From positions 299,003,466 to 299,067,465 of the forward strand of contig CM057009.1 of the NCBI GenBank assembly GCA_029891345.1: DNA of 64,000 nucleotides, read 5' to 3'. This stretch comes from Dryococelus australis. Taxonomy: Eukaryota > Arthropoda > Insecta > Phasmatodea > Phasmatidae. Of the stretch, positions 1-64,000 are shown piece by piece (the first letter of the stretch is position 1; the number at the start of each line of letters is the position of its first letter). The position numbers and the translations under genes are program-made. The notes under the pieces were generated by a model. That model did no database searches. It was not told where the DNA came from and saw nothing but the letters and a program-made list of their open reading frames with translations.

Positions 1-857
1 TTTTGTTTTCATTTGAATACAAATTATGCTATTCAATGGATGGATCAACACATTTTTACAGGATATCTGCTCTACTAAAAATCATCAGACTAAATATACT
101 GATTCCTCTTACTAGAAGTCTAACATATCACAGCCCACGCCCACTAAAATATACAAAAAATCCTAACTTCAACATGTTTGTCATACCGTCAGACACCAGC
201 CAAATAACATACGAGACATTCATTCAAATCACTCAATCAACCAATAAACCAGTTAATTATGCTAACCATTCATACTTACAGGTGATCTTACGAATCTTGC
301 CATGCTGCATACGCCCTTCATTTTATCGGAGGGCCAGCTGACATTGTCAATGTCAAGAACAAGTCTGCACCTGCACGTAACTGGAGTCTGTACGTGCTTA
401 CAAGTCGTTTTCGTTAATGGGCGGTGTCGGATGACCATGTGCTTGGGAATAGCTGTGTTAGCAGGTATGCACCTGCACTGTGTCAGGTAAATAAAGAGAC
501 TGAGTCAGCAGGCTTGACGAGCAAGTACAAGCTTGCAACTGAATTGAACATTGGGTCAGCATGATTGAAGATTATAGTTTATTTTAACGTATCCTAACCA
601 CCATGTAGGACTTTGCATATAATAAAACCAGACCAACACAAGTAAATAATAATATATTACTTTTCACATAAATTGTGTTTGTGTTTGTACGTATCGTCTC
701 CATTGTGTGCAAAGGACAGTTGCATCTGATGTCATTTTAAGAAAATTTTATGACAGGATTTTTAAGAAACAGATGCTTTTTTATAAGAATACTTATTTAG
801 TTTACATTTTATTTACATATAGTTTTTTTGTTAAACAATTAGTATTCTTTTTGGTCA
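1..857. other. Intergenic, nothing recognisable
   Basis: AT-rich sequence with only short open frames of low-complexity composition. I see no family motif, RNA gene or clear repeat here. Confidence 0.5.
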
Positions 858-957
858 TCCATCCTTCGAGTTGGAACTGCTCATCCATACTTCAGGTTGG
901 AACTGCTTATCCATCCTTTGGGTTGGAACTGCTCATACATCCTTTGGGATGGAATTT
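858..957. repeat. Tandem repeat, unit about 26-27 bp
   Basis: About 3.7 imperfect copies of a unit built on GTTGGAACTGCTCATCCATC. The small open frames across it are by-products of the repeat. Confidence 0.8.
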
Positions 958-1235
958 GTATACTTTCTGGAATCGCCCTCACACTTTACCACCTGCACGG
1001 CTGCTAAAGCAACCATGCGCGTGATTCTCCATCTGGGGACAGAACAATACAGTACGCTGTTACAGTACTACAGAGATACATATTTTAAAACACTAGGACT
1101 ACCGGCACCAGCTGACTACCTAGAACTACTGCGAGGTCCCCCTAAAATTTTGTAATTTAGAAATTTATTTGAAATGATTTCAACAACCAGTATGCTCTTA
1201 TATATTGTATTTTATACAAAATTTTTCTACAGAAA

Positions 1236-1575
1236 CATAACTTAACACGAAAAAATAATAACACTATTATTATTCAGGCTCAAAATTGACATATGAAATC
1301 CTATAGACATTTCAAATATGTGGGATGTTTATGCCCGATACATTACCACACGCTGTTTTTATGCATGCTGCGCAATTTGTCATTGTTTTGTTATTTCTGC
1401 TTAAATAAGAAAAAAACACAAAAATAATAGCACTATTTTCATTCAGTTTCAATACTAACATCACATAAAATCCTATTTACATTTCATACAAATGAGCCGT
1501 TTACTCCCAATGCATTTACCACACACTGGTTTTCTGCATGCTGCACAATTAGCCACTATTTTGTTCTTTCTGCAG
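1236..1575 (-). repeat. Partial tandem duplication of the piggyBac 3' end
   Basis: Two diverged copies lie head to tail, roughly 1236-1405 and 1410-1575. Both contain the same ordered landmarks: an AATAATA(A/G)CACTATT tract, a CATTTCATA/CATTTCAAAT block, ATTACCACACxCTG and TGCATGCTGCxCAATT. The right copy encodes the cysteine-rich tail of the adjacent piggyBac transposase. The left copy is a more decayed version. The duplication therefore covers the terminal zinc-finger region and some 3' flank. Confidence 0.75.
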
Positions 1576-3340
1576 TGTCCGCACTTCTTTCGTGATTTTT
1601 CCATTTCTTCATCACCCACACTAACCATATGTGGCTTGGTGTTCCTGTTAGCCACGTGCACTGCTCGCAGTTATTTGCACAGTTCCAGGATGAATTTCAT
1701 CCTCTTTATCTTCCTGCCAGTTACTTCTTTATAAAGGATCCATGCATTTATACATGCCAAATCCAGCACATTGAAGAAAACATGAACAGGCCAATGCCTT
1801 GATGCTGATTTGACATAATGCTTCCTCGCCATTTGGTCCATCATGTCAACACCGAATTGAGTGAAATTGTAGTACTGGATAGTCTCAGGTGTCTCCTCAT
1901 TTGCAGCAATGTTCACACTTGGATGGAGTGAGCTAAGAAGGATCACATTATTATTGAATTTTCCTTGATATACTGTCAGTGTGGTGTCTTTGTGTTTGTA
2001 CACATATGTTGCATACAACTGCTGTTTGAAGTTTTTAGCAATAAGTGGAACCTTCCTCCTGGTGCAATTGACAATGCTTACAAGTCTTGTTTTCTTGTCA
2101 TTCAGTGCCCAAGACAGTTCTAGAGAGGTAAATAAGTTGTCTTTCGTAACATTTCTGCCACACTGCAAATATAGTTCCAGAAGGAGTAGAACTATGTAAC
2201 TGCCAAGAAGCTGATCACTGGATAGGTCATCTTCTTTTCCAAAATAAGGGAACCTATTGACTAAATATTTATATCTGCTGCTATCCAGAATTTGACCCCA
2301 GATTTACATGGTTTATTGGCCATGTATTGCGTAAATGGACATCTAGCTGTTGTTGGGAACAGCTGCTCATATACTGTGATGTTTATACCAGGTTTGTAAC
2401 ACACAATACTTTTTTGTATGAATCCATTTCACACAAAGCAGAGAAATCCCATTCATTCGAAAAATATATATTTCGCGCCATGGTTTGCGTAAAGAAACTT
2501 GGCCCCCAGATACTTGACCATAATGTAGATAGCTCCAGACCTTTTGCTGCATAAGCCCCTCGAGCAATTATTATCGAAATGAAAGCTTCAAGTTCTGCCA
2601 TTGTGATTGACCATGTATTATCATGTAATTCTTGTGGCGCTTCTTGTTGTGTACATGCCTTGATATGTAGAAGGATACATTGTGTCAGCAATAGTCTCCA
2701 TGAACTCAGAGGTGAATTTCCTTGATTTGTCGCCAGGCGTGAAGTGTAGGATAACTTTTTTTTCTCTTACCACATTTTGAGCTCTCTGTCTACCAGAAAG
2801 GTTGTTCCCAAAGTCAATCACCTCCCACTATGTTTCATCCTTCGCAACCTCAGTGTTACCATTAGGAAGTCCTGCAAGCACACTCGACACAGAACCTTGA
2901 GGTTGCATCACTTTCGCTGTTTCAGATGGCATATTTTTCAGAGAGGAAGATTTAGTCTATTTCACATGTTGTATTTTCTTGCACCTTCTATTACCTATAC
3001 CACATACAGCACGTCGACTACACATTGTCTGAGAACGATCATCTTGTGGGGCGAGATCAACTTCTTCCACTTCCATTTGAGATGCTTGCTGCACAGCAGT
3101 GGGCTCATTTCTTTCTAGTGTCACTGAAGAATTAGTGGTCTGTGATTGTTGATGTACTTCAGCATATTGGAAAACGTATGGCTCTTCATTAGAATCTGCG
3201 CCACTATCTCTGTTCTGAGGTATTTATCCATCACCACTAGACAAATCGTTATCACTATTTTCACTACCCGAGTTTGTTTCACTAATATCTTGAAAATACC
3301 GGAGTGCCTGTTCTGTTGTTAGTCCACGGCGGCGAGCCAT
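1473..3340 (-). pseudogene. piggyBac-family transposase, decayed
   Basis: Family role: a DDD-type cut-and-paste transposase that inserts at TTAA. The reading starts at the ATG 3340-3338 (MARRRGLTTEQALRYFQ...), an N-terminus rich in Ser, Asp and Glu as is usual for piggyBac. That frame meets a stop after about 38 residues. Further blocks follow in order on the same strand, in shifted frames: 2821-2621, 2691-2383, 2168-1671 and 1661-1473. Block 2168-1671 holds the best motifs: FTQFGVDMMDQM, whose first D corresponds to the third catalytic Asp, then HWPVHVFFNVLDLACINAW. The last block is the cysteine-rich finger, CGHC...CAAC...CGKC. Several stops and frameshifts show it is dead. Terminal inverted repeats and TTAA duplications were not placed with confidence; TTAA followed by GGGGTCAAAATCACTCCC near 4090 is a possible 5' end. 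Confidence 0.9.
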
Positions 3341-5438
3341 CGTACGCTCCGAATATAACACAATGTATCTGTTTGAAGATTTCTAGTTGCCTGAGAAAAT
3401 GAGCAACTTATTCACAACTACTAATGTAACACATTAAAATGAACATTCACTTATATTTCACAACCTGTCCTGATATACTGATAAAAAAATTACTGTCACT
3501 ATCGCAAGCAGAGAAGTTACTGGAAACCAGAAACTCAGTAACAGTAGATAGAGCGAGATAACTAATGGCTTTGCAATAGCAGAAAATGCACACATCATCA
3601 CTATGTAAGAATATATACTTCTTATCTTTGTATGTGGGATGTGACACGGTTCAGAGGAAGGACAGAGCTAGACAACAGGTCTACAGGATGATGCTACATG
3701 ACCAAGCACTGAGACTGCAATTGTTTCCTTCACCAGACATTTCACCCTAAATATCCTCTGGGAATTGTTCATCCACGTAAAAAGGGTAATCTCACATAGA
3801 TATACAAGAAAATATTATTAATTAATTAATTAGGAACACTGTTGGAATTTATTACAGTCAAATCAATCACTTTGAAGCAGGGGTCATTCTGACACTCGTC
3901 TATCGTTATAGGTATAAGATACGTATTCGCCACGTTTTTGGACAAAAATATTTCGTTATTAAATTTGTATATTAAACTAGAGAAACCAGGCTTTCACTAA
4001 TTGTCTAAAACATAATGTTAGAAAACGTCAAGAAGGTTCTACTAATTCGAATCAGATATACAGATTTGGTGTCACGTCAAAGTATCTTAAGGGGTCAAAA
4101 TCACTCCCATGGTAGTTCTTGTGTTAAATCTCCATGATGCTGCAAGAATGACCTCTATAGGCAAGTTTCGATGCTGAAAAATAAACCAACCCAGACAAGA
4201 AACACAGTGTACAGAAGAGACAACATGAATAAAGATAACAGCCCAAAGTAATTACAAAGAAATAATTGTACATAAAGAGGATGATAAGAAATAGATAGGT
4301 AGGGTGGGAAAGAACAATAACGCCTCTAGTTGTTACAATGAGTCAAAATTGCACAACAAAAAATATTTCACCCCGCAACCCCGCTAAGGCTAAGGGTTGG
4401 AACCCCAGGAATTGGCTTAAACCCTGGTCGGAGGTCCAAACAAAAATCACATTCCCAAATACCCGTGCAGAAGTGCACAAACGAAATTGCCGAAGTAAAA
4501 TACTATTTGCAACAATTCATAGTCAAATTTGTTGGTGGTGGCACAATCTCTCCCATGATGGCGTCTGCAGCAGTGTGTCAGGACCTCAAACGTGCGTGCG
4601 TGCTGTCAGTAGTAGCTACAAAATTTTACATTCCGGTACATACATACAATACTCTATGCTTATACTGGATAGAAATATACTTCTCTTCTTCTCTACTTTT
4701 CTTCTCTTCTTTTCTTCTTCTCTTCCTAATTTCTACCCAATATGATCATATGATTTCGTATGAAACATTGTTTAGTATTAATTATTGTATCCATAATGTT
4801 CTGTCAGTATTCGATCTGGTAGTATTATTCGCTTGTCGTCCATCCATGAAAGTGCTAATTTATTTGTACATTCTGTGTAAATATCATGTTGATGCCATAT
4901 TATATTTTGAACTTTAACACGCCTGACTTGTTGTTGTGTCAACAATCTCTTGTAATCTTAAAAAGTAATTTTATTCTACAGACTTGTCTTTTGTACACAT
5001 TTGGCCTTTATTTAAATTTTGCCTCCACATATATAGCAGTATATTTTAGCACGCACCCCTACAAATTCGTACATTTACTCCCCACGACACTTGTCTTTAA
5101 ATTTACCAACAATCCTATTGTTGGTAGGAAAATAGCAGACATGAGTTTAAGGGGGGGGGGAGGGGGAGTACACACTGGTGTCGAACGCTCACATTAAGTC
5201 GGGTTCTGCAGCCATGTCCTGATATAAACCACTGGTATTTAAATCATGTATGTAGCTGTCGGTGTCCATGTAGGCCAGTTCAAGGTCATCTTCATAATTA
5301 TTCTTCACAACATCATAAAAGAATCTATATATCAGGGTCTTGGAGAGACTAGTACAGCAAAGCCTGTATAAATTGGTTTGTCAAATACTATTGTTTCCTT
5401 TTCCATCTTCACCAGCAGTGATATAATACACACATATA
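3341..5438. other. No gene seen; flank of the piggyBac copy
   Basis: AT-rich. It includes a pyrimidine-rich tract around 4680-4735 and a G-run near 5150-5172. Open frames of up to 150 residues here are biased in composition and overlap each other, and I recognise none of them. Confidence 0.45.
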
Positions 5439-5458
5439 TATGTATATATGTACACATA

Positions 5459-5530
<72 letters not shown>
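5439..5530. repeat. (TA)n microsatellite
   Basis: A near-pure TA run of about 60 bp (5465-5527), preceded by imperfect CATATATATGTATATATG copies. Confidence 0.95.
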
Positions 5531-5534
<4 letters not shown>

Positions 5535-6098
5535 GTTGGTCACTGAAATGTGGATTACCTATTAATTTCTTGACTCTTCATTCTGTGCATACCAGTTCCA
5601 TGTTCTGATGCTTTATTTTATTTTCCATTCATTTACCAAACATAGTATTGGTCATTAATTTATACAAATCTTTTTTAAAACTGTTGTTTGCTGCCTGTCG
5701 TTTTTTCGGTATTCAAATCAATATATGGTTTGATGCATGCCTCTTGTTCAAATTGAAGTGGACTATGTATTTTAGTTATTTTGAGCCCATGTTCCAGTGC
5801 CTGCTTCAAATTTCTTTAATACATAATAAAATTATTTTTATTTTCCAGAGTAGTCATAAGCTCTGGGTGCTTCGAGCCTACGGGCACTAGTTCGAAGGTA
5901 GAAATGGCAAGTCCTTGTGAGCTTCATGCAGATCTGCGGTTACTGCATATCGACTTCAAGTATGTAGCCTGTGATGCTGTCGTCGGGCACACCCATGACG
6001 TTGACGTCTCCCTCTAGCCACCGAAAATCACGCACAGGCAGAGGTAGAGACATTGCCCACCCGAACATATTATTTGCGTCCACATACTGGAGGTAGGA

Positions 6099-7241
6099 CT
6101 ATTCCTTGGGTACATCATAGGTGGTTGGTATGTACTTGTTTGTAACACTATAATGCTTTATATATCGTGCTACACCTCCCCTTATTGCCATCTCAATAAA
6201 CGCAAACATATCGTAATCAACAAGTAACTCTAAATTAACATTTGTATGTTTGAGCATAGCATCAAAGGAGAGGGCTGGTGCACTCACATATCAGACACAG
6301 TCGAGACCATAGATCTTGAGACATAGGCTCCTAAAATTCTCACACACATCTGATAACAATACTACATCAGTTTTCAAGTATATATCAGAATAATTGCCCA
6401 GAGAATTGCAGTGGAATTTCCGTCATATATTTTGCTCATGAGGGGTCTCGGTGGGTTAGCGATTCGCACGCTCGCCTTCTACCAAGACGAACCGGGTTCA
6501 ATCCCCGGCCGGGTCTACAGATTTTCGCAAGTGGGAATCGTGCGGGACGATGCCGTTGGTCGGCGGGTTTTCTCAGGGATCTCCCGTTTCCCCCGTACAT
6601 TCATTCCGGGGCCGCTCCATGCTCACTTTAATCACGCTCATCGGCTCTCAAGACCTCGCTGTTGAGAACCGCCCAAATCTCTTCACTCTTAACCCATTTT
6701 GCGCATGAACATAATCCTCGTCTGTAATGTCGGTGTCGTACAGCTTGTGGAATTATTCTTTCGATGGTAGCTGCACCTATTCCAGTTGCTTCAGTCCGTC
6801 TACATAATCGTAGGGAAACACGCCCTTTCTGGTAACGAGCTCCATTTCATTTGGGTTGAAGAATTTTGCTGTGTTTTTAAATTGGTCTCTTGGCAGGTTT
6901 TCGACGAGAGCGGCGAGGCTTCTAGACATGAAGTGGAAGGTGTCGATGAAATGTATTGAAAACTTTACCCCCAGAGATTTTTGAAATGTTATTAATTTTT
7001 CCTGTGTGTACAGGATTATGCCGATTTCTTTGCCGCGGTCGTCTAGTTGCTTGATTATGAAGTTTTCTTCATAGGCCAAATTCTGAAACAATACAGGCAG
7101 ACTTTTTGGACTACCATAGAGCAAATTACAATTGTTATGTGCAGGTACAATATATCGCCCTGTGATGTGACAGTGTTCCATTACTCTGGGGTTGCCATAT
7201 GTGAATGTTGTGGAGCGGTAGCAGCACTCGTCGGCAGTCAA
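6099..7241 (-). mobile_element. Polinton/Maverick fossil: protein-primed DNA polymerase B fragment
   Basis: Family role: Polintons are large virus-like DNA elements that carry a protein-primed family-B DNA polymerase. Two blocks in the right order on the - strand match its conserved features. The upstream block (7241-6777) has HCHITG, AHNNCNLLYG, FIDTFHFMSRSLAALVENL and RKGVFPYDYVDG, typical of the exonuclease-to-palm region. The downstream block (6287-6099) has APALSFDAMLKHTNVNLELL followed by an IRGG motif. A SINE lies between the two blocks. The copy is a broken, partial fossil with several breaks, and no capsid, ATPase, protease or integrase part was recognised nearby. It looks old. Confidence in the polymerase family is high; assignment to Polinton rather than another linear-plasmid or viral relative is inference. 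Confidence 0.85.
6441..6690 (+). mobile_element. tRNA-derived SINE, copy 1
   Basis: A tRNA-like head has an A-box-like GTGGGTTAGCGATTCG and a good B box, GGGTTCAATCCCC (6494-6506). The body follows: GTGGGAATCGTGCGGGACGA, GGTCGGCGGGTTTTCTC, CATTCCGGGGCCGCTCCATG, CGGCTCTCAAGACCTC. It ends with GAGAACCGCCCAAATCTC. Other copies lie at 20178-20376 (-), 45424-45682 (+) and 53930-54174 (-), with a tail piece near 57585-57640. This copy sits inside the Polinton polymerase fossil, so it is younger than that element. Confidence 0.9.
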
Positions 7242-7459
7242 ATGATTTAAAACTTTCAGGTTAGTTAGGGGTCACATTGGCTCAGTTACGTCGTATATGT
7301 ACATTACCGTATGTCCAATGTCAACTATCGTCTCGATAAATACTTTCTTCGCATCTTCCTCAGTGTATACTATCAGTCGATTGGACAGACTTGATGTTTT
7401 TGAAGCAGGAATAATACTATTGTACACGTTTACATAAAGACAAATCCTCGTGTTTCTGG

Positions 7460-7870
7460 TGTGTTAAATTTAAATATTTTAAAAATGCTTTTTAAAAATC
7501 TTATAATAATATATTTTCATAATTTTGTAATAAATATTAATAATTTTTAAATAACAAATTTTTCTGAATTTTTTATTTTTGAGGCCAAACATCAAATGTC
7601 AAGGTCAAAGGTCATATACCCTGCTCTCCTGACCCCTGGGTCACTGCTCCCGGTCACCTGACTCGCTGATCCCTGACCCTGGGTCGCTAATACCTCTCGC
7701 CTGCTCCAGGAAATATTGGGATTTTATAAGGAATTTTAAGGAAAAAAAGGCTAACTTTTAGGGAAAAGGGGGAATTTGTAGGGTGTTCTGATCGATTTTG
7801 AGGGGAAAAGGGAAATTTTGAGGGAAAAAGGTGGAAAAGGGAAATTCCAACATGGCAGCCGGCTGGCTCC
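7460..7870 (+). repeat. Dispersed fragment of the giant fold-back repeat family
   Basis: Resembles 30640-30920 in the arm of the 25.4-31.2 kb fold-back element. It has the same AT-rich stretch ending in TTTTTATTTTTGAGG/AGA, then an AGGTCA-rich sentence (CAAATGTCAAGGTCAAAGGTC), then CCTGCTC...CTGATCC...GCCTGCTCC..GAAA.ATTGG. It continues into a G-rich AGGGAAAA tract (7735-7845) and ends with an AACATGGC block. Confidence 0.65.
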
Positions 7871-7927
7871 TGGTTCCTACTTTCAGTATCCGTTGCACCA
7901 GACTTCCTATTTTCCTACTACTATGGT

Positions 7928-7928
7928 C

Positions 7929-7954
<26 letters not shown>
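7928..7954. repeat. (TA)n microsatellite
   Basis: An uninterrupted TA run of about 27 bp at the outer edge of the following inverted repeat. Confidence 0.95.
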
Positions 7955-7956
<2 letters not shown>

Positions 7957-7959
<3 letters not shown>

Positions 7960-9153
7960 GAAATATAAAAACTTATTTCCTCTACAAAAAATATAATAAG
8001 AATCTATCTAATAAATGAACTGTATAAAACATTTTAAAGCAAGCTTTTATTAAGAATGAATTTAAAAAGTTAAAAATAATTATAGGAGCAGTTACAGAAT
8101 TTGTGGAACTTTTAAGACGTGGTCGAATAGCGGTAATAATCTTTACCACAAATTATTATTTTTGTATCAACTTATTTTTAGTATATAAATTTTGCGCAAT
8201 ATAAAACGCATTCCATATTTGCGCAAACATAGTGAGCACATACACTATCTACCAAAAAGTAATTGGGCATCCGTGAAGATAGGTAATTCAGTACGTGAGT
8301 TGACATGTGTTTCACGACCTTCGGCGTAGGACCGCTGGTGTTTGTCCGTGGTAACATGAACACAGAGGCATATTGTAACATTCTGGATAATGAAATGCTC
8401 CCAACATTGTGGCGTTTTTACGGAATGGACCCGTGTCACTTCCAGGATGACAATGCCAGGTGCCATGTTTCAAAGGCTACTATGCAGTGGTAGGCTGACA
8501 ACAATGTTCGCCGATTGAACTGGCCCGCCCAGAGCCCCAACCCCAACCTTATAGAACATCTTAGGCACGAATTGGATCGCCGGGTGAGGGCTCGTCAGGC
8601 GCGGCCAAAATCCATTGCTCAACTCATGGAATGGTTGCAGGAGGAATGGCGACGAATCTCCGTGGATGTCCTGCAAACACTCGTAGAGAGCATGCCAGAC
8701 AGGGTGGCTGCTGTTATAGCCGCAATAGGTGGCCCTACGATATTCTAACGGGGCGACAACCACCGAGCAAACATTCTGGACAGGTGCCCAATTACATTTT
8801 GGTAGATAGTGTATCTTGCGTAAGGCTCTTAACTATTCGCATTATAGAAAGTATACCTCATTTGCGTAACCATAGTAAGTACATATATTGCGTAAGTCTC
8901 TTAACTATTCGCGCCAACCTTTATATACTAAATATAAACGGACACAAAATAGTAATTTCCAGTAAAATGTATTATGGTTGTTCGACCACGTCTTACAAGT
9001 TCTACAAATTCTGTAACTACGCCAATAATTATTTTTATCTTTTTAACTCATTTATAATTACAAGTTTGGTTTTAAAACGTTTTTTACAGTTAACTTATTT
9101 TTATTTTTTTAGTCTCACCTTTTTTTATTATTTCGGTAGACTTTTTATACATT
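7957..9153. repeat. Inverted-repeat (fold-back) element with arms of about 245 bp
   Basis: The left arm (about 7957-8200) and the right arm (about 8903-9153) are reverse complements. Shared landmarks include AGTTACAGAATTTGT.GAACT, AAGACGTGGTCGAA, AAAAATAATTAT.GG and TTTAGTATATAAA. The centre holds a 70-bp-scale direct repeat (TTGCGTAAG.CTCTTAACTATTCGC twice, at about 8816 and 8887) and a Tc1 insertion. No coding sequence belongs to the element itself. Confidence 0.8.
8243..8811 (+). mobile_element. Tc1/mariner element with intact ends, internally deleted (569 bp)
   Basis: Bounded by 27-bp terminal inverted repeats (8243-8269 and 8785-8811; CACTATCTACCAAAA(A/T)GTAA...) with one mismatch, and flanked by TA duplications at 8241-8242 and 8812-8813. 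The interior (8305-8748) encodes the C-terminal half of a Tc1 transposase in one frame: FQDDNARCHVS carries the second catalytic Asp, then NWPAQSPNPNLIEHL carries the final acidic residue, then the usual LVESMPDRVAAVIAA tail. The DNA-binding domain and first catalytic Asp are missing. One stop (TAG 8491-8493) interrupts the frame. It is non-autonomous, and the nearly matching ends suggest a fairly recent insertion. Confidence 0.95.
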
Positions 9154-9160
9154 CACAGAG

Positions 9161-9530
9161 TCATCCGTCATCGGTATCGCTAGCGATCATGCGAGTTTCA
9201 GTGCACGCTTTTCGCGGGAAGTTGACCCGGCACGCTGAATATTCATTATTCATCGTACACATGTGTGTATGTCGATGTATTTGACATTTCAATACGAGCT
9301 CACGCAGATCGAAATCTTCAAATGATGTTTCACGTACACATACGCGGTAGATCATTTGAATTCCTTCTTGTGTTTCAAAGTTTGAATGGTCTTTTACCCA
9401 CACAACCATGTGTAAACGAGGACTACCCCGGCACTGGAACTCTACACGCCACCAGTAATCGACAACTTGTCCACCAAATACATCGTGATTGGTAGTGAGT
9501 CGGTGGGCGCGGGACAGACACTTCACAGAC
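9161..9530 (-). pseudogene. Helitron Rep (Helitron_like_N) fragment
   Basis: Family role: the HUH-type rolling-circle replication initiator of Helitrons. The 121-residue frame 9526-9161 shows NHDVFGGQVVDYWWRVEF, then QCRGSPRLHMVVWVKDHSNF, then LVLKCQIHRHTHMC and ACRVNFPRKACTETR. These are in the order of the Helitron_like_N domain and its downstream Cys/His-rich segment. The HUH motif normally reads HLH; here it reads R37-L38-H39, so the first metal-binding His is lost. No helicase domain or Helitron terminus was seen. It abuts the outer edge of the palindromic element at 9153. Confidence 0.88.
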
Positions 9531-10338
9531 TCCTACCGTACACACCAACAAGCGAAGTTAAAAGAAGGCTTGTAGGATAATCAGATATTTTGAAGATGTC
9601 TAACTTTTAAGTTGAATTCTTCTGAATATTACTATGAATGTTGAAATATAACAGGATCACGATTGAAATACCACTTTACAAGCATGTTAAATGTTTACAG
9701 CATACAACTGCATTGATTGGAAGCCGCAATAGATTTAGCGAATTTGTTTATTTATTTATTAGCATGCTTCTTTATCAGTAAAAACTTTTATGGATTTTTC
9801 AACTATGGTAAATAAATGTATTGTTCAAGATTAAACAATGGTAACATAATTATGCATATTTTCTATTGTGTGTGCTCGTTTATGAAAGAAAAGCCAAGAT
9901 ACGTTGGGTAACTAATACACATTTTCCATTGGCCATCTGTATCACCTCAAGGTAGAAAATTGCGCCTTCTTAACACTGATACAAGTATTTATGTGTTTTC
10001 GATGTTGAAATTTGTTCAAATGTGTGTTTTCTATTCTCTGTATAATTTTCATAATTTTACAACTAAATTTTATATGTTGAATTATTTTATTGCAATATTA
10101 AAATAATATTTTTATATGAGCAAGTTATATTCATTTGAATTGTTATTTGCAGCGTCAACCGCGATCTTGAATTTAAAAAAATTCTAACAGCTGTACAGCT
10201 TTTTCCAAAAACTGCAGCCACCACTTAGAAATATGCCTTTTTTGTTCACATCTTTGGACGATTCAGTTGTGGTTGGTCCTTAATTATTGCCACCTAATTA
10301 TCCTATGGAGGGTAGTGATTGATTTTTCGGCTTTTCAG
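9531..10338. other. No coding sequence seen; intron or 5' flank of the receptor gene
   Basis: AT-rich sequence ending in the polypyrimidine tract and AG acceptor (10331-10338) of receptor exon A. I see no DNA-binding-domain exon here. Confidence 0.5.
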
Positions 10339-10529
10339 GAGTCTCAGAACATGAATCGAGAAGGCCCCAAAAGTCTGGTCCAGTTCTTCTTTGACCTGAT
10401 AACTACTTACCATCAAAAATTTGTGCAATTTGCCAGTAAAGTGCCTGGGTTCGATAAGTTGGTGGATGACAGCCGGCACCTCGCTAGGTCATCATCGCTC
10501 TCTATGTTTGTCCTGCACATCGTTTCCAA
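10339..10529 (+). CDS. Nuclear hormone receptor, ligand-binding-domain exon A
   Basis: Nuclear receptors are ligand-regulated transcription factors acting in the nucleus. This 191-bp exon follows a strong acceptor (TTTTTCGGCTTTTCAG) and ends at a consensus donor (GTAAGA from 10530). It enters in phase 0 and leaves with two bases of a codon. Its 63 codons run ESQNMNREGPKSLVQFFFDL..., then the helix 3 signature KFVQFASKVPGFDKLVDD, then SRHLARSSSLSMFVLHIVS (helix 4 into helix 5). The pattern FxxFAxKxPGFxxLxxxD is the family hallmark. It splices in frame to exon B, completing an Asn codon. The usual DQ..LLK of helices 3-4 reads DDSRHLARSS, so the receptor is divergent. Subgroup is unresolved; an NR1 member (E75, E78, HR96 or HR97 type) is most likely. 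Confidence 0.85.
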
Positions 10530-10799
10530 GTAAGATATATTTTATGTTATTATCTTATTTCATTGGTATAGCAATATGCCTGAACTTGAATTTGGTGTTA
10601 ATCGGGCGCAGGATTGAGAGAAACATTTAAATAAAAATACCACGTTATTAATTTTTATTTGTACTATGTTTAAAGAAGTATAGTTAGTACTTTCATACTT
10701 CCGTGAAAATATAAATGCTGTTTTAAATTATTTTATAGATATGATAAATGCTATAAGACACACTGAATCAAGTAAAATAACATAAAAATAATTGTAAAA

Positions 10800-11900
10800 A
10801 TTTTTTCAAATAACTTTTAAACTAGGACAACTTTGCAGTAGATTATGTCTTAAAGAAATGAGGATGATAACAATCATTCAAAACAATATGCACCAAAGAT
10901 ATAAGCATCATTGAAGTCTATGAAAAGAAAAATCGAGTTACTTGTTAAGTGTCAAAATTTAATATGTTTTTAACGGCAGCATGCTCAGTTCAAGGGAAAG
11001 TACTATTGAAAATAAAATGATTTGGAAGATGAAAACATTTCTGAAAGCTAACTAAGTGAATTTACATTTTCTGGGTTGTTAACTGATTACAGTGTTTAAA
11101 TTCTATTGTTTTATTTCAAGTTCATTGGCCTCGGGAACCATTTAACTTATTTACACCCATTGTGATACTTTTACAGTGAGTCATGTAAACATTGAAGTTA
11201 GAGATGGACATTGCTGTTAGTAGACCATTTTGGAACATAAACATTTCATAAAAAGAATTTTTCATTTTGTATCTCGAAAACTACTCAAACCGATTATCAC
11301 CAAATATGCCATGTAAGAAATACTATATCACGCCATGTAAAAAATATTACGCCATATAAACATATGCAGTTTTATTGGATCAGGCACTAATTTTTAAATT
11401 GGCGGTTATACAGATATTAGTTTATTTGCTCTATCTACCATACCGTTTAGCTAATTTTGACCAAAGTTTATGCGCTGAAACTCCAATTATAATAATCATA
11501 TATGACAACACATAGTCTTTTCTCCCCACCATTTTGTAAGATAACGCTACATTTATATAACGTTTATATTTCGCAAAATAATTAACCGATTGCTACCAAA
11601 TTTTTCAAGCGAATAGTACCGCAGTAGACAACAAAAATTAATTTTATGTGTGTCAAACACTTATTTTAAAAATGACTATCAAGGAAAATTTAGAAATGGT
11701 GGTCATTTCTATTAAACAATTCAAACCTATTCAAGCTAAATTTGTAAGTTGATACCCCGAATCCGATCTATGTAATGCATATGGTCGCATACTAGCTTAT
11801 GACACAAGGTTTTCTTGTTTCGAGTCCTGGGTTTCTGCTTCTATCTGTTATGATATTGCTGTTGTTCTGGTTTCTTTACCTAACAGAAGAAGTAATTGGA
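10800..11900 (+). repeat. Roughly 285-bp tandem repeat array with tRNA-like B-box end, locus 1
   Basis: Degenerate copies contain the recurring phrases CCATTTTGTAAGATA.CGC, CGAAAA..ACC.ATT.CTACCAAAT and GTCAAACACTTATTTT. A terminal segment (11755-11870) carries a B-box-like TTTCGAGTCCTGGGT after TATGTAATGCA...GCATACTAGCTTAT. The same ordered structure recurs at 38090-38545 and 50280-52470, always in the + orientation. Confidence 0.7.
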
Positions 11901-12119
11901 AGCGTAACATAAGACGGAATGAAAGAGCAATTTAAAATACTTAACACGCTGCACAATTTATTAAGTCTCAATAATAATACATTCATCCATTCAATAGTTA
12001 TCTCAATTACAATTCCCGGACTAATCTGTCTATCTCGTAACAACAGTTCTAATAACCTTTCACTAAATTGAATCTCTACGTTCTCGCGTTTAACAATACT
12101 TCTTAAGGACCTCGCCTAG

Positions 12120-12725
12120 GGTGAATATCCCATCCTTCGCCTATTTTGGATTCTCTCTTACCAATGTGCATCGACGCGTAATCACACAGGACGGGAGTCA
12201 ATTGTCTGGGCCCTCGTCTCATCGTGGAGTTGTCGTGATGACCCTCTGCAGGCGTCGACCCTGGACGCCCTCATGTAGCTCGTGGATCGCGCTCTCTACA
12301 GCCTGAATAGCTGATCAGTCTGGGGAGGGGGGGAGGGGTGTTGCGCCGCACGCACGGACTCTTAGATATTCTAGCTACCACTGACCTGAATTCTTCTTGC
12401 CACCCTGTTGTCATATCACGTGTGGCCCCCGCAATTGCGCCTTGCAGTGCCATGAAGCTTCCCCAGTTTGGCTCACCTAACTTCCTAGCTGAGCCCACAA
12501 CGTGGCCCCCTCTTTCCAAGGAACGTAGTCCTCGTACGAAGGGCTACGACTTTCGTGGACTGGCATCGTACAGCGTGGCGTCTGGCCGTATAGGCACAGG
12601 GAACAGGCTGCGCGCCCCCATGCGAAGGAGCCCCTCTTCCACGCGATTTCGCAGATCACGCGGGTTATGGTGCAGTGGCTTTAGAAGTGTCTCTAGAATG
12701 TCCTTCCGCACCATACTTTGTTTTA
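12120..12725 (-). pseudogene. GC-rich unrecognised coding remnant
   Basis: This block is clearly richer in GC than its surroundings. On the - strand it reads as protein-like sequence (for example DILETLLKPLHHNPRDLRNR, WGSFMALQGAIAGATRDM, GWQEEFRSVVARI), but no frame is open throughout. I do not recognise the family. The contrast in base composition and the dead frames suggest an inserted foreign or mobile sequence. A virus-like origin is possible but unproven. Confidence 0.4.
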
Positions 12726-12889
12726 AACTCTATAGGCGTAGAAGGGGATTGCCAGCTATGACCTTTCTAATTTTTGTACATTGATACATTTATTACAGGA
12801 CTATAAAATTTTGACAATATTACTGTCGTATTCTAGTTGTTTACATTTTTACATGTATTTATGTTACATTCGATTACTGCTGGTTTTGT

Positions 12890-13730
12890 TCAACCATACG
12901 TCAGTCTAAGCAGGAAATATATCTTGCTTTGTATGTAGTAATTATGACACCGACCCCTTTGCAAATTATGACATACCTTTGTATATATTTTCAATAAGTT
13001 GTTTCCTGTCGGAGTGTGGACTATAAATTGTGCTCGGATTCCGGCAAATCCCAAAACTATGCTTTTGGCTCCGAACACCGGGATGGTGATAATGTAGGTC
13101 AGGCGGTTTACCATTGCCCCAACAGTCCACGAGTCATACTACTGACTATTACTATATACCCTAATGACATGAAAAGATTATCTGTTTTTATCCAATATAA
13201 GATTACTAATCTAGTGCACAAGTGTCGTAATTTTTTCTTTCGTTTTTTCTTACATAAAATTACAACCTTTCTGGACACTATTTTCTAATAAGCATGCATT
13301 ATAACATTCCTGGATTTACTTCTATATTTTTCGTTTACAATAAAATTGGTAACATTCTATAGTGTGCATTACTCACTTGATTTTACTATCAAGTTCCTAC
13401 TTTTATACAACATGTACTCTGTTAGAGGGCCCTCGTATTGGTAGTTTGAATTTTAAATGCCATATCTTTGGCGCCATGAATTTCACACCTGAGACGTGCT
13501 TCACTCTGGTCTGTGCTGACCATACTGAACATAGAATGCTGACGCGCTGCGAGTCGCTCTACATACGGCGTTTGTCTGCGCATCCGAACTGCTTTGGAAC
13601 ATTGCCAAGCGCAGCTACGAAAACGTTATTGAAAATGTGCGGCATACTCCTAAGTATTGTTCCTTTTTTAGTTCACCGCTTTTCAATATTTATTCTCGTG
13701 TCGCCTCTTAACGTGTGTTAAACGATAGGC
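12890..13730. other. Unrecognised short open frames
   Basis: Contains a 74-residue - strand frame (13114-12890) with a hydrophobic start and a 119-residue + strand frame (13362-13721). Neither shows a motif I can name. They may belong to the same decayed insertion as the neighbouring - strand remnants. Confidence 0.25.
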
Positions 13731-14867
13731 TTTGTGCGGCACAGCGTCCGCGACCATTCGTTAACGTGTTTTGCGCATTTGAGTCCCAATATCTTTGCAC
13801 GTGTGCTTTGCAGAAGTGCATAATCATCTTAACGGTAAGGTAATCTAATCCAAATGTTACTATTTGTGTCCAGTCTATCCTCATTATATTTCCGATGTGG
13901 AGTACCTCACGCGAACGCGTAGGCAGCCACTTGTCATGGTCACCATTAAATATGGCCGCTGCCAGTGTTGATCTACTGTCGCGCGATGCACGATTTGTTT
14001 TTATTTGAAATAACCTTTTTATGCTGTCCTGCAGAGGTTAGTGTATGCTCCCACTACTTATATTTAGGCATTTTGAACCACTTTGTGTAATATGAGAGAT
14101 ACTCGAAGTAATTTGCCATACAATGCAACGAGAATAATTTCCCGCAATAGAATGACTGTGGCCGTAAGGTAGTTGAATTGCTCTTTATCTAGATATGTAA
14201 ATACCTTGGTTTGCATCATTGCGGGTACATTGTTGGTTTTTTTTTCGTACGTTGGTAGGTCAGGCCACATCGTGTGATTAATTTTCCAGTTAGTATTCAG
14301 TGAGTTGGTTGTATTATAAAAGTGGATGCCTTCGTCCATGAGAAGTTGTTTGAGCTCAAATTCCTTTTCGGTCATCCAATGAATGGGTATAACTGTTTTA
14401 GTGGTTGGCACCTTTGGCGCTCGTGAATCGCAAATATGAGTTTCGTCAATGAATGTTCCAATCCCGACGTTATCTCGCATCAGCAAAGCTGATTTATTTC
14501 ATTGTTGCCAATTTGCTCGCTTAAAATGTCGGCTCTCAGTGTTTTGTTTACGCATCGCATTTTCATAATTGCTGGTGCGTTCGTGAGAATATATTCATTT
14601 GGCCTGATATAATTAATTTTACAATATGTGCCTGTTGTCAACAGTATATGTATATAGGTTTGTATAGAGTTTTGCATACATATTTTTTTAGTAACTATTA
14701 CATTATAACTCTTGTGATATGATTAATTAACATGGGATTGTCTTAAAATTTGATATTTTCTTCCTCATATGTTACTTTATTCACGAAAATTGTAAATAGT
14801 ATGTGAGTTTAGGTAGACCAGAGTGTTATTAAGCAGTGAATGTTTAGGTATTTATTTCAGGCCATGT

Positions 14868-14873
14868 GTGTGA

Positions 14874-14915
<42 letters not shown>
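14868..14915. repeat. (TG)n microsatellite
   Basis: A run of about 40 bp of GT/TG, slightly interrupted. Confidence 0.95.
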
Positions 14916-14916
<1 letters not shown>

Positions 14917-15431
14917 CGCGCATGGGTGAATGTGTGTTGGAATATACCTATGCATGTTTTATTGTACTGCGATAGCTTGTTAGATATGTGCTTTACAGTG
15001 AACAGTGAAGTTATTATTTGAATGGGTTGTATGTTTACCCTCGTGGGCTAATATATTAGGTGTTTGTGACCTGTTCGCGTGGCGGGGAACAAATGTTTTA
15101 TCGTCGACATGAATCCTTAACGACAATGTTGGAAGTATGTTGCCTTCGCCTTCATTTCCTCTACAAGTTGGTTAGCCACACTCTTGTCTACCATTCGAGA
15201 GATCTAGACTCTGGGGACATTTGCTAGAGATTTGCGAATGGCCTCGCTCTTGTTTTTTTTTAACTAATCTATATAATGAGTTGGATGTTATTTACACAAT
15301 ATTCAATTAATAATATAAACACGTTTACTAAACAGTTATATGCATAATCACGTTTATTGGGATTTGAAGCATACAATTAAATACTAAAAAAATGTAATTA
15401 CGAGCATTATGTTTAACATAGATATGTCTCA

Positions 15432-15510
15432 GTATATATATATATATATATATATATACAGATACATATATATGTGTCTCTATATATTCAGAGACATATA
15501 TGTATGTTTA
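15432..15510. repeat. TA-rich microsatellite and small hairpin
   Basis: A (TA)n run is followed by CAGATACATATATATGTGTCTC and a near-inverted CAGAGACATATATGT, which could form a short hairpin. Confidence 0.7.
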
Positions 15511-17789
15511 TTTATTTAACTTTGTCGGGTTTCGAAGCAATGCTAATACTTGTTGGTGTGCATGGGAGTTGAAGCAAGGTTTTAAATCTTAGTTAGCTTC
15601 GATGTGGAGTTCTGATATTCTTGTCTGTAGGTTAAATGTCTGGGGAATTGGTTAATATTAAAGGTTATCTTCTTTAAACTTTAATAAAAAATACCATTTT
15701 TTTAAGGATAGGGTATGTTTTCAGGTGTAATGTATGTTTTTTGAGGTATAAGTTATGTTTTGAGGAATGAGGAATGAGTATTGAGGATTGATATGTTGAG
15801 TAGTAATTGCATGCAGTCTAGTGTTGAATGTGTCATTTCTTAAGTGTGTGAATTTAAAAAATATATATCAGCATGCTTTAATTACATATATCTCTGATGC
15901 AGATTGTGATTGTGTAACCTTTCTAGACAAAGCACTCACCTGCATCTGTTCCGCGAGACCATTGTTCTCTTTCCAGAGATGACGATAGACTGATGGATGG
16001 CTGGGTGGGTGTGTACAGGTAGTTCTTTGTTTGTTGATGACTTATGATAGTTTGGTAGAAAGAGAAAATGTAGACAGAGGGAGATAGGTAATTTGAACGC
16101 TATATTGTCTGAGGGTTTGTTCTGTAGTGTATTACAAGATGAAATGCATGTAAGTTTTGCATAATAACAATCATATTTTGGTTGTAAGTTAATTTTGGTA
16201 ATGGTAGGATGTGTAGCTAGAGTGGAATTCATCACGTTAGTTAATAAATTTATAAATATTACTTATAAGTGTCCTTGATACAATATGAAGCAAGGCGCAA
16301 TTTCTCAAACTTATAGTTGTATTCACTTCTCGTTCGCTGTGTTTCATTGTTCGATGGGTAGTTGGTTTTAGCACATTACATTCATACTACATTCATTTAA
16401 ATATACATTACTCCAATACGTTGAATAATTTGCTTGATACACGATTAAAACTAATAACTACTGTATGGTTCTTGAATAGCCACATATATATATATATATA
16501 TTACTTGCGTGTAAATAGTCTCACTAGATATTCATTATTTGATAAACATATTTTACTCTTGATGCGTGATTGTTCATCTCTCCTGATGTAAGTCTATAGC
16601 GCAACCACTAGTCTAACATATATTATGACATTAGTTACAATTTTTAAATATATTTTTTTCCGTATATCTGAAGTTTACATAACAGGGTCTCTTAATGCTT
16701 TGAAGAGAAGAGCATCATTATCTGTGTAGATAAACATGTCGTACCTGCAGGGTGGAAGTGCTGTTGTTGCAGAAATTGAAGGACGATTTCTTGGAGGTGG
16801 AGTCTCTGCTCTTATTCCTGCTGGCGGAGTTCATATGCTGTAATTCTCAGTGTATGAATAAACATATCTGTATTATTTGTATAGTCAGGCTTTAATTGAT
16901 ACGAAGTTTTGGAGAAAATCTAGATTCTCGAAGTGGTTTTTGTCTATATATGAAACACAACTTTGATGTACCTGGTGCATCCAATGTCACTAAGTGGATA
17001 AGTATGTCTTTCTTAAAACTTCTATATTAATGTTTACCATCGCAAGATTCTCTGTAGGTAATGTCGTTAGGATCTCCGGGTATTGCATAGGACAGTGATA
17101 GCTTTGGAACACAGAGATGAATGGTGCGATCACTATCTTCGCACACGAAGCTGGATACCAATCTGACGGTTTTGTATGGTGAAAATTCTTTTCACTGTAA
17201 ACGGAAATGTATATTCTCACTACATGTTTCAAAATATATCGATATGTAAAAATCTTCACACTCATTTTGAAAGGTAATACCATATTGCACACAATGTTGG
17301 CCTTCACGAACATATTCATGGAATGTGCTAGGGATGTACATTATGCATAGTGTTGAGTCGGTGTTAGTATGATTCGACAACATGATCACTTCTTTAGGAA
17401 ATTTTTCGTTATCTTGGTATCCATGCTGCATGGCGTGTGGGTTGGTCAGTGACAGGGAAAGTGTTACCTGCACTTTCAACAGTTAGCCTAGGGGCATACA
17501 TGTTTTTCTCTGTCATGGCCATCGCACTGTATTATATAACAGTTGTATGGTAAACAACTTGTTCTCCACTGCATGGACATCTCTCTGTGATGCGCATTGT
17601 GTAGTTGGGTTCGAAACTTGCCTACAATAGTTCCGACGTTGTGACGTCCGTATCTTGTGTCGCAGGCTGCCTGCGAAGCGACGTCGATGGTTTTCGACCT
17701 TGAACAGAATTTTTTTTGGTTAATTAACTCTCTTCCTTTTGTACACAAAGTCAAAGCAAGATGGCGATAGTTGAACACAGGTGAAAAAC

Positions 17790-18525
17790 AGATAAGCTTT
17801 AATATATGCGAATGACCTTCAGTCTTGCGTTAGGTGTCGTATTGAGTGGACGTAATCTCTCGCAGTATCTTGTGTGTAGTTGCAAATTATTCATGTGCGT
17901 ACCTATATATTTGTGTAGTTGTTGGCAGATGTGTTGTGAGTATTTGGTAATTATTCATGTGCATATGTACAAACTTTTTAGTGTAATGGTAAATCTGGTT
18001 ATGGCTATGCAAGTTCGTTCGTGCATATGTGTGTATTTAGTAAATATTAATTAACTACTTCGTTATGTGTGATTAGGCAAGTGTGAGTGTGCTAATAATT
18101 AATCTAATTAAATATACGTTCTTCAGTTTCTAATAATTTTGGAATCCAATATGGCATTCGAATGCAGGTTTTGAAAGTTTGATGACAGTTGAATGAAAGG
18201 GAGTAATGGCCTAATGAGAAGGATTGATTTCTTAATTGCCCTTGAGAATAATTGACATAGTAATTAGTCAATGAGAGAACAACGGATCGAACGAAAATTA
18301 GTAAATGGATTGCATACATGTATTTGGTCGAATGAAGGTGAAAGAGAAACAATTGCCAGATAAACACACGTAAGTAATCAGTCGAATGCAGATGAGGAAC
18401 AAATACCCTTTGGTATATGTCAGGGATGTTAGTCGTGAGCTGGTTTTCATATGTTGATGATATGTAAATAATCTCATTGCGCAAATATAGAGTAAGTATC
18501 TTGAATGGGACTCGAATTCAGTATC
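17790..18525. other. No gene seen; degenerate short repeats
   Basis: Includes two copies of AATTATTCATGTGC (17885-17960) and loosely repeated GAATGAA/GTCGAATG phrases spaced about 60 bp apart (18180-18400). Confidence 0.4.
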
Positions 18526-18529
18526 AATC

Positions 18530-18855
18530 CGCCTACCTGTTGTTAGACTTCCCGGCCTGTTGGCTCTCCATCCTCAGACATTCTGATATCTCTGGTAGTT
18601 GCACAGGGGATAGGTGAAAGTATGAGTGTTGTTCTGTATGTGTGTTTATGCATGGGCGTGTGTATGCATGGGTGTGTATATGCATGTGTGTACGTGGATT
18701 GGTGTGGATTGGTGTCTGGATTGTGTGTGTATCAATTGGTGTGGTTTGGTGTGTGTATGCATAGGTGTGTGTTGGTGTTTGTATGCATAGGTGTGTGGAT
18801 TGGTGTGTATATATCTGTGTGTGCATGTGTGTGTGCATGTGTGTGTTTGTGAAGT
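18530..18855 (+). repeat. Microsatellite-linked repeat, copy 1, with a GTGTATGCAT minisatellite
   Basis: A leader of about 95 bp (CCGGCCTGTTGGCTCTCCATC... to AGGTGAAAGT) matches 19372-19505 and runs straight into a long tract of GTGTGTATGCATGG/TTGGTGTGGATT variants (18620-18850). In both copies the leader ends at the start of a GT-rich tract. Confidence 0.7.
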
Positions 18856-18964
18856 TAGCGAATTAACACATTTCGACATCAAATCCTTTCGATTATTCAC
18901 ATTTCTCATTAATGGCTACTCTGAGTCATTTCTCAAGTAATAATCCTGTATCTAATTAATTTTA

Positions 18965-19050
18965 ACCTCAAGGGGTTCGAATCCCTACCAGGGGCACTTA
19001 ATAAATTATGACTTAATCAACTACGCTACCGAAGCACCCCAACTTATGAC
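18965..19050. other. tRNA-like fragments on opposite strands
   Basis: The + strand carries a good B box (GGGGTTCGAATCCC, about 18973). The - strand carries an A-box-like GGTAGCGTAGTTGATTAAG. A working tRNA gene or SINE needs both on the same strand, so this looks like a rearranged SINE or tRNA fragment. Confidence 0.35.
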
Positions 19051-19371
19051 AATTTAATATACTTAATTAAAAAATATTTAAAAAGTTTAAAACAAGGTAA
19101 AGTGAATATTATTCAAAACAAGTTAATACGCATTTCAATTTGAATTTCAGAAATAGCTTACTGTTGAAAAAAGATAAACTCCAATAAACTGTTAAACTCC
19201 AAACAAATGTTATGGTTCACAAGAATATAGAAAATATTAATATGTATGACTGGCTAAACCGTAAAAAGGAATAAAGTGTAGAAGATACTATAGGTGAGAA
19301 AATGAAAGAGTCTGGAGTTTAAAAAAGGAAAATAAACAAAATTCAAATACCATGTCCTGGACTAGGTCTCT

Positions 19372-19498
19372 GTGCCAATCCAATCACGGTTCGTCAGAGC
19401 TCCCGTCCTGTCGGCTCTCCGAGCCTCGATGCCAGGCAACACAACTCCTGAGATCTCCGGTAAGCCTGCAGGATGTAGGTGTCATGGGTTATAGGCGA

Positions 19499-19542
<44 letters not shown>

Positions 19543-19545
19543 ACA
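19372..19545 (+). repeat. Microsatellite-linked repeat, copy 2, with (GT)n
   Basis: CCTGTCGGCTCTCCGAGCCTC... to TTATAGGCGAAAGT matches the 18530 copy, then a pure (GT)n run of about 38 bp (19502-19540). Confidence 0.75.
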
Positions 19546-19670
19546 CATTACCCCCTCCATGCCTCCTGGGCTGTGAAGCGCTGGCTGATGGTCAAGACGA
19601 CAGTTGCTGCTACAGCTATCGGGATGTCAACACTTTGGCTTTGTATATCACTTTCTCTCCGACGAGACTA

Positions 19671-20841
19671 CAGCGTGTTTAGGAAACATGTGTACAAACT
19701 CGGGCACGTGATTCGTGACCGGAAACGAGGAAGATTGATGTAGGACGCCCATTGCCCATCTTAAATAATGAGGGCTGTAGAAGCCCCTAAAACCTGAGGG
19801 CAACAAGCATATTTCGAGGGATATTAAGCAAAGTACTTCCATTAGAGGAACACAAATTGGAATACGGATTAATTAAACCAATATCTTGGATAAAAGGAAG
19901 GTATGGTCCGTCGAACACATACCCATCATGTAAATAATAGGGGTTGGCACCCTGTAATTGCATGCGACATTTACACCGTGAGGTTAAAGTGATTGTGGAA
20001 ACCATTGGATGAAGCAGGATGTCGTAATTAGCAAATAAGTCCCCATAGTTGCAACTCTCTAGTACCCACCATTTCCGGTTAATCGCAAACGAAGGGTACA
20101 GTGGTATTAATATCATGGCCTAGTGAGTTGGCAACCCTTCCTGTACCTGGAGGAATTCAGCAGGGTTTCCCTGCCGAATTAGCGAAGAGATTTTGGCGGC
20201 TTGTAACAGCGAGGTTTTGAGAGCCGATAAGGGTGATTGAGGTGAGTATGGAGCAATGCTGGAATGAAAGGGCGGGGAAAACACGAGATCCCCGAGAAAA
20301 CCCATCGATCAGCGGCATCGTCCAGCACGACGTGTAATATCGTGCACCATTCCACCAAAATGTGTTTAAGCCTGGTGGGCCTACTCACCAGGCCACGGCC
20401 TTACTACCACTGTACTCTTTGTTTGCATTTTACACGGAAATGGTGGGTTCTAGGGAGTTGCAACTATGGTGACTTATTTTCTTATTATGACGTCCTGCTT
20501 CATCCAATGGTATCCACAATCACTTTAACCTCACTGTGTAAATTATGCATGCAATCAAATTTTACCTACCCCTATTATTTACATGATGAGGGTGTGTACG
20601 ACGTACCATACCTTCATTGTATCCAAGATATTGGTTTAATTAAACTGTATACCAATTTGTGTTCCAGTAACGTAAGTACTTTGCATGATGTCCCATGTAA
20701 TATGCTTGTCGCCCTCCCGATTTAGGGGCTTCTACAGCCCTTAGTATTTGATATGGACTATAGGTGTCTTGTATCAATCTACCACTTTTCCAGTCACAAA
20801 TCACGTGCCCAAATTTGTACACATGTTTCCTAAACATGCTG
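19671..20841. repeat. Inverted repeat, arms of about 470 bp, with a matching ORF in each arm
   Basis: The left arm (19671-20140) and right arm (about 20375-20841) are diverged reverse complements; both outer ends read CAGC(G/A)TGTTTAGGAAACATG. Each arm contains an open frame reading outward from the centre: 20116-19787 (-) and about 20399-20725 (+). Both share KWWVLxSCNYGDLF, LLHPMVSTITLTS, PYYLHD, IQDIGLI, LCSSN and NMLVAL. The peptide matches no family I know. A SINE occupies the spacer. It could be a fold-back element or a pair of inverted copies of one longer repeat. Confidence 0.8.
20178..20376 (-). mobile_element. tRNA-derived SINE, copy 2 (body and tail)
   Basis: Reads on the - strand from the spacer of the inverted repeat: GTGCTGGACGATGCCGCTGA, GGGTTTTCTCGGGGATCTC, CATTCCAGCATTGCTCCATA, CGGCTCTCAAAACCTCGCTG, then GCCGCCAAAATCTCTTCGC. 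The tRNA-like head is lost or replaced. Confidence 0.85.
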
Positions 20842-21034
20842 TATATGCATGGATGCGTAAATAATGCAATTCACTCCTTCCCTATCTCACGTGTTTCAAT
20901 CAATGCATAAAATATTAAGTGTCTTCCCTGGTAATCGAACCCAGTAAACCCAAAATAATATTTCATTAATTGCTGTAATCAGGAATACAACCCAATAATA
21001 AATATTGGTTAAATTCGAAAATGAAATAATATTA

Positions 21035-21235
21035 AGTGTTCAAAGGGTTAAGTGCTCAAAGGGTTAATTTTCGATGGGTTAAATTCTCAAAGTGTTAAGT
21101 ATCCAAAGAGTTAAGTGCATAAACAGTCACATGCCTAAAGAGTTAAGTGCTCTTAGTATTAAGTGCTCAAATGGGTAATTCCTCAAAAGGTTATTTGTCC
21201 AAAGGGTTCAGTGCTCAGAGGGTTATGTAGCTGAA
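21035..21235 (+). repeat. Minisatellite, unit about 16 bp
   Basis: About a dozen degenerate copies of AGTGCTCAAAGGGTTA. Confidence 0.9.
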
Positions 21236-21359
21236 GGCTGTACTTATTAGTTTGTATGGGTGTAATACAAACACACTACACTTTAAATGTGCCCTGTGGT
21301 AAGGTAACCATTTTGTTGTATCTGATGCTCGGAGTGGTTACCTAATTAATTTAAAAATA

Positions 21360-22265
21360 AAAGGGCATTATGCACATTTGACCCTATTGCTCTTATCTAC
21401 ATCTGGGGTGATATGTAAGCCTATGTTTCGAATTTGTTGACTATAGCTTAAATGTTTCGGAAATTATGAGTAACTATGCTTATAAAAGAGCTTAACGCAT
21501 AATTGAGCTTATCAGAAAGGGCTTAAGGCAAAATTGATCCTATCGCTCTCACCTACATAGGGAAAAACGCATATGTTATGAAATAGATGCATATAGCTTC
21601 AATGGTTAGGAATTTATGAGTATGTTTATATAAGGGCTTAATTCCTTACTGACCTTACCATAGAGGTCTTTAGGCATAAATATCCTTACCATCGTGATGG
21701 GTATCGGGTACGATGCCTATGTTTGGAATTTGACGAGTATAGCTTCAATGGTTCGGAAATTATGACTATGTTTATAAAAGGGCTTAATGCATAATTGATC
21801 TTACCAGAAAGGTCTTAAGGTTTAAATGACCTTTCCATCATGGTGTATATCGGGTACGATGCCTTTGTTATGAATTTGATGAGAATAGCTTCAATGGTTC
21901 GGAAATTACGACAATTTTTATGAAAGGGCATAATGCATAATTGACCTTCCATTAAGGGCTTAAGGCCTTAATGACCTTACCATCATGGTGGATATCGGAT
22001 ACAATGACTATATTATAAATTTGATTAATATAGCTTCAATAGTTCGGAGTATTATGACTTTGTTTATAAAATGGCATAATGCATAATTGATCTTAATAGA
22101 AAGGGCTTAAGGACTAAATGACTATATCATCGTGGTTGATATCGGATATGTTGTCTATGTTAAAATTTGATTACTATAGCTTCAACAGTTCGGAAATTAT
22201 GACTATGTATATAAAAAGACTTAACTCATAATTGACCTTGCCAGAAAAGGCTTTAGACATAAATT
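21360..22265 (+). repeat. Satellite array, unit about 146 bp, six copies
   Basis: The anchor TATAGCTTCAA starts near 21443, 21593, 21739, 21885, 22030 and 22176, so spacing is 145-150 bp. Each unit also has GGTTCGGAAATTATGA, GTTTATAAAAGGGCTTAA, GCATAATTGA.CTTACCAGAAAGG and ATATCGGGTACGATG. No coding sequence is seen. Confidence 0.9.
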
Positions 22266-22630
22266 ATGGATGATCTACCTCAACGAACGACCAATCACAT
22301 CATGTGGTTAAGGGCTTAAGTGGAGTGGAGTGCCTAGGGTCTGTAGTCTCGCTTCCGGGACCCTCTCACGCTCTACACAACTGCAACCATCCCCCATCCC
22401 TATGTGATTTTAGTGATAATCTCAAAACGGCACGCTGGTTCTACTACAGATGATGCCAATAAAATGCGATATGATTTATATTGTTCTAAAAGAGTTAGCT
22501 TTATCTTAGAACTCTTACTTACTTGTCGTTGAATATTACGCCTTCATGTGAGTAGAAATAACCGCGAGGCTGCTATTTGGCGGATATCGCTGACATAATT
22601 TAAGTATTATCCCACGCCATACGAACATCG

Positions 22631-22894
22631 ATGGTGAAACGTCAACGGCCGCATAAACATTATATGGACTGGATGTCTACCAGCTTCTGGGGAAGGATTG
22701 CAGATGGTATATTTCACCAAATGCAAAGTCTATCAACCAGGTTCATGTCCATGATCCGACATCAACTCCCATGCTCTAATTTTTGCAGATGCTCGTTTGA
22801 TACACAACAAATGACTAAAGAATATAAACGATCTATAAATGGCCACCGCAATAGCGGCAACTGCTACGACCATGAAGATTATTCTGAAGAATAA
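22631..22894 (+). other. Unrecognised 87-residue open frame
   Basis: A frame from an ATG with a basic start (MVKRQRPHKHYMDW), a Cys pair (NFCRCSF) and an acidic end. It has no motif, no splice context and no repeat partner. It could be chance. Confidence 0.15.
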
Positions 22895-23339
22895 TGTTGT
22901 TAGTGGTGCTATAAACTGAGTTACGTTATATGTTCAAAACTATTTCTGGTATTTTTATAACAATATATTTAATATTTCTATAGGTAGTCTACTATATATT
23001 TTTAATTACATAAATTTTTTACACACTAATATTGATGCATTTAATGCAAATGGACAATGTAAGCAGTAGTTCAAACACATAGAGTGAAGATTTTTCAGGC
23101 TTGTTTATAGGTAGGATATTTTATACAGGTTTTACCTCAACACTGAATAAATATGTTTATAAATATTATTCTGTACTTTTTAGTTTATTGAGTGTTTAGT
23201 TTTTTTTCATGCATTCTTTTTTATTGTTAATATATTTTAATAATAAATAACAAAAAAAAAAGAATTTTTTTAAAAGTTATTTATTAGCGAAGGCATATTT
23301 GTACTTTACGAAAAAACTAAATAAAAGGACCCCCCCCCC

Positions 23340-24030
23340 CCCTTTTCCAAATGAGGTCCAGCTTGTCTTTACTGAGAAAACTGTACTATTTTTTCACTAA
23401 GCACCTTGTTGGAAGTCATGTGGTTCGCAACCCACTATTTTCAACATCCCGTCATCTTAAGTCTCTGTGCTTAGCCGTGTGACGTGAAACATTTGCCATT
23501 AATTTCCAACCTTTATACTGAATGTTTAGTAATTTAAAAACTAACAAAACAAACAATTTTTTTAAAAGTAAAAACGATCTGAAAGCTGCCAATGTCGATT
23601 TCCGGGTTATCATATTCGTAATGTTTCAAAAAATTAAATCAAATGACACCTACACGTCTTTACTGTGAAACTGTTTGCTTCTTTTTTTTTCAATCAGCTG
23701 AAAAAAAAAGTTTTTATTTTAGTTTCTAATAACAACGAAATGAAAGCTACCAATGTAGATTCCCGGATTAGTATATTCGTAATCAACACAAAAAACTTAT
23801 GTGAATGACACCCAACATGTTCTTATAGCGTGTTTGATATTACTTTTTTTTTCACTCAACTGAAAAAAAAAATATATTTTCCTGTAATATTTAAATGAAA
23901 TGTATATTGAAGCTACCGATATCGGTTCCGGGTTAGCATGTGTGTAACATACGCAAAAATTTGAAGAAACACACCCGACGTCTTTACTACATGATTGGTA
24001 GTGTCTAACATTCAGCTGATAGACCTACAT
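23340..24030 (+). repeat. Tandem array, unit about 164 bp
   Basis: Three clear copies anchored on GAAAGCT(G/A)CCAATGT.GATT and CGGGTTA.CATATTCGTAA (about 23580, 23742, 23908), each with a poly-T tract, TCA.CTGAAAAAAAA and ACACC.ACACGTCTTTACT. A partial copy precedes, next to a poly-C run at 23330-23342. Confidence 0.8.
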
Positions 24031-25411
24031 AAGTACCTACATAATATAAGGTAAAACAAGTAATTAAAATTTCAAACGACCAATTAGCGTGACAATAAAA
24101 CTTATTAAAGTAAAATTGAAATATTATTTAAACCTTCATTTTACCGTATAACTGTCGACATTAATCAAGTAATTCTTCGCAGAAATTAACATTCATTAAA
24201 AGCAACTAGCTGGCTAATATGTTACCAAAACCTGTCCGAATTCATCAAGTTTGTTGCCAAAGGTATGTAAAAATGCAACCGTTATACACCTGAATTCGGG
24301 CACGGCCTGATCGTTGAAACGATATATTATGTGATGGGTGTTTGGGAACATATGTGTCACGTACCATATCTGTGATCTCACGCCTTACAGATGAAGAAAT
24401 AAACCAATCCCCATTACGATAATTAAAAACTTGTACTTTAAAACTTAGTCCAAATACAGACGCTTCGCCGTGAAGTGTGTATATAAGACGGTTACAAGGA
24501 AAGAAAACGCCCCAATACATGTTCATAAATACAGCACCCTAAGACCTCGTTATGTAATACAGTTTTGGAATGTACAGGAAAAAAAAAGATGTGCTATTAA
24601 AGTGGTGTTTCACATATTTCAATTTATTATTGGAGTACTCGAAAGACATTTAAGAAGCGAAAGTCCTCACAAAATACCGTAACCACATATAATTATATTT
24701 TCTCTCTCTCTGAGTGTGTGTGTATGCGAGTGTGTGATACAGGTGCCTGCTAGTAATTCTTAATAAATATTTTCAGGCTTGTTATTATCAAATTGATTTT
24801 AACGTATGATCTGCTAATACAGTGTAGATATTATTCGCCCTCAGTCGACATGTTCTACCATCAATAAAATTTCCAAACCAAAAACAACAAATTCTAAGCT
24901 TCAAATTATTAACTGGTTTCATTTAATTTTTCTATTTATCGACGTACAAAATAATTATGAGTTTGAAGCACAACTTTAGTTTTACATCACTTGATATGGC
25001 ACCTATCGCAATAGCCTCACGAATCATTGTGAACGAAAGTTTATAGTGTGAGATCCCGTAAAGATAATTTTATAAGTATTTCTTCAAATAACTCACATCC
25101 AATTTTCCGTAGCAGCATTAATATTTGCAATATTTATGAGTCATTATTAGATTAAAGAATTATCTCGAAAAAAGAAGCAAGAAGTAACACATACAGTCTT
25201 AAAATTCCAATGCTGGACATTAAAAATATCTTTCAAGACATGAATTTAAAAGCGGGTGTTTGTGAACATTGGTTCCATCAGAGGGTCTTGAGCTACTAAT
25301 AACTTGTCAACTAGTAGCAGGAAACAATACTTTAATAACACATTCAATTAATAACATAATATTACAGACATATACATTCTATGGTCCATAGTAATAACGT
25401 ATGTAAATAGA
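24031..25411. other. No gene supported; one unrecognised - strand frame
   Basis: A 93-residue frame (24526-24245, -; GEASVFGLSFKVQVF..., DTYVPKHPSHNISFQ) has a protein-like mix but no recognisable domain. The rest is AT-rich single-copy-looking sequence. Confidence 0.3.
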
Positions 25412-25914
25412 AGGATTTAGTATATTGACGGAAAAGGGCGTCGGGCGTCGGATTCGGATTCAGCGGGCCCATCATGTTGTGACATCATCCGACAGCCATC
25501 TGGGAAGTCAATGACATTTTACCTCTGACACATGACCTTTGACTCCTAACATCCAACAAATTGCAAACAAATCCCAAAAAATTCCGAATAAGTCCAAAAT
25601 TTTTTATAAAAACTATTTAAAAAGGGCCCCAAAAATTTCCCAAATTTTCTTGAGCAGGCGAGGTGGACTCGTGACTCCGGCGAGGTGGATCAGGGACTCC
25701 GAGCCAGTAGAGCAGACCTTTGACCTTTAACCCCGAAATTTGACCTCAAAAATCCAAAAATTCCAAAACAATTCCAAAAAATTCGATAAAATACTAAAAA
25801 ATCCCAAATATTTATTATAAAAAATTATTACAATTTTTAAAATGGTTTTTATTAAAATATTATTAAAAAGAATTTAAAATACTTAACTTTATGGAGATCA
25901 CCGCTGTACCAATT

Positions 25915-26085
25915 ACCTATTCCATCTTGGTAGGTACAACTGACGATCATCTTCGTAGACGACCACCATCTTAGTAGGCGACCACCATCTAGGCATGCAA
26001 CCACTATCTTGGTAGCTGACCAACATCTTGGTAGATGACTGCCATCTTGGCAGGCTACCACCATCTTGGTAAACATCACCCATCC
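25915..26085. repeat. Minisatellite in left arm, unit about 18 bp
   Basis: About seven variants of CACCATCTTGGTAGGCGAC; it is the mirror of 30400-30600 in the right arm. Confidence 0.85.
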
Positions 26086-26089
26086 GTCT

Positions 26090-26690
26090 TCTTGGAAGCC
26101 AGTGACCTTGACCTCATGACATCGAATGACCTTAAAAACAAAAACTCGAGAAAAAATACATAAATGTCAGCAAGCATATTACACTACTAACCACTATCGC
26201 CATATTAGATTCAGACTAGCTTGACCTACATAAAATCGAGCAAGCATAATACATTGCAGACTACCACCACCATATTGGATGCAGGTAACCATGACCTTGA
26301 ATGAACTTGAAAACAAAACTAGATAAAATACATAAATGTCAACAATCTTAAAACATTACAGACTACTACCACCATATCAGATGCAGATAACATCGACCTT
26401 AACCCCATGACCTACATAGACCTTGAAAACAAAAACTTGAGAAAAAATAACTTAAATGTCAACAAGCATATGACATTATGAACTACTACCCCATATTAGA
26501 TGTAGACTACCTTGACCTTGACCCCATGACCTTGAATGAACATGAAAACAACTCGAGAAAAATGGCAACAAGTATATTATGATGCAGACTACCTAAAATA
26601 ATATTCTTTGTAGACTACATTTAATTAGACACCATGAACTTTAATAACCTTGAAAACAAAAACTAGGGGGAAAACTATGCGAAGATGCAG
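26090..26690. repeat. AGGTCA-rich tandem array, left arm (about five units)
   Basis: Units of about 110 bp contain GACCTTGACCCCATGACCTT, then GAA.GA.CTTGAAAACAAAAACT, CGAGAAAAAATACATAAATG and AGACTACTACCACCATAT. Read on the - strand these are AAGGTCATGGGGTCAAGGTC. Confidence 0.9.
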
Positions 26691-27611
26691 AAGCTAGCCG
26701 AGACAATCCAACTTTCTCGGAAGCTGCTGTCAAACTAAGTCTCTCAGTTAGTTTACCTCCCTACTGCTTATAATATACGAGTATGCAGGCCCCATTACAT
26801 CATATTGACTTCGAAGCAATCATATTGTACCATTAAATCATTGTTCGGACACTGATCAGATAATTACCGAGTTACCTTGTGAGAGAATCTGACCAATCGC
26901 GTGAAGGCATCGAGACATCACACACGCGCGCAGGCAGGCTTTAGATGCTAGTTCCCTGATCAAACTACAGTGTAGTTATATCTTAAACATTTTCTTCGAG
27001 ATAAGTTCTCCACTCAGCTTAAAATCATGGTCACACCTAAAGCAGACAACTGAACCCAGCAGACTGACTCATAATGACCTCTTAATGCCCACTAAATGAC
27101 CCCTTATTGCCCCAAAATTACCCCAAAACGAATCTACCACCAACTTCTGGACCCCTTAAAGACCCCTAGTTATCCCAAATGACCCTAAATGAGCCCTAAC
27201 TTATCCCTTATAACACCTAATGACCCCTGTTGACCCATCAGCTCATGACACATTGACCCATGACTCATTGACCCATGATCCATTGACCCATGACACATTG
27301 ACCAATAGCACAACCTGGTCTTTGTACTGAACAACGCTGCAACATGGCAGACCACCACCATGCTTCCCAATCGGTCGTCGCGCGAAAAGGACTCTTAGTA
27401 CAGACAGCCCTCTCATACCGATGTACATTTTGAACATAGGAGAAAACTCAATCGCAGAATCGGCACTGACGTCAGCTAGTTAGCGATGATGCAGGTCGTG
27501 GCTCCATGGTCATCGAGATAAAATACAGCCCTTCGTATTTGAAATTTATCTTCGTGATATGGGAGCATTCTGAGAAATCACAAATACTCGTTCGCCCAAG
27601 AAGAAAAAAAC

Positions 27612-28125
27612 ACACAGATGAAGAATTTATTATATGCATAATTATGTATATTCTTATCTTATATATACTTAGGTATAAAATACATTAACAGTTAATTTTA
27701 TATTTATATAGCTTTACATATACATAATTATGTACATGATAAATTGAAAATAATTTAATATTTATATAATTATACCTATACATAATTATGTAAAAAATTA
27801 ATAGTAAATAATATTTTTCCATGTTAATATGTACATACTTATGTACATAATTTTGTATATATTGAAAATGATTCTATATTTACATATTTATGTATACATT
27901 ATTATGTATAAAATAAATTTGAAATAATTTGTTATTTCCACATTTATAAGTACACACACACACACATATATATTTTTATAAATAATTATATATATATACA
28001 TAATTATTTATAAAATGAAATTAAAATAATTTCATATTTACACATTTATATACCCATACATATTTATGTATCATATATATTTAAAATAAATTTATATCTA
28101 CATATTTATATACCTATACATAATT
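27612..28125. repeat. AT-rich loop of the fold-back element, repeat unit about 80-90 bp
   Basis: Recurrent TATACATAATTATGTA cores (a near-palindrome) with GAAAATAATTTAATATTTA spacers, about six copies. Confidence 0.8.
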
Positions 28126-28959
28126 ATCTGTGTGTTTTCTTCTTGGGCGAACAAATTTTTTGGGTTTGCTCAGAGTACTCCCATACTGCGAAGATGAATT
28201 GGGAATGCGAAGGGCTGTTTTTGATCTCGACGATCAAAGAGCTGTTACCTGCATCATTGCTGACTTGCTAACGTCAATGCCGATTCTGCGATCGAGTATA
28301 TAGCTATGTTCAAAATGTACGTCGGCATGAGAGGGCGGTCTGTACGAAGACGTCCTTTTCACGCGACGGCCGATTGGGACGCATGGTGGTGGCCTGCCGT
28401 ATTGCAGCATTGTTAGGTACGAAGTCCAAGTTGTGCTATTGGTCAATGTGTCAATGGGTGATATGACATTGGGTCATGGGTCATTGGGTAAATAGGGGCC
28501 ATTAGGGGTTATTGGGGGTCATTTAAGGTCATTTGAATCATTAGGGGTCATTAAGGCGTCAGGGTGTTGGTAGTGGTGGTGATGGTGGATTAATTTTGTG
28601 GTCATTTAGGGATCATCTTGTGGTAATTATGAGCCAGCCTTCAGGTGTCAGTCTGCTGGAGTCATGTTTCATTTAGGTGTAGCTACGATTTAAAGCTGAA
28701 GCTAGCTGAAGCTGTTGAAGGTATAACTACATGGTAATTTGATCAACTATCTAGCATCTAAACATGGCCTACCTGCCTGTGTGTGATGTCCCAATGCCAT
28801 TACACGATTGGTCAGCTGCAATCACGCGGTTTCTCGGTGAATGGCTATTGGGTGTCAGAACAATGTATTTAAGATGCAAAACACTTGGTTCAAAGTCAAT
28901 ATGATGTCATAGGGCTTGCACACTCGTATATTACACATAGTAGGAAGGTAAACTGATGA

Positions 28960-30400
28960 GAGGCTTAGTTTGACAGAAGCTCCTGTGAAAGTTGGATTGT
29001 CTTGTCTAACTTATGCATCTTCAAATAGTTTTTCTCTAGTTTTGTTTCCAAGGTATTCAAGGTCATGCGGTCATGGTCTATAGCTAATATGTAGGTAGTA
29101 GTTTGTAATGTAATATGCTTGTTGCAATTTATGTGTTTTTTCTCGAGTGTTTGTTTTCGAGGACTTTCAATGTCATTCAAGGACTTTCAAAGTCATGGGG
29201 TTAAGTTCAGGGTAGTCTAATTATAATATGGAGGTAGTAGTCTGTAATGTAATAAGCTTGTTGACTTTAATGCACTTTTTCTAGAGTTTTTATTTTCAAA
29301 ATTATTCAAGGTCATGGGGTGAAGGTCGAGGTTGACTGTATCTAATATGGCTTTATTAGTTTGTAATATAATATCCTAGTTGACGCTTATGAATTTTTTC
29401 TCGAGACTTTTGTTGTCAAGATCAGTGAAGGTCATGGGATCAGGTTTAGGTCATCTGCATCTAATATGGTGGCAGTAGTATGTATTGTAATATACTTGAA
29501 GACTTTTATTTTTTTCGAGTTTTTGTTTTTAAGATTATTCAAGGTCATGGGGTCCAGGACGAGGTTGCCTGCCTATAATGTAATGAAATATGTTTGTTAA
29601 TTTTTATGTACTTTTTCTAGAGTTTTGATTTTCAATATTATTCAAGGTCATGGAATGAAGTTCGAGGTTGCTTGCATCTAAAATGGTGTCAGTAGTCTCT
29701 AATGTCATATGCTTTTTGATTTTTATATACATTTATAGAATTTTTGCTTTCAAGATCATTCAAGGTCATGGGGTCAAGGTAAAGTTAGCCTGCATCTAAT
29801 ATGTTGGTAGTTTTCTGTATTATAATATACTTGTTGATTCTTATATATTTTCCTCGAGATTTTTGTTTTCTAGGTCATTCAAGGTCATGGGGTCAAGGTC
29901 ATTGTTACCTGCAACTAATATGGCATTTGTATTCTGTAAAGCCATATGATTGCTGAGTTTTATAGATTTTTCTGGAGTTTTTGTTTTCAAGGTTATTCAA
30001 ATTCATGGGGTCAAGGTCGATGTTCCTGCATCTAATTAGGTGGTAGTAGTCTGTAACGTAATATGCTTGCTAACTTTTATGTATTTTTTCGAGTTTTGGT
30101 TTTCAAGGTCTTTCAAGGTCATGATGTCATGGGTAGGTCATCTGCATACAATATGATGGCTGTAGTCTGTTATGTATTATGTTTGCTGACTTTTATGTAT
30201 ATTTCCTCGCGTTTGGTTCTCAAGGTCATTCAAGGTCATGGGGTCAGGGTCGAGGTATTCTGAATCTAATATGATGGTAGTAGGTAGTAATGTAATATGG
30301 TTGTTGACTTATATGTATTTTTCCTCGACTTTGGTTTTCCAAGGTCATTCGAGACCATGGGGGCAAGGTCAAGGTCACTGACTTCCAATATGGTAGATGG
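28960..30400 (+). repeat. AGGTCA-rich tandem array, right arm (about 12 units)
   Basis: The phrase TTCAAGGTCATGGGGTCAAGG, exact or varied, starts near 29056, 29186, 29305, 29425, 29538, 29641, 29759, 29878, 29997, 30112, 30229 and 30349, a spacing of about 103-130 bp. Each unit also has TCTAATATGGTGGTAGTAG, TCTGTAATGTAATATGCTTG and TTTTCTCGAGTTTTTGTTTT. Each intact phrase contains AGGTCA-tg-GGGTCA-AGGTC. Confidence 0.92.
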
Positions 30401-30600
30401 GCAATAACTACCAAGATGGTGGTCTTTTGCCAAGATGACAGTCGCTTACCAATATGGAGGTCGTCTTCCAGTATGGCAGTCGCCTAACAAGATGGTGGTC
30501 GCCTACCAAGATGGTGGTCGCCTACGAAGATGGTGCTCGCCTACCAAGATGGTGGTTGCCTACCAAGATGACAGTCGGTTGCACCTACCAAGGTGGTGGA
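30400..30600 (+). repeat. Minisatellite in right arm, unit about 18 bp
   Basis: About nine copies of CCTACCAAGATGGTGGTCG variants. Confidence 0.9.
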
Positions 30601-31434
30601 ATGTGAAATTGGTATGGGTTGACCTACGGAAATTAAAGTAATTAAATCAATTTTTTGAGATTTTTTAAATAATTTAAATAATAAATATTTAACAATTTAT
30701 TAATAATTTTTAAATAATTGTTAATCATGTTTTTTGAGATTTTTGGATTTTTTTCGGAATTTTTGATTATTTTAATTTTTTATTTTTGAGATTAAAGGTC
30801 AAGTTCAAATGTCAAATGTCCTGCTCAACTGGCTCGGAGTCACTGATCCACCTCGCCGGATTCATGAGTTAACTTCGCCTGCTCCGGAAAAATTGGAAAA
30901 TTTCTGGGGGTCATTTTTGAATAATTTTTTTAAATAATTGTAATAATGTTTAAATTATATATTTTTCGGCATTTTTCTAGAAATTTTTGGGTTTCGGGGT
31001 CAAGGGTCACTTTCAAAGGTGCAGGTCAAAGGTAAAGGTCAAATGTAAAGGTCAAAATTCATGGGTAAGCTGTAAAAAGTCAATGACTTCCAAGATGGCG
31101 GTCGGGTGATGTCACAACATGGCGGACCCTCTGAATCCGAATCCGACGCCCGATGCCTTTGTCCATCAACATACTAAATCCTATTTCTTAGATATATCTT
31201 CTTATTCTAGCACAAAGTTCAATAATGGCTACGTATACGCCACCTGTTATCTCGACAATGAACTATGCATTCTCTCTGAAAGCTGCGGGCTATACTGAAC
31301 ACGTCCTGCACTCTTATGGCAGAATGTATCACTACTCGCATGGTCTCGAGAGTAGTTCCAAAATCTTCTAATATGGTCAGCATGTGCTACAAAACATTTT
31401 ACATCTTAAATTCTGTAACTTTTCCATTAAGAAA

Positions 31435-31705
31435 CTTTGTCAGAATTTGAGGCAAAATTACTTTATGCAAAACGATTTTAGGCATAATTACTGAGACAAA
31501 ACTATTTTCTGGGCAGTTCAGCAAGGGGCTAGAATATTATGCGAAACTATTTGAGGCAAAACGACTTTAGGCAAGACGACTTTAGGCAGAACAACATTTA
31601 GACGAAACAACATTTAGGGGAAACAACTTTTGGCAAAACGAATTTATGCGAAACATTTTGGGCAAAAGTACTTTTAGGCAAAGTTAGTTTAGGCAAAACG
31701 ATGAT
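31435..31705 (+). repeat. Minisatellite, unit about 16-17 bp
   Basis: Around 14 degenerate copies of TTTAGGCAAAACGACTT. Confidence 0.88.
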
Positions 31706-31749
31706 CTACCCACCCATACCAACAGACGATGACGACCAATCTCAAGAGA

Positions 31750-32620
31750 AGTCACCTAATACGAATCTAATTGCTAACTTCCTCGCGCAAATCTTTACAA
31801 AAATTCGCAAAGGGCTGCAAACCTTCGCAAAATAATTAACAAAACATCGTAAATTGTCTCCATCATTGCGATCATGCAGCGAATCGAGTAGTGTTCATAG
31901 GAAAATGATGTGGAGCTGGTCGCGAGCCATATCGCCAACCAATATGCGTTATAAGAATCATGCCAAGAACTGTGGCAATAGCTACGAAACATTCCTTAAA
32001 GTAAGTCACGGACCATGTCACGAATCAAGCGAATCAAGATGCGAGATATGAAAAGTGTCTCAAAGTATTTCGCGAGTCCCATCAAGAAGCAATACCCGAG
32101 CTATGCTTGACGAGTATCGTTTCTCCAATGAGTGAATAACTTTTCCAGTGCAAGAAAACATGAGATTTCAACTTCATCTTCGGCGAAGCTGTAGTTGGAG
32201 GCATCACCTCTATCTTCAACCATGAGGTCATATGATTTTTGGCGTGAAGTTATTCGCCCGTCATTCATATCTCGATCATCGCTTTATGATGTGACTCGTG
32301 ACATTCTTTGAGATATATTTCGTAGTTTGTGTCTTGGTTTGTGACATGGTCCATAATATACTTAGAGAAATGTGTTGTAGCTCTCGTCATAGTTCGCGTC
32401 ATGGATTACCATATACTTAAAGGGATATTTATTACCTCGCACAATGGTTCGCGACATGGCACACATCAAGCTCCATGTCATTTTCCAATAATTATTACTC
32501 GATTCGCCATATTATCGCAGTGGGTGAGATATCTTACGACGTTTTGCGAAGTTTTACAAAGTTTTAACGAAATTTTGTTCGAAGAGGTTAGCAATGAGAT
32601 TAGTCAGCTGCTATGGTCGT
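31750..32620. repeat. Long imperfect palindrome, arms of about 420 bp
   Basis: The outer ends pair CTAATTGCTAACTTCCTCG with GAAGAGGTTAGCAATGAG. Further inward TCGCGA.C.GCTCCA.TCATTTTCC and ACTCGATTCGC pair, then TGACATGGTCC, and near the centre GTGAATAACTTTTCC with GTGAAGTTATTC. There is almost no spacer (about 32170-32200). TTCGC/GCGAA motifs are frequent throughout. No coding frame is supported. Confidence 0.8.
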
Positions 32621-33850
32621 TTAGTATGCCTAGTTGGTATGGTTTATTGTTATAGTCAGTTCGTATTTATGTCTAGTATTGTTGACTCGCATGTTTGGCT
32701 TGTATGGAATGATTGTGTGGATACTCTTGCCAATTTGAATACCCAGTCGTTCTTGCTGGGATGTTGGCCTGGCTGGTTGGTATATTAAGCTGGTAAAGGT
32801 TATCTGTATGGTAGATCAGAAATGATGGTTTGTTAACCTGTGTTGAGTGATCTGGTCGGATGGTATAGACATTTGGTAGGGTAGGCTTTTTTTTTGGTTA
32901 CTTTAACGCAAATGATTCGACATAATGGTCGACTAGGCTTATAACGAATCTGGGCAACAGTAAGATATATTGGGCTGATCCAGCCAATGATGGACGTAAA
33001 CAATACAGGTTTAGAAAGCCTAACACTAACAGAATGCAAATGATTTTACCGACAATATATTCAGTCCAGCTGGAGTCAGCGACGGTATCCCCAAAGACGA
33101 AGTCGAGATGTGCGTTGGCCGCTGGCGCGCCATTAAACAAACACTTATCCTTACTGTATACTCTCCAATATCTCGCTAGATCTAGCAGGTATTTAAAATT
33201 TCTGGAGACATTCAATGCGGTGCGAAAGTATATGCGCAATTAGGCACAACGTATATAATAACGTGCATACTATGTTGAAGGTGTCAAATTCACTATTATT
33301 TACCGGAATGTTAGCTACGAGGGTCAGGAGAGAGCAGACAGTATATTACACGTTAACACCAGACAATGAACTGTGACATTATGCGACTTTGTCTACATTA
33401 TTTATCTGCAGAAGTCGCGATGTTGCATGACCAACAGAAAAAACACGAGCGATGATGAGAGGTTAGAGAATGGAGTGTCGCATGCTTGGGGGTGATGAAG
33501 GTCGTTGAGGGGGTCGAGTTATGGTGAGCAAATAGTGAGGGGGATGTGAGTCAGGAGTTTGGTTGCAATAGTTCGTGGGCAGTGAGGGTGGTCAAGCTAT
33601 TGTAAGTGGCGAAGACGTGAAGAGTAGAGTGGTGTGATGGAAATGAGGGCGGAGGGAGACATGTGTTATGTAAAACTCATAATTCGCTTTTTGATGGGGG
33701 AAGGGCGTGATCATCTGGCAGATTGATCACTATATTACCAATTATTTATTGACAATGGGTTTGAGGGGAATTTACTACTGTAATCATTCACCTGCTGATA
33801 GTCATATCAGCTGTGCTCGGCCAATGTTACGAGAATCGAACCATCTGTGT
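32621..33850. other. No gene supported; G-rich purine stretch and a weak - strand frame
   Basis: 33450-33670 is a G-rich strand of GGGTGATGAGG-like phrases. The - strand frame 33239-32898 (113 residues) contains a hydrophobic segment (YIVGKIICILLVLGFLNLY) that could be membrane-spanning, but it has no family match or splice evidence. Confidence 0.3.
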
Positions 33851-34510
33851 CACCCACATCCAGTATATCATATGAGGTCAGTAAAGTAATGTTCTCCACA
33901 ATTTTTAAGTTTGTGGTCAATTATTGCGATTTTTTAGATTGTTCAAATTCACTGTCACAGGTGTTAAAATCAAGGTCACCCCCATCAAAAATGTATATGG
34001 ACATCAATGCCCTTTTTTACTCGTTCTTATAATATTTTCGAATTTTGCGAATTTTTTTTATTTTAATTTTTTTTAATTTTAAGTTCAAAGGGGATCAATA
34101 TCAAGGTCGTCCACATCAAACATGACGGTTTGGGTAAGTCATATAACTTTATCTTCGTATTTACCGAGGGTTTTTTTTTTTTAGTTGTATATGTTTGTCT
34201 CGATTTCTCGAGGTTAAAATTTCTGCTGTCAAGGTCAGTTTCACTTACATCCAAGATAGCAGTCTGAGTACGTAATGTAATTTTTTCCTCTATTTATACT
34301 AGTTTTTAAACATTGCTCTCGGTTTTCCTAGTTCAAGGACACCAAGGTCAAGGTCAAGTTCACCTACAACCAACATGGTGGTAGTGGTCAATAACGCAAT
34401 ATTTTCCACGATTTTTAGATTTTTCATTTTTTTCCGAGAGTTTTCTAGATAGCTTATTTTCTATGTCACAGTGGTGTCCATATCGCCCACATCCAACATG
34501 GTTGTTAAAG
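33850..34510 (+). repeat. AGGTCA-containing tandem array, dispersed relative of the fold-back arms
   Basis: Five to six degenerate units of about 115 bp, each with (ATCAAGGTC/CAAGGTCAAGTTCACC), ACATC(C/A)AACATGG, GTAATGTAAT.TTTTCC and a TTTTTAGATTTTTC or TCTCGA tract. The layout matches the 28960-30400 array, but the units are more diverged. Confidence 0.75.
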
Positions 34511-34741
34511 GTTAATAATGTACCCAAAAATGGCAGTCCCACAACGATAAACTAGACGCTCAGGTGTGGTGTCAATCACGAGAGCAGATGGCTTCTTGCA
34601 CTGGATACTTAATGCCTGTGATATATCTCTCCAAGTCCTACTATTAACATTGATATCGACCCCTAGAATAATATTCTCATTTTTCATAGTGTAACATCTA
34701 TGTGAGTTTAATGATAAAATGCAATGTAAGTTTGCCAACAT
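34505..34741 (-). other. Unrecognised 78-residue open frame
   Basis: Has a protein-like composition (ENIILGVDINVNSRTWRD, KKPSALVIDTTPERL). No family is recognised and no splice signals are evident. It may be a fragment of an unidentified mobile element. Confidence 0.18.
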
Positions 34742-35157
34742 GGTGCTTAAAGTTCAACATACGTGATTTACATGTTGTATCACAATTCTACCGACTATTT
34801 CACATGCAGATTAATCACTATTAAAGTGGATAACATATATACGACCTATGGTCCAAAATCATCTTATAGTGGTACACACAATTTAAGTTGTACGTGAAAA
34901 AATAGTTTATTGCAAATATTGGATAAAATATTTGAAATGGAACACCGAGTGGCTGGAGAACTGGTTGCTGAACGCTACAATACCTGCCACAATATTATTT
35001 CACATAAATAACCACCGTTAATAATCCAATTTCGATCTTACATCCATGATGCTGAAGCATAATTGGGAATTAAATAATGGATTATAATTTTGCATGCAAC
35101 AATAACGAAATATGTCGGAATGTTTAAAAACTATGCGCTTCCCCGTTATCCATTAAC

Positions 35158-35572
35158 GGCTGTTCACGATAAAGTAAGCACTTTTGAAATCAACCTGAGA
35201 AAAAAGTCACTGCCCTGCTTGCATATATTTTAACGAGCGGCCAGAGTGACATGCGCCCAGTAAAGTTGGTAACGATGAATGGGAAGTAGTTCCTTATCTT
35301 AACGTCGAATAAAAAAAATTGATCACAATTTCTGATAATTTAAATTATTTGTTTCGCTTTCCGGTTTTTTAATGCATTGAAGTGTAAAATTGAGCAGATC
35401 TGTAAAATATTTACTTTTCTAATAATTTCACAGTTTCACTTGACCGACGCATGAACAAAGTGAGGGGGCCCATGGCAATATTATTTTCACATAAGGCGGA
35501 AGAATACACAATGTGTATACAAGTAGATCTTAAGCAGGGCATTCAAAAGTGCTCATTTTACCGTGAACAGCC
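35158..35572. mobile_element. MITE-like element, 415 bp, 31-bp terminal inverted repeats
   Basis: Termini 35158-35188 and 35542-35572 (GGCTGTTCACG.TAAA.T.AGC...) are inverted repeats with three mismatches. A GCCCTGCTT motif is also inverted inside. No ORF. A target-site duplication is not clear. A related end (GCCGTTCTCAGTAAAGTGAA) lies at 56728-56762. Confidence 0.75.
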
Positions 35573-36298
35573 TATAATTTATGTTTTTATCTCAAAATAA
35601 TACTTACCAATACTTGGCAGGTGGGAAACACTCACTGCACCCAATAACACACTGTTGCGGCTATTAAAGGCAGGGGAATATTTCAGAGAGAATTATATAA
35701 CAGAGGCACTGTGCTTCAGGTCTAGGTCCAACTTCAAAAAATTATACCACCGTTAAAATTCCCTTTAGACAGTAGGTCCTATATGTTTTTGATCTAGTTT
35801 TTTCGTGATTAACCTCCAGCCTATGCCTGTCGGTCGAATTTAGATTAATTCTGTCTAAAAGTATAAAAATGTTTGGGCGAATATGTTGTTACTGTTTTTT
35901 TAATTTAATATTGGATGTGCGTGTGTGTGTGTATATATATATATATGTGATATTTACTTTAAATTACTAATGCGATACGCAAGGAATTTTTTTTCCGATA
36001 TATATTTTATATTCCTCGAAATCTATTTGAAAACACATATGTTAAACACGGCAGGGAGAAATTTAAATAATAAACAAATATAATGTAAAGATTTAAGCAT
36101 AACTTTGGAGGATGAGACGTACATATAGGCCCATTCAAGAGTAGGTATGTTAGATTTAAATAAGTCTCAGATTTTACAAATAATTTACACTGATACATTT
36201 TTTCGAAGCAAAGTACTAAGTATATGAAAATGCAAAAAAAAAAAAAAAATTAATGATGGTGTAAATGATGTTAACTATCGTTGGTGTGACTGTTGCAG

Positions 36299-36477
36299 TG
36301 ACAATTTCGACAGGGATCAAATTCTTTTCCCTGATGGACGACAAGTAAATCTGCGAGGATTCACTGAGTTGTTCGAAGAATTCATATATGACGTAGAGCA
36401 CACAGCTGAATTCTTTTGCACAAATCAAGTTGATTTCATTACATCAGTACTTCTCAGAGCTATAGTAATGCTAACAG
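36299..36477 (+). CDS. Nuclear hormone receptor, ligand-binding-domain exon B
   Basis: A 179-bp exon between a good acceptor (GTGTGACTGTTGCAG) and a consensus donor (CAG|GTGAGG). Its first base completes the Asn codon begun in exon A, and its last G begins the Asp codon finished by exon C. The 59 whole codons give DNFDRDQILFPDGRQVNL (helix 5 and beta-turn, typical of the family), then a helix 6-7 segment, then FITSVLLRAIVMLT, the helix 8 start that precedes the conserved DRPGL in exon C. No - strand frame here is credible. The intron upstream is 25,769 bp and the one downstream is 10,129 bp. Confidence 0.9.
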
Positions 36478-38089
36478 GTGAGGTTAGATATTAATTCATA
36501 ACTAGATGTAACTTAAATGTACAATAAATACGTTCTTAAATCTGCAGTCCTTTAGTCACTGTTACTAAAAATGTAAGAACCGGAGTATAAAATTACATTT
36601 TAGAACATAATTCTTAAGGCTCTCATAGAATTCCTGCACTTGTGTAATTTTCATATTGTATTTAATTTCTATGGTCTGGTGCTGTTATGACCGTGACTAA
36701 ATCCTTATGAGGTTTACCTCGAGTAAACTTGGCCATGGAATAATCATAAACCTGAAATTAAAATTTATGAGTAATTGTACATATTATGAAATTAACCCTA
36801 CAAAATTAAAAAATAATATTATGATACGCAAATAATACATGGGATACTGTATCTCTATACATGTAATCTTGATTAACCAGAGTTTTTAAAAATAATACAT
36901 GCAAGCAATAGTTCAGAGAAGAAGGAATGTCTTCCATTCAAGAGAAAAGAACGAATGGCAAAAATTTTGCAAAAAAAAATAAAGGTTGAATATAACTTAT
37001 TGCGCGCTGTAGAACAGTTTTTTCGAGGGCGTTAATAGTATTGTCCTTTCGTAACTGTTCCACAGAACCGCTTAATGTGTTGAAAATATTTGTATTTCCG
37101 CCCGACAAATTGCAATCACGCGAAAACCTTCTGGGGAAGAAAATTTATCTCGCTGATATTTACCCTTATTTATTGTCTAGAGATTCCTTCCACATACTGT
37201 AGATACGAGTCGTATGATTATGAATGTTCTGAGCCAATGCATTTAAATGGAAGTGTGTGAAGGGGTTGTTGCTGTGACTGTGGCTAAGAGTCTTAATGAG
37301 GGTTGCTTTTTCTGTGGACTTCAGGCCTCTGCATGGCTCGGGATCCTCCTCGGCTACCCGAAGGTGCTCGGCAGTTAGAGCCACTAAATCTTCACTCATA
37401 TATGTCTGGAGTTGGCGGCTATATTTTCTTTATAGGCATAGGGTATGTCAAATCGAAAATATGTATTTGTTATAGAATTTAAATAAGTCTTCACTTAATT
37501 TATTTTTTTTTTAAATTTGAAGCGAAATCGTTCATAGAGTATTGCGAACGCATGCACATGTCTCTCATTCAGTTACTTCATTTCCGGCATCCACTCTCGA
37601 AATATAATTAAAACCCAATGTCAGAATCTGCAAATTATCTATTGCCTATACTGTTTTGTAGGCATAAAATAAAACTCAGATTTTGTTAAAGTATTTAACT
37701 GCGACCAATCCAAGCCCATTATAAAATTAGAGACCATGTGCACAAGTATTTTATAATCATGATATGTATCAGCATCAACCAACACTTTTATAGGAACAGT
37801 TGATTACAATTTAGTTATCACTTGTGCTAGACTCATGAGACTTGAAATGTACAAGGGCAGCTCGAGCGATAGTCAGTCTTATTTTCTGTTCTCCATAGCC
37901 TGAATATCAAATTTCCAACAAATTTCGCCGACACATGAATGGCTACAGAAGATCGGGTAAAGTGATTATGTATAAGGGGGGGGGGGTGTTAGACATAGAT
38001 TTTAAAATGGTGGTCAATAAATATTACATAATTTGGCATATCAGTGTAACAATTTAACTAATTTAAATATAATATTTAATGTGACTATA
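36478..38089. other. Intron sequence; one dispersed repeat, otherwise nothing seen
   Basis: Mostly AT-rich. 37166-37400 (-) contains an open frame of 77 residues, but the same sequence recurs at 43440-43650 (+): GAGCACCTTCGGGTA, AAGTCCAC.GAA, TTTAAAT.CATTGG.(C/T)CAGAACATTCATAA. It is therefore a repeat, not an exon. Confidence 0.55.
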
Positions 38090-38545
38090 CGCATTATAAG
38101 CAATGTATACAAATAATCTTTTTTTTTTTTTTGGCAATTTTGTAAGGTAGCAATCATCAAGAAAATAAGGTTTTTATGCAATATCTCGGGGAACAATCAA
38201 ACTATTTCCACTGAAACAGCACAGAAGTTACGCTACGATGAGCCGAATACAATAATGGTTTTTAAGTGGCTCAGAAGCTTTTTTTTAAAATGATAGTCAT
38301 ATAAATACTCAAGGTCAGTAAACCATATCAGAAAAAACATGAGACTGTTTAAATCCGAAGTTTATGTTCTTATTCCTACCCACGTGATGCAGTTTATTGC
38401 ATTCTAGCTTATTTAACGAGTGTTTCTGGGTTCGAGTCCCAGGTAAGGCATTGTATATTTTAGTTGACTCGGCAGTATAGCATATTTATCTGGTTTCGTC
38501 TCTAATGGCATTGTTGTAAACGAGACATCAAGTCCTTCCTAATAT
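38090..38545 (+). repeat. 285-bp family unit with tRNA-like B-box end, locus 2
   Basis: TTTTGTAAGGTAGCAATC and ATATCTCGGGGAACAATCAAAC match the array units. The end carries a good B box in TTCTGGGTTCGAGTCCCAGG (38428-38447), as in the other two loci. Confidence 0.7.
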
Positions 38546-38634
38546 CTAAGCTTTTAAGAACTTCATTAAATTCTATTTGCACGCAAGTAGAGGAAAGTAG
38601 TTTTATAAGTTATATCGGTATTCTCTTGTTTTTA

Positions 38635-41600
38635 CTTAAAGTCTTCATTAATATTGTGAATGTAGATCCATACTTCTGTATTCGAGTACTCATTGCATCA
38701 ATTTAAATATACAAAGGGAAAATAATATCAAATACAAAAATTACGAGAAAATAATTTTTATATAAAAGTAATATTCTTATTTGCACATCAAAATATCAGA
38801 AGTAAGCATTTCATCACATCATGTGATATAATACCAGTTCATTCAGTTCATTGACGATTGAAGATATCTCGTTTATGTGTGAGAAATATCTACCTCTTTG
38901 CAATCAATCGAATGTGTGGGTGTGTCCATCAACAAGTCGTTTCGGGTCTTCGGTAAATATCTAGCTAGTGTTCTTCGCGTCTTCTGCCTTCTTCATGCCA
39001 CACGTTGCAGCATACTTTTGGAGGGAAGTGCCAGAGCATCGATTAAATCGCCGTCATCGTCAGCATTAACACTGTCTTCATGATCAGCTTCAACTCATGT
39101 TTTCTTTTTGACATTAACTTTTCTCTTCTTTGTAACAGGAGTCACCGGGCCATCATCCGTGTTTAAAGCCGATGGTAGTTCATTATGAAGTCCATCGTTT
39201 TCACACTAAAAAGTTGTAAGTGTATATTACTTGCGAAACTACTGCACGGCGCAGGCCACTCATTCCGTCTTTAGCAATAACTGTCTCATCATAATCGCCT
39301 GTGGAATCACTACTCGTCGATGCAGCAAGAGTTATTGACACAACTTGTTGTCTCCCAAGAGACGAATCTATGCGAACCTAGAGGTGATTCGTCAATGTAA
39401 CGCCTTCGATAAAATGCATGTTTCCATTGCCGTAGTATTTCCTCATGCGAGAAGGACTATTCGTACAGGCAAGTTCGATTATTTCCACGAGTGTTTACCG
39501 AAGATAAAAATTCCAACGCAGAATCGATACTGACGAATATTATGCAGCGTTGATGGAAGTCGGGCTCCATGTTTGTCGAGGTCAAGGGCATGTGATCATA
39601 TTTACAGTTCTTCTTCACTGTGCTGTGAGAGATCGCTTCCAAATAGATGTTCACCTTACGGTATAAGTACATCAACTAAGCTACTAATGACAGATATTTT
39701 TCTATATAAACAATATTTTACCTCAGTATTTATTACACCAAAAAAATCGTAACTGATAGCAAAACAATACTATTGAGATATTTTGTTCTCACATAGGACT
39801 TGATTCAAATAATCAGGTCCTAATTTTGCTTACATTTTCCATTATATTTTATGCATTGATTTACTCTTAAGCATGTTTATAAACATTATGCGAAATAAAT
39901 GTCAACAGGTTTTTCTAAGTCGGAAACAGTATTAATATTGTGTATAATTTCGGGACCCGAACATATGTCCCTACACTGTAACTTACCTTTAGAAATCACT
40001 TAAATGTATATATTATGCGTGTATAAGCACGTAAACAGACAGTTAATCATGTACGAACCTAATCAAATATGATTCAAAACTTGATCCGGTATTCGAACTG
40101 TGTACCATACATTACAATATAACATCTTTATTCTTCGTTCAAAATTCAGTTAACAGCCTACATTATATGTTTAATTAAATATGTCATTTTTCACTAAAGG
40201 GTCACTTAGGTGGTTTCTGGATGTAGACTAGTATAATGATTATGGGAGATTTGGCACAGTGGCGTGTGGCGTCGGAGTTTGGAGCTGTTCATGCTCTGTC
40301 ATTCCGGTCAGCCGACGGCCATATTGTCCGCCATGTTTATGTCGGAGACATTGACTGCACCTTGGAACTTGACTCGATTGATATTAACATTGACAATTAC
40401 GAAATTTCCTCAAACGTAAAAAAATGCAAAGAAATTTATAAAAATATATAACAATGGTCTATACAAAAATTATAAAAGTTTTTAATAAATTTATTTAAAA
40501 CTTACTTTTCCAATAATTTCCTCACAACCACATCGAGCAGGTGACTGACACCCTCAAAATCTTATTGGTTATTTAGTCGGCAGCCACCCAACCCCTCCAG
40601 TAAAGCACACTGTCTTAACATTCCTCCCTAATCCCATACCATCAAACCTGAAACCTCCCCCCCCCCCCCAATTAGTCGAATTTGCTCCATCTTTAGCTTT
40701 TCGCCTACAGGCCGAACACCTCCTACTCCAGCCCATCTTAGCTGACAAATATTGGAAAAAATTATTTGTTTTGAATCAAATTAATTGTTATTTAAAATTT
40801 TTGTCGATTTTTGCATGTCTTCAGTACAGAATACATTCCACAAGAGTCAGAGTTAAGTTAAAAGGATTTCGTATACATCGAACTTCCAACATGTTTTGAA
40901 AACTTATGTCACAACACACTCACCTTGTGCCAGAAAATCCCATTATAATTATACTAGTTTACATACCAGAAACTCCTAAGTAACACTTCAGTAAAAGATG
41001 CCAGAATAAATCACACAAAAATACATGGTGTATGAAACGTTTAACACAGGATGTTACACAAATTTTGTACATAGAATGAAGATGTGATAGTGAGATATAG
41101 GGCCCACAATTCAAATATCGAACCGAGTTTTTAATCATCTTTAAGAAGTTCGTACATCATTTTCTTTCTTTTTACATGCTCATAAACACCTAATACATAT
41201 ATTTAAGTAGACTCCAAAGATGAGGTACTGTGTAGGGACCTAAGCTAGAGAGCCAATATTATAGACAGTATTGCTACTATTTCGGACTTAGAAAAACTCT
41301 GGTGTATTTTTTTGCAATATGTTTATACATATTCTGAAAAGTAAATGAATGCATACTAAATTTATGGAAAATGTAAGCAAAAAGCAGTCTCGATTGTTTA
41401 AAACATCTACGAGCTATTTTATTGGTGGGATTGTTATACTATCAGTTACGAATTTTTTATGTTGTATCAAACATTCAGGTAAAAAAATCGTTAAATATCA
41501 GTCATCAGCAGTTCAGTTGATGTTCTGATATTGTGAGGTGAACATCGATTTGGATTAACTCACTCGTCATACATCGAAGATATATTATAAATACGAACGC

Positions 41601-42520
41601 CTGTCTCTGACCTCGACGAATATGTAAGCGCTACCTACATCACCGCTACCTGATTGCAGTCAGTGTCAATTATGCGATTATACTCATTGAGATGAGAGAA
41701 CCGCCTTTAGGAAGATTCCTTTACAGATGACGAAATATTACGACAATGGAAACATGAAGTTCATCAAAGGCGATACATCGAAGAATCACGCCTATATTCG
41801 CAAGGATTCGTCTTTTGAGAGATGTGTTTTGCCGCCAATACCTCTTGGTGTATCGATGGGTACTAATTCAACAGACGATTATGATGAGACTGTTTTTGCT
41901 AAAGATGCAATGAATCACCTGCATCCTGCAGTAATTTCATGCTAAATATACAATTGCAACATATTCGTGTGAAATCAATGAATTTCCAAATAAACGACCA
42001 TCAACTTGAAATACTGATGACGAACCTGCGACTTCTGCAGCAAAGAAAAATAAAATTGATGTAAAATGCGAAACATGAGGTGAAGATTATCATGAAGACA
42101 GCACTGATGAAAATGAACATGACAACAGTGCTGATACTGAAGATGATGGCGATTTCCTTAATGCTCTGATGCACCGCTCCAAACGTATGCTGAAATGAGC
42201 GGCATGAAGAAGGCAGAAGACACTAAGAAAACTGGTTACATATTTACCGAAGACCTGACTGGTGGAGATTTCTCACACATAATCAAAATACAGTTAATTA
42301 TAAACTGAACTGCAGGGATTACTTCACATGACGTGATGATCTGATCATTTCTGAGATTTAAATGTGCAAACTAAGAAAACATTTTATTTTATAAAACAAT
42401 TTTTTCCCCCATTATTTTTGTGTTTTATACTGTCTTTCCATTACATGTTTCAAGAGATGCCATGAGAACTCGATTACTATTTATGGATATACAACAGATC
42501 ATTAATGAAGACTTAATTAT
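38635..42520. repeat. Inverted duplication, arms of about 1.55 kb, spacer about 0.75 kb
   Basis: The left arm (about 38635-40222) and right arm (about 40968-42520) are diverged reverse complements along their whole length. Landmarks are CATTAATGAAGACTT at the outer edge, GGCATGAAGAAGGCAGAAGA, GATTATGATGAGAC, TACGACAATGGAAACATG and, at the inner edge, CCAGAAACCACCTAAGTGA. Each arm has a protein-like core reading outward from the spacer; the right arm's best frame is 41727-41945 (YYDNGNMKFIKGDTSKNHAY, TDDYDETVFAKDAMNHL). Downstream both arms have an acidic stretch (DEDDGDF(L/I)(N/D)AL) out of the main frame. The frames are broken in both copies and the family is not recognised. The spacer has one 71-residue frame (40236-40451). 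Confidence 0.85.
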
Positions 42521-42649
42521 AAAGAATGCATGAAAAGTTGATTGCATAAAAACATCAATATGGTCGTTTAGTTCAAATTGTCTAGACATTTGGCCAATGA
42601 ACTTTTTTTATATGTATGGTTAGGAGACAGAGAACAAATACATATTTTG

Positions 42650-42930
42650 ATTATGGATTGATGGCTGACCAAAATATTGGACGAAAGATTACAAGATTGA
42701 TCGGAAGTTTGGAATATTAATGGAATGATTGCAAGATTGACAGTATGACTGTATGAAAGATTGAAATACTGACGGAAATATTGCGAAATATTGATGGAAA
42801 TTTTGGAAAGATTGATTGAAAAATTGGAAGATTGACGGAAAGATCGTGCGATTGATCGAAAATTGGATAAACTGTTGCAAGATTGACAGATCTATCGAAA
42901 GTTTGGATAATTAATGAATTGATGATCACA
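42650..42930 (+). repeat. Minisatellite, irregular unit of about 12 bp
   Basis: Many variants of GATTGA.GGAAAATTGG. The open frames on the other strand (repeated Phe/Gln/Ser) are by-products. Confidence 0.8.
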
Positions 42931-43439
42931 AAGAGCACTGAAGAAATGACTATCACCCGAACTGTTCTTGTAAATTTCTCATCTCAAGGGCCTAGCACTA
43001 TTGGTATTTAAATTATAAACAAGTTTGCCTATAAAATGTTGGTCGATGCTGTTCCATACATGATTACAACATACTTACGCAGATGGTCGTTGCTTGTATA
43101 ATGGGTTTGAACTGACAACATGTACATACATTAAAAAACATTTCAGTAGCACATTTATGCTTACAAAACAATACACACAGTGGATAATTTGCAGATTCTG
43201 ACATTGTATAATAATTAAATTTCGAGAGAGGATACAAGAAATAGGGTAACAGAATGAGAGGCTTTTGCATATTTTTACAATACTTTATGTACTATTTCGG
43301 TACAAATTAAAAAAGCAATTAATTTGTTTTGTTAAATACAGAATTTGTTTAAATTTGACAGTAAATAAAGATTTTCGATTTCACACATCCTAAATCTATA
43401 AAATCAATATGGCCAACGAATCCCCAGAAATAGACATGT

Positions 43440-43650
43440 ATACTTGAAAAATAGTAGTCTTAACTTTTGAGCACCTTCGGGTATCTCAGGAATCCTGAGT
43501 TGAACCGATTCCCTAAGTCCACCGAAGAAGTGATCTTCAGTACGCGACTCTCAGCCACACTGCAGCCGCAGCCACAGCCACACACTCTAGTTTAAATACA
43601 TTGGTCCAGAACATTCATAACCATACTACTATATATTATATATTTATTTT
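43440..43650 (+). repeat. Dispersed repeat, copy 2 (partner at 37166-37400)
   Basis: Starts GAGCACCTTCGGGTATCTC and ends TTGGTCCAGAACATTCATAA, as in the partner copy. It includes a GCAGCCGCAGCCACAGCCAC tract. Confidence 0.65.
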
Positions 43651-44339
43651 TAGTACATGATTGTGTCTGTTTTGTACTTTAGTAATTAAAAGCACTAAAC
43701 CATTAACTCGTTTCGCACAAATATTTAATATTTTCCTATCTGTGAATCCTCAACTGAATCTCACAGTAGCTAATACTTTGCATCCGAAAATGTTTTTTAT
43801 TCCATAAAAACAGCCAATCTTGTCTGCTCAGAATTTTATATTTTTATCATATTCCAGATTGTTGTAGAACATATGTTATATGCTCGTGTAAATAAAGAGG
43901 ATTAGATCACTAATTATTTTTTACTCTCTAGATCAAAGAAAAGTCAAACAGAATCCAAATTCACTCATTAATTAATTATTATATCGGTCATCTACTGAAA
44001 TGTGGAAAAATCATGCTCTCTTGGCGTGTTAAGTGCTAATGATTTGACGAATTGCAGAGAGAATGATAATGGCATATTTAGCTATCAAACACTGCCTGAC
44101 AGCGTAAACGCCACATCATGTTGGCATGCGTGTATTGCTATGAAACGTGGAGAGCAGATGTACATATGCCTATTATGCATTTCTGGTCAATCTCACGAAG
44201 AAAAAAAAAACGTGATGCCACAACCATTGTTTGTATTTGGTGATGGTGATCCCAGGAAGGAAATGGGTATCAGCGTGGTGAGCTTGGGGCTCGTAGACGA
44301 ACGTCGCGGTTTACAAATCGTCACCTCAAACACAATACC

Positions 44340-44357
44340 TTTGCGCGCGCGCGCACG

Positions 44358-44389
<32 letters not shown>

Positions 44390-44400
44390 TACACACATTC
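44340..44400. repeat. (GC)n(AC)n microsatellite
   Basis: GCGCGCGCGCGCACGCACACACAC..., about 60 bp. Confidence 0.9.
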
Positions 44401-44460
44401 TACGACTGGGGATATTCTGCGAAGTGTGTGCCGCGCGGTTTGGATGCTCCGACTGGCTAA

Positions 44461-45033
44461 GGCCCAGTTGCACCATCGTGGTTCGAAACTCGATCAGAGA
44501 TCGGATCCTAGATCAACACAGAAAACTGTTGCACCGTTCGAGTTCAGAGCTAGACTGGAGATCGAGATGAAGTTAATTTCGTACCGCTGAAATTGGCGGT
44601 TCTAAATCTCGATCCCAGATCAGCACCCATCGTCGACAAATGTAGTTTTCAAATACACCAACAGATAGAACTACGTTCGATTGATTTCTTGGGAGATTAA
44701 AACAACATTATACGCACTTGAATATTATTCAGTAAAATTCGTACAAAAATAATTCACTTAAAACAGATAAATCATCGCACGTCTAGTTCTATTTATAGTG
44801 AAAAATACGCCTACTTCCATGACGTCATATATTACGAACTCATAGCAAAATTTGTCTCATACTTATTCTCGATCTGTCGCTTTGGAACAAAAGATCGACG
44901 TATCGGAGATCCAGAATCATGAAATTTCGTTCATGCAACACTTTTTACTTTGGTATCAATATCAAACTGGATCATGGTTCGGAACTAAGATCATTCGAAC
45001 TCGGATCGGGGAAGATGTTGGTGCAACCGGGCA
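44461..45033. mobile_element. PIF/Harbinger-like MITE, 573 bp
   Basis: The ends GGCCCAGTTGCACC and GGTGCAACCGGGCA are inverted repeats (two mismatches), flanked by TAA at 44458-44460 and 45034-45036, the TWA-type target duplication of PIF/Harbinger. It contains repeated GATCGAGA/TCGGATC phrases and no transposase. Removing it restores the order of the surrounding Tc1 remnant. Confidence 0.85.
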
Positions 45034-45423
45034 TAAGGCAATAAAGTTGTCCAGCGATGCGAAATCTTACAGTTCGTGGGGCACAGAGTGGAAAAGTGTC
45101 ATCTTCAGCGGTGAATTCCATCTCTATTTAGCCAGTGATGATCACCATGTGAGAGTCTGGTGGCGATGTGGCCATCGGGCGGATTTCTCCGTTACTGTGG
45201 AGTGCCACATACAGCCCGTCTACTTGTGATCACGGTATGGGGTGCTATCAGCGCCAGTAGCCCCTCACTTTTAGTACGCGTTACGGGCACATTAACGTCA
45301 TGCTGCTGTGTTGATGAGGTGCTAAGGCCCCTGGTAAAACAATATCTGACGATCTCAAACGCGCATTTTCAACAGTATACCGCCCAGCCACATCAGCTCA
45401 GATCAGTCTTAATGCTTTGGAAA

Positions 45424-45682
45424 GCAGAGGCCGCTGTGGTGCAGTGGCCAGACTGTTTGCCTCCCACCTACGCGAGCCGGGCTCGATTCCCGGCAGGGTC
45501 GCGGCCAGAATTTCGCCAGTGGGAATCGTCGCGGAAGATCCCACTGGCCGTCAGGCTTTCTCGGGGCCATCCCGCTTCCACCGCCCTGGCATTCCGGCGC
45601 TGCTCAATACTCACCTTGGCTCACTCTTATCGGATCTCAAGACCTGATGTTAAGAGCCGCCCGAATCGCTCCACTCCACTTT
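45424..45682 (+). mobile_element. tRNA-derived SINE, copy 3 (full length)
   Basis: The A-box region is TGTGGTGCAGTGGCCAGAC and the B box GGGCTCGATTCCC (45479-45491). Then come GTGGGAATCGTCGCGGAAGA, CTTTCTCGGGGCCATCCCG, CATTCCGGCGCTGCTCAATA, CGGATCTCAAGACCTGATGT and GAGCCGCCCGAATCGCTCC. It is inserted in the Tc1 remnant. Confidence 0.92.
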
Positions 45683-46069
45683 GCAAGGTGTATAGAAATT
45701 TCCTTTACCAAGCCGATATTCCGATCATTTAGAATTGTGGGACACAATTAGACGTCGGTTGAAACCCTTCCACCCTCTTGGAATGAATAAATTAATGTAA
45801 AATGTAGCCTCGGATTAACAACATGTGGTCTACGAATACCAGTACATTATCTGGGTACTCGTTGAATCAATGCTCCATTACTCAATACCCAATATGGAAG
45901 TCCCGCTACATACTGATCATATTGTATATTAGGCCTGTGCAGACTTTCTATATGTCAAATTAAACCTTTTGTTCCGCCCCTTTGTTGCTACTTTTACGTG
46001 CAGTTTGGTCTGCTTAAGAGCATTGCTTCATGATGTATTGTGATTCTTTCTGTCAGGCAGTGTAAACGG

Positions 46070-46560
46070 GCTGTTCGGAAATTACACGCCCAAACTACGG
46101 GAGGTTGTTCCTTATCAAAAATAAAGTCGAAAATATACAGGACACCGTATAACTAAATGGAATATTAAAGGAGATATGAGCCTATGAATACTGGGTTTTG
46201 AAAACGCAATTTTTGCCGAATGACTTGTACAACACCTATCAATCCCGCAGCAAAATGTGACGTATGCTTCCCATGTTGGCTGTCGTCGGTCTGTGTGCAC
46301 TGTGCCCTCCATTAGCACACGCTCCATAGCACATCAAATGGGCATATCCCGTCAACCTTGTGGAACGTACTGTGGGTAAATCGCCGCCATCCATACCACT
46401 GGCAGAAACTGAGAATACGTTTTCAAAACCCAATTTTCACAGGCTCACGTCTTCTTTAATATTCTGTTTATTTATATGGTGTCCTTTATATTCAGACCTT
46501 TATTTTTCACAAGGAATAACCTTCCGCGGTTTGGGGATTGAATTTCCTAACATTCTGTGT
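46070..46560. repeat. Inverted repeat, arms of about 135 bp, just upstream of exon C
   Basis: Left arm about 46078-46210, right arm about 46425-46558. Shared when read inward: CCCAAAC.(A/G)CGG.AGGTT.TTCCTT, AAAATAAAG, GGACACC.TATAA.TAAA, GAATATTAAAG(G/A)AGA, GAGCCT(A/G)TGAA and TTGGGTTTTGAAAACG. The right arm ends about 50 bp before the exon C acceptor. The long frame starting at 46360 begins in this repeat, so its N-terminal half is not receptor sequence. Confidence 0.82.
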
Positions 46561-46606
46561 ATGGACACCTATAAGAAGCTGTATCTACGTGTTGGCTTTT
46601 GCGCAG

Positions 46607-46845
46607 ATCGACCAGGCCTGCGGAAGCCCCAGCTGGTAAAGAAGCTTTACGTGAAAATGCTGGAGGCATTGCGCCACCACATCTACGAGATTCGCGTGGG
46701 TCGTGATAAGGACATCTTCGTGGCAGATCTCCTTGTACAGCTGGGCACTGTGCAAGTTATCGCAGCTAAACTACTGCATCGAGTCAAAGAGTTGGCTCGA
46801 CAGTTTTCACTCTTCACACCTGCTCACCTGTTGGATCCACCGTAA
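46607..46845 (+). CDS. Nuclear hormone receptor, final ligand-binding-domain exon C
   Basis: Follows the acceptor TTGGCTTTTGCGCAG. The first two bases complete the Asp codon from exon B, giving the conserved TDRPGLRKPQLV of helices 8-9. Helix 9 is LYVKMLEALRHHI and helices 10-11 are FVADLLVQLGTVQVIAAKLLHRVKEL. The chain stops after FSLFTPAHLLDPP (TAA 46843-46845). It is higher in GC than its surroundings, as expected for a conserved exon. The usual activation helix 12 (two hydrophobics, x, Glu, two hydrophobics) is not evident, a state known in Rev-erb-type receptors. A GTAACG just before the stop could be an alternative donor to another exon. Subgroup within NR1 is not resolved. Confidence 0.88.
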
Positions 46846-46960
46846 CGACGTTCCCATGCGTGTCTACTGTGAATATGAGATATTTCTTAGAAACCTAGTG
46901 GTTCTGAAGCATTTGCACTTGAAACATGTTACTCATTTGTAATAATTAAAGCGTTATCTC

Positions 46961-46966
46961 AATAAA
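46961..46966 (+). terminator. Poly(A) signal of the receptor gene
   Basis: An AATAAA hexamer 116 bp after the stop codon of exon C, in a short AT-rich 3' UTR. Confidence 0.6.
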
Positions 46967-46985
46967 ATCTTTCGTACAAGCACTG

Positions 46986-49250
46986 TGATATTGGTAGTAA
47001 ATAATCTAAGGGGATTACAGCATTAGAGCATTTTAACTATTTTGATGGGTTTAATTAACAAGGACAAATAAACTGCTCGAATGATAAGGAATGTAAACAA
47101 TTTGAGTACGGATATGTTCAGTGACTTTCTAAGTAATTTACTTGGCAAGTTGCGTTGTCCAACAAATATTATATGTACTCAAAAACTTGTATGAGTTCGA
47201 TACTTAATTTAGAACTCAACTGTTTCGCATGTGGGAAGATTTTTAATTAACATTTCTATGAAAAATGGTGTACTGAACACTGAAAAATTATTTAATCCCA
47301 TAAATGTACTAAAATTTTGCAATGAATGAACTAATAAATTATATTTAAAATATTCAAATTACTGAGAAATTATATGGCAGTTACTAATTGGTATTTCTTG
47401 TCAACGAATTTTTCTTTAAATACCATACCGGATGTAAGTGATTATAACTTTACGTATTCCAATAAAATGGGCATTGGTAGTATATATATATACTACAGTC
47501 ACCAGACCAGACAATATGTTAGCCTAATACTGTTTGCAGCCTCCACGTGTGATTCTGTTGATATGCCATATTCTGCAACATAAATATTACAATTTGAGTA
47601 TCGCTCCACTATCTGGAACAACAAACAACCTATCCAAATAACTGTCTCATGATGAGACAAAGTAAGTACGTGAATTATGGAGAAAGTAAAATTATTAGTA
47701 AAATTTTAACATGAATATTTTGCCTAAAACCAACATAATAAGCTATGCAAGAAATATATTAAAATGTACATGTAATTATATTATATGTTATAATTCGATA
47801 AATAACATATAAATATTTAATTTAAAATTAAAAAAAGTTTCATTAATTATAAAATTAAAATTTGTATTTTCAGTAATTGTGTATAACTTTCAAGCAGCAT
47901 AATTATATATTTCGCATTCCAACATAATAATAGTTTTATTAAAATTATATAAATAATTGAATATTTTTGTTTATATAATTTTAAGTTCATTACATTTCAA
48001 GTAAGTAATATTTATAATTTGAAAGAGTTATATCTTCGTACTTATGCATTAAAATCATTAAATGTAAAAATTGTATAATTTTTTTTATCAAATACATTAT
48101 AAAATGTAATTAAGTATTTTTTAAATTAAAAATGTATTATTGTTGAAATGTTTATATAAGGAGACAAAGAATAAAATAAAATAAAGAGATAGTTCCAATA
48201 CGATAAACAGAGATCTCTTTAATGTTTCTAATGGTGCATACAAAAAACTAACTTATTAGAGTACTTATTTAGTGACTATATGATAAATTATACCATAAAT
48301 AATCCAACACAAGGAATATCATAAAAAATATTATAAAATAAATACGTCATTTTGAATAAATACTTATAACCACGCCGACGCTCTTTATGTAACTTATAAA
48401 AGTTTAAATATTTACAAATATGAAGAATTAATTTTCATTAATCAAATTTATGACAAAAAATTAAAAAATTAAAAAAAATAATTATTATGTTTTGTTAGAA
48501 TATCGTGCCTTGTATTTACTAAATATTAACGATCATATATCCAAAAATAATTCAAAATTTTTTCTCAAATACAACCCATGTATCAAGATACAGTCTGCCA
48601 TCAGTGATATTAATCATGGCATGGCTTGATGACTGCTGACCAAAAAAACTTATGGGTCTACTGAAATTGCTCCGTTATGGTTTACTGCTGGCAATAGGAC
48701 ATATGGCATGTCATTTATTGTATAGTGATGGCATTTTTATGGCAATAATACTGATGGTTGAGAGTAGGTTAAAAATTGACTGTAAATAAATTTATTTCAG
48801 CACTGGCCGCACAGAAAATATACGTATTGCTGGTGAAATAATGAATAGCCATCTCTAGGACATGTGGTGGCTGTGGAGTAGTACATCGATGGACCATTTC
48901 TGGTGCAAGCATAGCTTATTATGAGAGATTTTATGACTCCCACAGTAGGAGGTAGCTACTTCGTAAAACATATATGTATCCAATGTAAGAAATATAAATC
49001 GCATGATACAATGAGCAGAGCATGTGTGAATTTATTGTGATGGATATATACAGGATGCATATGAAAGTATGTTACAAACTTTGTGAAGCGATTCCTTGTC
49101 GAAAGTGAGGTACAGTTATATAAGGCGACTTATAGCCTAGCGCAAATCCTAATGGAGAAATTCTCCCTTGAAAATAGAAAATAAATATTGTATTCTGGCG
49201 AAATATCGCAAACTACTTAGAAATAAAGTACAATTCTCTGGATTCTGTTT
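46986..49250. other. AT-rich intergenic sequence, nothing recognised
   Basis: 47600-48560 is extremely AT-rich with no ORF of interest. 48590-49240 is less biased but shows no domain, RNA gene or clear repeat. Confidence 0.5.
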
Positions 49251-49254
49251 TCTG

Positions 49255-49420
49255 CAAACAAGATCGGCAATCTTTCACTGGAGTTGCTGTCAAACTAAGC
49301 CTCTCAATTGGCATCATTATTGGTTATAATACACGCGTAAGCAGGTCCTATGATGTTATATTGACGTTCAACTAATCGTATTGCACCATTAATATATTAT
49401 ACATTATTTATAATATATAA
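49255..49420 (+). repeat. Dispersed fragment of the fold-back element's unique block
   Basis: GCTGTCAAACTAAGCCTCTCA, TTATAATACACGCGTAAGCAGG and TCGTATTGCACCATTAA match 26700-26850 inside the giant fold-back's left arm in the same order. Confidence 0.8.
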
Positions 49421-50279
49421 TAAACCTTAAATATTTGTATGGCCGCTAATTTTTATTATAAGTATATTATCTAGTTCAATCATTTACGTTCTCCTGGTCT
49501 GCAATAGTGTTACTTACATGCAAAATTGGGCGAGAATTGCTTTGATAGTTTTCGAGAGATAACATAAAATTAATATTATTTAATTTGGTTCTATCTGCCA
49601 AGATGGCTGACAAACAAAAATATACATTTCCAGTCGTAATGCTTTCACGATGCTCTGTCAGCATACAAAATTTGGGTCAAATCGGTTGAATTGTTTCCGA
49701 GATATCACAGAACACAGTAAATATTCGTATGACCGCCATTTTGAAATAAGTGTCCGGCGTCGTCGAGAACTGTAAAAGTCAGGTGTCCTTATTAATTACT
49801 TTATATTTATCAAGTTTGGAGAAATTTCGCTCACGTACACACGCACAGATAAACACAGACAGGATAGTGATAGGTATCATAAGCCTTACTTTCCATCGGA
49901 AAGTAGGCTGTAAATGAATAACACGGACATGTTGTATAAAGACATGAGTTTAAGGCCTGGCGACTTAGTATTAATTGAAGCTCACCGCTCCAGTTCCAAG
50001 GTAGACTGTTTCACCTACTAGTTTTGGCTGTACAGTGGAAAGGCTCGTTTCAAATTGCCAGATTTTAAACTTCGGTTACGTTATTGCAAACTCAAGTTCC
50101 TCAAACAAAACTGAAAAGTTGCACATTAGACATTGTAAAAAATATCATGTAAAAATTCGTAATTTTTTGTGGTTATGTATGTATGTGTGTGTGTCTGTAC
50201 GGGCCTGTGTCCCTCCCTTTCAGTTTTTAAACGCGCCAACCGAATTTCGCCAAACTTGGTACATAATTACTACTTAGCA
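49421..50279. other. No gene; flank of the 285-bp array
   Basis: Contains phrases of the array family (CAAGATGGCTGAC, AAATCGGTTGAATTGTTTCCGAGATATCAC) in degenerate form. Confidence 0.45.
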
Positions 50280-52470
50280 AGAACACCTGGCCTGTATAGT
50301 TTTAGATAGTGTTTGAAAATTACTGTCAAAATGGCGGACATTTTTGTATTAAGGGCGATATGTCATTTCTCGGGAATCATTCAAATGATTTAAATAACAT
50401 TTCATATGTTGGAGAGCATTGTGTAGGCATTAAATATTTAATTAGATATTATTTGTAGGCCATTTTGTAAGATAGCACCAATGAGAAAATATAGATTTTA
50501 CAATATATCTCGAAAACAATCAAAGAATTTCTCGCCCAATTTGGCATGTTTTCAATACTCTGACAGTTCAAGTAAACATAAGTAGGCCTAATTGAAGTTG
50601 GTAAGATACTTGTTCAAAATAGCGCTCATATAAATATTCTAGGCTTATTTTTATATATAATACCATTTAAACCATTTGCCACCAAATTTTGTATCCTGAA
50701 AGTATCTATTGCAGGCATCATATATGCCAACGCATAGCCACTTTTGTCAGCTAGTTTGTAAGAAAGCGCCTAAAATAAATGAAATTGGTATGTAATATAT
50801 CGACATAAAGTGAACTGTTTCACACCAAATTTGGCAGTCAAATAGTACTTCAGCAGCTGATGTTAAATGATATGTTTCAGGTAAGTCAAACACTTATTTT
50901 CAAATTGTCAGTATATAGTCCCCTTGGCTTAGAATTTTATATCTTCAAAACCATGAAGTCATTTCCAACTTAACTTTGTATGATGTCAGTGAATGTATAT
51001 TTCAAATATTAACTGTGTCTACACGGAGCATTTTCTCCGCCATTTTATAAGATAGCGACAAATAAATAAATATTTATGTTAAAACTCGGAACTAGTTGAA
51101 GTATTCCTATCAACTTTGGCTAACAATTTGCGCCACGTAAGGTGGTGTAAACTGCTATGTTTAAAGAAGGTCAAGCACTTATTTTCAAAATGGTTGCTAT
51201 ATAAATAATTTAGTTCAGTTTTTTTTCTAACTGCACCATTTCCAGCTTAACTTTGTATGCTGGTTGCATCAATTACAACCATAATGTTTGTCTATACAGA
51301 GCCTCATTTCCCTGTCATTTTGTAAGTTAGCGCCAAAATAAAATTTAATTTTTATGTCATGTATCGGGAAACAATGAACCCGTTCTTACCAAATTTGGTG
51401 AAGGAGTTGTATTGTTGGAGACCATATATGTATTTATAAGTGTGACAGACACTTATTTTTAGAATCGATTTTAGCTTGACGTTTTTTACTGGCAGTACAG
51501 CATCAACGAATGTACGAATACATAACTTTTTTTTTTCTCAGTTTATGAAGTTAGTCATATTATTACGTGCAGCAACAGGCATGCTAGCCTGATTGCGGTA
51601 GCACAAACACAGTGCGTAGAAGCGGAGCGAACTCTTAGGCGCTTCTAAACAAACCCCGCCAGGCAGGCCGAGTGCGCTTGATATTACGGCTGGGATCGTG
51701 GCGGAGGAGGCTTCTGTCGTCGTGACACTGCACCAGCAAGACGCCCAGAGATGTGGGCGTGCTGTCCGCCGACATTCGTCTAGTCATCAGCCTACGGCAT
51801 CATGGACAAGGTGAAGTCGGAGCATAGTAAACTAGTCAGAGTGCCTTTTATATATACACAAGTAATCTAATAACAAATAATGAATATCTAACTTAATGTA
51901 ACCAAGTAAACTAAATGAGAGCTCCTCCGATTTAAGGAGCAACTAACATTCAACGAAGAGTTGTTAAACATATTTTAACGAGATGTAAGTTGATATTGAA
52001 TTCAATATAGGAAAGATAGAGAGTATATTTGAGTTCACCTTTGAGTACGCTTAACCCCAGTATGTACGTTAACTATAAAATATAATCATCCACAATTTAA
52101 GTCATGCTCTTTCTAAAACGTAACAATATGAAACGTATTTATATTTTATAACTTATCTCAGACACCAATCTACCGATTTTGAGCAAATTCTTCACACAAG
52201 TAGAACTATCAATAAACTTCCGTGTTTTAAGTGGTTTAGTCACTTATTTTGAAAATGATTGCCTTGTAAATATTTTATGTTTTTCATTCGAAACATTACG
52301 CGTATTAAATTCGAAGCTGATGATCGAATCCGACATATACATAATGCAGTTGATTGCACAGAAGCTTATTGTACTAGTTTTTCTGGGTTCGAGTACCGGG
52401 TCTGGCACGTGTGTGTGTGTGTGTGTGTGTAATTTTCTCACTACTCTTGCATTTGTTTCTGGTTTAATTT
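50280..52470 (+). repeat. Roughly 285-bp tandem array with tRNA-like B-box end, locus 3
   Basis: Copies anchored on CATTTTGTAAGATAGC.CC at about 50461, 50752, 51041 and 51318, plus a separate copy at 52140-52300. Units share TATATCTCGAAAACAAT, CCAAATTTGGCA and CACTTATTTTCAAAATGG. The end (52310-52410) has TTCTGGGTTCGAGTACCGGG followed by (GT)n. A GC-rich block splits the array at 51575-51840. Confidence 0.8.
51575..51840 (+). other. GC-rich island of unknown nature
   Basis: Sharply richer in GC and CpG than either side. It ends with ATGGACAAG directly followed by GTGAAG, which could be a tiny first exon and donor, but the frame is too short to judge. A promoter region or a solo terminal repeat of a mobile element are equally possible. 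Confidence 0.3.
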
Positions 52471-52795
52471 TCTTATGATATTGCTTTAAAGAAGGTGTGC
52501 CCTACATGTCATCTCAGCTTTCAAAACATTATCTGCAAAGTTATTACACCCATAATGAGGAATGTAGACCCGTTAGTTAGGCACTCCTTGTTAAGTTTCT
52601 GTTTCTCTGAAATATTTTATAAAATAAAAGGTTGTTAATCATCCATATGTTTATAGCGAAACGTTGTGGAAAAAGGTATAAAATATGTCTAAATCTTTTC
52701 TTGTGAAAGTTTTTGCAATGTATAATAATCAAATAGGTAGATTTCGTCATCTTGTTCAAGTATTTGTATTTTTAAGAAATGTATTTAAGTGAATT

Positions 52796-53244
52796 ATGTC
52801 ACCCTCAAATGAGCCTTCTGGGTTTGTCAAAGTTTTCTACGAGACCTGGTTCCTGAAGTTTGGATTTCACCTTTTTCTACAGCGAGAAGGTGACCAAGAG
52901 CTGGGACTGGCCATGCAGCGTGGTGGGGTTCATGTCCCTGCACGTACTCTTTGCTTCGTGCTGCGCTTTCAAGGGGGTAGGAGGATGCGTCTCGTTGACA
53001 CATTGCCACCCGTATTACGAAAAAAAATGTTAATCGACAGTCATGAATGTGTGCCGAAATGTGCATAACTGCTGATACCGGAGAAATGGAGCACATCGTC
53101 GTAGCATCGGGCGTCGCGTCCAGCTGGGTAGGTGGTAGTTCGGGGATCGGGACGAGTGAAGATGGATGGACCCATTCCCATCGTCTCGTTGGAGTTATAG
53201 AATATGCTTTCAGATATAATTTGCTAAAGGTTTTCAAGATTTAA
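52796..53244. other. GC-richer block with overlapping unrecognised frames
   Basis: A 90-residue + frame (52796-53068) and a 136-residue - frame (53237-52827) overlap. Neither shows a motif I can name and codon evidence does not separate them. Confidence 0.2.
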
Positions 53245-53554
53245 AGAAGTGTTTTTATAATTACCCTGTTGGTCGTATATAGTTGTTTTACAGAACTATA
53301 TATATATATATTTCGATTTAACTACTCAGTTTTTTTTTCTCCCCACTGGTTCCTCCGTATTCGTTTTGTTCCAATAGCCGTCTTCCTCGCTCAGCGCCAG
53401 GGCTCTCGATTCCCCACGTAAACAGAAGAGTTCTCACTTCCCAGCCACGCATGTCTGGATGTCGTAAAACCATATACAGACCGTCTGAGTAAGAGTGGAG
53501 CACAGACTTGGGAAGGAACGAGATCTCAGTACATTTTATCCTCTCCAAATCCTT

Positions 53555-53930
53555 GGGGCGAGACAAATGAGACGCTCAATCTCGGAAGTCGCGCAGGCTC
53601 TGGGAGTTCCACGGGCTTCAATGTCAAGAGTGTATTGCCAGTTCATGTATTCAGGTAAAACACCCACCAACAGTGCGAACTGCCAAGCCATACTATGTAT
53701 CGATGTCAAGGGTAGCCGCCGGGTAGCTTGGTTGTCAACAGTGGATAAACAGTTCACAGTGCAGCAGATCACTCACCAATTCAGCGCTGCTCAACGCATG
53801 TCACAATGTTTAATAGGCGGGTCCTGACTGAGAGCAGACTCGTGAGGTTGCCACGGGCTGTGTGCCATGAATGATGCGCGGTTGCCTAGGTTCCGATGCG
53901 TTCAACGCGAGGATGCCGCGTGCGACAAGG
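53555..53930 (+). pseudogene. Tc1-like transposase, N-terminal DNA-binding half
   Basis: RRSISEVAQALGVPRASMSR is the first helix-turn-helix of a Tc1 transposase. VKGSRRVAWLSTVDKQFTVQ and ITHQFSAAQ follow, the second HTH region. The reading fades before a SINE inserted at 53930, and no catalytic domain follows. The 110-residue frame starts at 53495, but its first residues are probably not transposase. Confidence 0.85.
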
Positions 53931-54174
53931 GGAGAGTGGAGTGGAGAGATTTGGGTAGCTCTTAACATCGAGCTTTTGAGAGCCGATGATGATGAAGAGA
54001 GGTGAGTATGGAGCAGCGCCTGGGGAAACGGGATTTCCCCGAGAAAGACCGCCGACCAGCGAAATCGTCCGGCACGATTCCCACTTGCGAAAATCCGGTG
54101 ACCCAGCAGGGGATTGAGCCCGGTTCGCCTTGGTGGGAGGCGAGAGTGCCAATCGCTCAGCTACCGTGGCCCCG
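53930..54174 (-). mobile_element. tRNA-derived SINE, copy 4 (full length)
   Basis: On the - strand: CACGGTAGCTGAGCGATTGG (A box), CCGGGCTCAATCCCCT (B box), TTTTCGCAAGTGGGAATCGT, GGTCGGCGGTCTTTCTCGG, GCGCTGCTCCATACTCACC, CGGCTCTCAAAAGCTCGATG and GAGCTACCCAAATCTCTCC. It has the best-preserved A box of the four copies. Confidence 0.92.
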
Positions 54175-54694
54175 TTATGTGATAGAGTTACTGTGTCTAA
54201 ATACCCAATTATGTAATAATGACTAGGTCTACTTAATATTTTGGCCACGAATTACATGATAAATAGCTTTGATTTTAAATAAATGATTTTGTACAAATTT
54301 TTTGTGAAGGCATACTCGTATAATACTTCAGAAGAGACGAGGGGCAATATTTTTCTTGTAGTATTCCATGCCTCTTCTAGGGGAATGCTCGTGCAGTTAC
54401 TTTAACATTCGTCAGCCATTTGTCCCAGCCTATACAACAAACCTTGCAAACGTTTCCTAGCAAGTAAACTTAAACCTGCAATAAAATATTTTTGTGACCA
54501 AACATATTTACCTAAAACCCGTTAATCAATGGCAAATACAAAATTATCTTTTCAATGTTAAATATTTATAAATTCATTCAAAATCTGCACCACCCTACTT
54601 CCCAGAGTGCGAGCAATAGTGGCGTGGAGTTCCTGCTGTACACATTTTTACCTGCTTCATACATGTTTACCTTCTCCGTCTATTTATGCGTGAT
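54175..54694. other. No gene seen
   Basis: AT-rich; short frames only. Confidence 0.5.
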
Positions 54695-54872
54695 TCGCAC
54701 TTTTTATCTGCTTCCCATGTTTTTACCTGCTTCCCATAGTTTTACCTGCTTCCCATGTTTTTACCTGCTTCCCATATTTTTACCTGCTTCCCATGTTTTT
54801 ACCTGCTTCCCAGGTTTTTACCTGCTTCCCATGTATTTACCTGCTTCCCATGTTTTTACCTGCTATATATTG
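54695..54872 (+). repeat. Minisatellite, unit 19 bp
   Basis: About nine near-identical copies of TTTTTACCTGCTTCCCATG. Its low divergence suggests a young or homogenised array. The 121-residue frame across it is a by-product. Confidence 0.95.
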
Positions 54873-56320
54873 AATTTTAAAACGTATAGAGCAGGTAAGT
54901 CACTCTGGGAAGCAGATTGACGCTTATTTTTAATAAATTCACTCTTGTGGAAACATTTGGGGACATTTTTTATGTTATTCATTTTTGTACTACATTTTCG
55001 TTGTGTAGCTCTTTCCTTCATATTTATGATCGAGTTAGGAAATTCTTATTGTTCTTAGAAGCGGATGATAGTAAATTTATTAGTTTATAAATTATATTTT
55101 CTTTTATTTTCGTGTATTATTTATTATATTAGTATGTGTTGGCAAATACCATATTATTTACAGGTTTATGGGCAATGCGTGGTTTTGGAAATTGCTAAAA
55201 TCTGCAATTGTTCAATTGAATTAGACAGTTGCATCACAGTTGTGTTGTCCAATCACAAGAGGAGATAATCCTTTTATTTTAAAATTGGGATGGATAACCA
55301 ATAATGTAATATGTTTAAACCAAATAAAATCCTCTTGAATTTAATGCAATATTTTTTTAGTAAGTGTATAATATTCAAAACTTGTGGCCGGTTAGTTGGC
55401 CAAGTTGAACCATAAAATGAGGATCGCACAAAATGTATGAACATTCAGTCTAGTATAGAAATAGGCAGTAGGCCTAAGTTTCGTACACTTTGTATTTTAT
55501 AGAATTTTTAGGTGTTGAAATTAAAAAAATTTAATGCCGTAATAACCAAAAGTACAAACATAGATTATTCCTATTTTGTTCAATTCTTGACAGAAGTAGA
55601 TTGTTCAATTCTTGACAGAAGTAGAAAATTCGAGAAGAATTAAACTTGGACTACACACATTACCTTCAACGTCAAAAGTAAAGTAGGTATTCCCAAATAT
55701 GTTAATTCCTTTTAAAAACTTTCTATTTGAATAAATTTGCACGAGAAAACAGCCGCACAATATATATTACTAGAATACATTCTGTCTGCATGTAGCAAAC
55801 ATTAGAAGATTGTAAGCCAACGTTTTAAAAATGCAATGAAAATTGTTAATGCATTCATTACTTGCACTAGTAGCTGAAGAATACGACTTTTGCTGTCTTC
55901 AGGAATATTAGTATTCTGTTTCAGAGATGATAAATTTACAATATTTCAGAAACGTAACCTGGGAATATGTCTTGGGAACACGACCTTGGATAATTTTTTT
56001 AATTATTATTTAACCATTTCTGAAGTGTTTCTGTGAAGTGTTTCAGAAATGTTCCAGGGTAAAATTTTTGCTGGTGAAAACTTATTTCCAAAAAAATGGG
56101 ACAATCTCACCTCGACATGGGGTGATTTATTCTCGAGATATGATATAACTTGAATAATCGTTTTGAAAGACTAGTGAGACAGTATAACCCCATAGTTTCC
56201 TTAGCGAAAATTCTATCAATTATCGCGAGCTTGTTTATTTATACCATACGTGAGATAGTGCACTTGAATGTTTTTTTCAGGTAGTGGGACAAAGTCACCT
56301 AATGGTAGAGAAAGCCACCT
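54873..56320. other. No gene seen
   Basis: AT-rich. Holds a short direct duplication of TTGTTCAATTCTTGACAGAA (about 55575-55625). Confidence 0.5.
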
Positions 56321-56324
56321 CGGT

Positions 56325-56342
56325 TGACGGTATGTATGTATG

Positions 56343-56418
<76 letters not shown>
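56325..56418. repeat. (ATGT)n(TA)n microsatellite
   Basis: A short GTAT tract leading into about 70 bp of TA. Confidence 0.95.
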
Positions 56419-56421
<3 letters not shown>

Positions 56422-56619
56422 GAAACATATCTGAGATATTTACGAAAACGTTACCAATTTTCAAGTGTAAGATTACTGAAATATAACTCGACATTTTGTG
56501 CGGTAAGACCAAATGCTTGAAAGATTGCTTTAAACATGCCAAATTCAATATTCATGGTGTTGTATAAAGTTGTTTGATAAAGAAATAAAAATAAATTTAC
56601 TAATTGAATGTGTGAATTT

Positions 56620-57380
56620 ACATTATACAGTATAAAACGAAACTGATATCTTGAGTTCAGATCTACTTGTTAAGTGTAATGTTACAATATGTATGATGAA
56701 GAGCAAAGAAAGCAAAATTATATATAAGCCGTTCTCAGTAAAGTGAACGCTTTTGAGGCCCTAGATACTTTTCCTTTAAGCCATTTTTTAATCTTTAACC
56801 ACATTTATAATTAAATATTGCCATGCAAGTATTTAAAATAGTGTGTTTATTCCATCGCATTCGGAAGTTAACGTGTAAGGATAAAATGAAATATATTTAA
56901 TAACTATACTTCCACATGAGAGTGCTCTGAAAAGTACTCACTGTACCGTAATAGCGTATATATGTCAAGTTTGATTTGACATGACGTAGTGGTAATAAAA
57001 CTGACAAATACTGTAAAATGACATATATATGCCATGCAAACTAACAGTATGTTGTATAAAAGAAAACTGACTTGTGTAGTAATGTTACACATGGTCAGTG
57101 CAATTTCACAGAATGTAGGAGTAAAAAGCTAGTGACAAATGTAATAAAATTATACATACATGCTATGTGTGAATTATCGTAATATAGTGGTAAAAATATC
57201 TTATACGTTTGGTAATATTATGTACACATGGTAAGTGTAACATTACTGACAGAGTAAATCTAAATCTTGCTTGATAAGAGAGTAAAAATACACATATGCA
57301 TTATGTGTAAAAATAAACTGACATTCGTGGAGATGCAACTGTCACATACATTTAGTGTAAAATTACACAATTATTTTACA
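56620..57380. repeat. Degenerate tandem repeat, unit roughly 90 bp
   Basis: Recurrent CATATATGC.ATG, ATGTGTAA.ATTA and AGTGGTAAAAATA phrases. It is heavily diverged, so unit length and copy number are uncertain. Confidence 0.4.
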
Positions 57381-57584
57381 GTGCACTGAGCTAGTCCCGA
57401 GAAGAGACACTATACAATCATATTTAAAGGGTCATATTTAATTTGCCAGGCTTAAAGCTTATATATTAGCCCCATTCACAAGAATGGCTAACGTTGCCGA
57501 GGCCACTAATTGAATTTTGATTGAATACTGAGTCCACATATAATGTCAGAAATAATTATTAATGTTATATTGCACTTAATTTCA

Positions 57585-57640
57585 GTCGGCTTTCAAGACT
57601 TCGATGTTAAGAGCAGCCCGAATCCCTTCCCTCACTCACT
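57585..57640 (+). mobile_element. SINE tail fragment
   Basis: TCGGCTTTCAAGACTTCGAT, then GTTAAGAGCAGCCCGAATCCC, matches only the 3' end of the SINE family. Confidence 0.75.
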
Positions 57641-57734
57641 CATTTAATTTCAGATTTCAGTTGATGTAAAGAGAAAATAAAATCCCTTAAAATCGTAAGC
57701 AGGTTAAACTGAATCTTCTGTATCTCGTATGTAT

Positions 57735-57945
57735 ATCCAGCTGCCACAGACTTAGCGACATCAAGCCGTCATAGAATTGGCATCTTAACAACGTCAAGCC
57801 GCTAGATACCCAGCATCTTGGCGACATCCAGCCGTCGCAGACCCGGTATCGTAGTAACATCCAACCGTCGGAGACCTGGTATTATGGCGACATCCAATCG
57901 TCACAGACCCATAATGTTGACGACATGCAACCATCACAGACCCGA
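57735..57945 (+). repeat. Minisatellite, unit about 36 bp
   Basis: Six degenerate copies of TTGGCGACATCCAGCCGTCGCAGACC-type units. Confidence 0.85.
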
Positions 57946-59498
57946 CCAAAGTTGGGTATTCATTTTGTATGATGTCAGTTACAACCCAGTGTGATTTGGA
58001 CACTGTCGGCAATCAGTTAGCAAATAGTACATATTTATATCGGCCTGCTACTGGAATAAGACATCGGTCCAGTATTAGCTGGTCGAACTAAGTCGACTAG
58101 CTGTTAGTGGCCTGATTGTGGCTCATATATTTTGTGTTTTCTGGAAATTGACTTTTCGGAACGAAAATAATTTATGTAAGTAACAAATGTTAGATAATGT
58201 TGATATTCTCCCGTGCATTCGTTTAGTTTATGATCAACAGTGTTGTGCTGAAGTAGGTTCAATCTTAATGGCAATGGCTTGAGACATTTATAGTAGCCTT
58301 ACAAATAAATTTTCTAAAAATTTCATTGAAAACCCAGGACAAAAACCTGTCTGATTCCGGATGTATGAACATAACTATTTAATATATTTGAAAATGTTAT
58401 ACATTTAAATCAAAAAATATGTAAACTCTTCATGACATACAAGCACGGTCCTCAGTTGCGTTTGTTAAAATAAGTTTATGATACTCATAATTCACTGCGT
58501 GAATGCCGCCGGACGACCGACCGTTCACGAATGATGGTCGGAGATTCCTCGTACTGGATGATGCGATTGTGTTCCAGTGTCAGATTCCAAGGCAAGTAGT
58601 AAAAAAAAAACTATTATACTTTAGTGTTTGTTTTTTCTTAGTACAGTCTTTGCATTTTATGGTGAGAATGTAAAATGAATTTAAAAAAAAATCGTTTACC
58701 ATTTAAATTCAACTTTTGTCCAATGAGAGAAACTTATCACTTAAATGATTAAATATATAATTATATTATTAATTGTGAAGTAAATTCTATAGTAAAATGT
58801 ATCGATTTCCCTATCTAAATTTAACTTATCATAAGGAAGGCAAACAAGGCCCACTTACGAAGTATTTGCTTGTAATAATTTTGATATTCGACATTTAGAC
58901 AAATGGTTAACATGAAAGATGTTTTTTTATTCTTTCTGTACTTAAATATTCTATCAAACTTGATTATAGCAAAGATATTGATTACTATGTAAACAGAAAT
59001 GCAAAAATGTGTAACTAGGACATATTATCTGCAACAGCATACAACAAGTCTTAAAGAATAACATCAGAAATAGTACGAAAATCAGTCAGAAAAAACATCA
59101 TGAGAATGGCAAAAGTATCCAATAAGGCTGGTTAAAAAATTGCATGGAAAATAGAATTTGTTTGTTAGCAAATTATATTAAATTAAAAATAATAATCTAA
59201 CGTAGTGAAAGTTACAGATTTTGATAACTAAGAAGAACTTAATAACTGCTTTAAACTACAACCTATTGGGAATATAACCCAGCACTGAAGGTGGTAATTA
59301 ATTTTACATTCACACAATAACACAAATTACATTTCTAATTAAAAATGTAAAAAAAAAAAACTGTTACTTGCATCTCTTCTCAGGAAGAAATTGAACCGCA
59401 TACAATATCACAAAGCCTGTAAAATCCCCTGAAGTTCTCATCGCATGGACTAATAGAATGAAACATATTAGCAGAATATTTTCTGAGATCATTCACTT
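57946..59498. other. No gene seen
   Basis: AT-rich, with a small GC-richer patch at 58490-58600 that shows no frame or motif. Confidence 0.45.
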
Positions 59499-61008
59499 TT
59501 ACCACAAAAAAAACATAAAATAGAAAGTCATTGGGTTATGACATAAAATCGATCTTTGACATAATCCATAATAACCAACAGCTGAAACCACCAACTGAAA
59601 TTCGAAATGAAGAAAACGCAATAGATGCAAGACGACTAAGTTAATGGCAATAAATTGCAATAGATACTGGTCATATTCAGGACAAATAAAATTTTCATCG
59701 TCATCAACAGTGAGACCAACACATTCATGGTGTACCCAAGTATTGCATGAGCGGCGTGCTTGCATGTCTGTAACACAATCTACATGGCAGACACCACACA
59801 GCCTCTGCTCTTCAGTATCACCTTGGTCAGAATTCAATGTTGACCGTGAAGCCACAGCTGTAGTTATTTAGGTCCAGGGTTTGGAAATAGTCTTTTCCTA
59901 AAATATTCATTTTCAGGGTCTGAGCTCTGTAGGTAATTGGCCAAATACCTGTTGCTCTGACACCAATGGCTATGTTAGTTAATGTCATACATTTACTCCA
60001 GATAGAAGAGAAAACTCGAGGTAAGTTCTCTTTAGTAAGATTTCGATTTGGCTTCCCAGGATCTTCTTCCCAGAAAAAATAAGCTGCTGGTTTCTGTAGT
60101 ACTTAAAATACGGGAACACTGCCTTATCCTAGGGATGAAGTCGCGTTAGACGGTAAGCAAATCAGAGTATCTCATTTTCACTAGCTTTGTCGACGATTGA
60201 AATATCAAGATGGAATTTTGTTCTATCGAAAATCAGCAGTGTAGGGCCGGGTGGTTTGTATTGATTAAAATCACCTATCCATTTCACAAACACTTGGTAT
60301 GTCATACTACCTTTTTCTGTCATTTCCGCAACCGAGCCAGCATGCAGTCAATACCTTAAACTATGCCTGTGTCTTACAACCCTAAAAAAACCATTGGTGC
60401 TATCGCGTGACCTAAATCACTTTCACGTGAAACAACAGCAACAATTTCCGTACGTTATTGAGCTCCGAGATGCACTCGCTTTGTACATTTGTGTGCTAAC
60501 ACTGACTAATGAAGTAACATAATTCTAACCCCTTTCCCGTCCACGTTAAAACTGTTTTGTGGGCGGTTTTTTAAATCTAATACATCAAGAGTGTCGGCAA
60601 GCTTAGTGAAATAATTTTCTGCAATCACACGATTCAGCTTTTGACGACTAGCTGGACTTAATGAATGTTCTATTCTTTTCGAAAGACGAGAATACCAGCA
60701 CATGAAAGCACGGTAACACTACCTACCCGCTAACTGCCTCTGCTTGTTGATTGTCAGCGGAAATCAAATTTTAGGGAAGCGTATTACTCTGTTCTCTAGG
60801 TCACATTCTTTCTCATTTGTTAGTATGCTTCGTTTCCCTAACTTGTGTTCGGATGACCCAGATTTCAAGTGATTCCATAAGGTCCTGGAAGGATACTTAA
60901 CTTGCATTCCACATAACTTTGAGACCTACCCTGTAATAGTAACCGTAGTACTTCTGGCAATGTAGATTCATTCCACTTTGCTCTCAAACCATGGCAGTTC
61001 TTGCCCAT
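59499..61008 (-). pseudogene. pogo/Tigger (DDE_1) transposase with C-terminal PHD-like finger, decayed
   Basis: Family role: a DDE/D transposase with an N-terminal psq-type HTH. It starts at the ATG 61008-61006 (MGKNCHGLRAKWNESTLPEV), matching the usual opening. Next come LEN-type residues before the CENP-B-like domain, then 60703-60506 with RIEHSLSPASRQKLNRVIAE and NSFNVDGKGV, where canonical DETG reads DGKG. The core has FVKWIGDFNQYKPPGPTLLI and a degenerate DGHxSH (DRTKFHL). Later blocks match the F..W..DPGK..TK..LP..FS.IW segment and NIAIGVRATGIWPI. The end (59855-59640) is a Cys/His finger, CGVC...C...C.TWVHHEC...FICPEY. Multiple frameshifts and stops. Confidence 0.85.
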
Positions 61009-62345
61009 TTTTTCTAATAATCTGGAACAATATGTAACTTTGTTTTACCAAACTACATGCAAGTTATATTTTCAATGCATTTTATAAAGGAATAATGTGG
61101 GCAGTAAAAAATATACTTACATTTCATATTATTTTTATTCAAAACATAAACCGAGGGCAGTGATTAAACTGATATTTTCTTTGAAGTAATTATTTTATTA
61201 AAATAAAAAATTGTTAAATTTATGGTTCGAAATCCAAAGTTATTTTTAGGATTAGGCATGCCAAGTGTAACGTGTTTTTAAAATCATAGAAGGTAATAAG
61301 TAAAGCCCTTATGTGTTTTCGATGGGCCTTATTTGCTGTTTTCAAGACATTTTTATTTTACTTACAACGAATAAGAGGCATTTGTCTGTGCATGGTTGTG
61401 CAGCTTATTAAGTGCTCTAATGCATTCTATCGTAGAGACATTTATTGCGAATATATAACGTAAAAGTTAGAGCATTTTTTGTTTAGATGGGAAGTTATAA
61501 AATGACCATAACTTTCACCTGCCGATCCTTTGGCTCACACTCTAATGAATACAATGTAGGCTATGAGGTTGATGCTGCTGCCGCTGATACCACTTGTAAC
61601 TTCGTAGCAGTGCTATTAGCTAGCCGGATTAGTGGCGAGATACATCTTAAACAACTGGGTCTTATTTCAGGGCCGCCTTTTTAACCGCCTCCTATCTAAC
61701 AATGAAGATATCATTTATGTTTTAGCGTTTACATGATTGGTAACTTTAACAGAAAACATAGTACTCAGAAAAAGTTTTGCACATCGTGTAAGTCGTTGTA
61801 CATGAAGGATTTCGCTGGGACAGTTGGCCCATTACAAAAAGGCATTTGTCAAATCTTGCATGGTCTTATGTACAGATGGTGCGTATTTCATCCCGTACTA
61901 GATCTTGGGCTATGATCAACACAATAACTCAGAAATCTTGGTGGCGAAATACTATTTTTGAGTAGTGTATATACTGGGAAATAAATTCATTTTTCACATC
62001 AATACGAACTATATTTTCCATAGCGTCCCCAGTAGTAACTATTTGTTTGTCCAACGTTGGCCCGACGTCTAGCTCTGACGTTCGGATAACTTTGGAAAAA
62101 GTAAGTTGCCCCAACGTCAAAATGTCGCTCGGGGCAACGTTGGCCCAATGTACATTTTTATGTTGGCTGCCAACTGAAATATGATGCTCAACCTACATTA
62201 TTACACCAATGAAAATTTATGGTTTTATGCACGCTCTACTAAATTCTCTTTCTTTCAAACATTTGCCATATCAATAAAAAAAATGTGCTGTGTTTGTTGG
62301 TTTTACATTGGTTTATCACGTGTATATTACAGATCACCCATCTAA
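61009..62345. other. No gene; degenerate CCAACGTTGG repeats
   Basis: 62030-62170 has several GTTGGCCCAACGT-like palindromes also seen near 62810 and 63430, probably ends of one repeat family. Two short + frames (61487-61684, 61733-61915) are unrecognised. Confidence 0.45.
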
Positions 62346-63422
62346 TATGACAGAAACCCAAACACTAATTAAGTTGATATTACATTGGTTATTCGTAGTA
62401 TTTTTATCATTTAATAAACTATATTCTTTTCTCTTTCAGAAACGTGTTCACGCAATCATTTATCCCCAATTAGCCATGTTTTGCGAAGGTGTGTTTTTGC
62501 ATATATAATGCCAACTAATAACCAACATTCTGCCAACGTTCGTTGCCATTGTTTAAAATAAATTTTACACAATTAAAAAAAACTTAAAAAACACATCAAC
62601 AGTGATGTTACTCTTCAAATGCCACTTTACATTACGACCTGGAAAATTCATTGGTTGATAACAGACTCGAACCCACTACCATTTGAACAGCAGCCCATCA
62701 TCTTACCCACTAGATTACTGCAAATTGTTATCCACTAGACTACTGTAACTTGTTACAACCAATGCAGAAATAGTTATGTATCACATTCCAGTTCGAATAT
62801 ACAATGTTGGGCCAACATACAAAATTCATGCCAATTACCAACTATGTCTACCAACGTTCTGCCAACAATCCGCCATCCGTTAGCATAAACATTTATTTAA
62901 AACAAAAATAATATGTATTAAAATCCTAACTGGTAAGCAAAAATGAACAATTATTAATGTTTTTGATCCCATACAGAATATTGAATATTGTTGTAAATAC
63001 GATAATTACCTAATATTGGCCAATCCGGCTAACAAACTAAAGAAAAAGTACTAATTGTCAACTGTTTGGACTCCAACATTATCTCAACATAACACCAACA
63101 AAATTTTATTACAAAGAAAAATGGTCCGTTATGTGAAAAACATTGGCACTTCATTAAATACAGAATAGGGGAATTGTTTTCATTAAGAATACCTATTCCC
63201 TAATAATGACTAAAAATGATGGCAATACATTACGTTGGCAGAACGATGTTTATTAGTTGACATTATGTATGCAGTAGCACATCTTCGCAAAACATTGCTA
63301 AATGTGGATAAATGACTGTGTGAATACCTTTCTGAAAGAGAAAATAATATTATTTAGCAAATGATCAGAATTCTGCAAATAACCATTGTAATACCAACGT
63401 TAGGTAGTTGGGTTTCTGTCAT
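62346..63422. repeat. Inverted repeat, arms of about 205 bp, spacer about 670 bp
   Basis: Left arm 62346-62553, right arm 63221-63422. Shared when read inward: ATGACAGAAACCCAA, TTTTCTCTTTCAGAAA.GT(A/G)TTCAC, CA.TCATTTATCC.CA.TTAGC.ATG, TTTTGCGAAG and AATG.CAACTAATAA. The spacer contains a tRNA-like fragment on the - strand (62735-62640) with an A-box-like TAGTGGGTAAGATG and the B box GGGTTCGAGTC. Confidence 0.78.
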
Positions 63423-63566
63423 CTAAACGTTGGGCCAACAAACATTTTTGTATGTTTAACAACTAGTTCCCAACAGTCAGCCAACCAAGATCACCGAAAT
63501 ATTTATTAAATACAAATCTATTATGTATTAAAAAACCAAATGTTTAAGCAGAGTCAGTGGATCTCA

Positions 63567-63585
63567 TATCCCCCCCCCCCCCCCA
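63567..63585. repeat. Poly-C run
   Basis: A homopolymer of about 16 C. Confidence 0.9.
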
Positions 63586-63753
63586 GGTTCCCCTCTTTCA
63601 CAGTCCCAATATCACGTACTAACTCACCCGAGGCTTGTGGCGCTTCACGGCAGATACACAAAGAAAATTTTTATCACCGAAAATGAAGAATTTTGCACTA
63701 AAATGGACAGTGGTGGTTTTAAATTTATACATGGTTATTAAAAAAACACTAAC

Positions 63754-63991
63754 CTGCATATCCTTTGAGTCCTGGATGATCTGCAGTGTGTCTTTGCAAC
63801 GACAAAGTGCAGACCGTCATGGCAGAAATCAGCAGTTGTCCATCTCCCGGCTCGAAATACTCACGACTGCTGACTGGTGCTGTCGCCGCTTGGGGCGCCC
63901 CGGTACAGTGCATCGTCGTGGTGCGTGGAGATACGTAGCCAGAACTTGTGACGTCAGGTCCTCCGGAAGACTTTTTTGAGCTTTGAAGCAT
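63754..63991 (-). CDS. Candidate host exon at the window edge, unrecognised
   Basis: A GC-rich open frame starts at the ATG 63991-63989 and runs 79 residues to GYAG, where a good donor lies (CAG|GTTAGT, intron from 63753 leftward). A second donor-like GTGAGT is at 63864-63859. The peptide is rich in Ser, Thr, Pro and Ala (SSKKSSGGPDVTSSGYVSPR) and looks disordered. Composition and donor suit a first coding exon of a - strand gene, but the ATG is nine bases from the window edge and no domain can be named. Confidence 0.35.
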
Positions 63992-64000
63992 GATTAAGAA

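Follow-up and report, generated by a model that had tools for sequence, protein, structure and literature searches.

The element at positions 25406-31188 of the window (the whole 64,000-nucleotide stretch of Dryococelus australis DNA analysed) is probably an old, non-autonomous, fold-back derivative, moved in trans, of a Polinton (Maverick), one of the giant virus-like transposons. The element shows no usable gene. Polinton/Maverick, absent from the first-pass annotation, is the likely superfamily judging from sequence, because (AGT)2 ends, 6-bp duplications and Polinton-type gene pieces all occur in relatives.

In the arrangement that we propose, each arm would be one Polinton-type end, made of an (AGT)2-type terminal repeat, a 19-bp minisatellite, a 118-bp array and a subterminal block. 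The block of each arm would hold the remains of a zinc-finger-like gene, and an AT-rich spacer would lie between the two ends, which face one another. Polinton proteins (protein-primed PolB and an RVE-type integrase) may replicate and insert the element in trans. A single-stranded intermediate might then fold back and copy itself, so that the arms would be identical at each cycle and diverge after insertion. Within the 118-bp unit, the conserved core may serve as a protein-binding site; by analogy, Galileo transposase binds sites within the tandem repeats of long ends (excerpt of PMC3688188).

Two diverged arms flank an AT-rich spacer

BLAST of the window against itself detected an inverted repeat covering 25412-31182, where the first-pass annotation had placed a 5.8-kb fold-back. 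The end motif of the family adds 6 bp per side, widening the bounds to 25406-31188. Identity between the arms is 74-85%. The termini (25412-25543 versus 31182-31051) match at 84.8% over 132 ungapped bp, the unique block (26633-27619 versus 29067-28126) at 75.8% over 1003 columns (435 bits), and the remaining colinear segments at about 75-77%. The arms are colinear from the outer end up to the spacer; note that, for this layout, loose gap costs alone give ~0.70 identity in weak stretches. No terminus was found in the element's middle by a terminus profile search.

The termini lie at 25406-25546 (+ strand, E 2.9e-40) and 31045-31188 (- strand, E 1.2e-41), scored with a profile built with this element's copy included. 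On the left, the end motif AATAGAAGG matches AGTAGTAGG in 7/9 letters and precedes the conserved terminal repeat; on the right, CCTATTTCT matches CCTACTACT in 7/9. The 19-bp minisatellite is present in both arms, at 25948-26071 (+ strand, CATCTTGGTAGGCGACCAC, Tandem Repeats Finder) and 30411-30570 (- strand, 8.4 copies). So is the array of 118/119-bp units, the arms being strongly unequal: about 2 units were called in the left region (26104-26632, + strand; 26289-26551 called, 2.2 copies) versus about 10 in the right (29068-30373, - strand; 29224-29579 and 29579-30373 called), with oriented TCAAGGTCA sites. The unique block has its left copy on the + strand and its right copy, 28126-29067, on the - strand. 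Each arm also contains a zinc-finger-like gene remnant reading toward its own end, at 27274-27507 (- strand; tblastn 41%, E 4e-11) and 28260-28358 (+ strand; tblastn 58%, E 2.7e-6).

Termini, minisatellites, arrays and unique block thus recur in mirror order, as originally described, but the central AT loop, listed with them, does not. The AT-rich spacer (27620-28125, GC 0.14) has direct 58-60-bp repeats and is not palindromic. Aligned to itself in inverted orientation, it did not outscore shuffles (z 0.9) and stayed below its own direct-repeat alignment; a mirrored loop was rejected. Inverted, the AT-rich centres of two sister fold-backs, L050 and L019, gave z 4.0 and 4.1, yet these too fell below their own direct-repeat scores.

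There is no ORF of at least 120 aa inside the element, and the earlier statement that no transposase is visible stands. Searches of this region detected no match in plasmids, and no Rfam families or tRNAs; an exact 22-mer search with the 118-bp core gave no match in viral contigs. Since the arms diverge by 15-25%, with indels, and relatives are dispersed, the evidence speaks against the palindrome being an assembly artefact.

The terminus family has Polinton-type ends and 6-bp duplications

Maverick/Polinton ends in print are (AGT)2//(ACT)2, with 6-bp duplications (excerpt of PMC8097293). The terminus family as a whole shows both features. An exact AGTAGTAGG start was present in 10 of the 21 fetched termini, and at least 8 of the 9 letters in 14, or 13 without L023, whose match is offset by 8 bp (shifts up to 14 bp were allowed). 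Using the terminus profile, a second terminus within about 9 kb was found in 4 of the 21 loci and in none of the other 17. Perfect 6-bp duplications flank three of five terminus pairs among these loci (L014, GGCGTC; L015, CTTAGC; L026, TACGCG), where chance is 0.00024 each. Two pairs, L011 916/9844 and the outer L026 912/8004, had no duplication and so were not taken as elements. At fold-backs, the flanks match at 5/6 letters for L050 and at only 4/6 for the element itself (TATGTA, 25400-25405, against TAGATA, 31189-31194), possibly a decayed target-site duplication; a match of four or more letters in six has a chance of 0.038. The duplications that the first-pass annotation suggested looking for are perfect in some relatives but not at the element.

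Relatives are scattered through the window and the genome

The terminus is dispersed throughout the 3.4-Gb genome (303 candidates, 40 scored, two of these being the element's own ends), which argues against a single assembly artefact. The unique block, with 641 bp as query, gave 5277 first-look candidates genome-wide, of which 40 were scored; the family is abundant. Together with 6-bp duplications in related complete copies, and the existence of sister fold-backs, the dispersed terminus upholds the earlier view of a mobile or spreading family.

Within the window, the three dispersed relatives first noted are all related pieces, each more limited than the element. That at 7460-7870 is a single terminus (7463-7922, - strand, E 7e-4), with a perfect CCTACTACT end at 7914-7922. 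Broken DNA-polymerase-B-like ORFs adjoin it (5192-7463, - strand; PF03175 weak, E 0.0064, below cut-off). That at 33850-34510 is a degraded piece of the array family (33844-34522, + strand), in which a single unit matches at E ≤ 1e-3. That at 49255-49420 is a unique-block fragment (49268-49402, + strand, 72%). Other AT-rich matches elsewhere in the window reach 95 bits at best, about as high as the 84 bits reached by a control with reversed sequence, for which the 15 rows listed all fall within the AT-rich centre. A second palindrome, at 37497-43324 (BLAST segments of 72-81%), is a relative and not part of the element. Each of its arms carries the zinc-finger-like gene (38844-39470, - strand; 41646-42254, + strand), and no terminus of the element's family was recognised at its ends.

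Gene pieces lie inward of the terminus

At 10 of 21 loci, a tblastn gene search detected pieces of Polinton-type genes on the inward side of the terminus. Note that L015, L018 and L023 were query sources, and match by construction, while L021 and L014 were dropped from the count, the gene being outside the inward part or past the second end. As no second terminus was recovered within about 9 kb at 17 of the 21 loci, most of these genes can be placed inward of one end rather than between two.

The zinc-finger/tail gene lies inward of the terminus at 7 loci versus 1.4 expected (P 0.0007, a rough value, the expectation being derived from the first-look density of the gene's relatives). Without the query's own locus, the count is 6 (P 0.003). 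A zinc-finger-like piece occurs in both arms of the 25406-31188 element, L023, L050 and L051. The complete, duplication-flanked L015 contains tail and ATPase-like pieces and is itself the locus that supplied the ATPase query. By eye, a zinc-finger-like ORF was also seen in L015.

ATPase-related pieces occur at 6 of the 21 loci, two being query sources. Pox_A32 matched L015 and L018 below the cut-off (E 0.0021-0.0078), and generic P-loop families match as well on two of three ATPase-like pieces. PolB pieces, found at 2 of 21 loci versus 0.75 expected (P 0.17), are not above chance, and PolB is absent from the 25406-31188 element. In L025, a PolB piece above the PF03175 cut-off lies about 5 kb inward of the sole terminus; matches above that cut-off are widespread in the genome. 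An integrase-like piece in L025 was seen by eye only, and Pfam gave no match. Relatives of the PolB and ATPase genes are very abundant in the genome.

The first-pass annotation had envisaged an autonomous partner sharing the GGGCGTCGGATTCGG end. Fragments of such a partner (ATPase-like, zinc-finger-like and PolB) were found, but no intact one was seen among stretches carrying the terminus. Scanning 2.5-kb stretches at 20 PolB hits with the terminus profile revealed no terminus within 2.4 kb upstream; the only match was weak and internal (L046, E 5e-5). Hence, a partner upstream of PolB was not borne out in the 20 stretches. As a control, the same stretches contained no ATPase or zinc-finger pieces; the control is weak, with 2.4 expected (P 0.09).

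Sister fold-backs and the origin of the arms

Block searches showed that sister fold-backs are present elsewhere in the genome. Three such searches, with 40 candidates scored in each, yielded 4 distinct inverted pairs, all oriented like the 25406-31188 element. Arm identity across six fold-backs ranges from 74% to 96%. In the tree, arms of the same element pair in C7 (support 99), C3 (93) and L019 (89). Those of L050 pair weakly (77), and are equally close to the right arm of L051, whose own arms do not pair. Arms of the 25406-31188 element pair in the unrooted tree only. Self-alignments of L011, L016 and L024 (62-63%) were not counted as palindromes, since AT-rich sequence and loose gap costs yield such values; L011 has one stretch at 81-86%.

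It is quite possible that the arms are simply the long terminal inverted repeats that a non-autonomous Polinton would ordinarily have, grown by array expansion around a short middle and subject to normal end homogenisation. This is a plainer form of our preferred explanation. It fits L014 and L015, which are short, flanked by duplications and unequal in the length or content of their two ends, and the different array number in the two arms of the 25406-31188 element. Against it, the mirrored part holds a gene remnant besides repeats. Hence, the duplicated part extends inward beyond the array.

A stronger form of the copying step, compatible with the preferred explanation, is that fold-backs represent snap-back genomes that a protein-primed, virus-like Polinton produced and that were then integrated, with palindromes arising repeatedly from single-arm elements. 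We regard this as tentative and rather unlikely. During strand-displacement replication, the 3' end would fold back and copy itself, and the resulting palindrome, a genome with two copies of one end, would be integrated. Snap-back palindromes among defective adenovirus genomes are a parallel. The arm pairing within C7, C3 and L019 is consistent with such events, as is the uniform facing of all close pairs observed. The single-arm L014, with its perfect duplication, is also placed among the fold-backs, at low support (64-65). In L023, the arms are 99-100% identical near the centre, with no AT spacer; conversely, identity drops outward to 81%, unlike the product of a single event. The AT-rich centre lies at a corresponding place in the 25406-31188 element, L050, L051 and L019, which favours one inherited design. 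Furthermore, the terminus is absent on at least one side in three of five fold-backs with flanks read. One side of L023 ends before the array; so does the left side of L051, and no right terminus was recognised in that copy; on its incomplete side, L019 still has a short stretch of the array. We think it unlikely that the fold-back Polintons are fossils of snap-back genomes, which protein-primed replication would have given off as by-products with both ends kept. If true, these would be parasites of a virus-like parent, repeatedly integrated, and one host genome would hold a dated series of defective-interfering-type genomes.

Returning to the preferred fold-back Polinton, a P-superfamily (Galileo-like) or Mutator-like Foldback, unrelated to Polintons and with gene pieces as chance neighbours, is a very improbable substitute. 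The element's architecture does resemble Galileo, Tetris and Tm1, and the PolB and ATPase evidence is weak alone, given the abundance of both genes' relatives. However, Galileo and the P superfamily make 7-8-bp target-site duplications, whereas this family shows 6-bp duplications and (AGT)2 ends. The zinc-finger/tail gene is above its density expectation inward of the terminus, and lies inside duplication-flanked L015. P-type families had no match in the sample of ORFs scanned with Pfam. Two independent opposite insertions of one abundant family, or an assembly artefact, are extremely improbable, since the arms match from outer end to spacer with no terminus found in the middle, sister fold-backs share the layout, close pairs face one way, and arms at 74-85% identity differ too much to come from a read artefact.

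The sister pairs suggest that arms within one element start out identical. If so, each copy carries its own clock, and arm drift may record each copy's insertion age. The activity history of virus-like elements would then be testable.

Comparison with known systems

Like Polintons/Mavericks, the family has (AGT)2 ends and 6-bp duplications (excerpt of PMC8097293); stretches that carry the element's terminus also hold candidate pieces of PolB and of ATPase-like genes. Unlike them, the element retains only a gene remnant, and its arms are palindromic and carry 118-bp and 19-bp arrays. It is also 5.8 kb long, versus 15-30 kb for Polintons/Mavericks (excerpt of PMC8504770). In excerpts of the open-licence PMC literature, we found no description of a fold-back Polinton; 'foldback' in PMC8504770, where excerpted, refers to Drosophila elements. 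The element itself has the long inverted ends, internal tandem repeats and short middle of Foldback-type elements. The long inverted ends of Tlr elements, which come from a ciliate, contain 19-bp tandem repeats. These elements of Tetrahymena are virus-like Polinton relatives (excerpt of PMC4028283).

Galileo/Foldback elements share long, internally repetitive inverted ends (excerpt of PMC3573991), but the element's end motif differs, as do the 6-bp duplications. In Drosophila, chromosomal inversions have been generated by the fold-back-like Galileo (same excerpt). Tm1 (PMC3169594) and Tetris (PMC4079207) are likewise named fold-back elements; Tm1 is Mutator by title, and the excerpts seen gave no Polinton link for either. 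Fold-back elements have been linked with transposons of the P and Mutator types (excerpts of PMC3573991, PMC3169594 and PMC4079207). A Polinton fold-back would add a superfamily whose protein-primed copying offers a ready mechanism for fold-back by self-copying.

Mirrored arms flank an AT-rich spacer

The element (window positions 25406-31188) is a real, dispersed and old fold-back. Self-BLAST of the region recovered its inverted arms. The terminal 132 bp are 84.8% identical, without gaps, and the unique blocks (26633-27619 against 29067-28126) are 75.8% identical over 1003 columns. Other arm segments keep the mirrored order at ~75-77% identity. Tandem Repeats Finder placed the 19-bp minisatellite at 25948-26071 in the left arm and 30411-30570 in the right. 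The 118/119-bp array was called once in the left arm (26289-26551, 2.2 copies) and twice in the right (29224-29579, 3.0 copies; 29579-30373, 6.7 copies). Hence, the mirrored arms described in the first-pass annotation are upheld. That annotation had also included the central AT loop in the mirror, which is not borne out. The centre (GC 0.14) carries direct repeats. Aligned to itself in inverted orientation it scores 316, close to shuffled sequence (mean 297, sd 21) and below its direct score of 421. The central loop is therefore a spacer outside the mirror. For the AT-rich centres of two related loci, L050 and L019, inverted z values were 4.0 and 4.1, each score still being under its own direct score.

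Family ends and target-site duplications resemble those of Mavericks

The genome containing the window comprises 3.415 Gb in 646 contigs, the largest at chromosome scale. Searching it with the first 120 bp of the element gave 303 first-look candidates. Of these, 40 were scored, with identity down to 75%; two are the element's own ends. Membership of a dispersed family, as first proposed, is thus supported. We fetched 20 terminus loci, each with ~1 kb of outer flank and ~9 kb of inward sequence, and later added one more (n=21). Note that coordinates of L009-L028 are oriented so that the searched terminus sits left. Alignment of the fetched termini places the family start, AGTAGTAGG, a few bases outside the first-noted end. 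Ten of the 21 termini have the exact motif, and 14 match it in at least 8 of 9 letters, or 13 without L023, where the match is 8 bp out of register. The element's own end motifs read AATAGAAGG (25406) and CCTATTTCT (31188).

Scanning the fetched stretches, ~9 kb inward, found no second terminus in 17 of the 21 loci. The remaining four yielded five terminus pairs, three with perfect (6/6) 6-bp duplications: GGCGTC in L014 (2587 bp), CTTAGC in L015 (3546 bp) and TACGCG in L026 (1819 bp). The duplication is absent at the other two, where flanks agree in 2/6 letters. Hence, the target-site duplications suggested as a check are present in relatives, but the element itself has flanks (TATGTA/TAGATA) matching in only 4/6 letters. 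Maverick ends described in PMC8097293 include (AG)3//(CT)3 and (AGT)2//(ACT)2 motifs, with perfect 6-bp duplications. The family here likewise has (AGT)2//(ACT)2 ends and 6-bp duplications, and mainly because of this match we place it with Polintons. We conclude that the element is most likely a non-autonomous Polinton/Maverick derivative.

Polinton-type gene pieces lie inward of termini

The 21 loci, which include the query sources L015, L018 and L023, hold ATPase-like (6), zinc-finger/tail (9) and PolB (2) gene pieces. At least one piece is inward of the terminus in 10/21 loci, leaving out L014 and L021, where the gene is outside the inward part. The zinc-finger/tail gene occurs in seven loci, against 1.4 expected from first-look candidate density (P 0.0007, or 0.003 with the query's locus left out). 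PolB occurs in two, against 0.75 expected from candidate density (P 0.17); the L025 piece exceeds the PF03175 cut-off (E 8.1e-7). The inward ATPase-like ORF matches Pox_A32 under the Pfam cut-off (E 0.0021-0.0078). Generic P-loop families score equally on two of three pieces; the third, without a P-loop, matches Pox_A32 alone. By eye, the inward zinc-finger-like protein shows a CxxC...HxxxxC pattern; its tail is acidic and its Pfam matches are weak. L015 (C10:9842200-9852100) is a complete 3.5-kb copy with a perfect duplication, in which a zinc-finger-like ORF points the same way as the ATPase-like and tail pieces. This shared direction suggests that, close to one end of the parent element, the ATPase-like and zinc-finger-like genes are neighbours or a single gene.

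The window's PolB fragment (6780-7271, minus strand) gave 150 scored matches of 13,624 candidates, three overlapping above-cut-off PF03175 (C1:151.72M, C3:185.67M and C16:44.34M). The zinc-finger protein gave 144 of 25,657. Such candidate numbers indicate that Polinton-like remains are abundant in the genome. Counting against a terminus-PolB link, no terminus was found in the 2.4 kb upstream of any of 20 PolB hits. Hence, at 5192-7922 a deletion or nested insertion may account for the PolB/terminus neighbourhood. No ATPase or zinc-finger pieces were found in 20 PolB-upstream stretches, but just 2.4 would be expected at the terminus-inward rate (P 0.09).

Elsewhere in the window, 1674-2303 (minus strand) is a piggyBac-like transposase remnant (PF13843 DDE_Tnp_1_7, E 1.6e-22). 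A dispersed repeat at 6442-6593 and 54022-54173 (83.6% identity by BLAST) has a tRNA-like internal promoter by eye and is perhaps a SINE; ARAGORN called no tRNA.

Sister fold-backs and arm history

Each arm of the element carries a zinc-finger-like gene remnant. These outward-reading pieces lie in the unique blocks, at 27507-27274 (left; E 4e-11) and 28260-28358 (right; E 2.7e-6). Hence, the duplicated unit is one gene-bearing end. A second window palindrome, ~6 kb downstream (BLAST segments between 37497 and 43324, 72-81%), also has an outward-reading zinc-finger-like gene in each arm; no ends of the element's family were recognised there.

Three block queries were searched, with 40 candidates scored for each (of 5277, 6092 and 4605). 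Among the matches listed, four distinct inverted pairs are <3 kb apart (C1:171.51M, C17:124.17M, C3:327.27M and C7:75.99M), all facing as in the element. No same-strand or opposite-facing pairs <3 kb apart were among these matches, split pieces of one match aside. The 144 zinc-finger hits include three pairs <10 kb apart, all divergent, one being the query's own locus, L023. L050 (C1:171.51M) is bounded by two terminus-like ends (E 5.4e-9 and 2.5e-5). Its left arm holds six array units and its right arm one or two; there is a block in each arm and an AT-rich centre, and the flanks (ATACTA/ATACAA) match in 5/6 letters. L051 (C17:124.17M) has a block in each arm, an AT-rich centre and, on the right, arrays plus the 19-bp repeat. 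On the left the arm ends short of the array, and neither end of the sequence read has a recognised terminus. Array and terminus are on a single side in L023 and in L019, which has a short array piece on its other side.

L023 (C7:36987800-36997700) contains a near-perfect palindrome at 2507-5720, with a zinc-finger-like gene in each arm and no AT spacer. Its arms are 99-100% identical at the centre, dropping outward to 81%; this could reflect gene conversion starting at the centre. At C1:139708365-139717901, two divergent zinc-finger-like gene copies, 8 kb apart, have equal scores and stop counts. They may form a large palindrome of very recent origin.

When block arms were placed in a tree, those of the C7 and C3 fold-backs (both 96% identity) paired with support of 99 and 93, and those of L019 (88%) with 89. 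L050 arms (80%) pair at 77 and are equally near L051's right arm (81%). The element's arms (74%) pair as an unrooted split only, L051 arms (79%) do not pair, and single-arm L014 falls among the fold-backs with low support. Either arms are equalised in every transposition cycle or palindromes arise repeatedly. Arm divergence would date each copy under both histories, and the element is an old one.

Oriented half-sites in the arrays

Counted over 20 loci, the first 500 bp carry TGACCT at 6.1/kb on the inward strand, compared with 0.1 on the other and 0.29 in flanks. The 15 copies of TCAAGGTCA in the element (0.06 in shuffles) owe much of their number to tandem duplication. Within the element, conservation of the array unit peaks in the core around TCAAGGTCA (0.92-0.94 vs 0.77), with a mild bias because units were cut at that core. 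Between elements, the two TCAAGGTCA score 0.83 and 0.85 (mean 0.74), but the highest-scoring run of nine letters (0.87) is a neighbouring T-rich stretch. Strand-oriented TGACCT/TCAAGGTCA half-sites occur at 29150-30373 and in the termini of 20 loci. They resemble nuclear-receptor response elements: TCAAGGTCA is the binding sequence of FTZ-F1/ERR-type receptors, which are candidate binders. Alternatively, the zinc-finger protein of the element itself may bind TCAAGGTCA.

The element would be mobilised in trans, with self-copying equalising its arms, and the arrays may serve as protein-binding sites. Searches of open PMC papers showed no fold-back form of Polintons; fold-back forms are already described in other superfamilies. 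The Galileo transposase binds repeats within that transposon's long ends, as described in PMC3688188, and we liken the putative array site for the zinc-finger protein to these.
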